Source: Cherax quadricarinatus (Eukaryota > Arthropoda > Malacostraca > Decapoda > Parastacidae). From it: a DNA stretch of 64,000 bases. This document shows positions 1-64,000 of the stretch, piece after piece. A model generated the notes under the pieces. That model did no database searches. It saw only the letters and a list, made by a program, of their open reading frames with translations, and had not been told where the DNA came from. How positions within the stretch are numbered: the stretch's first letter is position 1; the number at the start of each line of letters is the position of its first letter. Location: the NCBI RefSeq assembly GCF_038502225.1, contig NC_091323.1:28820845-28884844 (forward strand), written 5' to 3'. Position numbers and translations under genes: made by a program.

Positions 1-475
1 TATAGTGTGTACCTGTAAGTATATTGTGTGTACCTGTAAGTATATTGTGTGTACCTGTAAGTATATTGTGTGTACCTTTAAGCATGTTGTGTGTACCTGT
101 AAGTACATTGTGTGTACCTGTAAGTATCTAGTGTGTACCTGTAAGTATGTTGTGTGTACTTGTGTGTAGCTGTAAGTATCTAGTGTGTACCTGTAAGTAT
201 GTTGTGTGTACTTGTGTGTAGCTGTATGTTGTGTGTACTTGCGTGTACCTGTAAGTATGTTGTGTGTACTTGTGTGTGTCTGTAAATATGTTGTGTGTAC
301 TTGTAAGTATGTTGTGTGGACTTGTGTGTACTTGTATGTTGTGTGTACTTGTGTGTGTCTGTAAATATGTTGTGTGTACTTGTAAGTATGTTGTGTGGAC
401 TTGGGTGTGTCTGTAAATATGTTGTGTGTACTTGTCTGTTTTGTGTTTCTGTAGCTGTAAGTAAACTGTGTGCAC
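1..475. repeat. Minisatellite, about 20-30 bp TGTGTACCTG unit
   Basis: Imperfect tandem copies of a unit close to TGTGTACCTGTAAGTATGTT, with variants such as TGTGTACTTG and TGTGTCTGTAAATATG. The array is already running at base 1, so its true start lies outside the window. Thr/His/Tyr-rich frames on the minus strand are by-products of the repeat. Confidence 0.9.
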
Positions 476-553
476 TCATCCGTGTGTTCTCACCCACTTG
501 TACTCACTCAGTGGGTACCATTGTATTAATGATACCCACTGGGGAGAAGTGAA

Positions 554-726
554 GGTGGTACCCAGTGGTACCTATACTGTGGAGAAGTGATGGTGGTACC
601 TAGTGGTATATATACTGTGGAGAAGTGAAGGTGGTACCCAGTGGTATATATACTGTGGAGAAGTGAAGGTGGTAACCAGTGGTACCTATACTGTGGAGAA
701 GTGATGGTGGTACCCAGTGACCACTA
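554..726. repeat. 38-bp tandem repeat, about 4.5 copies
   Basis: Copies of a unit beginning GGTGGTACCCAGTGGTACCT start at 554, 592, 630, 668 and 706, an exact 38-bp period. Two versions alternate (GGTACCTATACTG and GGTATATATACTG). Confidence 0.9.
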
Positions 727-960
727 ACATGGTGGAGGCGACAGATAGAATGATGGAAGGAGGAAGGGAAGAGGATAGCAATACGAGTTTTGGAGCTTTG
801 TGGGATGATGGAAATGACTGATGGATATGGTATAAAACTGTAGAATGAGGGAGGGTGGTGATGGAGGATGTTGGTGGAGATGATGTTAGAGGTGATGGAG
901 GATGTTGATACATTATGACAGTTACGTCGTGAGAACAAAGTTGGTGGCTATGTTTATGTC
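727..960. other. Non-repetitive spacer, no gene seen
   Basis: Purine-rich DNA with loose GATGGAGGATGTTG repeats near 860-910. I see no gene. Confidence 0.6.
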
Positions 961-1722
961 ACACACCATCACATAGGATGGGTTTACCTGTCATACTTCA
1001 TCATATAGGATGGGATTTACCTGTCACACACCATCACACAGGATGGGTTTACCTGTCATACTTCATCATATAGGATGGGATTTACCTGTCACACACCATC
1101 ACATAGGATGGGTTTACCTGTCATACTTCATCATATAGGATGGGATTTACCTGTCACACACCATCACACAGGATGGGTTTACCTGTCACACACCATCACA
1201 CAGGATGGGTTTACCTGTCATACTTCATCATATAGGATGGGATTTACCTGTCACACACCATCACACAGGATGGGTTTACCTGTCACACACCATCACACAG
1301 GATGGGTTTACCTGTCATACTTCATCATATAGGATGGGATTTACCTGTCACACACCATCACACAGGATGGGTTTACCTGTCATACTTCATCATATAGGAT
1401 GGGATTTACCTGTCTCACACCATCACACAGGATTGGCTTACCTGTCGCAGTCCATCACACAGGATGGGTTTACCTGTCTCACACCATCACACAGGATGGG
1501 TTTACCTGTCACACACCATCACACAGGATGGGTTTACCTGTCACACACCATCACACAGGATGGGATTTACCTGTCACACACCATCACACAGGATGGGATT
1601 TACCTGTCACACACCATCACACAGGATGGGTTTACCTGTCACACACCATCACACAGGATGGGTTTACCTGTCACACACCATCACACAGGATGGGATTTAC
1701 CTGTCACACACCATCACACGTT
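961..1722. repeat. 32/33-bp minisatellite, two-type alternation
   Basis: The unit starts GGATGGGTTTACCTGTCA. In the first half, a type ending in TACTTCATCATATA alternates with one ending in CACACCATCACACA, giving a dimeric period near 65 bp. From about 1460 only the second type remains. Open frames here are side effects of the repeat. Confidence 0.92.
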
Positions 1723-1767
1723 CGTTCTAACACAGGGTGTTTGGCCAAAAGAGTTAACCAGCCACTA

Positions 1768-4700
1768 CTGTGCACAGGATGGTTATGGATGTTCCCAGCA
1801 CGCCAGTACTGTGCACAGGATGGTTATGGATGTTCCCAGCACGCCAGTACTGTGCACAGGATGGTTATGGGGGTTCACAGCACGCCAGTACTGTGCACAG
1901 GATGGTTATGGGAGTTCACAGCACGCCAGTACTGTGCACAGGATGGTTATGGGGTTCACAGCACGCCAGTACTGTGCACAGGATGGTTATGGATGTTCCC
2001 AGCACGCCAGTACTGTGCACAGGATGGTTATGGGTGTTCACAGCACGCCAGTACTGTGCACAGGATGGTTATGGGGTTCACAGCACGCCAGTACTGTGCA
2101 CAGGATGGTTATGAGTGTTCACACCACGCCAGTACTGTGCACAGGATGGTTATGGGTGTTCGCAGCACGCCAGTACGCTAGTACTGTGCAAAAGATGGAT
2201 TTGGGTGTTCACAACTCTCCAGTACTGTGCACAGGATGGTTAGGGGTTTTCACAACACGCCAGTACTGTACACAGGATGGATATGGGTGTTCACAGCACG
2301 CCAGTACTGTGCACAACATGGTTATGGGTCTTGACAACACGCCAGTACTGTGCACAGGATGGTTATGGGTGTTCGCAGCACGCCAGTACGCTAGTACTGT
2401 GCACAAGATGGATTTGCGTGTTCACAACACTAGTACTGTGCACAGGATGGTCAGGGACTTTCACAGCACGCCAGTCCGCTAGTACTGTGCACAAGATGGA
2501 TTTGGGTGTTCACAACTCTCCAGTACTGTGCACAGGATGGTTAGGGGTTCTCACAACACGCCAGTACTGTACACAGGATGGATATGGGCGTTCACAGCAC
2601 GCCAGTACTGTGCACAACATGGTTATGGGTCTTGACAACACGCCAGTACTGTGCACAGGATGGTTGTGAGTCTTCACAGCACGCCAGTACTGTGCACAGG
2701 ATGAATATGGGTGTTCACAGCACGAAAGTACTGTGCACTACATGGTTATGGGTCTTCACAGAACGCCAGTACTGTGCACAGGATGGTTAAGGGTTTTCAC
2801 AGCACGCCAGTATGCTAGTACTGTGCACAAGATGGATTTGGGTGTTCACTACACGCCAGTACTGTGCACAGGATGAATATGGGTGTTCACAGCACGCCAG
2901 TACTGTACACAGGATGGTTATGGGTGTTCACAACACGCCAGTACTGTGCACAGGATGGTTATGGGTTTGCACAACACGCCAGTACTTAGCACAGGATGGA
3001 TATGGATGTTGACAGCACGCCAGTACTGTGCACAGAATGGTTAGGGGTTTTCACAACACGCCAGTACTGTGCATAGGATGGATATGGGTGTTCACAGCAC
3101 GCCAGTACTGTGCACAGAATGGTTAGGGGTTTTCACAACACGCCAGTACTGTGCACAGGATGGATATGGGTGTTCACAGCACGCCAGTACTGTGCATAGG
3201 ATGGTTATGGGTATTCACAGCACGCCAGTACTGTGCACAGAATGGTTATGGGTTTTCACAACACGTTAGAACTGTGCACAGGATGGTTATGGGTGTTCAC
3301 AGCACGCCAGTACTGTGCATAGGATGGTCATGGGTATTCACAGCACGCAAGTACTGTGCACAGAATGGTTATGGGTTTTCACAACACGCCAGTACTGTGC
3401 ATAGGATGGTTATGGGTATTCACAGCACGCAAGTACTGTGCACAGAATGGTTATGGGTGTTCACAGCACGCCAGTATTGTGCACAGAATGGATATGGGTG
3501 TTCACAACACGTCAGTGCTGTGCATAGGATGGTTACGGGTGTTCGCAGCATGCCAGTACTGTGCACAGGATGGATATGGGTGTTCACAGCACGCCAGTAA
3601 TGTTCACAGGGTGGTTATAGGTCTTCGCAGCACCCCAGTACTGTGCATAGGATGGTTATTGGTGTTCACAGCACGCCAGTACTGTGCACAGAATGGTTAT
3701 GGGTTTTCACAACACGCCAGTACTGTGCACAGGATGGTTATGGATGTTCACAACAAGCCAGCACTTAGCACAGGATAGATATGGGTGTTTACAGCACGCC
3801 AGTACTGTGCACAGGATGTATATGGGTGTTCACAGCACGCCAGTAATGTGCAAAGGATGGTTATGGGTTTTCACAACACGCCAGTGCTGTGCACAGTATG
3901 GTTATGGGTGTTCAAAACACGCCAGTACTGTGCACAGGATGGTTAGGGGTTTTCACAGCACGCCAGTACGCTAGTACTGTGCACAAGATGGATTTGGGTG
4001 TTCACAACACGCCAGTACTGTGCACGGCATGGTTAGGGGTTTTCACAACACGCCAGTACTGTGCACAGGATGGATATGGGTGTTCACAGCACTCCAGTAC
4101 TGTGCACAACATGGTTATGGGTCTTGACAGCACGCCAGTACTGTGCACCGGATGGTTATGGGTGTTCACAGCACGCCAGTACTGTGCACAGAATGGTTAT
4201 GGATGTTCACAACACGCCAGTACCGTCCACAGGATGGTTATGGGTGTTCACAGCACGCCAGTGCTGTGCACAGGATGGATATGGGTTTTCACAACACGCC
4301 AGTGCTGTGCACAGAATGGTTATGGGTGTTCACAGCACGCCAGTACTGTGCACTACATGGTTATGGGTGTTCACAGCACGCCAGTACTGTGCACAGGATG
4401 GATGTTGGTGTTCACAGCACGCCAGTACTGTGCAGAGGATGGATGTGGGCGTTCACAGCACGCCAGTACTGTGCAAAGGATGGTTATGGGTTTTCACAAC
4501 ACGCCAGTACTGTGCACAGTTTGGTTATGGGTGTTCACAACACGCCAGTACTTAGCACAGGATGGATATGGGTGTTCAAAGCACGCCAGTACTGTGCACA
4601 GGATTGATATGAGTGTTCACAGCACGCCATTACTGTGCACAGGATGGATATGGGTGTTCACAGCACGCCTGTACTGTGCACAGGATGGATATGGGTATTA

Positions 4701-5316
4701 ACAGCACCCCAGTACTGTGCTCAGGATGGATATGGGTGTTCCCAGCACGCCAGTGCTGTGCACATAATGGATATGGGTGTTCACAGCACGCCAGTGCTGT
4801 GCTCAGGATGGATATGGGTGTTCACAGCACGCCAGTGCTGTGCTCAGGATGGATATAAGTGTTCACAGCACGCTAGTGCTGTGCTCAGGATGGATATGGG
4901 TGTTCACAGCACGCCATTTCTGTGCTCAGGATGGAAGTGGGTGTTCACAGCACGCCAGTACTGTGCTCAGGATGGATATGGGTGTTCACAGCACGCCTGT
5001 CCTGTGCTCAGGATGGATATGGGTGTTCACAGCACGCCAGTGCTGTGCTCAGGATGGATATGGGTGTTCACAGCACGCCTGTCCTGTGCTCAGGATGGAT
5101 ATGGGTGTTCACAGCACGCCAGTGCTGTGCTCAGGATGGATATGGGTGTTCACAGCACGCCATTACTGTGCACAGGGTGGATATGGGTGTTCACAGCACG
5201 CCAGTGCTGTGCTCAGGATGGATATGGGTGTTCACAGCACGCCATTACTGTGCACAGGGTGGATATGGGTGTTCACAGCACGCCAGTGCTGTGCTCAGGA
5301 TGGATATGGGTGCACC
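1768..5316. repeat. 41-bp minisatellite, about 85 copies
   Basis: The unit begins GTACTGTGCACAGGATGGTT and continues through ATGGGTGTTCACAGCACGCCA. Variants cluster: GTGCTGTGCTCAGGATGGAT units dominate after about 4700, and short CGCTAGTACTGTG junctions near 2175, 2390, 2480, 2810 and 3970 mark longer duplicated blocks. Since 41 is not a multiple of 3, long frames appear only because 123 bp is. Confidence 0.95.
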
Positions 5317-5460
5317 GCTCACAGCTTCAGTGGCAACATTCAACTTTCAATTAGTGGTTTATGTAGAGATTTGCTCATTTATTGTGATGTGTTGATAAAA
5401 CTCCTATAAAGTTGAAAATTTACGTGTTACTGATGCTGTTACTACTGTTATGATGGAGAC
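5317..5460. other. Unique spacer between arrays
   Basis: AT-rich single-copy-looking DNA joining the 41-bp and 33-bp arrays. No gene seen. Confidence 0.6.
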
Positions 5461-8400
5461 GGTTTGTTGTGGTGGTGTATGTAAGACAGTTTGTTGTGAT
5501 GATGGCGGTGTATGTAAGACAGTTTGTTGTGATGGTGGTGGTGTATGTAAGACAGTTTGTTGTGATGGTGGTGGTGTATGTAAGACGGTTTGTTGTGATG
5601 GTGGTGGTGTATGTAAGACAGTTTGTTGTGATGATGGCGGTGTATGTAAGACAGTTTGTTGTGATGGTGGTGGTGTATGTAAGACAGTTTGTTGTGATGG
5701 TGGTGGTGTATGTAAGACAGTTTGTTGTGATGATGGCGGTGTATGTAAGACAGTTTGTTGTGATGGTGGTGGTGTATGTAAGACGGTTTGTTGTGATGAT
5801 GGTGGTGTATGTAAGACAGTTTGTTGTGATGGTGGTGGTGTATGTAAGACAGTTTGTTGTGATGATGGCGGTGTATGTAAGACAGTTTGTTGTGATGATG
5901 GCGGTGTATGTAAGACAGTTTGTTGTGATGATGGCGGTGTATGTAAGACAGTTTGTTGTGATGGTGGTGGTGTATGTAAGACAGTTTGTTGTGATGGTGG
6001 TGGTGTATGTAAGACAGTTTGTTGTGATGATGGTGGTGTATGTAAGACAGTTTGTTGTGATGATGGCGGTGTATGTAAGACAGTTTGTTGTGATGATGGC
6101 GGTGTATGTAAGACAGTTTGTTGTGATGGTGGTGGTGTATGTAAGACAGTTTGTTGTGATGGTGGTGGTGTATGTAAGACAGTTTGTTGTGATGATGGCG
6201 GTGTATGTAAGACAGTTTGTTGTGATGATGGTGGTGTATGTAAGACAGTTTGTTGTGATGGTGGTGGTGTATGTAAGACAGTTTGTTGTGATGATGGCGG
6301 TGTATGTAAGACAGTTTGTTGTGATGGTGGTGGTGTATGTAAGACAGTTTGTTGTGATGATGGCGGTGTATGTAAGACAGTTTGTTGTGATGGTGGTGGT
6401 GTATGTAAGACAGTTTGTTGTGATGGTGGTGGTGTATGTAAGACAGTTTGTTGTGATGATGGCGGTGTATGTAAGACAGTTTGTTGTGATGGTGGTGGTG
6501 TATGTAAGACAGTTTGTTGTGATGATGGCGGTGTATGTAAGACAGTTTGTTGTGATGGTGGTGGTGTATGTAAGACAGTTTGTTGTGATGGTGGTGGTGT
6601 ATGTAAGACAGTTTGTTGTGATGATGGCGGTGTATGTAAGACAGTTTGTTGTGATGGTGGTGGTGTATGTAAGACAGTTTGTTGTGATGATGGCGGTGTA
6701 TGTAAGACAGTTTGTTGTGATGGTGGTGGTGTATGTAAGACAGTTTGTTGTGATGGTGGTGGTGTATGTAAGACAGTTTGTTGTGATGATGGCGGTGTAT
6801 GTAAGACAGTTTGTTGTGATGGTGGTGGTGTATGTAAGACAGTTTGTTGTGATGATGGCGGTGTATGTAAGACAGTTTGTTGTGATGGTGGTGGTGTATG
6901 TAAGACAGTTTGTTGTGATGGTGGTGGTGTATGTAAGACAGTTTGTTGTGATGATGGCGGTGTATGTAAGACAGTTTGTTGTGATGGTGGTGGTGTATGT
7001 AAGACAGTTTGTTGTGATGATGGCGGTGTATGTAAGACAGTTTGTTGTGATGGTGGTGGTGTATGTAAGACAGTTTGTTGTGATGGTGGTGGTGTATGTA
7101 AGACAGTTTGTTGTGATGATGGCGGTGTATGTAAGACAGTTTGTTGTGATGGTGGTGGTGTATGTAAGACAGTTTGTTGTGATGATGGCGGTGTATGTAA
7201 GACAGTTTGTTGTGATGGTGGTGGTGTATGTAAGACAGTTTGTTGTGATGGTGGTGGTGTATGTAAGACAGTTTGTTGTGATGGTGGTGGTGTATGTAAG
7301 ACAGTTTGTTGTGATGGTGGTGGTGTATGTAAGACAGTTTGTTGTGATGATGGCGGTGTATGTAAGACAGTTTGTTGTGATGGTGGTGGTGTATGTAAGA
7401 CAGTTTGTTGTGATGGTGGTGGTGTATGTAAGACAGTTTGTTGTGATGGTGGTGGTGTATGTAAGACAGTTTGTTGTGATGGTGGTGGTGTATGTAAGAC
7501 AGTTTGTTGTGATGTGGTGTATGTAAGACAGTTTGTTGTGATGATGGCGGTGTATGTAAGACAGTTGGTGTATGTAAGACAGTTTGTTGTGGTGGTGGTG
7601 TATGTAAGACAGTTTGTTGTGATGGTGGTGGTGTATGTAAGACAGTTTGTTGTGATGATGGCGGTGTATGTAAGACAGTTTGTTGTGATGGTGATGATGG
7701 TGTATGTAAGACAGTTTGTTGTGATGGTGGTGGTGTATGTAAGACAGTTTGTTGTGATGGTGGTGGTGTATGTAAGACAGTTTGTTGTGATGATGGCGGT
7801 GTATGTAAGACAGTTTGTTGTGATGGTGGTGGTGTATGTAAGACAGTTTGTTGTGATGGTGGTGGTGTATGTAAGACAGTTTAAGACAGTTTGTGATGGT
7901 GGTGGTGTATGTAAGACAGTTTGTTGTGATGGTGGTGGTGTATGTAAGACAGTTTGTTGTGATGGTGGTGGTGTATGTAAGACAGTTTGTTGTGATGGTG
8001 GTGGTGTATGTAAGACAGTTTGTTGTGATGGTGGTGGTGTATGTAAGACAGTTTGTTGTGATGGTGGTGGTGTATGTAAGACAGTTTGTTGTGATGGTGG
8101 TGGTGTATGTAAGACAGTTTGTTGTGATGGCGGTGTATGTAAGACAGTTTGTTGTGATGGTGGTGGTGTATGTAAGACAGTTTGTTGTGATGGTGGTGGT
8201 GTATGTAAGACAGTTTGTTGTGATGGTGGTGGTGTATGTAAGACAGTTTGTTGTGATGGCGGTGTATGTAAGACAGTTTGTTGTGATGGTGGTGGTGTAT
8301 GTAAGACAGTTTGTTGTGATGGTGGTGGTGTATGTAAGACAGTTTGTTGTGATGGTGGTGGTGTATGTAAGACAGTTTGTTGTGATGGCGGTGTATGTAA

Positions 8401-11400
8401 GACAGTTTGTTGTGATGGTGGTGGTGTATGTAAGACAGTTTGTTGTGATGGTGGTGGTGTATGTAAGACAGTTTGTTGTGATGGTGGTGGTGTATGTAAG
8501 ACAGTTTGTTGTGATGGTGGTGGTGTATGTAAGACAGTTTGTTGTGATGATGGCGGTGTATGTAAGACAGTTTGTTGTGATGATGGCGGTGTATGTAAGA
8601 CAGTTTGTTGTGATGGTGGTGGTGTATGTAAGACAGTTTGTTGTGATGGTGGTGGTGTATGTAAGACAGTTTGTTGTGATGATGGCGGTGTATGTAAGAC
8701 AGTTTGTTGTGATGATGGCGGTGTATGTAAGACAGTTTGTTGTGATGGTGGTGTATGTAAGACAGTTTGTTGTGATGGTGGTGGTGTATGTAAGACAGTT
8801 TGTTGTGATGGTGGTGGTGTATGTAAGACAGTTTGTTGTGATGATGGCGGTGTATGTAAGACAGTTTGTTGTGATGGTGGTGGTGTATGTAAGACAGTTT
8901 GTTGTGATGATGGCGGTGTATGTAAGACAGTTTGTTGTGATGGTGGTGGTGTATGTAAGACAGTTTGTTGTGATGGTGGTGGTGTATGTAAGACAGTTTG
9001 TTGTGATGATGGCGGTGTATGTAAGACAGTTTGTTGTGATGGTGGTGGTGTATGTAAGACAGTTTGTTGTGATGGTGGTGGTGTATGTAAGACAGTTTGT
9101 TGTGATGATGGCGGTGTATGTAAGACAGTTTGTTGTGATGGTGGTGGTGTATGTAAGACAGTTTGTTGTGATGATGGCGGTGTATGTAAGACAGTTTGTT
9201 GTGATGATGGCGGTGTATGTAAGACAGTTTGTTGTGATGGTGGTAGTGTATGTAAGACAGTTTGTTGTGATGGTGGTGGTGTATGTAAGACAGTTTGTTG
9301 TGATGGTGGTAGTGTATGTAAGACAGTTTGTTGTGATGATGGCGGTGTATGTAAGACAGTTTGTTGTGATGATGGCGGTGTATGTAAGACAGTTTGTTGT
9401 GATGATGGTGGTGTATGTAAGACAGTTTGTTGTGATGGTGGTGGTGTATGTAAGACAGTTTGTTGTGATGGTGGTGGTGTATGTAAGACAGTTTGTTGTG
9501 ATGGTGGTGGTGTATGTAAGACAGTTTGTTGTGATGGTGGTGGTGTATGTAAGACAGTTTGTTGTGATGGTGGTGGTGTATGTAAGACAGTTTGTTGTGA
9601 TGGTGGCGGTGTATGTAAGACAGTTTGTTGTGATGGTGGTGGTGTATGTAAGACAGTTTGTTGTGATGATGGCGGTGTATGTAAGACAGTTTGTTGTGAT
9701 GGTGGTGGTGTATGTAAGACAGTTTGTTGTGATGATGGCAGTGTATGTAAGACAGTTTGTTGTGATGATGGCGGTGTATGTAAGACAGTTTGTTGTGATG
9801 GTGGTGGTGTATGTAAGACAGTTTGTTGTGATGGTGGTGGTGTATGTAAGACGGTTTGTTGTGATGATGGCGGTGTATGTAAGACAGTTTGTTGTGATGG
9901 TGGTGGTGTATGTAAGACTGTTGTGATGATGGCGGTGTATGTAAGACAGTTTGTTGTGATGGTGGTGGTGTATGTAAGACAGTTTGTTGTGATGATGGCG
10001 GTGTATGTAAGACAGTTTGTTGTGATGGTGGTGGTGTATGTAAGACAGTTTGTTGTGATGGTGGTGGTGTATGTAAGACAGTTTGTTGTGATGGTGGCGG
10101 TGTATGTAAGACAGTTTGTTGTGATGGTGGTGGTGTATGTTAGGTTAGGTAAGGTTCGTCAGGAAACAGGACAAATGTTTCTATGTAAGACAGTTTGTTG
10201 TGATGATGGCGGTGTATGTAAGACAGTTTGTTGTGATGGTGGTGGTGTATGTAAGACAGTTTGTTGTGATGGTGGTGGTGTATGTAAGACAGTTTGTTGT
10301 GATGGTGGTGTTGTATGTAAGACAGTTTGTTGTGATGATGGCGGTGTATGTAAGACGGTTTGTTGTGATGATGGTGGTGTATGTAAGACAGTTTGTTGTG
10401 ATGGTGGTGGTGTATGTAAGACAGTTTGTTGTGATGATGGCGGTGTATGTAAGACAGTTTGTTGTGATGGTGGTGGTGTATGTAAGACGGTTTGTTGTGA
10501 TGATGGCGGTGTATGTAAGACAGTTTGTTGTGATGGTGGTGGTGTATGTAAGACAGTTTGTTGTGATGATGGCGGTGTATGTAAGACAGTTTGTTGTGAT
10601 GGTGGTGGTGTATGTAAGACAGTTTGTTGTGATGGTGGTGGTGTATGTAAGACAGTTTGTTGTGATGGCGGTGTATGTAAGACGGTTTGTTGTGATGGTG
10701 GTGGTGTAAGACAGTTTGTTGTGATGGTGGTGGTGTATGTAAGACAGTTTGTTGTGATGGTGGTGGTGTATGTAAGACAGTTTGTTGTGATGATGGCGGT
10801 GTATGTAAGACGGTTTGTTGTGATGGTGGTGGTGTATGTAAGACAGTTTGTTGTGATGGTGGTGGTGTATGTAAGACGGTTTGTTGTGATGGTGGTGGTG
10901 TATGTAAGACAGTTTGTTGTGATGGTGGTGGTGTATATAAGACGGTTTGTTGTGATGATGGCGGTGTATGTAAGACGGTTTGTTGTGATGGTGGTGGTGT
11001 ATGTAAGACAGTTTGTTGTGATGATGGCGGTGTATGTAAGACGGTTTGTTGTGATGATGGTGGTGTATGTAAGACAGTTTGTTGTGATGGTGGTGGTGTA
11101 TGTAAGACAGTTTGTTGTGATGATGGCGGTGTATGTAAGACGGTTTGTTGTGATGTTGGTGGTGTATGTAAGACAGTTTGTTGTGATGATGGCGGTGTAT
11201 GTAAGACGGTTTGTTGTGATGTTGGCGGTGTATGTAAGACAGTTTGTTGTGATGGTGGTGGTGTATGTAAGACAGTTTGTTGTGATGATGGCGGTGTATG
11301 TAAGACGGTTTGTTGTGATGTTGGCGGTGTATGTAAGACAGTTTGTTGTGATGGTGGTGGTGTATGTAAGACAGTTTGTTGTGATGGTGGTAGTGTATGT

Positions 11401-13125
11401 AAGACAGTTTGTTGTGATGGTGGTGGTGTATGTAAGACAGTTTGTTGTGATGGTGGTGGTGTATGTAAGACAGTTTGTTGTGATGGTGGTGGTGTATGTA
11501 AGACAGTTTGTTGTGATGATGGCGGTGTATGTAAGACAGTTTGTTGTGATGGTGGTGGTGTATGTAAGACAGTTTGTTGTGATGGTGGTGGTGTATGTAA
11601 GACAGTTTGTTGTGATGGTGGTGGTGTATGTAAGACAGTTTGTTGTGATGATGGCGGTGTATGTAAGACGGTTTGTTGTGATGTTGGCGGTGTATGTAAG
11701 ACAGTTTGTTGTGATGGTGGTGGTGTATGTAAGACAGTTTGTTGTGATGGTGGTGGTGTATGTAAGACAGTTTGTTGTGATGGTGGTGGTGTATGTAAGA
11801 CGGTTTGTTGTGATGGTGGCGGTGTATGTAAGACAGTTTGTTGTGATGATGGCGGTGTATGTAAGACAGTTTGTTGTGATGGTGGTGGTGTATGTAAGAC
11901 GGTTTGTTGTGATGGTGGTGGTGTATGTAAGACAGTTTGTTGTGATGGTGGTGGTGTATGTAAGACAGTTTGTTGTGATGGTGGTGGTGTATGTAAGACA
12001 GTTTGTTGTGATGATGGCGGTGTATGTAAGACAGTTTGTTGTGATGGTGGTGGTGTATGTAAGACAGTTTGTTGTGATGATGGCGGTGTATATAAGACAG
12101 TTTGTTGTGATGGTGGTGGTGTATGTAAGACAGTTTGTTGTGATGATGGCGGTGTATGTAAGACGGTTTGTTGTGATGGTGGTGGTGTATGTAAGACAGT
12201 TTGTTGTGATGGTGGTGGTGTATGTAAGACAGTTTGTTGTGATGGTGGTGGTGTATGTAAGACGGTTTGTTGTGATGTTGGCGGTGTATGTAAGACAGTT
12301 TGTTGTGATGGTGGTGGTGTATGTAAGACGGTTTGTTGTGATGATGGCGGTGTATGTAAGACGGTTTGTTGTGATGGTGGTGGTGTATGTAAGACAGTTT
12401 GTTGTGATGGTGGTGGTGTCTGTAAGACAGTTTGTTGTGATGGTGGTGGTGTATGTAAGACAGTTTGTTGTGATGGTGGTGGTGTATGTAAGACAGTTTG
12501 TTGTGATGGTGGTGGTGTATGTAAGACAGTTTGTTGTGATGATGGTGGTGTATGTAAGACAGTTTGTTGTGATGGTGGTGGTGTATGTAAGACAGTTTGT
12601 TGTGATGGTGGAGGTGTATGTAAGACAGTTTGTTGTGATGGTGGTGGTGTATGTAAGACAGTTTGTTGTGATGATGGCGGTGTATGTAAGACAGTTTGTT
12701 GTGATAGTGGTGGTGTATGTAAGACGGTTTGTTGTGATGGTGGTGGTGTATGTAAGACAGTTTGTTGTGATGGTGGTGGTGTATGTAAGACAGTTTGTTG
12801 TGATGGTGGTGGTGTATGTAAGACAGTTTGTTGTGATGGTGGTGGTGTATGTAAGACAGTTTGTTGTGATGGTGGTGGTGTATGTAAGACAGTTTGTTGT
12901 GATGGTGGTGGTGTATGTAAGACAGTTTGTTGTGATGGTGGTGGTGTATGTAAGACAGTTTGTTGTGATGGTGGTGGTGTATGTAAGACAGTTTGTTGTG
13001 ATGGTGGTGGTGTATGTAAGACAGTTTGTTGTGATGGTGGTGGTGTATGTAAGACAGTTTGTTGTGATGGTAGTGGTGTATGTAAGACAGTTTGTTGTGA
13101 TGGTGGTGGTGTGTGTAAAACAATT
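5461..13125. repeat. 33-bp minisatellite, about 230 copies, 7.7 kb
   Basis: The unit contains GTATGTAAGACAGTTTGTTG followed by TGATGGTGGTGGT or TGATGATGGCGGT. Because 33 is a multiple of 3, several frames stay open for hundreds to thousands of codons on both strands. The longest plus frame spans 5450-13174, but within it the repeat changes register (a Cys/Lys-rich version becomes a Val/Arg-rich one after about 7510 and again later). The frame therefore follows copy length, not selection on protein. Shortened units near 7510-7600, 7880, 9920 and 10700 mark deletions. A foreign 41-bp piece sits at 10141-10181. Confidence 0.96.
10136..10186. other. 41-bp TTAGG-bearing insert with 5-bp duplication
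   Basis: The 33-bp array is interrupted by bases 10141-10181, which begin TAGGTTAGGTAAGGTTCGTC and end in ACAAATGTTTC. TATGT occurs just before (10136-10140) and just after (10182-10186), where an uninterrupted unit would have it once. The insert starts with a telomere-like TTAGG motif. Confidence 0.75.
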
Positions 13126-13177
13126 CGTTTGGCTGAGGAGGGTGGTGATGGTTCCAGTCAGTTCTGATGGTTAAAGA

Positions 13178-15775
13178 TCACACACAGTGTAGTACCAGAC
13201 ACAGGTGATAATGACCACACACAGTGTAGTACCAGACACAGGTGATAATGACCACACACAGTGTAGTACAAGACACAGGTGATAATGACCACACACAGTG
13301 TAGTACCAGACACAGGTGATAATGACCACACACAGTGTAGTACCAGACACAGGTGATAATGACCACACACAGTGTAGTACCAGACACAGGTGATAATGAC
13401 CACACACAGTGTAGTACCAGACACAGGTGATAATGACCACACACAGTGTAGTACCAGACACAGGTGATAATGACCACACACAGTGTAGTACCAGACACAG
13501 GTGATAATGACCGCACACAGTGTAGTACCAGACACAGGTGATAATGATCACACACAGTGTAGTACCAGACACAGGTGATAATGACCACACAGTGTAGTAC
13601 CAGACACAGGTGATAATGACAGCACACAGTGTAGTACCAGACACAGGTGATAATGACCACACACAGTGTAGTACCAGACACAGGTGATAATGACCGCACA
13701 CAGTGTAGTACCAGACACAGGTGATAATGACCACACACAGTGTAGTACCAGACACAGGTGATAATGACCACACACAGTGTAGTACCAGACACAGGTGATA
13801 ACCACACACAGTGTAGTACCAGACACAGGTGATAATGACCACACACAGTGTAGTACCAGACACAGGTGATAATGACCACACACAGTGTAGTACCAGACAC
13901 AGGTGATAATGACCACACACAGTGTAGTACCAGACATAGGTGATAATGACCACACACAGTGTAGTACCAGACACAGGTGATAATGACCACACACAGTGTA
14001 GTACCAACACAGGTGATAATGACCACACACAGTGTAGTACCAGACACAGGTGATAATAACCACACACAGTGTAGTACCAGAAACAGGTGATAATTACCAC
14101 ACACAGTGTAGTACCAGACACAGGTGATAATGACCACACACAGTGTAGTACCAGACAGGTGATAATGACCACACACAGTGTAGTACCAGACACAGGTGAT
14201 AATGACCGCACACAGTGTAGTACCAGACACAGGTGATAATGACCACACACAGTGTAGTACCAGACACAGGTGATAATGACCACACACATGTGTAGTACCA
14301 GACACAGGTGATAATGACCACACACAGTGTAGTACCAGACACAGGTGATAATGACCACACACAGTGTAGTACCAGACAAAGGTGATAATGACCACACACA
14401 GTGTAGTACCAGACACAGGTGATAATGATCACACACAGTGTAGTACCGGACTCAGGTGATAATGATCACGCACAGTGTAGTATCAGACACAGGTGATAAT
14501 GACCACACACAGTGTAGTACCAGACACAGGTGATAATGATCACACACAGTTTAGTACCGGACACAGGTGATAATGACCACACACAGTGTAGTACCAGACA
14601 CAGGTGATGACCACACACAGTGTAGTACCAGAAAGGTGATAATGACCACACAGTGTAGTACCAGACACAGGTGATAATGACCGCACACAGTGTAGTACCA
14701 GACACAGGTGATAATGACCACACACAGTGTAGTACCAGACACAGGTGATAATGACCACACACAGTGTAGTACCAGACACAGGTGATAATGACCACACACA
14801 GTGTAGTACCAGACACAGGTGATAATGATCACGCACAGTGTAGTACCAGACACAGGTGATAATGACCACACACAGTTTAGTACCGGACTAATGTGATAAT
14901 GATCACACACAGTATAGTACCTCACTCAGGTGATAATGATCACACACAGTGTAGTACCGAACTTCGGTGATATGGACCACGCACAGTGTCGTACCAGACT
15001 TAGGTGATATTGACCACGCACAGTGTCGTACCAGACTCAGGTGATAGTGACCACACAGTGTAGTACCGGACTCAGGTGATAATGACCACACACAGTGTAG
15101 TACCGGACTCAGGTGATAATGACCACACACAGTGTAATGCCAGACACAAGTGATAATGACCACACACAGTGTAGTACCGGACTCAGGTGATAATGACCAC
15201 ACAGTGTAGTACCGGACTCAGGTGATAATGACCACACACAGTGTAGTGGCAGACACAAGTGATAATGACCACAGACAGTGTAGTACCGGACACAAGTGAT
15301 AATGACCACACACAGTGTAGTGGCAGACACAAGTGATAATGACTACACACAGTGTAGTACCGGACACAAGTGATAATGACCACACACAGTGTAGTACCGG
15401 ACACAAGTGATAATGACCACACACAGTGTAGTGGCAGACACAAGTGATAATGACCACACACACACAATGTAGTACCGCACACAAGTGATAATGACCACAC
15501 ACGCACACAGTTTAGTACCGCACATAAGTGATGACCACACACACACAGTGTAGTACCGCACACAAGTGATGACCACACAGTGTAGTACCGGACACAAGTG
15601 ATACTGACCACACACGCACACAGTCTAGTACCAGACACAAGTGATAATGACCACACAGTGTTGTACCAGGCACAAGTGATAATGACCACACACACACAGT
15701 GTAGTACCAGACACAAGTGATAATGACCAATCAGTGTAACACAGACACAGTGTAACACCAGACACAGGTAACAAC
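13178..15775. repeat. 37-bp minisatellite, about 70 copies
   Basis: The unit contains TGTAGTACCAGACACAGGTG then ATAATGACCACACACAG. From about 14900 the type drifts to ACTCAGGTGATAATG and later ACACAAGTGATAATG variants, with added CACA expansions after 15450. Minus-strand frames are artefacts. Confidence 0.95.
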
Positions 15776-15998
15776 CACAAGACAGAAACCAAGACACAAC
15801 CAATATTTAATAATGACAATAACAAGGCTTAGACGACAAAGAGGATAAATTTGCCAGGTTTAAAGAAGTGGAAGAGACGAGCAGAAAGGAAGATGAGGGG
15901 AAGAAATGACGGAAAACGGTAGTGCGAAAGTAAAGCTGGTGTAAGAGAGAATAAGATGTGTGGAGTACAGGAAAGTTAGTGAAAAGGAATATGTTAGT
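15776..15998. other. Unique spacer between arrays
   Basis: A-rich non-repetitive DNA between the 37-bp and 27-bp arrays. No gene or motif recognised. Confidence 0.6.
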
Positions 15999-18900
15999 AC
16001 AGCTGATGTTTGTGATGATTGAATCACAGCTGATGTTTGTGATGATTGAATCACAGCTGATGTTTGTGATGATTGAATCACAGCTGATGTTTGTGATGAT
16101 TGAATCACAGCTGATGTTTGTGATGATTGATTCACAACTGATGTTTGTGATGATTGAATCACAGCTGATGTTTGTGATGATTGATTCACAGCTGATGTTT
16201 GTGATGATTGATTCACAGCTGATGTTTGTGATGATTGGATCACAGCTGATGTTTGTGATGATTGAATCACAGCTGATGTTTGTGATGATTGAATCACAGC
16301 TGATGTTTGTGATGATTGAATCACAGCTGATGTTTGTGATGATTGATTCACAACTGATGTTTGTGATGATTGAATCACAGCTGATGTTTGTGATGATTGA
16401 TTCACAGCTGATGTTTGTGATGATTGATTCACAGATGATGTTTGTGATGATTGGATCACAGCTGATGTTTGTGATGATTGAATCACAGCTGATGTTTGTG
16501 ATTGAATCACAGCTGATGTTTGTGATGATTGAATCACAGCTGATGTTTGTGATGATTGAATCACAGCTGATGTTTGTGATGATTGAATCACAGCTGATGT
16601 TTGTGATGATTGAATCACAGCTGATGTTTGTGATGATTGAATCACAGCTGATGTTTGTGATGATTGAATCACAGCTGATGTTTGTGATGATTGGATCACA
16701 GCTGATGTTTGTGATGATTGAATCACAGCCGATGTTTGTGATGATTGAATCACAGCTGATGTTTGTGATCATTGAATCACAGCTGATGTTTGTGATGATT
16801 GGATCACAGCTGATGTTTGTGATGATTCAATCACAGCTGATGTTTGTGATGATTGAATCGCAGCTGATATTTGTGATATTTGAATCACAGCTGAGGTGTG
16901 TGATGATTGAATCATAGGTAATGTTTGTGATGATTGAATCACAGCTGATATTTGTGATGTTTGAATCACAGCTGAGGTTTGTGATGATTGGATCACAGCT
17001 TATGTTTGTGATGACTGAATCACAGCTGATGTATGTGATGATTGAGTCACACGTAATGTTTGTGATGATTAAATCACAGCTGATATTTGTGATGTTTGAA
17101 TCACAGCTGATGTTTGTGATGATTGGATCACAGCTAATGTTTGTGATGACTGAATCACAGCTGATGTATGTGATGATTGAATCACAGCTGATGTATGTGA
17201 TGATTGAATCACACGTAATGTTTGTGATGATTAAATCACAGCTGATATTTGTGATGTTTGAATCACAGCTGATGTTTGTGATGATTGGATCACAGCTAAT
17301 GTTTGTGATGACTGAATCACAGCTGATGTTTGTGATTGGATCACAGCTAATGTTTGTGATGACTGAATCACAGCTGATGTTTGTGATGATTGGATCACAG
17401 CTAATGTTTGTGATGACTGAATCACAGCTGATGTTTGTGATGATTGTATCACAGCTGATGTTTGTGATGATTGGATCACAGCTAATGTTTGTGATGACTG
17501 AATCACAGCTGATGTTTGTGATGATTGAATCACAGCTGATGTTTGTGATGATTGAATCACAGCTGATGTTTGTGATGATTGAATCACAGCTGATGTTTGT
17601 GATGATTAAATCACAGCTGATGTTTGTGATGATTGGATCACAGCTGATGTTTGTGATTGGATCACAGCTGTTTGTGATGATTGGATCACAGCTGATGTTT
17701 GTGATTGGATCACAGCTGATGTTTGTGATGATTGAATCACAGCTGAGGTTTGTGATGTTTGGATCACAGCTGATGTTTGTGATTGAATCACAGCTGATGT
17801 TTGTGATGACTGAATCACAGCTGATGTTTGTGATGATTGAATCACAGCTGATGTTTGTGATGATTGAATCACAGCTGATGTTTGTGATGATTGAATCACA
17901 GCTGATGTTTGTGATGATTAAATCACAGCTGATGTTTGTGATGATTGGATCACAGCTGATGTTTGTGATTGGATCACAGCTGATGTTTGTGATTGGATCA
18001 CAGCTGATGTTTGTGATTGGATCACAGCTGATGTTTGTGATGTTTGGATCACAGCTGATGTTTGTGAATGGATCACAGCTGATGTTTGTGATGTTTGGAT
18101 CACGGCTGATGTTTGTGAATGGATCACAGCTGATGTTTGTGATGATTGGATCACGGCTGATGTTTGTGACGTTTGGATCACAGCTGATGTTTGTGATTGG
18201 ATCACAGCTGATGTTTGTGAAGTTTGGATCACAGCTAATGTTTGTGATGTTTGGATCACAGCTGATATTTGTGATGTTTGGATCACAGCTGATGTTTGTG
18301 ATGTTTGGATCACAGCTGATGTTTGTGATGTTTGGATCACAGCTAATGTTTGTGATGTTTGGATCACAGCTGATATTTGTGATGTTTGGATCACAGCTGA
18401 TGTTTGTGATGTTTGGATCACAGCTGATGTTTGTGATGTTTGAATCACAGCTGATGTGATGATTGGATCACAGCTAATGTTTGTGATTGCAACACAGCTG
18501 ATGTTTGTGATGATTGGATCACATCTGATATTTGTGATTGGATCACAGCTGATGCTTGTGATGTTTGGATCACAGCTGATGTTTGTGATTGGATCACAGC
18601 TGATGTTTGTGACGTTTGGATCACAGCTGATGTTTGTGACGTATGGATCACAGCTGATGCTTGTGATGTTTGGATCACAGCTGATGTTTGTGATTGGATC
18701 ACAGCTGATGTTTGTGATTGGATCACAGCTGATGTTTGTGATTGGATCACAGCTGATGTTTGTGATTGGATCATAGCTGATGTTTTGATTGGATCACAGC
18801 TGATGTTTGTGATGATTGGACCACAACTGATGTTTGTGACGTTTGGATCACAGCTGATGTTTGTGATGTATGGATCACATCTAATGTTTGTGATGTTTGG

Positions 18901-20452
18901 ATCACAGCTGATGTTCGTGATGATTGGATCACAGCTGATGTTCGTGATGATTGGATCACAGCTGATATTTGTGATGTTTTGATGATAGCTAATGTTTATG
19001 ATTGGATCACAGCTGATGTTCGTGATGATTGGATCACAGCTGATGTTTGTGATGATTGGATCACAGCTGATGTTTGTGATGTTTGGATCACAGCTAATGT
19101 TTGTGATTGGATCACAGCTGATGTTTGTGATGTTTGGATCACAGCTGATGTTTGGATCACAGCTGATGTTTGTGACGTTTGGATCACAGCTGATGTTTGT
19201 GATTTTTGGATCACAGCTGATGTTTGTGACGTTTGGATCACAGATGTTTGTGATGATTGGATCACATCTGATGTTTGTGATTGGATCACAGCTGATGTTT
19301 GGATCACAGCTGATGTTTGTGAATGGATCACATCTGATGTTTGTGCTTGGATCACAGCTGAGGTTTGTGATGTTTGGATCACAGCTGATGTTTGTGACGT
19401 TTGGATAACAGCTGATGTTTGTGATTGGATCACAGCTGATGTTTGTGAATGGATCACATCTGATGTTTGTGATTGGATCACATCTGATGTTTGTGATGTT
19501 TGGATCACAGCTGAGGTTTGTGATGTTTGGATCACAGCTGATGTTTGTGGCGTTTGGATAACAGCTGATGTTTGTGATTGGATCACAACTGATGTTTGTG
19601 ACGTTTGGATCACAGCTAATGTTTGTGATGTTTGGATCACAACTGATATTTGTGATGTTTGGATCACAGCTGATGTTTGTGATGATTGGATCACAGCTGA
19701 TGTTTGTGGCGTTTGGATAACAGCTGATGTTTGTGATTGGATCACAACTGATGTTTGTGACGTTTGGATCACAGCTAATGTTTGTGATGTTTGGATCACA
19801 ACTGATATTTGTGATGTTTATATCACAGCTGATGTTTGTGATGATTGGATCACAGCTGATGTTTGTGACGTTTGGATCACAGCTGATGTTTGTGACGTAT
19901 GGATCACAGTTGATGCTTGTGATGTTTGGATCACAGCTGATGTTTGTGATTGGATCACATCTGATGTTTGTGATGTTTGGATGACAGCTGATGTTTGTGA
20001 TTGGATCACAGCTGATGTTTGTGATGATTGGACCACAACTGATGTTTGTGACGTTTGGATCACAGCTGATGTTTGTGATGTATGGATCACATCTAATGTT
20101 TGTGATGTTTGGATCACAGCTGATGTTTGTGACGTCTGGATCACAGCTGATGTTTGTGATGTATGGATCACATCTAATGTTTGTGATGTATGGATCACAG
20201 CTGATGTTTGTGATGTTTGGATCATAGCTGATGTTTGTGATGTTTGGATCACAGCTGATGTTTGTGATGTTTGGATCACAGCTGATGTTTGGATCACAGC
20301 TGATGTGTGTGATTTTTGGATCACAGCTGATGTTTGTGACGTTTGGGTCACAGATAATGTTTGTGATGTTTTGATCAAAGCTGATGTTTGTGATGTTTAA
20401 ATCACAGCTGATGTTTGTGATGTTTGGATCACAGCTGATGTTTGTGATGTTT
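15999..20452. repeat. 27-bp minisatellite with 24-bp variants, 4.4 kb
   Basis: The unit is ATGTTTGTGATGATTGAATC plus ACAGCTG. A 24-bp form lacking a GAT triplet, and a GTTTGGATCAC form, become frequent after about 17600. Higher-order repeats are visible: a 162-bp six-monomer block (ACACGTAATG at about 17049 and 17211), a block near 19544 repeated at 19703, and a block near 18.6-18.9 kb repeated at about 19.85-20.15 kb. Units of 27 and 24 bp keep all frames open, so the open frames say nothing about coding. Confidence 0.95.
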
Positions 20453-20758
20453 ACACATTAACATAAACGTTAACAAAGAAGAAAAAAAATTTACAATAAG
20501 ACAGACAAGAAATCGAGAAAAGAGAAAGAAACGAAAAAGAATAGAGAAGAAAAGCGAAGACAGAATAGAGAACAACGGAGAACAGAATAGTGAAGTTCAC
20601 AAGAGACAAAGAAGAGAAAGAACTGAACAGACTGGGAAAAAATAGAAGAAAAAAGAGGGAGGAAAAAGAACAGAGGAGAACTAAAGGAAAAAATAGTAAT
20701 TTGGGAAAGAGAGAAAAGATAAATACCATCTTACTGGGGAGATTTTGAAGTGTGTGTT
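20453..20758. other. Purine-rich spacer, no gene seen
   Basis: AAGAGAAAGAAACG-type A/G-rich DNA. Its minus strand gives a Phe/Ser/Leu-rich open frame that looks like a composition effect. Confidence 0.5.
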
Positions 20759-21362
20759 TGTGTGTACTCACCTATTTGTGGTTGCTGGGTCGATTCATAG
20801 CCCCTGGGACCGCTTCTTCACTGGTCGTTACTAGGTCATAAGAACTTAAAGAAGGAGCACTGCAGTAGCTTTATCATATCTCTTCTTAAAGCTATGTATG
20901 GATCCTGCCACCACCACATCACTTTCCAGATTATTCCACTTTCTGACAACTCTATGACTGAAGAAATACTTGCTTACATCCCTGTGACTCATTTGAGTCT
21001 TCAACTTCCAATTGTGATCCCTTATTGCTATATACTCTGTTTGCGGTCTTCTTTGCCCTTCCCAGTTCTTCATGACTTTGCCCTTGGTGGGGTTCAACTA
21101 CAGGAGCCAGTTGCTGGACTAGGCTTGAAGTCTGTACGGATACCTTTGTAGTCCTGCCTGATCCTCTTTGATTTAATTGTCCTCATTAGCTTCACATAGT
21201 GTGCGCACTGGGACACATCTGAGTCTATTCCTTCCGTCATGTCATCCACACATACCAGAAACAGCACCGGCCCTAAGGACTGACCCCTGTGGAACCCCGC
21301 TCGTCACAGCCGCTCACTTTGACACCTCGTTACGTACCATGACTCGTTGTTGCCTCTTCCCC
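20759..21362 (-). pseudogene. LINE family A, RT C-terminus and 3' end
   Basis: Reading the minus strand from 21362, I see RT motif TSGVPQGSVL (about 21275-21312) followed by decayed text ending in MTEG, where the F/YxDD box of an intact element would follow. The C-terminal LINE signature VVRKWNNLE...SFKKRYDKA lies at about 20870-20960. This is the 3' part of the reverse transcriptase of a non-LTR retrotransposon that copies itself by target-primed reverse transcription. The frame is broken and parts are missing. The plus-strand text GTGTACTCACCTA at 20762 is a common end of this family and recurs near 38480. Upstream continuity is lost at 21362, where a fragment of an unrelated acidic protein family begins. 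Confidence 0.8.
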
Positions 21363-21384
21363 AAGGCCGCAGGTTATCATCTGC
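21361..21384. other. 8-bp perfect inverted repeat at junction
   Basis: GGCCGCAG, an 8-nt loop, then CTGCGGCC. It lies exactly where LINE-A text gives way to the inserted acidic-protein fragment. Confidence 0.6.
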
Positions 21385-21562
21385 GGCCTCGGGGATGAGG
21401 TCGTCATCTCTGGAATCGTAGGCAGTGATTTTGGCTTTGCTTTCTCCATTATAGGAATCCTCGCGTTTTCTTTTCTTTATATTTCGATTTTTGTTTTCTA
21501 TTGGTTTGTCAATTTCTTTTGTTTCATCGGGAGTGATTTTTGTCTTCTTGCCTTTTGCACTA
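21385..21562 (-). pseudogene. Fragment of the recoded acidic repeat protein family
   Basis: On the minus strand this stretch encodes one copy of the 37-residue unit found four times at 30271-30715: KKTKITPDETKE, then NIKKRKREDSYNGES, then AKITAYDSRDDD. It also includes the residues that follow the last unit in the 30-kb gene. It lies inside the RT frame of LINE family A, between the AFDTAPHK motif and the TSGVPQGSVL block. It is therefore a displaced copy of part of the 27.5-33 kb gene family, about 9 kb from its parent and in the same orientation. It reads open across the piece with standard codons. I cannot tell whether it arrived by gene conversion, non-homologous repair or retroposition. 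Confidence 0.75.
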
Positions 21563-21665
21563 ATCTTTTGTGTGGAGCTGTGTCGAAAGCCTTCTTGCAG
21601 TCCAAGAAAATGTAATCTACCCACTCCTCTCTTGTCTTACTTCTGTCACCTTGTTATAAAACTCC
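21563..21665 (-). pseudogene. LINE family A, RT motif A segment
   Basis: The minus strand reads VTEVRQERSG then DYIFLDCKKAFDTAPHK, the RT palm block that carries the first catalytic Asp of LINE reverse transcriptases. It belongs with the downstream part at 20759-21362. Upstream, the LINE is cut by the plus-strand LINE B that begins close to 21667, and earlier RT text resumes at 26298. Confidence 0.75.
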
Positions 21666-21666
21666 A

Positions 21667-22146
21667 ATGTTTTTTTTTTACACAGGATTTCCTTTCCCTG
21701 AAACCGTGCTGTGCCTTGCTGGAGCTGGTGTTGGTGACATAGTCAGCAGGTTGGATAATATTATGGCAGGTAATGGGAACAAGCCCATTATCTGTCTTAG
21801 TGCTGGGGGTACTGACATTGGGAAGGGCAGGAGAGAGCAGCTGCTGGATAAGTACAGGTCAGCCATAGAAGTAGTTAGGTCTAAGGGAGGGATCCCAGTC
21901 ATATGTAGCATCTTGCCTAGAAAGGGAGTGGGCAATGAATGGATGTCTAGGGCAATTGGTATAAATTGCTGGCTAGACAGGTACTGCAAGGAACTTGCAA
22001 TCCCATTCATTGATAACTGGGACCTATTCTTTGGCAAACGTGATATGTATGCATGGGATGGGGTTCATCTCTCTGGGGATGGAGTGGTTGCATTAGCCAA
22101 TTCAATTGAGAGGGTAATTGATGACTTGTCTAGGAATTTAAACTGA
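21667..22146 (+). CDS. LINE B (CR1-like) ORF1, SGNH hydrolase domain
   Basis: A 159-codon frame whose centre and C-terminus read as an SGNH/GDSL-type hydrolase: an AGAGVGDIVSRLD segment, GGTD at residues 47-50 in the place of the GxND block, and DGVHLSGDG near residue 130 supplying the Asp-x-x-His end of the triad. Esterase domains of this type are known in ORF1 proteins of CR1-clade non-LTR retrotransposons, where they are thought to act in the ribonucleoprotein. The endonuclease-RT frame follows within 20 bp, as expected for ORF1-ORF2. The first 15 or so residues may belong to flanking DNA, so the true start is uncertain. No stop interrupts the frame, unlike ORF2. Confidence 0.7.
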   Translation: MFFFYTGFPFPETVLCLAGAGVGDIVSRLDNIMAGNGNKPIICLSAGGTDIGKGRREQLLDKYRSAIEVVRSKGGIPVICSILPRKGVGNEWMSRAIGINCWLDRYCKELAIPFIDNWDLFFGKRDMYAWDGVHLSGDGVVALANSIERVIDDLSRNLN

Positions 22147-22160
22147 TAGATTATAGAGGT

Positions 22161-24440
22161 ATGGGTGTTTGTGGGAAACAATCAGGCTGCAGCATTAGGG
22201 TTAAAAACAGCAGTTATTACCGGGATACCTCAGGGATATGTTTAAAAGACAATATTCAAAATAAAGTTGCTAGTAATGGCAAATCAATTGATCAACAAAG
22301 AAAGAAAGATAGTAGAGGGCAACGAGTGACTAGCTCCCTTAAGGTTTACTATACAAATAGTAGGGGTTTAAGAAATAAGATAGATGAGCTAAGATTACTT
22401 GCAAGTGCAGGTTATATAGATATTATTGGTATAACAGAGATCTGGTTCAACCAGAAAGATAGGGAAATGCCTTCTGAATGCAACATACAGGGTTATAAAC
22501 TATTCCACACTGATAGGATCAACAGGAAGGGTGGTGGAGTGGCGATGTATGTCAGAGAAAATTTAAATTGCTGTCTTAGACACGATAAAAGATTAAAAAA
22601 CATCGAACACAGAATCTGTTTGGCTACAGTTTCTCGAGGGACGTGACAAATTAATTTTGGGTGTGATTTATAGGCCCCCAAACCTTGATAGGGAGTGCAG
22701 TAAGCTGTTATGGGACGAAATTCATAGGGCATCTAGATATGAAAAATGTGATAACGGGAGATTTTAACTTTAGACAAATTGATTGGAACAGTATGACAGG
22801 AAATCTTGAGTCTGGTGACTTTCTTGATACGGTTCAGGATTGATTTTTAGAACAGATTGTGACAGAACCAACTAGAGGAAACAATCTGCTTGACTTGGTT
22901 ATTGCCAACAAAGATTCACTAATTAATAGTCTTGAGGTTAATGATGAGCTTGGGGAAAGTGATCACAAATCACTTAGTTTCAATATATCATGGAATTACC
23001 CAGATAACTGCAATCAAACCTCTGTCCCAGATTTTAGCTTGGTCGACTTCATGGGACTGAAAAATTACCTGGGTGGGCTAAATTGGGATGTCCTGACTAT
23101 GGGTCAGGTAGGTGATCTTGGTTGCCAATATGACGTTTTTCAGAGCATAGTTCTAGCTGCCCAGACAACTTTTGTTCCGAGTAGGGAAATTAGATCTAAC
23201 AAAAATGATCCCAAATGGATGAACAATAGATTAAAACATCTCATTGGTCAAAAGAGAGGCATATATAGGCGTATCAAAAGAGGGGATGGGCAGTTAAGAA
23301 ATCAGTATATTCAATTAAAGAGAGAAATAAAGGAATAAGAAAAGCAAAAAGGGATTATGAGGTTAAGGTCTCAAGGGATTCAAAGACTAACCCAAAAGGG
23401 TTCTTTCAGGTATACAGAAGTAAGATTAGGGACAAGATTGGCCCACTTAAGAGTAACTCTGGTCGGATCACTGACAGTGATAAGGATATGTGAGAAATTC
23501 TCTACCTACTTCCTCTCAGTTTTCACCCAGGAAAATACTAGCGATATTCCTGAAATAATAGATTATGTAGAACAGGATAATAAACTATGTACGATTGTGG
23601 TAACTAGTGACATGGTCCTCAGACAAATAGAGAAACTAAAACCTAACAAATCCCCAGGTCCTGATGAACTGTTTGCAAGAATGTTAAAGGAATGTAAAGA
23701 GGAACTTAGCATACCTTTGGCTACTCTTTTTAACATCACTACAAACTGGCATAGTGCCTGATAAGTGGAAAATGGCAAATGTAATACCTATTTACAAGGC
23801 AGGTGACAGCTCCTTGGCTTCGAACTATAGACCAATAAGCCTTACCTCCATAGTGGGAAAATTTATGGAATCAATAATTGCCGAAGCAATTCGTAGCCAT
23901 CTCAACACGGTTTTACAAAGGGGCGTTCCTGTCTTACGAATTTACTAACTTTTTTCACTAAGGTGTTTGAGGAGGTAGATCATGGTAATGAATATGATAT
24001 TGTGTATAGGGACTTCAGTAAGGCTTTCGATAGAGTTCCACATCAGAGGCTATTGAGGAAACTTAGGCACACGGAATAGGAGGAGAAATTTTTTCCTGGG
24101 TAGAGGCATGGCTGACAAATAGACAGCAGAGAGTTTGCATAAATGGGAAGAAATCAAAATGGGGGCACGTCACAAGCGGTGTTCCACAGGGGTCAGTGTT
24201 GGGCCCGTTGTTGTTCACAATTTACATAAACGACATAGATGAGGGAATAAATAACGACATAAGCAAATTTGCTGATGACACCAAAATAGGCCATCCAATT
24301 CATTCTAATGAGGATACTAGAGCATTCCAGGATGATTTGAATAGACTGATGCAATGGTTGGAGAAGTGGCAGATGCAGTTTAATATAGACAAATGCAAAG
24401 TTCTAAATGTTGGACAGTTAAATAACCATGCCACATATAA
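22161..24440 (+). pseudogene. LINE B ORF2, endonuclease and RT (broken)
   Basis: The endonuclease starts with LKVYYTNSRGLRNKIDEL and TEIWF (about 22340-22450). After a frameshift near 22640 it continues with TGDFNF near 22755 and ESDHKSLSFN near 22960, the metal- and DNA-binding boxes of an AP-type endonuclease. RT blocks follow: VIPIYKAGD, NYRPISLTSIVGK (about 23822), KAFDRVPH (about 24018), TSGVPQGSVLGPLLF (about 24172) and FADDTKIG (about 24265). Several frameshifts and stops (near 22640, 23338, 23770, 23950, 24080) make this copy inactive. At about 24440 it is cut by an antisense LINE C insertion and resumes at about 25440. Confidence 0.85.
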
Positions 24441-25438
24441 ACTAAATAATTTATTTTTTTATTTTTTTTTATCACACTGGCCGATTCCCACCAAGGCAGG
24501 GTGGCCCAAAAAAAAAAACTTTCACCATCATTTCTCCATCACTGTCTTGCCAGAAGGGTGCTTTACACTACAGTTTTTAAACTGCAACATTAACACCCCT
24601 CCTTCAGAGTGCAGGCACTGTACTTCCCTTCTCCAGGACTCAAGTCCGGCCTGCCGGTTTCCCTGAACCCCTTCATAAATGTTACTTTGCTCACTCTCCA
24701 ACAGCACGTCAAGTATTAAAAACCATTTGTCTCCATTCACTCCTATCAAACACGCTCATGCATGCCTGCTGGAAGTCCAAGCCCCTCGCACACAAAACCT
24801 CCTTTACCCCTTCCCTCCAACCTTTCCTAGGCCGACCCCTACCCCGCCTTCCTTCCACTACAGACTGATACACTCTTGAAGTCATTCTGTTTCGCTCCAT
24901 TCTCTCTACATGTCCGAACCACCTCAACAACCCTTCCTCAGCCCTCTGGACGACAGTTTTGGTAATCCCGCACCTCCTCCTAACTTCCAAACTACGAATT
25001 CTCTGCATTATATTCACACCACACATTGCCTTCAGACATGACATCTCCACTGCCTCCAGCCTTCTGCTCGCTGCAACATTCATCACCCATGCTTCACACC
25101 CATATAAGAGCGTTGGTAAAACTATACTCTCATACATTCCCCTCTTCGCCTCCAAGGACAAAGTTCTTTGTCTCCACAGACTCCTAAGTGCACCATTCAC
25201 CCTTTTCTCCTCATCAGTTCTATGATTCACCTCATCTTTCAAAGACCCATCCGCTGACACGTCCACTTCCAAATATCTGAATACATTCACCTCCTCCATA
25301 CCCTCTCCCTCCAATCTGATATCCAATCTTTCATCACCTAATCTTTTTGTTATCCTCATAACCTTACTCTTTCCTGTATTCACTTTTAATTTTCTTCTTT
25401 TGCATACCCTACCAAATTCATCCACCAATCTAAATAAA
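24441..25438 (-). pseudogene. LINE C (RTE-like) 3' end inserted into LINE B
   Basis: A 239-codon open frame at 25428-24709 on the minus strand carries the post-RT region of an RTE-like LINE: KVNTGKSKVMRI, VLPTLLYGCEAWVMN, RRLEAVEMSCLKAMCGV, LRWFGHVERME and GRRGRGRPRKGWREGVKEV. The 3' end faces left and ends in an A-rich tail (T-rich 24444-24472 on plus). The element is 5'-truncated near 25430, normal for target-primed insertion. The same segment occurs at 60949-61884 with few differences. It interrupts LINE B between the FADD block and its C-terminal region, so it is the younger insertion. Confidence 0.85.
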
Positions 25439-25485
25439 TAATATAGATCTTAATACTAAATAATATAGATCTTAATACTACTGAT
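25427..25485. repeat. 22-bp direct duplication at LINE B/C junction
   Basis: AATATAGATCTTAATACTA is repeated head to tail where LINE B resumes, giving two adjacent copies about 22 bp apart. It may be linked to the LINE C insertion, although the partner sequence at the other junction is too decayed to prove a target duplication. Confidence 0.6.
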
Positions 25486-26297
25486 TGCGAAAAGGATTTA
25501 GGAGTTCTGGTTAGCAGTAATCTAAAACCAAGACAACAGTGCATTAGTGTTCGCAATAAAGCTAGCATAATTGTTGGCTTCATATCTAGAAGTATAAATA
25601 ATAGAAGTCCTCAGGTTTTTCTTCAACTCTGTTTGTCCTTGGTTAGGCCTCATTTAGACTGCTGCTCTGTTCTGGTCACCGTATTACAAAATGGATACAA
25701 ATGCTCTGGAAAACGTACAGAGGAGGATGACAAAGATGATCCCTTGTATCAGAAATCTTCCATATGAGGATAGACTGAGGGCCCTGAATCTGCACTCTCT
25801 CTAAAGGCGTAGAATTAGGGGGGATATGATCGAGGTGTATAAATGGAAAACAGGAATAAATAAAGGGGATGTAAATAGCGTGCTGAAAATTTCCAGCCAA
25901 GACAGGACTCGCAGCAATGGTTTCAAGTTGGAAAAATTCAGATTCAGGAAGGATATAGGAAAGCACTGGTTTGGTAATAGAGTTGTGGATGAGTGGAACA
26001 AACTCCCGAGTACAGTTATTCAGGCTAAAACGTTGTGTAGTTTTAAAAATAGGTTAGATAAATACATGAGTGGGTGTGAGTTGGACCTGACTAGCTTTTG
26101 CTGCTGGGTCTGGTGCCGTGCTCCATCCTTGAGTGGAGGTGACCAGACTGGGTGGGTCATTTGGCTAATCCGGGGGGTGTGTCATTGGGCTAATCCGGGG
26201 TGGGTGGGTCATTGGGCTTATCCGGGGGGGACATGGACCTGCTCCACATGGATCAGTAGGCCTGTTGCAATGTTCCTTCTTTATGTTCTTATGTTCT
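25439..26297 (+). pseudogene. LINE B ORF2 C-terminus and 3' end
   Basis: LINE B resumes with CEKDLGVLVSSNLKP and SIIVGFISRSINNR, then the terminal signature FRKDIGKHWFGNRVVDEWN and SFKNRLDKYM (about 25940-26070). The 3' UTR holds three copies of a 25-26 bp GGGTCATTGGGCTAATCC unit (26150-26230). The element ends in two copies of TTATGTTC (about 26279-26297), like the short 3' repeats of CR1-type elements. Beyond 26298 the text is minus-strand LINE A again, so 26297 is probably the exact 3' boundary. Confidence 0.85.
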
Positions 26298-26742
26298 CCT
26301 GATATTCTTCTCCTTGATTTTGCATACATACACGTCAATGACACTGGTCTGTAGTCCCAGTTTCTCAAAACTTGGGACTACAATTGCTCTCTTCCATACC
26401 TCAAGTAGTTGCTCATTTTCGATGGATGTGTTGAAGATTGTTGTTAGTGGCACACACAGCTCCTCTGCTTTCTCTCTCAGGACCTACGGAGAGATGCCCG
26501 CCTTTCAGATATCTAGTTCAACTAGCAGCCTCTTCACCTCCTCGGTTGTGTATTGTGTCCAGCACTTGGTGTACCCCGCCATTTCGGCTTTCCGGAGCCC
26601 TGTCTTCACTGAAAATACTTTCTTAACCCTCATGTTGAGCTCCTCTCAGACTTCTCGGTCGTTTCTTGCCAACTCCCTTCCCTCCTTCCTTCCTCAGCCT
26701 GATTACCTGGTCCTTGCCTGTTTTTTTCCTGATGTGGGTCAG

Positions 26743-26745
<3 letters not shown>
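26298..26745 (-). pseudogene. LINE family A, upstream RT segment
   Basis: The minus strand reads a pre-RT segment, then NWDYRPVSLTCMYAK, the RT block before motif A. It matches the plus-strand LINE A copy at about 63780-64000 (CACATCAGGA..., GACCAGGTAATCAGGCT). It is the upstream half of the element whose downstream half lies at 20759-21665; LINE B separates them. The frame is broken. Its 5' side abuts a (GT)n tract. Confidence 0.7.

Positions 26746-26787
<42 letters not shown>
26746..26787. repeat. (GT)n microsatellite
   Basis: About 42 bp of uninterrupted TG dinucleotides, followed by a degenerate TGTGTTTGTGTG zone to about 26850. Confidence 0.95.
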
Positions 26788-26789
<2 letters not shown>

Positions 26790-26849
26790 TTTCTTGTGCC
26801 TCTGTGTTTGTGTGTTATTATGTTGTGTTTTTGTGTGTTGTATGCACAC

Positions 26850-27060
26850 AAGAAGCTACCCAGTTTTAAACAGTCCCTAGTGTCAGGGCCTCTTAGAGGG
26901 GTGGGGGTTGGGGTGGGGGTGGGGGGTTTCACTCGGTGCAAGATTGACAATTGCAGCTACAGTAGTATCATCAGAAATATCTTTTAGCAAAGTCAAAAAT
27001 ATCAAAAACTTTTTAAGTGTAAGATCAACCTTCTTAAGGTTGCTTATGTGTCTAATTCTT
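26850..27060. other. Non-coding spacer
   Basis: Contains a G-run GGGGTTGGGGTGGGGGTGGG at about 26905, which could fold as a G-quadruplex on the plus strand. No gene seen. Confidence 0.5.
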
Positions 27061-27065
27061 CAATG

Positions 27066-27079
27066 ATGATGATGATGAT

Positions 27080-27118
<39 letters not shown>
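27066..27118. repeat. (GAT)n/(TAA)n microsatellite
   Basis: Five GAT repeats run into about 13 TAA repeats. Such A-rich trinucleotide tails often end SINE-like repeats in these genomes. Confidence 0.9.
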
Positions 27119-27189
27119 TTTTATTTGTAAATGTACATGATTAACTGTTAGACCTAGCTGACAGCATGGTCATGCTGTCTAGAAAGCCA

Positions 27190-27372
27190 CTGGGTATGCA
27201 CAGCATAACTAAATCTGTTGAAGCCACTCCTGGCGAAACGTAAATGGCATCATCATTCCATTTACAACCTTTATGTTTTTAAGTCAACCGTGTGGGCGAA
27301 ACGTTGTCAATAATGGATCCTACTACACAGCATTTGTGTCTTTCTCCATATGATAATCTATTGAATAAATGA
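27190..27372 (+). mobile_element. Penelope-like 3' tail fragment(s)
   Basis: Two GGCGAAACGT motifs (about 27232 and 27293) are followed by GTCAATAATGG and GAATAAATGAAC. The second reads GTGTGGGCGAAACGTTGTCA, the same 3'-terminal text as the complete Penelope copies at 42.8 and 45.5 kb. No coding part remains. Confidence 0.65.
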
Positions 27373-27457
27373 ACAAATATCTGATAAAGTATAAAAGATT
27401 GTGAAAAGTATGTAAATAAAAAAAAATTCATTGTAACTATTACACAGAATTATATAT

Positions 27458-30400
27458 TCAGTGGAAGTCCTCTTTCCTTTCCTCTTCCTTTTCTTCTTCC
27501 TCTTCATCTTTCCCTACCTCTTCTTCCTCTTCCTCTTCAGATTTCTTTTCCGAAGTAGTTTGCGTCTCTTCCCATTCGTAATTTGTTCTTTTCAGTTCTA
27601 CACTTGGATCTTCTAAGTCAGGTACAAAATTTTCGGCACCATCTCTGTTTCCCAGGTGCGTGAAGAAGTCACTTATTTTCAGCTTCCACACTGGAGCGAC
27701 GCCATTACACCATAAAAATAGCTCTCGATCACACTTGTCACATACTAAAGAATCCGGAACACATGGATGAGGCCATTTCCGATTTTCATGGAGTTCTCTT
27801 GGTAGCATAAAGAGAAGATATAAGTCGATACACGCTCGCGCACTAACTCTCCCAATTGCGGTGAACACCTGTTTTAACTTGTGGGAGCGCCATTTTGAGT
27901 AATTGGACACGTCGAATTGGCTGTCGGTATGGTAAGCATACGGGTCTTCGTCCGAATCGTTTTCGTCATTCGGATATACATAGCCTTAACCTTTAATCCG
28001 TCTATATAATACACTAGCCGAGGCATCGCAGACTTTGCGCAGATTTTCAGATTCAACTTCGGCATAGCATATACGTTTAGGTTTACTCTCAGATGCCACA
28101 TCTTATGATTCCCCAAGGACATCTCTTCCCCTCTTCCTTGAATTTTCTTCAATTTCTTTTTTATCTACGCCAGCAAAAAGGATACCATATATCCGTTTAT
28201 ATTAATCATCATACAGATCTTGATATACCTCTTCAAATAATTCTACAGGTATATGTTTATCAATTTTCTTGCGGATATAATAGGCTCTGTCCCAATTGAT
28301 GAGGGGTAACTTAACCTTTTCAAGTTCACCTGAAACTATAGGCATATTAATAGGAAGGATTTCAGATTTATCGTTCGGAAATTCGATTGTTTCAAGACGT
28401 AAGTTGATATTCTGTTTCAAGTTTATATCATTAATTATGATTTCGCATAACTGTTCAAGTAAGAACTGAGCTCGGGTCTGTGGTAACTCTTTTTGGGCGT
28501 CCTCAACCTGATCCTTGTTTAACTCTTCCAGTATAAAATCTGGATTATTTTTCATCTCTTTGTAGATAAGCTTCATTAATATATTCCAGTAACATGGATT
28601 GGAGACATCAGGTATAGAATTATCGGAATCTACATTCGATTCCTCAGATGAATTTTGAGGTGATGAATCTTGTGGTGAGTTTTGTGTTGGTGAATTTTGT
28701 GGTAAATTTTGAGGTGAATTTTGTGGTAAATTTTGAGGTGAATTTTGTGGTAAATTTTGAGGTGAATTTTTAAGTGGTGAATTTTGAGGTGAAGTCTCAC
28801 ACGAACTCGTAGCTGGCTCTTTGTCTGACATTTTGGATGATTCTTTACGTAGATCAAAAAACTTTTAGAGTATAAGCTTTAATATTTCTTTACAGTGTTA
28901 TTTTAGAACACCGTATGATGGGTCTTCCTTAAAACTGTCTTCTTCTTCAGGTACATCAAGGGATTTATCAAGGTATTCTGGAGATAGGGATTTATCAGGG
29001 TGTTCTGGAGATAGGGATTTATCAGGGTGTTCTGGAGATAGGGATTTATCAGGGTATTCTGGAGATAGGGATTTATCAGAGTATTCTGGAGATAGGGATT
29101 TATCAGGGCATTCTGGAGAAAGGGATTTATCAGGGCATTCTGGAGAAAGGGATTCATCTTCAGGTAAATGCCCAGTGGAATCTACATGCTCTTCTGGTGA
29201 AGAAAGTATAGGTGATTCCTTATCAGAAGAATGATCTTCAAAGTCTTCCTCTGACTCGTCTGAAAATTTATCTTCCTCTTCCTTTGTAATATTCACTATC
29301 GTTTTCGAAATCATTTGATAGGCACGTAATCGCTGTTAATCATAAGTGTAAGACTTACCTACATTATTTTTATAATCTTCGTAGCAGACGTTAACAAACT
29401 CCCAAATGCGATTTGGTGATGATGACTTGACAATTCTCTTTATTTAGGGTGGGGATAGCCTCATCAGATCCTCGTCGATGTTCAGACGATCTGTATCAGG
29501 ATGTCGGTGGCGTCTTGTGTTAATCTCATCTTCAGATTCATGATCACCTTCACGACCCAGGTCATCACTTGACTTGCCCAGAGATAAGTATAACATATTT
29601 TCAGCCCTCTTCTCAACCGTATCCATTTCTGATTCTGCTTCTTGGAATTCATCAGAAACTTTCCTTGTCTCCTCCTCTTGAATATCACTTTCAGACCCGG
29701 AATTAACTTCCATATCGTCTCTAGAGTTGTATGGGAATACCTATGGTGCCATAGGAAGAGGTACGATAGGAAGAGGTACCATGCAACATGGGCCGCCACC
29801 GCTTGACTCTATGTCCGCATCGTAATGTGAATCAGGTAACTGATTAACATCATTGTTTCTCCATTGACCGTCAGAATCATCTTGCTGACTAGAGGAACTA
29901 TCCTCTGATTTACTGTCAGGTTAATTATCAAACTCACCAGCTGATTCAATGTCAGCGTCATTGGCTTAATCACTCGTAGAACCATCATAACATTCACTTT
30001 CATTATCCCCTTCACATCCCTTTTCGTATATAGTTTCAAGAAAAGATTTACAGTCAAGAAGAGTAGGTTCGTGCTTGCGCTGCTTGCTCTTCTTCCTCTT
30101 CTTGCACTTCTTGCCACCTTTATGGCGAACTTCTTGGTCATCCTTAAGGTTAGTTTTCTGGCCAGCTTTACAGAGAGCTTTACAGTTAACTTTGCCCTTA
30201 GCTTTGTTGTTGGCCTTACCCTTGATGTCGTCATCTGTGGAATCGTAGGCAGTGATTTTGGCTTTCTTGCTTTCTCCATTATAGGAATCATCGCGTTTTC
30301 TTTTCTTTATATTTTGATTGTTATTTTCTATTGGTTTATTAATTTTTGTTTCATCGGGAGTGATTTTTGCCTTCTTACTTTCTCCATTATAGGAATCATC

Positions 30401-33055
30401 GCGTTTTCTTTTCTTTATATTTTGATTATTGTTTTTTATTGGTTTATCAGTTTCTTTTGTTTCATCGGGAGTGATTTTTGCCTTCTTACTTTCTCCATTA
30501 TAGGAATCATCGCGTTTTCTTTTCTTTATATTTTGATTATTGTTTTTTATTGGTTTATCAGTTTCTTTTGTTTCATCGGGAGTGATTTTTGCCTTCTTAC
30601 TTTCTCCATTATAGGAATCATCGCGTTTTCTTTTCCTTATATTTTGATTATTGTTTTTTATTGGTTTATCAGTTTCTTTTGTTTCATCGGGAGTGATTTT
30701 TGCCTTCTTACGTTCACCTTCATCAGAATTAACGTCTGTTTCATTGTCTGTATTATCACTGAATCGATCATAATCTCTGGCCGACTCTTTACTCCTTTTA
30801 TTAGTTATAATTTTTTTTCTCCAATATCCTCTATGGTACTTTTTCTTATACCATATCTTTTGTTAATCAAGTTCATCGTCTGCCTCGTACTGGGGCTCAA
30901 ATTGATTATTTTCCCTCTCATCTTCATCAGAGGTCGTGTCGAACTTGAAAAAACTGTCATTGTCGAATTCATTTGGTGTCGACTATGGGCTTTCTTTCTT
31001 AGGGTAACACCAAATACGCGGTGACGGATATCTGAGGAATTATTTTAAATAGTTGTTATAGATTTTTTCTAACCACAAGTCATGCCTCTTCATATCGTAT
31101 GTAGTGTAAAAATCTCTTCTTCTGGCTCGTTCTTTGAGTATTGCGTCTTTAGCGCGTGGCCAGTCTGCCAGGATGCATTGAGAGTTCCAGTGCATTGTAG
31201 TTCTCTCTTTATTGGTGGGGCGCCATATGCTTCTCTTCCGTATTCTGATTTTACATGCTTCAAAACCATCTCCCCTCAAGGAAGGTTCCTCGATACAGGT
31301 GAGGGACTCATGATCTAGGGAATTGGATTTGAATTAAGCCTGAATACTTTCCACATGCCTCCGCAGGCGCTGTATAATACTACGGGTTTAGCGCTTTCCC
31401 CTTGATTATTGTAATTCATAAGCATCTTGATATTCATCATCTTTGGCAGAAGTATTCTCCTGACGTTCGTCTTCTTCGTCAGAAATATCCTCTCTTCGGT
31501 AAAAGGTATCCCCTCTTCGGTAAAAGGGATCCTCTTCAAGAGAATCTTCACTAAGGGTATCCTCCAAATACGTGTTTTCACAACTCTCAGCTTCAGAACT
31601 TAGCAGCGTCTCTTCTTCGCTAGGAGTATACCCCAAAAATAATTTTTCCTAACTGTCAAGGTCAGAACTTAACAGCGTATCCTCTTCGCTAAGAGTATCT
31701 TCCAAATATATATTTTCATCACTTTCAGTTTCAGAACCTTCTGGCGTCTCGCTAACTTATTCTTCTTCCTCTGAAACGCTGGCTAACTAATATATGACTT
31801 GCTCAAACTCGGAGTCGTCGTCGTCAGCGTCATACACCACCTTGCAGAACTACGTGTATTCGACAATATCAGAAGTTTCTTCAAGGAACTCCGATTCTTC
31901 GCTGTCCGTTTTAGAAAATTCGTCAGTTTTAGTAAATTCCTAAACAGATTATAATGAGTCAGTGTCAGTTCCTGATATCTGAAGTTCACATTCTTAATTT
32001 TCATTTTACAAAGAATCAATATTTTTACCACGGGTAGAAAAATCAATGTCTTATTCTTCCAATTCTTCCTTATAAGGACTGGAAGATGTGTCACAGTCAT
32101 AGAAGTTTGTCTTCGGCACTAGGTTTTCATCTAAAAATTTCAAGCGATGGTGAAAATATTTTGTGTAAATGTCATAGAATTTGAATTTGTCCCCCTTATA
32201 GCAATTGGGATAGAGTCCGGAAAATACCTTCTGATATGATTATTTATCCAAATCTTTTGTATATTTCTGTAGTATGTTGTCTATGAGGTCGTTGTCGTCA
32301 AGATTCATATCAAAACAATTAAATAAATTATTTTGCTTCGTTGTAGCCTCAAAGAAAATGTACAAGTTATCCTTGAGGTATTCTTGCTAAGCAAATTCTT
32401 TCGAAATTAAAAACGACCCTTCCTTCTATATGTGTTCTGACACACGATGAAATACCTCGTTTTAGTTTTGAATATTATTCATAAACGGATTATACACCGA
32501 TGTTATGTTTTATTCGAAACATTTATTATTTTTATGAAGGTGCCTTGTTTGTTGTTTTTTATGTTTAGTAATCTAAATTATCTTTGGTGGAAGTTTCAGA
32601 ACTGTGTATTTTCCTGTGTTACGAACAAGATCATCTGGTATAATAAACTAATCTGTTGGTGCATTTTCTGGTAAAATAGACTGAAATATTGGTAAAATTG
32701 TATTTATTGCATTTTATTCTACATTAGTCTATTTATCATCAGATTATATTAGACCAGGTTATTTAAATAAATTTTGGCCATCGGTAGAGGGTAGTGGTGT
32801 AAAGTTTTGATCTAGCACGCCCTGTATCTATTGTTGAGTGTGTTCCTGCAGGCCACTGACTGAGCCACTGTTAATGTTGTTATCCACAACATCATCCACA
32901 AACCCAGCATACTCCACAGCCTTAACATTATGCATTACTTCCTCGCTGGATTTATTTTCCTACTAATCCTCACTCACGGTATCTATTATCCGTCCTGGCC
33001 GTAATTTAGGCATAACTTACGACTCACTGTTTTTCTCGGTTTACTTATGCATCAT
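27458..33055 (-). CDS. Intronless acidic repeat protein read through TAA/TAG
   Basis: One minus-strand frame of 1,866 codons runs without a frameshift from ATG at 33055 to TGA at 27460-27458. Inside it, not counting an inserted SINE, lie 38 stop triplets: 24 TAA and 14 TAG, no TGA. Reading them as glutamine (the ciliate-type code) gives continuous, sensible protein across every stop. The product is hydrophilic and rich in Glu, Asp, Ser, Lys and Asn. Parts in order: an N-terminal region dense in TAA/TAG (33055-31650); acidic Ser/Glu stretches; a SINE at 31273-31412; a conserved-looking Trp/Arg-rich segment (31270-31043); four 37-residue units with KKRKRDD; nine-residue SLSPE repeats; eight-residue PQNSPQNL repeats; a Leu/Ile-rich domain (28600-28205); a Cys-containing segment (CDKCDRE); and a poly-Glu tail. 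I do not recognise a family or an enzyme motif. Possible sources are ciliate DNA, an element or virus with a changed code, or a gene depending on stop suppression. Whether it is expressed is unknown. Confidence 0.6.
28661..28800 (-). repeat. 24-bp (8-residue) PQNSPQNL repeat in recoded gene
   Basis: Tandem GGTGAATTTTGTGGTAAATT units on plus encode repeated Pro-Gln-Asn-(Ser/Leu) blocks on minus. Here glutamine is written CAA, so ordinary Gln codons coexist with the in-frame TAA/TAG codons. Confidence 0.85.
28958..29152 (-). repeat. 27-bp (9-residue) SLSPE repeat in recoded gene
   Basis: About seven tandem copies of a unit read on minus as DKSLSPE plus two variable residues (CP, YS, YP or HP). 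Every copy is 27 bp, so the frame is kept. Confidence 0.9.
30271..30715 (-). repeat. 111-bp (37-residue) NLS-like repeat, four units
   Basis: TTTCTCCATTATAGGAATCA recurs at 30271, 30379, 30490 and 30601, giving periods of 108, 111 and 111 bp, then a partial unit. On minus the unit reads KKRKRDDSYNGES, then KKAKITPDETKETDKP, then a basic/Asn-rich linker. The KKRKR cluster and the KKAK cluster resemble nuclear localisation signals. The opposite strand gives a hydrophobic open frame that is only the shadow of this one. Confidence 0.9.
31273..31412 (+). mobile_element. SINE-like repeat inserted in the recoded frame
   Basis: The text CCCCTCAAGGAAGGTTCCTC through GAATTGGATTTGAATTAAGC to CTACGGGTTTAGCGCTTTCC and a TTGATTATTGTAA tail is a dispersed repeat I recognise from decapod genomes. 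It lies within the 27.46-33.06 kb frame. Its minus-strand reading adds three TAA triplets and no TGA, and the host frame continues in the same phase on both sides. The insertion argues that the locus is integrated in animal DNA and not a contaminating contig. Confidence 0.7.
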
Positions 33056-33108
33056 TTATAACAAGATTTTTTTCACCTTGAAAACAACTTAGACAATGTA
33101 TACGAGAT

Positions 33109-33124
33109 GCTTTATTATATACTG
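33109..33124 (-). promoter_or_regulatory. TATA-like box of recoded gene 1
   Basis: The minus strand reads AGTATATAATAAAG about 56-67 bp upstream of the ATG at 33055. It is followed by GCATCTCGTA and a leader ending TTGTTATAAATG. The same box, spacing and leader occur upstream of the damaged copy that starts at 35494, so the block is conserved between paralogues. No initiator or intron is evident. Confidence 0.55.
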
Positions 33125-33189
33125 TATGCGAATATAGACTTAGGTTGGAAAAACTTCATTAAGTGCATATGGTAGTATATGCGAGCGTG

Positions 33190-33305
33190 GTACTGTCAGT
33201 ACTGAAATAACTATAGTGACGTAAGTAGTGATAATTGTAGTTACATTAGTGATAACAGGAGTGATAGTGGTAACAGTAGTGATGGCAGTAGTGGTGATAA
33301 TTATA
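33190..33305. repeat. Short AGTGATAACAG-type repeat block
   Basis: Degenerate repeats of GTAGTGATAA with AGTGATAACAGGAGTGATAG, a smaller version of the array at 33545-34695. Confidence 0.7.
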
Positions 33306-33544
33306 AAAGTAATTGGCAAACACTGGTTATATTAGTGTTTCGAAAGGTCAAGTTACATTTTTTTTTATCATTTTCACTAAAACCAGTACCTGGAGTAACA
33401 AATGGAAAACAATATACAATTCATAATACTATAAATCATCGATCTATGCCGCCGAGAAGTCATGTGTATTTGATTAAAAAAGAAACATATATGTACATTG
33501 TACAAACATAAGAATATTTTTATTAGAAATGTTTCTGTCCTGTC
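33306..33544. other. AT-rich spacer, no gene seen
   Basis: Non-repetitive AT-rich DNA between two blocks of the same degenerate repeat. Nothing recognised. Confidence 0.5.
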
Positions 33545-34695
33545 ATTAGTGAATAATAGTGACGGACAGTAGTGGTCAAATACCAGTGACTGTAGTGATA
33601 ATACCAGTGACTGTAGTGATGATAACAGCAATGACTGTAGGGATGATAAAAGCAGTGAATGTAGTGATGCTAATCGAGAATATAGTGATGATAATAGTGA
33701 ATAGAGATGACATACGGGAATTTAGTGATAATAGCAGTGACTGTAGAGATAATAGTGTGTAGTGATAATAGCAGTGACTAGTGATGATAATAGTGGCTGT
33801 AGTGATAATAGCACTGACTGTAATAAAAGATGTGACTGTTGTGATTATAATAGCAGTTACGGTAGTGAAAATTGCAGTGACTAGTCCTGATAATAGCAGT
33901 GACTGTAGGTATGATAATAGCAGGGACTGTAGTAATGATAATAGCAGTGACTGTAGGGATAATAACAGTTATTGTAGTGATAATTCCAGTGAAAATAGTG
34001 ATGATAATAGCAGGGACTGTAGTGATGATAGCAGTGACTGTAGTGATGATAATAGTTATTGTAGTGACAATAAGAGTGACTAGTTATGATAATAGTAGTG
34101 ACTGTAGTGATAATAGTAGTGACTGTAGTGATGATAATAGTTATTGTAGTGATAATAGCAGTAACTGTAGTGATGATAATGCCAGTAACTGTAGTGATGA
34201 TAATAGCGTTATTGAAGTGATGATAATAGTTATTGTAGTTATAATAATAGCAGTGACTAGTTATGATAATAGGGGTGACTGTAGTGATAATAGCAGTGAC
34301 TGTAGTGATAATATCAGTTACTGTAGTGGTTATAATAGCGGTTATTGTAGTGATGATAATAACAGTGACTGTAGTGATGATAATAACAATGTAGCGATAA
34401 TAGCAGTGACTAGTGATGATAATAGCAGTGATTGTAGTGATAATAGCAGTGGCTGTAGTGGTGATAATAGCAGTTATTGTAGTGATGATAACAGTGACTG
34501 TATTGATGATAATAGCTGTGACTAGTGATAACAGTGACAGTAGTGAGGATAATAGCAGTGCTTGTAGTGGTGATAAAAACATTGACAGTAGTGATGATAA
34601 TAATGTAGTGATCTTAATAGCAGTGGCAGTAGTGATGATAAAAGCAGCGACTGTAGTGATAGTGGTGATAAAAGCAGAGACTAATGATGATAATA
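33545..34695. repeat. Degenerate AGTGACTGTAGTGATAATAGC array
   Basis: Irregular 12-27 bp units built from AGTGACTGTAGTGATGATAA with TAGC or CAGT. Plus-strand frames are Asp/Ser/Cys-rich and minus-strand frames Ile/Thr/His-rich; both are composition effects. A second block of the same type lies at 35640-37510. Confidence 0.85.
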
Positions 34696-35494
34696 GCATT
34701 GACAGTAGAGTTGAGGCTGCCTGCAACTTTGCCATGCTACAGCTGTATTTATGCAGCCCCACAAATAGTGACTTGGGTTACACTTTCACCAAGAAGATTT
34801 TTAATTTCATCTTCCCTATCTGGGAGATAGTCCGATTCATCTCTGGTGTCGAGTTTCACTTTAGGTCCCTCTAAATTCACATAATGTTTAACGAATTTAA
34901 AAACCTCCGTTTATGAAAAAGGGTCGTAATATTAGGACCATGAACGTCCTTTTGTAGGATCTATCTCAAGAACTTTTCGTTTACTCTCTAACATTTTAAG
35001 TTAGCCCTGATTGTCCAACTTTTGGCGTTTTCTACATTTATAGTCAGATATTTTCTTTATTCGGTGTTGTTTTCCCAAAGTCGATACCGGGAAGCTATAA
35101 TCTAGATCTGTGTAGGTCATCATATCCTAACCTCGGTGATGAACCATTAGACATCCCTGATTCAGCACTTGTGGAAACAAAGTTCCCGCTATTGAAGACC
35201 TCACTAAACCTCTACAGGACATAATACTTTTGATTTCTTTTGTTTGAGGGTATACAGGAACTTTAACCCTTTTGATGACCTTTATCAACAGTGTCGCTGT
35301 CGTCCATGTCACTGTTGTCACTCTCACTATCAGTGTCACTGTTTTCAGTGACACTATTCTCATCATCAATAGACTCGACACTAATCATAACTTCCTCGCT
35401 GGACTTGCTCTTTTCCTCTTCCTCACTCACAGTATCTCTCCCGTCCTGACATAAATTAGTACTGGCTGGTTTTCTTTGTATTCTTATCCACCAT
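34696..35494 (-). pseudogene. Second copy of the recoded gene family (damaged)
   Basis: The copy starts with ATG at 35494 in the same leader context as gene 1 and shares its first residues (M-x-x-K-x-T pattern), including an in-frame TAA at codon 13. Two frameshifts follow, near 35440 and near 35280. The middle frame encodes DTVSEEEEKSKSSEEVM, resembling the DTVSED and KSSEEVM segments of gene 1, then an Asp/Ser-rich stretch. The last frame (35381 to about 34700) contains TAG at 35129, TAA at 35003, 34934, 34913 and 34751, and TAG at 34739, with no TGA. Its end reads KLDTRDESD and DREDEIKNLLGE before running into the tandem array. Apart from codon use it has no recognisable function. It looks like a truncated paralogue or a neighbouring member with another C-terminus. 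Confidence 0.55.
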
Positions 35495-35545
35495 TTATAA
35501 CAATAATTTGTTTGATCTTCAAAACTTAGAAAATATTTACGAGAT

Positions 35546-35560
35546 GCTTTTTTATATGTC
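35546..35560 (-). promoter_or_regulatory. TATA-like box of recoded gene 2
   Basis: The minus strand reads CATATAAAAAAGCATCTCGTA, matching the gene 1 element, 54-65 bp before ATG 35494. The leader TTGTTATAAATG is identical to that of gene 1. Confidence 0.5.
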
Positions 35561-35639
35561 GAGTGTAAATATTTAGTAAGGTTGGAATCACTTCATTATT
35601 CTCATACAGGCGTGTATACAAGCATAGTAATACAGTAAA

Positions 35640-37510
35640 TAGGGATAATTGTTGTTACATTTGTGATAACAGGAGTGACAGTATTGATAAAGTAGTGATG
35701 TGATAATTCTCGTGACAATAGTGAATGCCTGTGACTGCACTTATGATAATAGTGACTGTAGGGATGATAGCGACTCTAGTAATCATAATAGCAGTTACTG
35801 TAGTGATGATAATAGCTGTGATTCTGGTGATGGATAATAGTGACTGTAGTGATGGTAATAGCAGTTATTGTAGTGATAATAGCAGTGATTGTAGTTACGA
35901 AAATTATAGTGACTGTAGTGATTATAATAGCAATTACTGTAGTGATGATGAAAGCAGTGACTAGAGATGATAATAGCAGTGAGAGTAGTGAGGATAATAT
36001 CAGTGACTGTAGTGATGACAAAAGCAGTTACTGTAGTGATGATAATAAGTTATTGTAGTGATAATAGCAGTGACTGTAGTGATAATGGCAGTAACTGTAG
36101 TGATAATAGCAGTTATTGTAGTGTTGATCATAGCAGTGACTGTAGTGATGATAATAGCAGTGACTGTAGTGATAATAGCAGTGACAGTAGTGAGAATAGT
36201 GACAGTCATGATAAAAGTAACTGTAATGGTTATAAAAATGTTGACAAGTGATAATAGCAGTGACTAGTGATAATAGCAGTGACTGTAGTGATAATAGCAG
36301 TTATTGTAGTGATAACAGAAATGATTGTAGTGTTGATAATAGTGGTGATTGTAGTGATGATAGATGTGACTGTAGTAATGATAATAGTGACTGTAGTGAT
36401 GGTAATAGCAGTTATTGTAGTGATAATAGCAGTTTTGTAGTTATGATAATTGTAGTGACTGTAGTAATTATAATAATTACTTTAGTGAGGATAACAGCAG
36501 TGACTGTAGTGATAATCGCACTAACTGTAGTGATAACAGCAGTTATTGTAGTGTTGATAATAGCAGTGACTGTAGTGATGATAATAGTGACTGTAGTGAT
36601 GATAACAGTTATTGTAGTGATAATAGTGACTAGTGATAATCGCAGTAACTGTAGTGATAACAGCAGTTATTGTAGTGTTGATAATAGCAGTGACTGTAGT
36701 GATGATAATAGTGACTGTAGTGATGATAATAGCAGTGACAGTAGTGAGAATAGCAGTGACAGTAGTCATGATAAAAACAGTGACTGTAGTGGTTATAGAA
36801 ATTTTGACTGAAGCGATAATAGCAGTGACTGTAGTGATGGTAATAGCAGTTATTGTAGTGATAATAGTAGTGATTGTAGTTACGAAAATTATAGTGACTG
36901 TAGTGATTATAATAGCAATTACTGTAATGATGATGAAAGCAGTGACTAGAGATGATAATAGCAGTGAGAGTAGTGAGGATAATAGCAGTGACTGTAGTGA
37001 TGATAAAATCAGGTACTGTAGTAATGATAATAGTAATTGTAGTGATGATAATAGCAGTTATTGTAGTGATGATAATAGCAGTGACTGTAGTGATAATAAT
37101 AGCGTTATTGAAGTGATGATAATAGTTATTGTAGTTATAATAATAGCAGTGACTAGTTATTATAATAGGGGTGACTGTAGTGATAATATCAGTTACTGTA
37201 GTGGTTATAATAGCAGTTATTGTAGTGATGATAATAACAGTGGCTGTAGTGATGATAATAACAGTGGCTGTAGCGATGATAACAATGTAGCGATAATAGC
37301 AGTGACTAGTGATGATAATAGCTGTGACTAGTGATAACAGTGACAGTAGTGAGGATAATAGCAGTGCCTGTAGTGGTGATAAAAACATTGACAGTAGTGA
37401 TGATAATAACAGTGTAGTGATCTTAATAGCAGTGGCAGTAGGGATGATAGTGATGATAAAAGCAGCGACTGTAGTGATAGTGGTGATAAAAGCTGAGACT
37501 AATGATGATA
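35640..37510. repeat. Second degenerate AGTGACTGTAGTGATAATAGC array
   Basis: The same family as 33545-34695. Several stretches repeat inside it (for example around 36540 and 36660), and 36950-37510 closely matches 33950-34700, so a block of the region has been tandemly duplicated. Confidence 0.85.
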
Positions 37511-37685
37511 ATAGCATTGACAGTAGAGTTGAGGCTGCCTGCAACTTTGCCATACTACAGCTGTATTTATGCAGCCCCACAAATAGTGACTTGGGTGCAC
37601 TTTCACCAAGAAGATTTTTAATTTCATCTTCCCTATCTGGGAGATGGTCCGATTCATCTCTGGTGTCGAGTTTCACTTTAGGTCT
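37511..37685 (-). pseudogene. Third, partial copy of recoded-family C-terminus
   Basis: Matches 34700-34870 almost base for base. The minus strand reads KLDTRDESDHLPDREDEIKNL followed by the same text, with a 1-base difference that changes the frame after GES. Upstream sequence stops at about 37685, where a Penelope-tail region begins. It is the other end of the tandem duplication. Confidence 0.7.
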
Positions 37686-37799
37686 GAAACGATATATTTC
37701 AGACTATGGAACAATATTCTTCTCCAGACTGATGGACTGACCACCTCAAAACTTCAAGGGTGATGGACTGATTACATCGTCTTCCCGTCTTCTGCTTCT

Positions 37800-37905
37800 A
37801 TCAACGTTACTGTACTCGACTGAAGAAGCCTACTGTGTAGGCGAAACGTTTCGAAATAAAGATACCTAACTGTTGCATATGTGTCTTACCTAACAACAAT
37901 AGTTG
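37800..37905 (+). mobile_element. Penelope-like 3' tail
   Basis: CTGAAGAAGCCTACTGTGTA followed by GGCGAAACGTTTCGAAATAAAG is a Penelope-type 3' end. GCCTAC and GTAGGC form a 6-bp stem with a TGT loop directly before GAAACG. No coding sequence is attached. Confidence 0.65.
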
Positions 37906-37919
37906 TGGTAGTGATGGTG

Positions 37920-38460
37920 ATACTGTTACACTAATGGTCGCCTCCCTGTACTCGCCTAGTTGTCTTTGCAGGGGTCGATTCATAGGTCTTATTGACTTGT
38001 TTCCCGTATTCATACCTACTCTTGAAGCTGTGTAGTGTTGTCCTTCACCTTATCCATCTAGTGCATTCCATTTCCTCATAACCATCAGACCGAAATGGTA
38101 CTTCCTAATATCTCTGTGGTACATCTGCGTCTTCGGCTACCATCTGTGTCCCCTGGCTCCATGTCCTCGCATTTAAAATAATCGGACCATATCCACTCTA
38201 ATCCTCCGAGCATTTTGTATGTAATGAGTATGTCTCACCTGGCCCTCCTCAGTGTTGCTGAGTTTAGTTCCTTAGTAGTCCAGTTTTCTCAGTTCCTGTC
38301 TCATTGTCGTTGCGAACCTTTAGTTCTTTCCTAATTTCTTAACATGGTTGATCACGTGCGGGCTCCATACTGGCGCTGCATACTCCAAGATAGCTTTAAT
38401 GTACAGTATATTGTTTGTGGCCTAAATTAATCTTTGTTCAGCTTCCTGAACGATGGTCTT
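37920..38460 (-). pseudogene. LINE family A-like C-terminal fragments
   Basis: The minus strand gives LEYAAPVWSPHVINHVK (about 38350-38400), a typical post-RT LINE segment, and nearer the 3' end a VMRKWNALD block and SFKSRYE (about 38000-38080). Stops and frameshifts are many. It is a decayed 5'-truncated LINE in the same orientation as family A at 20.8 kb. Confidence 0.65.
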
Positions 38461-38474
38461 TCTTCTGTTTGTGT

Positions 38475-38700
38475 GTGTACTCACCAAGTTGTGTTTGCCT
38501 GGGTCGTGACTCGGCTCCTGGCCCTGGATCCTAGACTACATTGATCTGCATCACTGATTTCTGGCCTCTCTTGTCTTTTCATATCTACTCTTGAAGCTGT
38601 GTATTAAGTTTACCTCCACCACCTCCTCATCCAAGACATTCCACTTATCAACAACCCCGAGACTAAAGAGATACTTCCCAACATTGCCAGTAATGCAGAG
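38475..38700 (-). pseudogene. LINE family A 3' tail, second fragment
   Basis: It carries GTGTACTCACC at 38485, as at 20762. The minus strand reads DKWNVLDEEVVEV and HSFKSRYEK (about 38590-38660), the terminal LINE signature. Short and non-functional. Confidence 0.65.
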
Positions 38701-38860
38701 CCTCAAGGTTAACACTTGTTTGCCTTTTTAAAACAAGTAAAAAACTTATTTTTCCTACAACACATAAATGTTATTTAACTATATAAGTTGTATTTTATAA
38801 ATGTAGCCTGGACAGATACTTAAATGTGTTTGAAACCTGGGAGTCAGGCTAAGCTGAGCT

Positions 38861-39480
38861 ATGGAACACTGGACAGCTTTACTGTACTCACCGTCCTCTC
38901 GGGAGTATTGGGACTATGAGTTTGTCAAAGCAGTAGTCCTGGAGACTTTTGTCTCGGTACCAGCCAAATATCAACTAAAATTTCGTAATCTTCGTTGGAA
39001 TAACAATGAAATTAATCACGATTTTGCACAGGTGGTGGCATGCTGTGGTGGGTGGCTATTATTTCCATAAATTGGTGCAATTAATCTTGCTCGCAGCACA
39101 ATAGACGATGGCTAGGAATATCTGGAGCACAAGGAAGTAGAAACAAGTCGTTGTGTAAGTTCGCAAAATTGCACATCCAGTACGTGCGATGTGCATCACG
39201 TTGTTGAACGACAAAGATCTCTTATTCGGTCTCGGCACATTCAAGCAAGACCTGGTAATAACTATTGCAATAATACATCTAAGAGGTCTTGTGTACCTGG
39301 TCTAGTACAGGTTGTCGAGATAATTGCAAACAGTCAACCAGTGCCTGGTCTGAGCAGACCACAAAACTTGTCTTAGTATAAGATGCAGAATCAGTTGCAA
39401 AAGGGCTCATATTGACAAAAGCCAGGACACGTTCACGAACTGTGTTTCAGAATGCAGAATGAGGAAACTCAGTGCCAGCA
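38861..39480 (+). other. Possible decayed retroelement gag-like segment
   Basis: A 69-codon frame (38861-39070) carries AKYQLKFRNLRW and NHDFAQ, loosely like the SCAN/gag region of some LTR elements. Text after the stop could continue in other frames. No zinc knuckle or protease is clear. It may equally be random open sequence; I would not assign a function. Confidence 0.25.
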
Positions 39481-40055
39481 TACTCAGTTTCGATCTCCTG
39501 TGATCTATGTCAATTTAGTAGTAAAAAACCCTCGTCGACTGGAAATGAAAAACGAGCAGGAAGAGGAAACAGGATAGGCACGGCCGTATCGGGTGAGAGT
39601 GACGGCTTGGATGTACACACCCTACCTGCCAGGTAGTGAAGATTGCCATGCGTCTTATGTATTCATAAGTCATTAACTGACGTTCTTGCTTTAAGGGACT
39701 CTAAGCTTGTTGTACTTTGTTTCAGTCCTCAAGCAGTAAGTATACTGGGGCTAACGATATACTAGAGGCCTATGGCAAGGCAATATCTAGCCTTCCCAGA
39801 TACACTTTTTTGAAGGATTTAATGGTCTGTATGATTGCCTCTCTTATGACTTGAGCGGTCATGACGCGCCATTACTGTTTGAAAATTGTGTGTTAACGTT
39901 GGATAGAGAGAGAGAAGCTTTCGTGGTCTCCAGCACTGACACTAACTTCTGGGATGATCAAAATAAAAAGCATAACGTTGTCAACCCAACACGACGCTGA
40001 ATTACAACTTCCCCCTTATTTTTTTCCATCATTCAAAGGTTAAGTGTTGTACATT
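39481..40055. other. Unique spacer, nothing recognised
   Basis: Mixed-composition DNA with a short GAGAGAGAGA tract at 39907. No gene or repeat family recognised. Confidence 0.5.
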
Positions 40056-40074
40056 TGAATTTCTTATTTCTTAC

Positions 40075-40745
40075 TATAACCTTTGGTCTGGCATTGACCT
40101 TTAACTTGGCATTGGCCTTTAACCTGGCATTGACCTTTCATATGGCAGTGATCTTTAATATGGCATTGACTTTTGACCTGGCATTGATCTTTGATATGAT
40201 GGCATTGACTTTTGATATGTCATTAACCTTTTACCTGGCATGGACCTTTGATGTCATTGACCTTTGACCTGGCATGGACCTTTGATATGTCATTGACCTT
40301 TGACCTGGCATGGACCTTTGATGTGGCATTGACCTTTGACCTGACATTGACCTTTGACCTGGTGCTGACCTTTGGCTTGGCATTGACCTTTGACTTGACC
40401 TTTGACCTGGCATTGATCTTTGGCTTGGCACTAACTTTTGCCTTTGCATTGACCTTTGACTTGGCATTGATCTTTAATCTGGCATTGACCTTTAACCTGG
40501 CATGGACCTTTGATATGGCATTGACCTTTGACCTGGCATGAACCTTTGATATGTCATTGACCTTTGACTGGCATGGACCTTTGATGTGGCATTGACCTTT
40601 GACCTGGCATGGACCTTTGTTGTGGCATTGACCTTTGACCTGGCATGGACCTTTGATATGTCATTGACCTTTGACCTGGCATGGACCTTTGATATGGGAT
40701 TGATCTTTGACCTGACATTGACCTTTGGCTTAGCCCTAACTTTCT
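40075..40745. repeat. 18-bp minisatellite, about 37 copies
   Basis: The unit is CATTGACCTTTGACCTGG with variants CATGGACCTTTGATATGG and GATGTGG. Because 18 is a multiple of 3, long open frames occur on both strands without meaning. Confidence 0.92.
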
Positions 40746-40889
40746 CCTTGGCATGCAAGGTCGCTTTAAGAAGGTCTCTCAATACCCTCACTTCCCATGT
40801 AGTTGAACCATGTAATTATTATATTATCATTACTATTTTTATTACTATTTTATTTTATTATAAAATTTTTTATTTTATTACTTTCATGG

Positions 40890-41075
40890 GGAAGCTCTAA
40901 ACTGGTAGGGGTCATACGGCACCTAGGGAATGGGTGGCAAGCAGGTTCATTCCAAGGAACGGGAGGCTAGCTCTGACTCCTCGAATCAAGGCGCCGCCTT
41001 TGAGGGGGCCGAGAGCTGGAATACCCAATATACCAGTTGCTGTATTAACCTTGCGGGTTTAGCGTTTTCTCCAAA
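40890..41075. mobile_element. SINE-like dispersed repeat
   Basis: Contains GTAGGGGTCATACGGCACCT and CTTGCGGGTTTAGCG, resembling the CTACGGGTTTAGCGC core of the SINE at 31.3 kb. Ends are not defined. Confidence 0.45.
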
Positions 41076-41186
41076 GACTTGACAGTTGGTGTACCACGTT
41101 CTCCAGCTGGTGCGTGCATTTCTCAACCAACTGCCTTTCCTTCATTTCTGAACGTTCTAATGTGCTACGGAATTTTGTTGGAGTGG

Positions 41187-41485
41187 GTTAGGTTAGGTTG
41201 GGTTGGTTTAGGTTAGAATTAGGATAGGCTGGGTTGGTTTAGGGTAGGTTGGGTTGTTTTAGGTTTGGATTAGGATAGGGTGGGTTTGTTTAGGCTAGGA
41301 TTAGGATAGGTTAGGTTGGGTTGGTTTAGGTTAAGTTAGGTTAGGTTATGTTTAGGTTAGGTTTGGTTAGGTTAGTTTTAGCAAGGTTGATTTAGCTGTC
41401 GGTTTAGCTTCGGTTTAGCTTAGGTTTAGTTAGGTTGGTTCGGGTTAGGTTTAACTAGGTTGGATTAGGTTATATTAATGTATAT
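41187..41485. repeat. Degenerate TTAGG/TTGGG telomere-like tract
   Basis: About 300 bp of GGTTAGGTTGGGTTGGTTTA-type DNA. TTAGG is the ancestral arthropod telomere repeat. This tract is interstitial and strongly mutated (TTTAGG, TTGGG, TAGGATTAGGATAGG). Confidence 0.7.
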
Positions 41486-41589
41486 TAACAGATACGTCTA
41501 ATTAACAGACAACAGCGGGAGGAAGCAAACAGGTGAGTGATGCCTAGGATACCGGGGCATACTGTTAATAGTTAGAACAGTGGTAATTC

Positions 41590-41755
41590 CATATACTTCC
41601 TCATACTTCCTGTGGACGTATATGGGAGTGCCTGGGAGGATATGGGAGTACGTGAGAAGATACGGAAGTATATGGGAGTACGTGGGAGGATACGGAAATA
41701 CGTAGATGTATATGGGAGTACGTTGGAGGATACTGGAGTACTTGGGAAAGACAGA
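41590..41755. repeat. GGGAGTACGTGGGAGGATACG repeats
   Basis: About ten degenerate units of roughly 14-28 bp built from TATGGGAGTACGTGGGAGGA and TACGGAAG. The minus strand gives Tyr/Pro/His-rich frames by composition. Confidence 0.8.
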
Positions 41756-41794
41756 AAGCAGAGGACTTAGATGTCCGTATCTCATACAAGTGTT

Positions 41795-42020
41795 CAAACA
41801 CAGTTTAGACAAATGTCAAATACAATTTAGACAGATGTCAAACACTATTTAGATTTGTCAGTCAATTTAGACATATCAAAGATTATTTAGACATGTCAAA
41901 CACTATTCAGACATGTCAGAAACAATTTAGACATGCCAAAGACATTTTAGATATGTCAAACTATTTGGACATGTCAAGCACAATTTAGACATGTCACACT
42001 ATTCAGGGGTGTCACTAGCA
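41795..42020. repeat. TTTAGACATGTCAAACAC repeats, left part
   Basis: Degenerate copies of a roughly 20-25 bp unit TTTAGACATGTCAAACACAA. The array continues at 42300-42395 beyond a LINE tail. Confidence 0.8.
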
Positions 42021-42299
42021 CGTTAAGAGACAACACAATAAGTGTCAGGGCTCAAGACTGTTCAACTGCCTCCCAGCATACATAAGGGGGATTACCAATA
42101 GACCCCTGGCTGTCTTCAAGCAGGCACTGGACAAGCATCTAAAGTCGGTACCTGACCAACCGGGCTGTGGCTCGTACGTTGGATTGCGTGCAGCCAGCAG
42201 TAACAGCCTGGTTGATCAGGCTCTGATCCACCATGAGGCCTAGTCACAGACTGGGCCGCGTGGGCGTTGACCCCCGGAACTTTCTCCAGGTAAACTCCA
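42021..42299 (+). mobile_element. LINE 3' tail inserted in the TTTAGACATGTC array
   Basis: The plus strand reads NCLPAYIRGITNRPLAVFKQ and LDKHLKSVPDQPG, the C-terminus of a LINE ORF2, then a tail ending CTTTCTCCAGGTAAACTCC. This 3' end is, from memory, one of the most common repeats in decapod DNA. The array resumes directly after it, so it split the array on insertion. Confidence 0.75.
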
Positions 42300-42395
42300 G
42301 GTATGTCATTTACTATTTAGACATGTCATACGCAATGTCGACAGATGTCAAACACTATTTAGACATACTAAGCACAGTTTATACATGTCAAACGC
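42300..42395. repeat. TTTAGACATGTCAAACAC repeats, right part
   Basis: Continuation of the 41795-42020 array: TATTTAGACATGTCATACGC and similar units. Confidence 0.75.
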
Positions 42396-42489
42396 CAAAT
42401 TTGCGTCATGAGGCATTGACAGGCTTATTACCGACGTCTAACCACCTGGCGATGGCGGGGAGTCCTCATTACCGAAGTTAGAGTGGGAC

Positions 42490-42742
42490 TCCTAGTTCTC
42501 CTTTACCTAAGTTCCAGTGTTAAGGATCTGGGACCTGCGCTCAGTCCCAATATTGTGGATCTGGGACCTGCGCTCAGTTCCAGTGTTAAGGATCTGGGAC
42601 CTGCGCTCAGTCCCAGTGTTAATGATCTGGGACTAGATCTCAGTGAGTCCCAGTTAATGGTCTGGAACCTGGTCTCAGTGAGTTCCAGTGTTAAAGGGTC
42701 TGGGACCTGGTCTCAGTGAGTCCCAGTGTTAAGAGTCTGGGA
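42490..42742. repeat. 37-bp GGGACCTGGTCTCAGTGAGT array, left part
   Basis: The unit is GTGTTAAGGGTCTGGGACCT followed by GGTCTCAGTGAGTCCCA. The left part is more variable (GATCTGGGACCTGCGCTCAG). The array is interrupted at 42743 by the Penelope pair. Confidence 0.92.
42732..42742. repeat. 11-bp target site duplication, left copy
   Basis: AGAGTCTGGGA; the right copy is at 45554-45564. The array consensus here is AGGGTCTGGGA, and both flanks share the same A variant, so they descend from one target. Confidence 0.7.
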
Positions 42743-44157
42743 ATATAAACACATATGCAGTATAATGTGATCCTTTATTGACTACGTTTCGCCCACACAG
42801 TGGGCTTTTTCAAGTCACAAACAGAACTACCTGGGGTGGAAGGAACGCGAGTATTTATAGTCAGGTTCAGAATGCTGAGGTCAGGTGGAGAATGCTGCAT
42901 CCGATGATGTACCGAGTGGGGTTATAGAGTCTAAAATCTTGGGTAGCTTGGAAAGGAGATTGAATAAGTTTGTGAGCAGACCTTCTACAGTGTTCTTATG
43001 TGGGATAGCGATGAAGAAGTTTCTTGGCAAGTGGTTCAGCTATGTTGTAGAAGCCACTATTCTGGTTGAAGTTGTCGGATATAGAAATAAGTGATGATTC
43101 CAGGATTCTTCGGTATTGAGTGTTGTCTTCTGTGGCGATAAGTCTTGAGTTTCTGTAGTTTATCAAGTGGTTGTGTGAATTACGGTGTTGTACGCAGGCA
43201 TTCCTTGTGTCGTCAGACCTGCTTGCGTATTGGTGTTCTGAAATACGTGTTTGGAGGTCCCTTGATGTTTCGCCCACGTATAACTTGTTGCAGTCATTAC
43301 AAGGGATTATGTATACCCCTGCAGAGGGTGGAAGCTTGTCCTGTCTATCACTGGTAATGTCCTTGATGGTCGTGGTTGTGGAGGTAGTTACTTGAAATGA
43401 GGTATTGGAAAAGATGTTGGAAACGTGTTTGGCAATGGAGTTGGTGGGGAGGACTATGTATCTCTTCTCGGCAGTGTCTTCTCTGGGTGTGTTGAAGATG
43501 TTTAATGCCCGTCGTCTGCAGTCTCTGATGAAGTGACGAGGATAGTGGAGTTTAGAAAATACTTGTTCAATCATCGTGCATTCTTCTTCAAGAAACTCAT
43601 TGCTGCAGATTCTGAGTGCACGCAGGAAGAAGCCTATAATTACACCACGTTTGGTTTTGGTGTCGTGGTGAGAGTAAAAGTGGAGAAGATCGTTTTGGTT
43701 GGTGGGTTTTCGATAGACTTTAAAACGAAGTTCGTGGTCAGCTTTGCAAAGCAGAACATCAAGGAAAGAAAGAGTGTTGTCGACTTCTTCTTCAAGTGTG
43801 AACTGGATTGAAGGCTCGACCTGGTTGAGCTTGTCTTGGAGAGCTTGAACATTGAAGCGTTTAGGAGTTATGAGGAGAATGTCGTCAACATAACGGAACC
43901 AGGTGACAGACGAAGGAATAATGGTGGAGAAACGTTCGGCTTCTAGATGTTCCATGTATAGGTTCGCCAGGACCGCACTGAGTGGCGAACCCATGGGTAG
44001 TCCAAAAGTCTGCTGAAAGAGGTGATTTTCGAAAGAGAAACACGTAAAGCCAACACATAGTTCAACAAGGTCGATGAAATCGCTGGCTAGAATGGGAAGA
44101 TCAAGTGAATCGTCAATTTTCCTGAGCAAGAGATCGATGGCTTGTGTAGTAGGTACT
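42743..44157 (-). mobile_element. Penelope-like element, left (minus) copy
   Basis: Reading leftwards: a truncated 5' end near 44157, RT and endonuclease, a stop at 42996, then a 3' tail with CCCACTGTGTGGGCGAAACG (42783-42802, complement), GTAGTCAATAAAGGATC and GTGTTTATATTC. The arm is a near-perfect inverted copy of 44158-45553, with a spacer of about 50 bp (44107-44158) that belongs to this longer left copy. Confidence 0.9.
42996..44129 (-). CDS. Penelope-like RT with GIY-YIG endonuclease (5'-truncated)
   Basis: A 377-codon open frame, part of a longer frame that runs upstream to about 44157. It holds the second half of a Penelope-type reverse transcriptase: FGLPMGSPLSAVLANLYME, then RYVDDILLI (the catalytic YxDD), LSFLDVLLCK and VYRKPTNQNDLLH. 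A C-terminal GIY-YIG nuclease follows: GVYIIPCNDC, KLYVGETSRD and LQTRISEHQYA. Such enzymes nick DNA and prime reverse transcription at the cut. The N-terminal RT fingers are missing, so the copy cannot encode a full enzyme, although the remaining frame has no stop. It differs from the right copy at only about five residues, so the pair is young. Confidence 0.9.
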   Translation of the reverse strand: MLRKIDDSLDLPILASDFIDLVELCVGFTCFSFENHLFQQTFGLPMGSPLSAVLANLYMEHLEAERFSTIIPSSVTWFRYVDDILLITPKRFNVQALQDKLNQVEPSIQFTLEEEVDNTLSFLDVLLCKADHELRFKVYRKPTNQNDLLHFYSHHDTKTKRGVIIGFFLRALRICSNEFLEEECTMIEQVFSKLHYPRHFIRDCRRRALNIFNTPREDTAEKRYIVLPTNSIAKHVSNIFSNTSFQVTTSTTTTIKDITSDRQDKLPPSAGVYIIPCNDCNKLYVGETSRDLQTRISEHQYASRSDDTRNACVQHRNSHNHLINYRNSRLIATEDNTQYRRILESSLISISDNFNQNSGFYNIAEPLAKKLLHRYPT

Positions 44158-45263
44158 TTGATCTTCCCATTCCAGCCAGCGATTTCATCGACCTTGTTGA
44201 ACTATGTGTTGGCTTTACGTGTTTCTCTTTCGAAAATCACCTCTTTCAGCAGACTTTTGGACTACCCATGGGTTCGCCACTCAGTGCGGTCCTGGCGAAC
44301 CTATACATGGAACATCTAGAAGCCGAACGTTTCTCCACCATTATTCCTTCGTCTGTCACCTGGTTCCGTTATGTTGACGACATTCTCCTCATAACTCCTA
44401 AACGCTTCAATGTTCAAGCTCTCCAAGACAAGCTCAACCAGGTCGAGCCTTCAATCCAGTTCACACTTGAAGAAGAAGTCGACAACACTCTTTCTTTCCT
44501 TGATGTTCTGCTTTGCAAAGCTGACCACGAACTTCGTTTTAAAGTCTATCGAAAACCCACCAACCAAAACGATCTTCTCCACTTTTACTCTCACCACGAC
44601 ACCAAAACCAAACGTGGTGTAATTATAGGCTTCTTCCTGCGTGCACTCAGAATCTGCAGCAATGAGTTTCTTGAAGAATGCACGATGATTGAACAAGTAT
44701 TTTCTAAACTCCACTATCCTCGTCACTTCATCAGAGACTGCAGACGACGGGCATTAAACATCTTCAACACACCCAGAGAAGACACTGCCGAGAAGAGATA
44801 CATAGTCCTCCCCACCAACTCCATTGCCAAACACGTTTCCAACATCTTTTCCAATACCTCATTTCAAGTATCTACCTCCACAACCACGACCATCAAGGAC
44901 ATTACCAGTGATAGACAGGACAAGCTTCCACCCTCTGCAGGGGTATACATAATCCCTTGTAATGACTGCAAGAAGTTATACATGGGCGAAACATCAAGGG
45001 ACCTCCAAACACGTATTTCAGAACACCAATACGCAAGCAGGTCTGACGACACAAGGAATGCCTGCGTACAACACCGTAATTCACACAACCACTTGATAAA
45101 CTACAGAAACTCAAGACTTATCGCCACAGAAGACAACACTCAATACCGAAGAATCCTGGAATCATCACTTATTTCTATATCCGACAACTTCAACCAGAAT
45201 AGTGGCTTCTACAACATAGCTGAACCACTTGCCAAGAAACTTCTTCATCGCTATCCCACATAA
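44142..45263 (+). CDS. Penelope-like RT with GIY-YIG endonuclease (right copy)
   Basis: A 373-codon frame matching the left copy: LPMGSPLSAVLANLYMEHLE, RYVDDILLI near 44366, VYRKPTNQND, then the GIY-YIG domain with GVYIIPCNDC and KLYMGETSRD near 44940-45010. Differences from the left copy include a missing Glu in the EEECTMIE run, Pro for Leu near the start, and Lys/Met for Asn/Val in the GIY-YIG motif. The start used here lies in the spacer; coding homology begins at about 44158. Truncation makes it non-autonomous. Confidence 0.9.
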   Translation: MCSRYFDLPIPASDFIDLVELCVGFTCFSFENHLFQQTFGLPMGSPLSAVLANLYMEHLEAERFSTIIPSSVTWFRYVDDILLITPKRFNVQALQDKLNQVEPSIQFTLEEEVDNTLSFLDVLLCKADHELRFKVYRKPTNQNDLLHFYSHHDTKTKRGVIIGFFLRALRICSNEFLEECTMIEQVFSKLHYPRHFIRDCRRRALNIFNTPREDTAEKRYIVLPTNSIAKHVSNIFSNTSFQVSTSTTTTIKDITSDRQDKLPPSAGVYIIPCNDCKKLYMGETSRDLQTRISEHQYASRSDDTRNACVQHRNSHNHLINYRNSRLIATEDNTQYRRILESSLISISDNFNQNSGFYNIAEPLAKKLLHRYPT

Positions 45264-45553
45264 GAACACTGTAGAAGGTCTGCTCACAAACTTATTCAAT
45301 CTCCTTTCCAAGCTACCCAAGATTTTAGACTCTATAACCCCACTCGGTACATCATCAGATGCAGCATTCTCCACCTGACCTCAGCATTCTGAACCTGACT
45401 ATAAATACTCGCGTTCCTTCCACCCCAGGTAGTTCTGTTTGTGACTTGAAAAAGCCCACTGTGTGGGCGAAACGTAGTCAATAAAAGATCACATTATACT
45501 GCATATGTGTTTATATTTCCATTGTGTTGGTATTTTATACCATTTATTTCCAC
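44158..45553 (+). mobile_element. Penelope-like element, right (plus) copy
   Basis: A head-to-head inverted copy of the left element. It is 5'-truncated about 50 bp deeper than the left copy and runs to GTGTTTATATTTCC plus about 30 bp more (45520-45553) that the left copy lacks. The tail carries CCCACTGTGTGGGCGAAACG at about 45459 and GTAGTCAATAAAAG. Confidence 0.9.
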
Positions 45554-45564
45554 AGAGTCTGGGA
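45554..45564. repeat. 11-bp target site duplication, right copy
   Basis: AGAGTCTGGGA, identical to 42732-42742. The 37-bp array continues directly after it. Confidence 0.7.
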
Positions 45565-46455
45565 CCTAGTCTCAGTGAATCCCCGTGTTAAGGATCTGGG
45601 GCCTGGCCTCAGTGAGTCCCAGTGTTAAGGGTCTGGGACCTGGTCTCAGTGAGTCCCAGTGTTAAGGGTCTGGGACCTTCTCTCAGTAACTTCCTACGTT
45701 AAGGGTCTGGGACCTTCTCTTAGTGAGTCCCAGTGTTAAGGGTCTGGGACCTTCTCTCAGTGACTCCCAGTGTTAAGGGTCTGGGACCTGCTCTCAGTGA
45801 GTTCCAGTGTTAAGGGTCTGGGACCTGCTCTCAGTGAGTTCCAGTGTTAAGGGTCTGGGACCTGCTCTCAGTGAGTCCCCCGTGTTAAGGGTCTGGGACC
45901 TGCTCTCAGTGAGTCCCAGTGTTAAGGGCCTGGGACCTGCTCTCAGTGAGTTTCGGTGTTAAGGTCTGTGACCTGGTCTCAGTGAGTCCGTGTTAAGGGT
46001 CTGGGACCTGGTCTCAGTGAGTCCCAGTGTTAAGGGCCTGGGACCTGGTCTCAGTGAGTCCCAGTGTTAAGGGTCTGGGACCTGGTCTCAGTGAGTCCCA
46101 GTGTTAAGGGCCTGGGACCTGCTCTCAGTGAGTCCCAGTGTTAAGGGTCTGGGACCTGGTCTCAGTGAGTCCCAGTGTTAAGGGTCTGGGACCTGCTCTC
46201 AGTGAGTCCCAGTGTTAAGGGTCTGGGACCTGGTCTCAGTGAGTCCGTGTTAAGGGTCTGGGACCTGCTCTCAGTGAGTCCCAGTGTTAAGGGCCTGGGA
46301 CCTGCTCTCAGTGAATCCCAGTGTTAAGGGTCTGGGACCTGGTCTCAGTGAGTCCCAGTGTTAAGGTCTGTGACCTGGTCTCAGTGAGTCCATGTTCAGG
46401 GTCTGGGACCTGGTCTCAGTGAGTCCCAGTGCTAAGGGTCTGGGACCTGCTTTCA
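45565..46455. repeat. 37-bp GGGACCTGGTCTCAGTGAGT array, right part
   Basis: About 24 copies of the same unit as 42490-42742, with occasional 32-34 bp units where CCCA or GGG is lost (AGTCCGTGTTAAGG). Confidence 0.94.
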
Positions 46456-46770
46456 ATGACTTCCTCTGAATAGTGAGACATGAACCACGGGCTCCGGCAC
46501 AATGACACAGTCTCTCAAGTGTTGATATGCGTCGCCGCATGCGTCAGAATGATTTTCCGCAGGCTATGGAATGGGTGTGGTACAGGCTTCAGAAAGGTCG
46601 CCGCAGGTTACAAAATGGTGGATATTTTGCTACAGAAAGGTACGCACGCAGGCCAGCTCACGCACGCACGCAGGCCAGCTCACGCACGCACGCAGGCCAG
46701 CTCACGCATGCCTCGACACAGTTCGTGCATGTGTGAGCGTAATAAACGCAGCAGTGATGGGTTTTTCCGT
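46456..46770. other. Unique DNA with a short 24-bp triplication
   Basis: Short plus-strand frames are open but unrecognised. At 46638-46705, ACGCAGGCCAGCTCACGCAC is repeated three times. Confidence 0.5.
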
Positions 46771-47176
46771 ATTTTATGAGGGTGGTAATGGTAGTAGTGG
46801 TGATAGTGGTAGTGGTGATAATGGTAGTGGTGGTGATAGTGGTAGTGGTGATAATGGTTAGTGGTAGGTGGTGATAGTGGTAGGTGGTGATAGTGGTAGT
46901 GGTGATAGTGGTTGGTGGTGATAGTGGTGGGTGGTGATGGTGGGTGGTGATAGTGGTAGTGATGGTGGTAGTGGTGGGTGGTGGTAGTGGTGAGTGGCAG
47001 TAGTGGTGATTGTGGTGGGTGGTGATAGTGGTAGTGGTGATTGTGGTGGGTGGTGATAGTGGTAGTGGTGATAGTGGTAGTGATGGGTGGTGATAGTGAT
47101 AGTGGTGATACTGATGGGTGGTGGTAGTGGTGATAGTGGTTTGTGGTGATAGTGGTAGTGGTGGTGATAGTGGTGA
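46771..47176. repeat. GGTGATAGTGGTAGT array, part 1
   Basis: Degenerate 3n-bp repeats of GGTGATAGTGGTAGTGGTGG. The same array continues at 53375-55242 and 56308-56712; a gypsy element and an LTR split it. Confidence 0.9.
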
Positions 47177-47366
47177 TCTCAGTAGTAGTAACCAGTAACC
47201 AGTGTACCAGTAGATGACTCACTACCAACCGTCTCTGCCTGAGTCACTGTCTGTATTCATATTGTGCTGACCACAGCAGTATTCAAAGACCCCCTCACAT
47301 ATGGGTACTGTGGGCAGCCAGTCAGTGTTACGAGAGTGAGCAAGGAGACAAGGTTACGGCTGTTAG
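47177..47366 (+). mobile_element. Ty3/gypsy 5' LTR, truncated at both ends
   Basis: CTCAGTAGTAGTAACCAGTA through ACGGCTGTTAG is about 95% identical to 53089-53287 in the 3' LTR. It lacks the first roughly 30 bp and the last roughly 85 bp of the 3' LTR and runs directly into gag, so the primer-binding site and leader are gone. Confidence 0.8.
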
Positions 47367-48411
47367 TCTTGAAGCATGGTTTGCGGCCATTCGTTCTCGT
47401 GCTGGTGCTCTAGTTGAAGGTCCTCCTTCAGAGGAAAGTCTTATCAGACTTGCTAAAGAAGCTCTTCATCGTTCCCCTGCTGCTGTTCACGTTGTTGATC
47501 TCCTTGATATGCGTGACTTCAGGAATCTTACTAAGTGGTCACAATATGAGGAACTGATTCGTTCTTTCCTTGTCCCAGTAAAAACAGCTGATCCATATGT
47601 CGTTCTTAGGGAACTAGTGAATGCTACACCCATGAGTAATGAATCGTTGAGTGCATTTGCTGTTAGATTAGACAAACTTTTATCATCATTTATCAATGTT
47701 GTCCAGTCATCAGCTTTTCTCCCTGAAGAGGTTAAACCATTCACAGAACCGTTTGCTAAAATAGCAGCTTTTGGAGCAATTAAAGAACTAATGCCACCTG
47801 CTTCCGTGTGTGCTTATGAGGTTCATCCTCCAACTGTGACGATGGAACCACTTACAGCCTTAAATCATGTATGTTCCTTGTGCCCCCAGGGTACTTTCCC
47901 ATGTATCAAAAGTAATGTCACACATATGCCTCAGTCTGCACCACCTCTTGTTTGCGCCACAGAGACAAATCGTGGTCGTCAACCATCTCCGCGATCACCA
48001 AGAACCAGTGTACAGAGTCATTATAAACCTCGTAGTATTCATAGTACATTCAGTAACCATAGTCGGCGGACATGTTACAGCTGTGGTTTCCGTGGCCATA
48101 TTGCAATTAATTGTCCTGATAGTTACCCCAAGAGACGTCGTACTGATGATGAGTACCCATATCTTCCCTACTGTACTTATCATAGAATACATGGACATGA
48201 CACATCTGAGTGCAATGCTCTCTACAACCTTCAGTACTCTAGGTCTTTCCGTGGCCGTTCCAACCGCAGAACCCGTAGAGGAAACAGATATCGTGGTTCT
48301 CAAAATAACCAGAACCAGGCTCATTCTTCCAATTCTCAAAATAACCAGACCCAGGTTCATTCTTCCAATTCGCGGGAATTCGAGCGCCCCAGTCAAACCG
48401 TCCCATGGTGA
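47367..48411 (+). CDS. Gypsy-like gag (N-terminally deleted)
   Basis: The frame is open from the LTR junction (47367) to TGA at 48411; the first internal ATG is at 47509. It encodes a nucleocapsid-type CCHC knuckle, CYSCGFRGHIAINC (CX2CX4HX4C, about 48073-48114), then an Arg/Asn-rich RNA-binding tail with repeated SSNSQNNQ-like blocks. Upstream is an alpha-helical capsid-like region (WSQYEELIRSFLVP). Gag would package element RNA into cytoplasmic particles. The normal start and leader are missing because the LTR is fused to it. The pol frame overlaps the last 7 bases. Confidence 0.8.
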
Positions 48412-51400
48412 CAGTAGGTGATTATGAGTACACCATCCCCGTTCACAATTCCTTTGAAGCCTTAAGCAGTCTCGAGAATGACAATCCTGCTGATGATGTT
48501 GCTTCACATGTCTCTGACATAGATGATTTTGGGGATGAAGTGGAACAAGTCTTTTCTGATGACAATCCACCTTTTTGTTTGCACATAACTTCCAATGCAA
48601 CCATAGGCCCTATAGTGCAAGCATCTGTTCATAATGCGCCCGTTCATTTGTTCATGGACTCTGGTGCGCAAGTCAATATTATTAGGTCTAGTTTGTTTAA
48701 GGATAAGCAGTTACGACATGTCCTTCTCGTAGAACCAACTCATGTGTCCTCACTTAGTGGAGTAGCTGGTTCTCACCTGCGTGTCCGAGGTCGGACTTCC
48801 CTAACTTTTTCTATCCAAGGTAGAGACTTCACTGCTTCCTTCCTTGTTGTCGACCAGATTACTTTCCCTGGTGACCTTCTACTGGGATTTGCTTCCATGC
48901 GAGACTTACGCATTGTGCTCGACCCGTACCAATGGCATGCCCAAATTGATGACTTGATCGTACCATTTTGGGGTTACCAGCTTGGATCAGAAATCTGTCA
49001 TACTGCTGCAGAGTATGATGTACGGATTAAGTCCTTACAAGGCAATGCATTCTCCAGTAGTGTACCCAAGCGGTCAGGCACTGGTAATTCTGTCACTCCC
49101 ATCAGTGTTCCACCTATACCTTCAGACTTGCAGGATAGTCCGTTGCCTCAAGTGTCCGAGGACACTCAGACTGCCTTGAGTGCACAACCTATCCTTGCAA
49201 TGACTGCTAGTTCGAGTAGTAGTTTCTCCACAGGGGATGCCTTGTCAGAAAACGATTACTTGAAACTAGTAATGCCATCTCTTGTTGATGTCACATGCCG
49301 TCTGCAGAAAGACGTCTCTGTTGCGGCTAGTGCTCTCACTAGAGTGTCTGTAGTTGTTCCTAGTGTTCCAGATGGTGATAACGTCCTAGTTGACAGTGAT
49401 TCCTGCAAAGTAAAAGGTCTATTTGTTGAACCATCCTTACATGTTGTAAGAGATAGTAAGATCCATTTCTTCCTAGCTAACACTTCTGGTCACAGTGTTC
49501 GCCTCAGAGCAAATACCAATCTTGTTGACCTTGTTCACTATCCTTACCCTGTTCAGGTAGAGGATGAGTCGTCACCTGACCAGTGGGTCGGTGCTATTTC
49601 TACCGGGGAGACCTCATCCACTTCACTGGATCAATCTGTTCCACCAGTTGAGGAGAAAGACTTAGCTCCCACTGACTTCCCAGATGAAGTCAGGCGTTTG
49701 TTGACTCTGTTGAACAAACGTCGTAAAGCCATTGCCTTACCAGGTGAGAAGATGGGTATAACGAACTTATTGTCCCATCGTATTCCACTTGAACCTGGTA
49801 CTAGACCTATCTACATACCTGCGTACAGAATGCCTCATTCACAAGTTGCTGTCGCAGAAGAATTGATCAATCAAATGCTCGATGATGGAGTTATTGCACC
49901 TAGCAATTCACCTTGGAATGCACCCTTGATCCTAGTACCTAAGAAGGATGGTACTTGGCGACCAGTGATTGACTTTAGGAAGTTAAATGCGAAAACCATT
50001 CCAGATCGCTTCCCACTTCCTGTACTGGGTGATCTTTTACATAACATCGGAGATAACAAAGTCTTTTCAACCCTGGATTTGTTACAAGGGTTTTGGCAAG
50101 TCCCTCTTCACGAGGACAGCCAAGAGCTAACTGCATTCTCCACTCCTACAGGTCATTATCACTTCCTCCGTATGGCGTTTGGATTACGATCTTCCCCTAT
50201 CACGTTCTCAAGGCTCATGACTAATATCTTTAGAGGTCTCATAGGTAATGCACTTATGGTGTACTTAGATGACGTAATCGTCATGTCTAAAGACGTGGAT
50301 ACACACTTGAAAAGACTTGATGTAGTACTTGGTAAGCTTGAAGAAGCCAATTTAAAGATCAAACTGTCTAAATGTCAATTTTTCAGATCAGAAATTAAGT
50401 TTCTTGGTCACATAGTCACTCCTAGAGGGGTTACGACTGACCAAAGTAAAGTAACTGCAGTACTAAATTTTCCAACACCCAAAACTGCTGATGCCGTAAG
50501 ATCCTTTGTGGGCTTAGCAGGTTTTTATAGATCTTTCATTGCCAATTTTTCTTCCATAGCTGCTCCTCTGAGTTGCTTAAGAAAGATGCTCCTTTTGTTT
50601 GGACCTTCCGTCAAGAAAGAGCATTCCAAACTCTAAAAGAAAAGCTAACATCTGCTCCAATTTTGAAATTTCCAGATTTTTCCAAGCCCTTCTATCTGAC
50701 AACTGATGCTAGTTTAATTGGCATAGGCGCCGTACTAGCTCAGAAGACCGATGGCAAGTACAACGCAGTTGCATTTGCTAGCCGAGTCCTTACAAAGGCT
50801 GAACGTAATTATACAGTAACTGAGCAAGAAGCTTTAGCAATAGTATGGTCTTTAAAGCACTTCCGAGACATTATCAGTACTCTGTTCATGTCTTGACAGA
50901 CCATGCTCCACTGATACCTTTATTCCAGAACAAACAACCTACTGGAAGGTTAGCCAGATGGACCTTGACTATCCAAGAGTTCAATCCCACCTTTGAACAC
51001 TTACCTGGCAAGTCAAATGTAGTCGCAGATGCCTTATCGCGACATGTTAGTATAGTAACTGCAGACCCTCCATTTAGTGCTGAAGAAGTAAAGAATGCTC
51101 AACGAACAGATCCCATGTGGTCTGGTGTGATTCGATTCCTGCTCAAGGAAGATCTTATTCTGACTGTGAAGCCACCAGCACCCATCAGTGACTTTGTCAT
51201 GAACCAAGAATTACTGTATCGAACAGCCGAGTTGGGTACTCCTAGCAGAAGAGTATACCAGTTAGTAATTCCACAGTCACTAGTGAATGTAGCCTTACAG
51301 CTAGTTCACGATGTACCAGGTGTTGCACACCCTGGTATGGATCGTTCAGTAAAACAAGCCAGATTGAAATACTTTTGGCCTCGTATGGCAACTGATATTT

Positions 51401-52626
51401 CTGAGTATGTTAAGAAATGTAGTATCTGCATGCAACATAAAGGTAATGCTAATGGTCCTAATCCAATCCAAGTGTATCCAACTACTAGCGAACCTTGGGA
51501 AAGAGTTGCGCTAGATTTGTTAACTAATTTCCAATGTTCCCTCCAGGGCAACAAACATCTGTGTGTTATGGTAGACCATTTCACCAGATATTGTGAGTTA
51601 GTTCCTATTGCAGATAAGACTGCCGAGACAGTAGCTAAAGCGTTTAAGGAAAGCATTATCTGCAGGCATACCACCCCTAAGTCCCTAGTAACAGATAATG
51701 GAGGTGAATTCTGTAATGAGATTCTTGAAAATTTGTGTACCTTGTACAAGATCTCTAAATCCACCATTGTTCCTCATCATCCTGCCAGCAGTGGGTTAGC
51801 GGAACGAACCAATAAGAAAGTACTTGATGTCTTGAGAGCCACTATCAATCCCAACAGTGAAACTTGGGATGAAGTTATACCTGATGTGCAGTGTGCTATA
51901 AATTCTGCTTACAATGTTTCTATAGGTGACACTCCACATTATGCATTGTACGGTGTAGATAAACGTTTGCTTTATGAGTTGTTATATTCTAATCCGAAAC
52001 CAAATTACAACCCTGATGATTTCATAGCAACTCGTACCAGCTTAGCTCAAAGTGTTTTTAGAAGAATCCGTGAAACACTTCATAAATCAACAGCAGAATT
52101 TACAAGAGTCGCAAACACTCGAGCAAAGCCACCCAAAATCAAAGTAGGTTCGAGAGTTATGCTGACTAACTTTAACAAAACGTCTGCAATGCCAAAGCTT
52201 GATCAAAAGTTTGTTGGTCCTTATCGAGTAGTTGAACATATCACTGGTAATAAGTATAAGGTTAGAGAGATTAGTACTGGTCAGTATAAAGAATCGCATT
52301 TAGATCATATGAAGTTAGTATGTGATGATAATGATGTTCCAACCCAGACTAATGTGACAGACTCTAACAATCCTCCTGATCCTGTACTCTCTTCCTCTGA
52401 TACTCAGTCAGACGATCAACCTGAATGTCGTTATTCCCTACGTACACGACAGGTATTGAGAAATCCTCAAGTATCATTTGTAACATCCAATTCAGATTTG
52501 CCTCAAATACAGCATGAGTTAGCCAATGCTACAGAGTTTGATCCTCCCAGAGATGACACCCATTCTGCATATGTCAATCTTACCCTAGCAGAGTTGGGGT
52601 TAAATGTAAATAACCTGTATAGATGA
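48405..52626 (+). pseudogene. Gypsy-like pol: protease, RT, RNase H, integrase
   Basis: It starts with ATG at 48405 in a different frame from gag. Domains in order: aspartic protease FMDSGAQVNII (48651-48683); RT with WNAPLILVPKKDGTWR, FSTLDLLQGFWQ, FGLRSSP and YLDDVIV (catalytic Asp pair at 50268-50273); RNase H with TTDASLIGIGAVLAQ and TEQEALAIVW; integrase with an HHCC zinc region (CSICMQH), then LDLL, TDNGGEF and LAERTNKK, the DDE triad (about 51515, 51692 and 51802). The domain order (RT-RH-IN) is that of Ty3/gypsy. Two small frameshifts break it: about 50570, between RT and RNase H, and 50865-50868, inside RNase H, where an extra GA is present. No envelope gene follows. With only two lesions the copy is fairly recent. 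Confidence 0.92.
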
Positions 52627-53058
52627 ATATTACAGTATCAACTTATCAGTATTCAAGAATTTTTTTTTTTGTGTTCACGTTCTCTTCGAGTTCTGAGAGT
52701 TAACAGTCTAGATTTGAGTGCACCGAATCTGCCTTTCTGTTAAACACTTCTTTCTTTGTATATATTCCTTCCTCAGAATCCGTAGATCACATGAATACAG
52801 ATCGATCGATCAAATTTTTTTTTTATCACTTCTATTGTGTAATCCCAACGTTGAGTTTCATTCGATGTTCATTTGTTGAGTTTCATTCGATGAGTTGTAC
52901 TATATTATACCTTGTATTGCATTACAGTTTCAGTTACGTAAGCTTCCATTCCAATGTTCTACTTATGTATGTTATAATGTTTAATTGTTGTGTACTTTGA
53001 CATTGTATAGAATCAGCCCAAGCCGTATACCTGCCATCTCTAGTTTGTATTAGTTGTA
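52627..53058 (+). other. Gypsy-like 3' untranslated region
   Basis: AT-rich DNA between the pol stop and the 3' LTR. No env frame and no convincing polypurine tract next to 53059, so the LTR could begin earlier than called. Confidence 0.55.
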
Positions 53059-53374
53059 TGTCGGGACGACATACGTTAGCGTCGCCGAGCTCTCAGTAGT
53101 AGTAACCAGTTACGAGTAACCAGTGTACCAGTAGATGACTCACTACCAACCGTCTCTGCCTGAGTCACTGTCTGTATTCATATTGTGCTGACCACAGCAG
53201 TATTCAAAGACCCCCTCACATATGGATACTGTGGGCGGCCAAGTCAGTGTTACGAGAGTGAGCAAGGAGACAAGGTTACGGCTGTTAGGGCGCTCCCCAC
53301 ATTATCCGTAATTATATGTACTTCCAGCCTATGTGAGTATTACTTTACCCTATCCACGTGTTCGAACTCCCACA
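53059..53374 (+). mobile_element. Ty3/gypsy 3' LTR
   Basis: Begins TGTCGGGACGACATACG and ends GAACTCCCACA, i.e. TGT...ACA ends. The portion 53089-53287 is repeated as the truncated 5' LTR at 47177-47366. Directly after 53374 the GGTGATAGTGG array resumes. The left edge is inferred from the TGTCGGG start. Confidence 0.75.
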
Positions 53375-55242
53375 TGATAGTGATAGTGGTAGTGGTGGGT
53401 GGTGGTAGTGGTAATAGTGGTGGGTGGTGGTAATGGTAATAGTGGTGGGTGGTGATAGTGGTAGTGGTGGTTGGTGATAATGGTAGTGGTGATAGTGGTG
53501 GGTGGTGGTAGTGATAGTGGTGGATGGTGATAATGGTAGTGACAGTGGGGGTGGTGATAGTGGTAGTGGTGGGTGATGATGGTGGTAGTGATGATAGTGA
53601 TGGTGGGTGGTGATAATGATAGTGGTGATAGTGGTAGTGGTGATAGTGGTGGGTGGTGATAGTGGTACTATTGATAGTGGTTATGGTGGTGATAGTGTTA
53701 GTGGTGGTGATAGTGTTAGTGGTGATAGTGGTGGGTGGTGATTGTGGTAGTGATGATAGTGATAGTGGTGAGTGATAGTGATGGGTGGTGATAGTGGTAG
53801 TGGTGATAGTGATGGGTGGTGATAGTGGTGGGTGATGATAGTGATGGGTGGTGATAGTGGTAGTGATAATGATGGGTGGTGGTAATGGTGATAGTGCTGG
53901 GTGGTGATAGTGGTAGCGGTGGTGATAGTGGTAGTGTTGGGTGGTGATAGTGGTAATGGTGGGTGGTGGTAGTGGTAATAGTGGTGGATGGTGATAGTGG
54001 TAGTGGTTGGTGATAATGGTAGTGGTGATAGTGGTGGGTGTTGGTAGTGATAGTGGTGGATGGTGATAATAGTAGTGACAGTGGTGGGTGGTGATAGTAG
54101 TAGTGGTGATAGTGGTAGTGGTGGCTGGTGATAGTGATGGTGGGTGGTGATGATAGTGGTGATAGTGGTAGTGGTGGGTGGTGGTAGTGGTGGGTGGTGA
54201 TAGTGGTACTATTGATAGTGGTTGTGGTGGTGATAGTGTTATTGGTGATAGTAGTAGTGATAGTGGTAGTGGTGGGTGGTGATAATAGTGAGTGATGATA
54301 GTGATGGGTGGTGATAGTGGTAGTTGTGATAGTGATGGGTGGTGATAGTGGTAGTGATAATGATGGGTGGTGATAGTGGTAGCAGTGGTGATAGTGGTAG
54401 TGGTGATAGTGGTAGTGATGGTGATAGTGGTAGTGGTGATAGTAAGTGGTGGGTGGTGGTAGTGTTAATAATGGTGGATGGTGATAGTGGCAGTGGTGGG
54501 TGGTGATAGTGATAGTGGTAATAATGGTGGGTGGTGGTAGTGGTAATAGTGGTGGGTGGTGATAGTAGTAGTGGTGGGTGGTGATAGTGGTAGTGGTGAT
54601 AGTGGTGGGTGGTGATAATGGTAGTGGTGATAGTGGTGGGTGGTGATAGTGGTACTATTGATAGTGGTTGTGGTGGTGATAGATGTAGGTGATGGTAGTG
54701 GTGGTGATAATGTTAGTGGGGATAGTGGTGGGTGGTGATAGTGGTAGAGATGATAGTGATGGGTGGTGATAATGGTAGTGATGATAGTGGTAGTGGTGGG
54801 TGGTGATAGTATTATTGATAGTGGTGGGTGATAGTGATGGGTTGTGATAGTGGTAGTGGTGATAGTGATGGGTGGTGATAGTGGTGGGTAATGATAGTGG
54901 TGGGTGATAGTGATGGGTGGTGATAGTGGTAGTGATGAGTGATGGGTGGTGATAGTGGTAGTGGTGGTGATAGTGGTAGTGTTGATAGTGGTGAGTGGTG
55001 GTAGTGTTGATAATGGTGGGTGGTGATAGTGGTGGGTGGTGATAGTGGTAGTGGTGGGTGGTGGTAGTGGTGATAGTGGTTGGTGGTAGTGGTGATAATG
55101 GTGGTGATTGGTGGTGATAGTGATAGTGGTGATAGCGGTTGGTGGTAGTGGTGATAATGGTGATTGGTGGTGATGGTGGTGGTGAGTGGTGATAGTGGTA
55201 ATGGTGGGTGGTGATAATGGTAGTAGTGATAGTGGTGGGTGG
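53375..55242. repeat. GGTGATAGTGGTAGT array, part 2
   Basis: About 1.9 kb of degenerate GGTGGGTGGTGATAGTGGTA units with no stable period; 15- to 33-bp sub-blocks recur. No gene. Confidence 0.92.
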
Positions 55243-56307
55243 TGTGGAGAAATTTTCTCCAGGAGGGGGGTATCAGCCCCCTTCAGCCCCCTTTAGCCCT
55301 GAGGGGCCCAGCCCTCTCAGAAGGGGCAAATATCTTGTTTACTGCTACAGTGAGTAATTGATCACAGATGCCGTACGAGTATGCGACGTGGTCAAGCGTC
55401 CGATGCTCCTTGCAGTCCAGTGTTGCAGAGTGTATTTTAATAAGAGACAGTACATCTCTTACTTTAGCAGGACAATTAAGGAAAATCCTGCTCCCACTTT
55501 ATTACCATGGTAAAGATAGTGGACATTGTTATCTATGCTTAAGACAGCAAGAATCAAACATTCTGCTTTGCTTCATCGAGGAAGTGGCAAGGAAGGAAAA
55601 GTACTAGGTCAGCTTTTCCTTTGTGCTAGGGGAGTAACGGTGTGGGGTGCTGTGGCGTCTTCAGATTACTTTTGACTCTACTGAGAGTGACACTGACGCC
55701 AGGATAACCAACAAAAAACACGGATCCGTACGTTAGTGTGAACAAAGTATCTCATAAAACACAATAAACACTTAAGAGAAGTGTGATCAGCTTCTTTAGT
55801 TATAAGATTGTGAACAATGAAGACAAATCTTGTGGAACATAGTGTACCAGTGTGCGTATTCCTAGACTATGGGAGACGTGGACATCCAAGGACACTTCAG
55901 CTTCTATCAAGTCACCGATACCTGTCGAAGGTGTGAAGAACACCATAGCTCACGCTACAAGAGCAAGGTAGGTTACGAATTTCTTGTAGTACGGGGGACT
56001 GCGCAGTTCTTGAGTCGCAAGGAGTTTGTAATCAACCTATAGTCGGCAGTAAGGTGCAGACTTTTGAGTCCAAACAAGTACATAATTTGTCAGCAATCAG
56101 TGAATGAAATATGCTGACATAACACCCCCTAGGGGTAATTTATTGTTTACAAATTATAACTCATTTCCAGCCCGTTGAGAGAGGACTTCGACAGCTTCTC
56201 AAGACCTCGTCTGCAGGGGCGGCTGTGCAGGCGATGAGCTGTCTTTCTAAGTTAAGTTTTCCCTATACCAACTGTTTAAGCTTAACTGGTAATCCCATTT
56301 CTCAACA
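55243..56307 (+). mobile_element. Probable solo LTR, 1,065 bp
   Basis: A non-repetitive block sits inside the array. It begins TGTGGAGAAATTTTCTCC and ends CATTTCTCAACA, so the ends are TGT...ACA and the outer 10 bp are inverted repeats with one mismatch. GGTGG lies immediately outside on both sides (55238-55242, 56308-56312), consistent with a 5-bp target duplication, though the array itself is GGTGG-rich. An AATAAA (about 55763) could be the LTR polyadenylation signal. A 79-codon frame at 55368-55607 has no recognisable motif. No internal retroelement genes adjoin it. Orientation is a guess. Confidence 0.6.
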
Positions 56308-56712
56308 GGTGGTGATAGTGGTAGTGATAGTAGTGGTGGTGATAGTGATGGGTGATGCTAATGGTGGTGATAGTGGTAGTGGTGATGGTGGATGGTGATA
56401 GTGGTAGTGATAGTGGTGGATGATAGTGGTATTAGTGGTGATAGTGGGAGTGATGATAGTGATGGGTGGTGATAGTGGTAGTGGTGGTGATGGTGCGTGG
56501 TGATAGTGGTTGTGGTGGTGGTAGTGATTGTTGGTGATAGTGGTGGTGATGGTGGGTGGTGATAGTGGCAGTGGTGGTGGTAATAGTGGTAGTGGTGATG
56601 GTGGGTGGTGGTAGTGGTGGTGGAGGTGATAATAGTAGGGGTGGTAGTGATACGGGCAGTGAGTAATAGTAAGTGGTGATGGCGATAAGTATTGGTGATT
56701 ACTTGTGATAGT
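56308..56712. repeat. GGTGATAGTGGTAGT array, part 3
   Basis: The array resumes after the LTR with the same unit and fades by about 56712. Confidence 0.9.
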
Positions 56713-56787
56713 GGTAGTGACATTAGTTATTCTTTCAGAGTGTCCAGAGTTCATCTCTCTCAGGAAAGATCAGACGTGGCTACGGAG

Positions 56788-56795
56788 AGAGAGAG

Positions 56796-56850
<55 letters not shown>
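56788..56850. repeat. (GA)n microsatellite
   Basis: GAGAGA repeats broken once by GATAGATA near 56800. Confidence 0.95.
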
Positions 56851-56999
56851 AGGTAGTCCCTACCAATGCTAGAAGTTACCTAAAAGTTAAGCCTGGACGC
56901 TGACAGTTCCACTGCTGGAATATGGGAGAGGAAGGAAGGGTGAGGGAGGTAGGGAGGGGTACTGGGTGCACTGAAGGGTGATGGGGTCTGATGTCCTAC

Positions 57000-57385
57000 C
57001 AACACCTGTGTTGTTGTACTAGCACCTGCGTTACTCCAGCTCCTGTCTTGTACCAACACCTGTGTTTTGTACCAGCACCTGCGTTGTTCCAGCAACTTTG
57101 TTGTTGTATTAGCACCTGTGTTGTGTGTTGTACCAGCACCTATGTTATTCCAGCACCTATTGTTGTACCAGCACCTGTCTTGTTCCAGCACCTGTTGTAT
57201 CAACACCTGTGTTGTAACATCACCTGTTGTATCTGTACCTGTGTGGTTGTACCATCACCTGTGTTGTACAAGCACATGTGTTGTATCAGCACCTGCGTTG
57301 TTGTGCCAGCACATGTGTTTAGCAGCACATGTGTTGTAGCAGCACGTGTGTTGTTCCAGAAACTGTGTTGTACCAGCACATAACT
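57000..57385. repeat. TTGTACCAGCACCTGTGTTG repeats
   Basis: About 16 degenerate units of 20-27 bp. Plus-strand Cys/Thr/Pro/Val-rich frames are by-products. Confidence 0.85.
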
Positions 57386-57783
<398 letters not shown>

Positions 57784-57920
57784 GTGGTCCCAAGATTACC
57801 TGTGAGTTTGAGGGAGATGATAGATTTACTGTGAAGGTTGCTATGGTTAAGGACAACTGGGTCACAAACAGTGACTTCTGACACAGATCACTGCAGTGCC
57901 TTTGTGAATTTTGCTATTAG

Positions 57921-57992
57921 AGGCTCCTTAGCTCAACGGTAGTGTGCTGGACATATCAATCTAAGGACCAAGGTTCGAGCCCCCGTACGTCA
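57921..57992 (+). tRNA. tRNA-like sequence (SINE head or pseudogene)
   Basis: TTAGCTCAACGGTAG matches an A box and GGTTCGAGCCC a B box at tRNA spacing, so an internal RNA polymerase III promoter is present. The acceptor ends GGCTCCT and GTACGTC do not pair, the T stem is poor and the anticodon loop (around ACATATCAA) has no normal U33-anticodon arrangement. I read it as tRNA-derived, not a working tRNA. It is followed 45 bp later by (TA)n. No anticodon for TAA or TAG can be claimed. Confidence 0.4.
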
Positions 57993-58033
57993 TTTTCTTC
58001 ATTCATTTACATATTTTATTACAATTTTATTCA

Positions 58034-58036
<3 letters not shown>

Positions 58037-58106
<70 letters not shown>
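58037..58106. repeat. (TA)n microsatellite
   Basis: Perfect AT dinucleotides, left border of the MITE at 58107. Confidence 0.98.
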
Positions 58107-58109
<3 letters not shown>

Positions 58110-58497
58110 GTCGTGCCGAATATGTAAAACTGGTCAATTAGCAAGAACTCGTTTAAAATTACGTCCTTTCTAAAATTTTCTCTTATACGTTTAAAGATAT
58201 ATTTTTTTCATTAATGTTAATGTAAAAAAATTTAATTTTGCACTAAAAGAATCTTAGAAAACTTACCTAACCTTATTATAACAAGAACAAATTATTTTAG
58301 CCTAACCCAACTAAATATATTTTAGATTTGTTTACAGTAATTTAATACTAAACAAACACAGTTAAATATATTTTTTTCGTTACGTTCAGAATGATTTTGG
58401 CGAAATTATTGCATACGCAAATTTTCACTTGTCCTATATGGCAAGATGAACGTTGCTATTTAAGCCAAGATCGCAAGTTCTGCCTATTCGGCACGAC

Positions 58498-58500
<3 letters not shown>
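58107..58500. mobile_element. 394-bp MITE with 16-bp terminal inverted repeats
   Basis: The left end AATGTCGTGCCGAATA and the right end TATTCGGCACGACATT are exact inverted repeats. The interior is AT-rich and non-coding. Each end touches a (TA)n tract, consistent with TA target duplication of Tc1/mariner-like transposases. It is a non-autonomous DNA transposon by structure. Confidence 0.75.

Positions 58501-58579
<79 letters not shown>
58501..58579. repeat. (TA)n microsatellite
   Basis: Right border of the MITE. Confidence 0.98.
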
Positions 58580-58581
<2 letters not shown>

Positions 58582-58659
58582 CAAATATCGCAAACCAAGC
58601 GATACAAGATGCAAAACAACCACGGGGGGAAGTAGAATGATAGCTCTAGGCAAATTACG

Positions 58660-58697
58660 TTCCTAGAGGACCGCCAGTAAAGGCGGTCCTCTAGGAA
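58660..58697. other. 16-bp perfect hairpin
   Basis: TTCCTAGAGGACCGCC, loop AGTAAA, then GGCGGTCCTCTAGGAA. It lies just left of the truncated MITE copy. Confidence 0.85.
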
Positions 58698-59010
58698 TAG
58701 GTAAAATTAGTCAATCAGCAAGATCTCATTTAAAATTAAGTCCTAAAATTTTCTCTTGTAGGTACCAAAAAAGCTTTAGAAAACTTAACCTTATCAGAAC
58801 AAGCACAATGTAATTTAGTCTAATCCAACTAAACATATTTTAGATAAGTTTATAATAATTTAAACAAACACAATGAAATATAGTTTTTCGTTCGGTTCAG
58901 AATGATTTTTGCGAAATGATTGCATTCACAAATTTTCGCTTGCCTTATTCGGCAAGAAGAGCGTTGCTATTTAAGCCAGAATCGCAGGTTTTACCTATTC
59001 GGCACGACAA
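58698..59010. mobile_element. Related MITE copy, left end missing
   Basis: Similar along its length to 58125-58498 (for example CAGAATGATTTTTGCGAAAT and TATTTAAGCCAGAATCGCAG) and ends TATTCGGCACGACA. The left inverted repeat is replaced by the hairpin at 58660-58697. Confidence 0.7.

Positions 59011-60488
<1,478 letters not shown>

Positions 60489-60578
<90 letters not shown>
60489..60578. repeat. (TA)n microsatellite
   Basis: Perfect AT dinucleotides. Confidence 0.98.

Positions 60579-61884
<1,306 letters not shown>

Positions 61885-61966
<82 letters not shown>
61885..61966. repeat. (TA)n microsatellite
   Basis: Begins inside LINE C text (after CTTCTTTTGCA). Confidence 0.98.
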
Positions 61967-61969
<3 letters not shown>

Positions 61970-62115
61970 TAGTGGTATGACTCGGTTACTTATTGCTTTT
62001 TCATTGTCTTTTATCCTGTTTTCATTTTCAAGTCTTCTCTCCCCTCTCCCTCCTTCTCATTCCCAGATAATCAATAACTCTTTGTTTTATTGGAAGCCTT
62101 GATAATTTTCTATCA

Positions 62116-62151
62116 TCCTCCTCCTCCTCCTCCTCCTCCTCCTCCTCCTCC
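62116..62151. repeat. (CTC)n microsatellite
   Basis: About 12 CTC triplets within a pyrimidine-rich zone. Confidence 0.95.
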
Positions 62152-62855
62152 CTCATCTTACAAAAGATACTTGAATTCCCTCCCTCTCTCCTTCATTCAC
62201 ATTATCCCTCTTCCTTCCACTCTCCCTCCTTCATTCACCCCAGGGCTTGTACCTTCCTCCCTCCCTCTCGTCTACTCCCTTAAACACACTATACCTCTTT
62301 ATCCTCTTCTTCCTCCACACTCACAGTAACTCTCCTTCGGTCTACCCCTTCTTACCCTTCCCTTTCTCCTTCTCCTCCCTCCTTTCTTCCTTCTCTCTTT
62401 CTGCCCAGAAGTTTGTACCATTGTTCATTCAGTCATGTCTCTATTTCTGTTTTCTTCTCTTATTCATATTCTTACCTCCATTTACTTCTTATATTTTATA
62501 ACGTTATATTTCCCATTTTCCATTCTTTTCATCTCTTCATTTATCAAAATATTTTTTTTTCTTTTGTCTTCGTTTATTATACATTCTTACAGTGAGCATC
62601 TTTTTCCAATTTTCTTAGTTCCTATTTTTGTTTCTTAATTCTTTGGTGTGTTGTTTCTAGTACTGGTGTTTAAGAAAGGAGAATTGATGGTATAAGACAA
62701 GTTGATGAATAAGACACATGAGCAACACCTGGGCATCTTTATTGGCAGGTGTTGCACATGTGCGGAACTGGGAAGGAGCGAGTGTGTAGCAGGGAACGAT
62801 GAATGGGAATAAAAAGAAAGGAAGGAAAAGTCTAGATCAGTATTAGGAAATGTTA

Positions 62856-62856
<1 letters not shown>
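62152..62856. other. Pyrimidine-rich then unique spacer
   Basis: 62152-62640 is strongly C/T-rich on plus, so its frames are Ser/Phe/Leu-rich by composition. 62641-62856 shows nothing recognisable. Confidence 0.5.
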
Positions 62857-62894
<38 letters not shown>

Positions 62895-63010
62895 CACACA
62901 CATACACACACACACACACACACATACACACACACACACACATACACACACATCCACACACATACATACATACACACACTTCCACACATATACACACACA
63001 CACACGCACG
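62857..63010. repeat. Compound (CA)n/(ACAT)n microsatellite
   Basis: CA dinucleotides with ATATAT, ACAT and CATC interruptions, running directly into LINE A coding text. Confidence 0.95.
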
Positions 63011-64000
63011 CAAGAGTATGACGAGCGCAATAGAGCGATGGTTGACACACTGGCTGCAGTGGCCAGAAGAGCTCATGCATGCAGGGCAAAGCTCCTGATC
63101 ATGGGTGACTTTAACCACAAGGAGATCGATTGGGAGAACTTGGAGCAACTTGGGGGCCAAGATACATGGAGGGCTAAGATGATGGAGGTGCTACTGGAAA
63201 ACTTCATGTACGAACACGTTAGGGACACTACAAGAGAGAGAGATGAGAGGATGAACCAGGAAAACTGGACTTAGTATTCACCTTGAGTAGTGCAGATATT
63301 GAGGACATCACATATGAAAGACCCCTTGCGGCCAGCAATCCTGTGGTTTTAAGCTTCGAATACACAGTAGAGCTACAAATGGAGGGGGAAGCAGGAAGGT
63401 CAGGACGAATAAAGCCAAACTACAAGAAAGGGGACTACACGGGAATGAGGAACTTCCTGAACGGGGTTCAGTGGGACAGAGAACTGGCAGGGAAGCCAGT
63501 TAATGAGATGATGGAATATGTAGCAACAATGTGCAAGGAGGCTGAGGAGAGGCTTGTACCCAAGGGTAACAGGAATAATGAAAAAAGCCAGGATGAGCCC
63601 ATGGTTCACCCGAAGGTGCAGGGAGGCAAAAACTTAGTGTGCTAGGGAATGGAAGAAATATAGAAGGCAAAGGACCCAGGAAAATAAGGAGAGCAGTCAT
63701 AGAGCCAGAAACGAATATGCACAGATAAGAAGGGAGGCCCAACGACAATATGAAAACGACATAGCAGCGAAAGCCAAATCTGACCCGAAACTGTTATACA
63801 GCCACATCAGGAGGAAAACAACAGTCAAGGACCAGGTAGTCAGGCTAAGGAAGGAAGGATGAGAGACAAAAGAAATGACCGTGAAGTATATGAGGAACTC
63901 AAGAGATTCAAAGAAGTGTTCACAGAGGAGACAGAGGGGGCTCCAGAAAGACGGAGAGGTGGGGCACACCACCAAGTGCTGGACACAATACACACAACCG
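63011..64000 (+). pseudogene. LINE family A, endonuclease and linker, runs off window
   Basis: YDERNRAMVDTLAAVARRAH then LLIMGDFNHKEIDWENL (GDFN at about 63103) is the C-terminal half of an AP-type endonuclease. After a stop at 63273, a PLAASNPVVLSFEY block stands where SDH normally lies. The pre-RT linker follows (KGDYTGMRNFLNGVQWD, then LLYSHIRRKTTVKDQVVRL near 63790). The last 220 bp match the minus-strand LINE A segment at 26500-26745. Stops and frameshifts make it defective. The 5' part is replaced by a CA-rich microsatellite; the RT would lie beyond base 64000. Confidence 0.8.

Follow-up and report, generated by a model that had tools for sequence, protein, structure and literature searches.

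In-frame UAA and UAG codons in a chromosomal gene family of an arthropod-like genome: evidence for a glutamine reading with UGA as stop

A long interrupted frame and the SINE within it

The window analyzed here is a 64,000-nucleotide stretch of DNA on scaffold C32 (37 Mb), part of a genome of 3.95 Gb. Its minus strand contains a 1,866-codon frame, gene A (27458..33055), that holds 41 in-frame TAA or TAG codons (TAR) and closes with a TGA at 27460-27458. A codon tally from 33055 to 27458 gave 27 TAA and 14 TAG, with the final codon as the sole TGA; three of the TAA (31408, 31390 and 31336) are contributed by a SINE. An earlier note on this DNA, which it took to be apparently decapod, had described a minus-strand frame of this length ending in TGA, with 24 TAA, 14 TAG and no TGA outside the SINE, and our recount agrees with it on each point. 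If TGA alone is counted as a stop, the frame is already open further upstream, from 33367, and spans 1,969 codons. Over gene A, the remaining two minus-strand frames contain 18 and 142 TGA codons. Long open frames alone prove nothing in this window, since a 33-bp minisatellite of ~232 copies at 5469-13129 keeps frames longer than 2,500 codons free of TGA on both strands. Elsewhere, a segment of ~10 kb (window 55245-62857 and beyond) is repeated ~76 kb leftward, at window-equivalent positions -20895 to -10720. Most of its aligned pieces are 97-100% identical, and by this measure it is a recent segmental duplication.

Codon usage was scored in 60-codon segments. Among the three frames of its own strand, gene A ranked top in 28 of 31 segments, and there were three near ties. 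In six-frame scoring it was top in only 14 of 31, with a reverse-strand frame top in 17, a result that we ascribe to the strong bias of the gene A strand toward A and G. All 12 of the periods that Tandem Repeats Finder reported inside gene A are multiples of three, compared with 8 of 21 periods copied by hand from the rest of its list. They include minus-strand, in-frame repeats of 111 bp (37 codons; 30251..30715), 27 bp (9 codons; 28959..29158) and 24/27 bp (NSPQNLPQ; 28649..28793). The predicted product is an acidic, basic and repeat-rich protein in which a Pfam scan found nothing at the cut-off. The earlier note had suggested a protein search; queries with the last 760 and first 671 residues, 8,000 candidates being scored for each, returned no relatives in the protein database, nor did a scan of viral contigs with the C-terminal 400 residues. 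The genome DNA matches to 27461-29300, among those listed, are confined to the repeat and Glu-rich stretches of gene A. One match in the PDB, to coagulation factor V, covers the 27-bp tandem repeat and was dropped.

The SINE body (31272..31414, minus strand) carries its three in-frame TAA, no TGA and one deletion relative to other copies, which at 15 nt is a multiple of three. It is flanked by 13-nt target-site duplications, AGATG[C/G]TT[A/T]TGAA, on the left at 31415..31427 and on the right at 31259..31271 (both minus strand), which match at 11 of 13 bases and are offset by 156 nt, or 52 codons. The gene A frame is intact across the SINE despite the three inserted TAA. A first look yielded 3,284 candidate SINE copies genome-wide, of which 40 were scored; the rows listed besides that of gene A itself numbered 41, two of them second pieces next to copies already included, and 39 copies were aligned. 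The body in gene A differs by 11.8% (16/136) from the consensus of these 39. Fourteen of the 39 lie more than 6% from that consensus, and the gene A body differs by 8.8% (12/136) from a consensus built on this most diverged group. It has the diagnostic bases of these 14 older copies, which are themselves 2-6% from their own consensus, and the nearest copy among those listed is 10.1% different from it. The SINE consensus has two of its six frames free of TGA. The base changes that are the gene A SINE's own have a mixed spectrum and, in an alignment read by eye, mostly change amino acids; the SINE stretch thus shows an open frame without residue constraint.

Two neutral frameshift rates were available for comparison. 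Repeat pairs 80-97% identical in the surrounding 264 kb, which are not mutually independent, gave 0.085 frameshifts per substitution (351/4,128), and the SINE copies had 18 frameshifting indels per 264 substitutions. At 9% divergence these rates predict 34 and 43 frameshifts in gene A, and none is seen. Simulated neutral decay of gene A to the same extent produced ~5 new TGA codons, with a probability of 0.003-0.005 of producing none. These missing frameshifts and TGA codons indicate that the frame was held open after the SINE's TAA codons arrived, and, judged against the neutral expectation, the gene A frame is not the product of ordinary decay.

A helicase gene family with the same stop pattern

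Gene A shares its 5' region with a second gene. The promoter-like TATAATAAAGCATCTCGTATACAT of gene A (33096..33119, minus strand) is common to a tandem array of helicase genes and to a decayed fragment of the same gene inside the window, and the leader and first codons of gene A (32908..33245, minus strand) are ~70% identical to the leader of the array. The fragment, copy B (34715..35690, minus strand), is a 5' part of the helicase gene that is ~91% identical to the array, has frameshifting indels and has TAR positions in common with it; a motif search placed its promoter-like element at 35533..35556 (minus strand). Gene A, copy B and four array copies all have the motif TATAAWAAAGCATCTCRTAWAYAT in their upstream sequence. 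Beyond these, the genome has one site, with two mismatches, on scaffold C84, and a control search with the reversed pattern gave 2 genome matches, which puts the C84 site at chance level. A second helicase-gene fragment (37480..37684, minus strand) is 97.6% identical to part of copy B. Both fragments are flanked by a degenerate TGATAATAGCAGTGACTGTAGTGA-type satellite (window 33579-37449), which they enter at an identical point, and similar sequence also occurs within the array unit.

The 5.3-kb tandem array occupies window-equivalent positions 95696-120367, ~32-56 kb past the window's right end and about 60 kb from gene A. Its gene (hereafter C; L024:4918-2720, minus strand) has 733 codons, with 9 TAA, 7 TAG and a sole TGA as the last codon; neither an internal TGA nor a frameshift was seen. 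The pieces of C between TAR codons were searched separately, and those from the helicase core matched the profiles NF045503 (1.3e-13), TIGR00603 (3.9e-10) and PF16203 (1.9e-7) of the XPB/ERCC3/RAD25 superfamily-2 helicases. Walker A, DEVH and motif VI are present, and by its profile matches C is an XPB/RAD25-like helicase. Decay can be seen at the edge of the array: its last units (L026, window-equivalent 116924-120367) are truncated, and in one of them codon 562, which is TGG in C, reads TAG.

Matches to one helicase piece fell at 10 places, five in the array, one in copy D (scaffold C35), two in copy E (C32, 29.45 Mb) and two in copy F (C32, 22.9 Mb), and the loci D, E and F were chosen on this basis. 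Frameshifting indels are found in B, D, E and F, and TGA codons in D, E and F; copy B has none. Most TAR positions of C recur in these copies: of the 16 after the first ATG, 14 are matched by a TAR in one or more of copies B, D, E and F, including across different scaffolds, and each of codons 195, 287, 444, 549 and 635 is covered by three or four loci and is TAR in all of them. The terminal TGA is aligned in C, E and F. At other TAR columns the paralogues swap TAR with CAR (codons 102, 202, 350, 629 and 660), with GAR (172, 177, 350 and 594) or with other codons, including TTG and TGG. The decaying copies have 23 in-frame stops at which they differ from C (2 in B, 10 in D, 5 in E and 6 in F, with codons 346 and 712 each counted in two copies), of which 5 are TGA and 18 TAR. 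This 5/23 compares with 0 TGA among the 57 internal stops of gene A and C (Fisher P 0.0014); the absence of TGA among the 14 shared stops taken alone is not significant (P 0.13).

The earlier note had proposed comparing substitutions between copies, and such a comparison sets the helicase gene C apart. Polarised by D and F, its branch has an N:S of 32:32, against a neutral ratio of 2.92 (binomial P 2e-5), while the other branches have 77:26 (D), 44:8 (E) and 121:51 (F). Removing all stop-bearing columns left 30:29 for C, 72:24 for D and 119:42 for F. On the C branch, it is the helicase core that carries the signal (22:23); there are few changes and no clear constraint in the N-terminal part (9:3 with B and D, 6:4 with B and F, 8:6 with D and F). 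These counts point to purifying selection on the C branch, and D, E and F look neutral. Because this selection acted with the TAR codons present, the lineage of the array gene was most likely functional while carrying them.

Amino acid assignment and decoding machinery

We searched the protein database with the array gene, writing X at each TAR, and found 1,467 relatives among 7,998 scored candidates, of which the best 120 were examined. The closest of these, P0001, is 41% identical (E 7e-91); the remaining XPB-type rows among the best 120 are 30-35% identical to the array gene. In a tree, the array gene and P0001 group together (100/100) on very long branches, apart from 23 other XPBs. Nine TAR columns are aligned with P0001, which has Q at four (codons 549, 594, 629 and 635) and T, L, H, E and Y at the other five. 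Its background of Q in columns with neither TAR nor CAR is 12/422, making the excess at TAR columns significant (P = 7e-5), and it has Q in 7 of 11 CAR columns of the array gene. In the best 120 of the 1,467 rows, a set that includes P0001, the residue at codon 549 is Asp in 118, at codon 594 Asn in 110, at codon 635 Leu in 119 and at codon 629 Gln in 120. Gln at codons 549, 594 and 635 is therefore unusual and, if TAR is read as Gln, common to P0001 and the array gene. Scored by BLOSUM62 against P0001, Gln fits the TAR columns best (18), followed by Glu (7); against the other XPBs, Gln (1.0) is barely above Lys (0.8). TAR codons would make up a similar share of Gln codons in both genes, 0.406 in gene A and 0.421 in C. 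Taken together, the comparisons make it well supported that UAA and UAG are sense codons in this small gene family, and the TAR columns of the array gene suggest that their meaning is most likely Gln.

The surrounding genome appears to follow different rules. Eight further long frames without TGA were translated from the 264 kb; three have nothing recognizable, and five we take by eye to be transposon-like. All five were selected by treating TGA alone as a stop. Four of them (1,521, 983, 728 and 569 codons) are free of internal TAR and terminate at TAG or TAA. The fifth (locus L018, window-equivalent -26122 to -23234, plus strand) has 963 codons with TAR at 134, 342, 479 and 908 and no TGA, after which the phase is apparently shifted. 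Its four TAR are probably due to chance decay, and it shows that short TGA-free decay does happen. Since transposon frames mostly lack TAR, the general code of the host looks standard. Within the window, five transposon ORFs end in TAA or TGA; having been picked by standard stops, they are uninformative on internal TAR. Near-identical ORFs of 377 and 373 codons form an inverted repeat at window 42996-45263, with what we take, by eye, to be reverse-transcriptase-like and GIY-YIG-like motifs.

We also looked for machinery that might read these codons. The suppressor tRNAs that the earlier note suggested seeking did not appear: an exact genome pattern for tRNA-Gln with anticodon UUA or CUA gave 0 matches, compared with 21 for the native type. 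ARAGORN, run on 24 sources (the window, 20 flanking loci and 3 paralogue loci), predicted no tRNA at all. When a second eRF1 was sought by its first domain, C66 had two matches and C48 one; the gene family lies near none of them.

Origin of the family and alternative explanations

Considering gene A and the array helicase together, we think it probable that they belong to one chromosomal family in which UAA and UAG encode Gln and UGA is the stop, within an arthropod-like genome that uses the standard code. The reading of UAA and UAG as Gln and UGA as stop is the main idea of the earlier note, and it has gained from a second gene with the same motif and stop pattern, from selection on the C branch, from TAR codons shared between copies and from the Gln columns of P0001. 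Judging by how divergent the helicase is and by the promoter-like motif common to both genes, the family may be a virus-derived or selfish element. Whether it is a resident element of this kind whose private code is read in the animal's own cells is, in our judgment, an even call. Under such a reading, UAR would be decoded as Gln within host cells, as suggested by the gene A frame, which outlived the insertion of a host SINE. The decoder that we prefer would be a tRNA-Gln, either one of the host's own, misreading the first base of the codon, or a UUA/CUA tRNA that escaped detection, and decoding may occur in a tissue or stage with weakened release at UAR.

The main rival is that an outside agent, a DNA virus or parasite with UAR as Gln, was captured repeatedly, leaving chromosomal copies that are dead and an array that is the youngest capture. 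D, E and F do look neutral since leaving the C lineage, the pairing of the helicase with P0001 on long branches far from 23 other XPBs fits a foreign source, and the promoter-like motif is common to genes for unrelated proteins. However, a single scaffold holds four of the five helicase loci (the array, B, E and F), and the array is itself tandemly duplicated, a pattern that looks like duplication within the chromosome. Moreover, gene A holds a host SINE 9-12% old without a frameshift, arguing that it was maintained within reach of jumping host SINEs. Viral contigs scanned with the C-terminal part of gene A or with P0001 contained no relative, and with the helicase piece as the query four loci matched only along a short DEVHHLPA stretch. 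We consider repeated capture a distinctly less probable account than a chromosomal family read with this code, and one that still carries appreciable weight.

It is very improbable that the genes once used the standard code and simply decayed, with TGA codons and frameshifts missing by luck. TAR is the commonest random stop in such A-rich codons, as the 18 of 23 in the decaying copies illustrate; such copies (B, D, E and F) do exist, and the neighboring 963-codon frame acquired four TAR without a TGA. Yet decay at 9% should have left ~5 TGA codons and 34-43 frameshifts in gene A, the C branch was under purifying selection with its TAR in place, the paralogues share TAR positions, and P0001 has Gln at TAR columns.

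C-to-T change had been put forward in the earlier note as CpA-to-TpA hypermutation. CAA or CAG is indeed one C-to-T step from TAA or TAG, and the overall CpA observed/expected ratio of gene A (0.88) is lower than in its flanks (1.10-1.22). The low value stems from codon positions 1-2, where CpA is 0.63 and TpA is also low (0.59), whereas CpA at positions 2-3 is 1.03, with no depletion. CpG is less depleted in gene A (0.82) than in five flanking stretches (0.35-0.60). With CpA undiminished at positions 2-3, a mixed spectrum of changes in the SINE, TAR columns that alternate with GAG, GAA, TTG and TGG, and the same TAR on different scaffolds, hypermutation or an assembly or base-calling fault is the least probable origin of the TAR codons and can be given almost no weight.

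Recent ciliate DNA, another possibility raised earlier, was dropped given the host SINE inside the gene A frame and the relatives of the helicase, among which the named rows of the best 120 of 1,467 (many rows are nameless) include no ciliate.

Stop-codon reassignment is known from whole nuclei of protists and from phages in bacteria; in the literature searched at the level of titles and abstracts, we found no report of it in an animal chromosome. The closest match in meaning is the code of NCBI table 6, used by ciliates, Hexamita and others, which has the same inferred assignments, UAR at Gln positions and UGA as terminator. Those organisms use the code throughout the nucleus. In the present DNA, internal TAR codons are missing from four of the five transposon-like frames examined close by, which terminate at TAG or TAA, and a host SINE sits inside gene A. 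Recoded phages with code 15 (PMC9523058) read TAG as Gln with predicted suppressor tRNAs. They resemble the present family in having an element-specific code with a Gln meaning in a standard-code host, here judged from sequence alone; they differ in being found in bacteria and in recoding TAG only, compared with both UAA and UAG, an animal-like chromosome and no suppressor tRNA found in our case. Endogenous nimaviruses are likewise virus-derived genes in crustacean chromosomes (PMC10871703), and the main text of that report makes no mention of XPB, genetic code or stop codon.

If the reading of a resident element with a private code is true, the host would have a tissue, a stage or a state made by the element in which UAR is decoded as Gln. 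A standard-code animal genome would then carry genes that are readable only with another code and that standard annotation would discard as pseudogenes, and the question of two codes in one cell would become directly testable.
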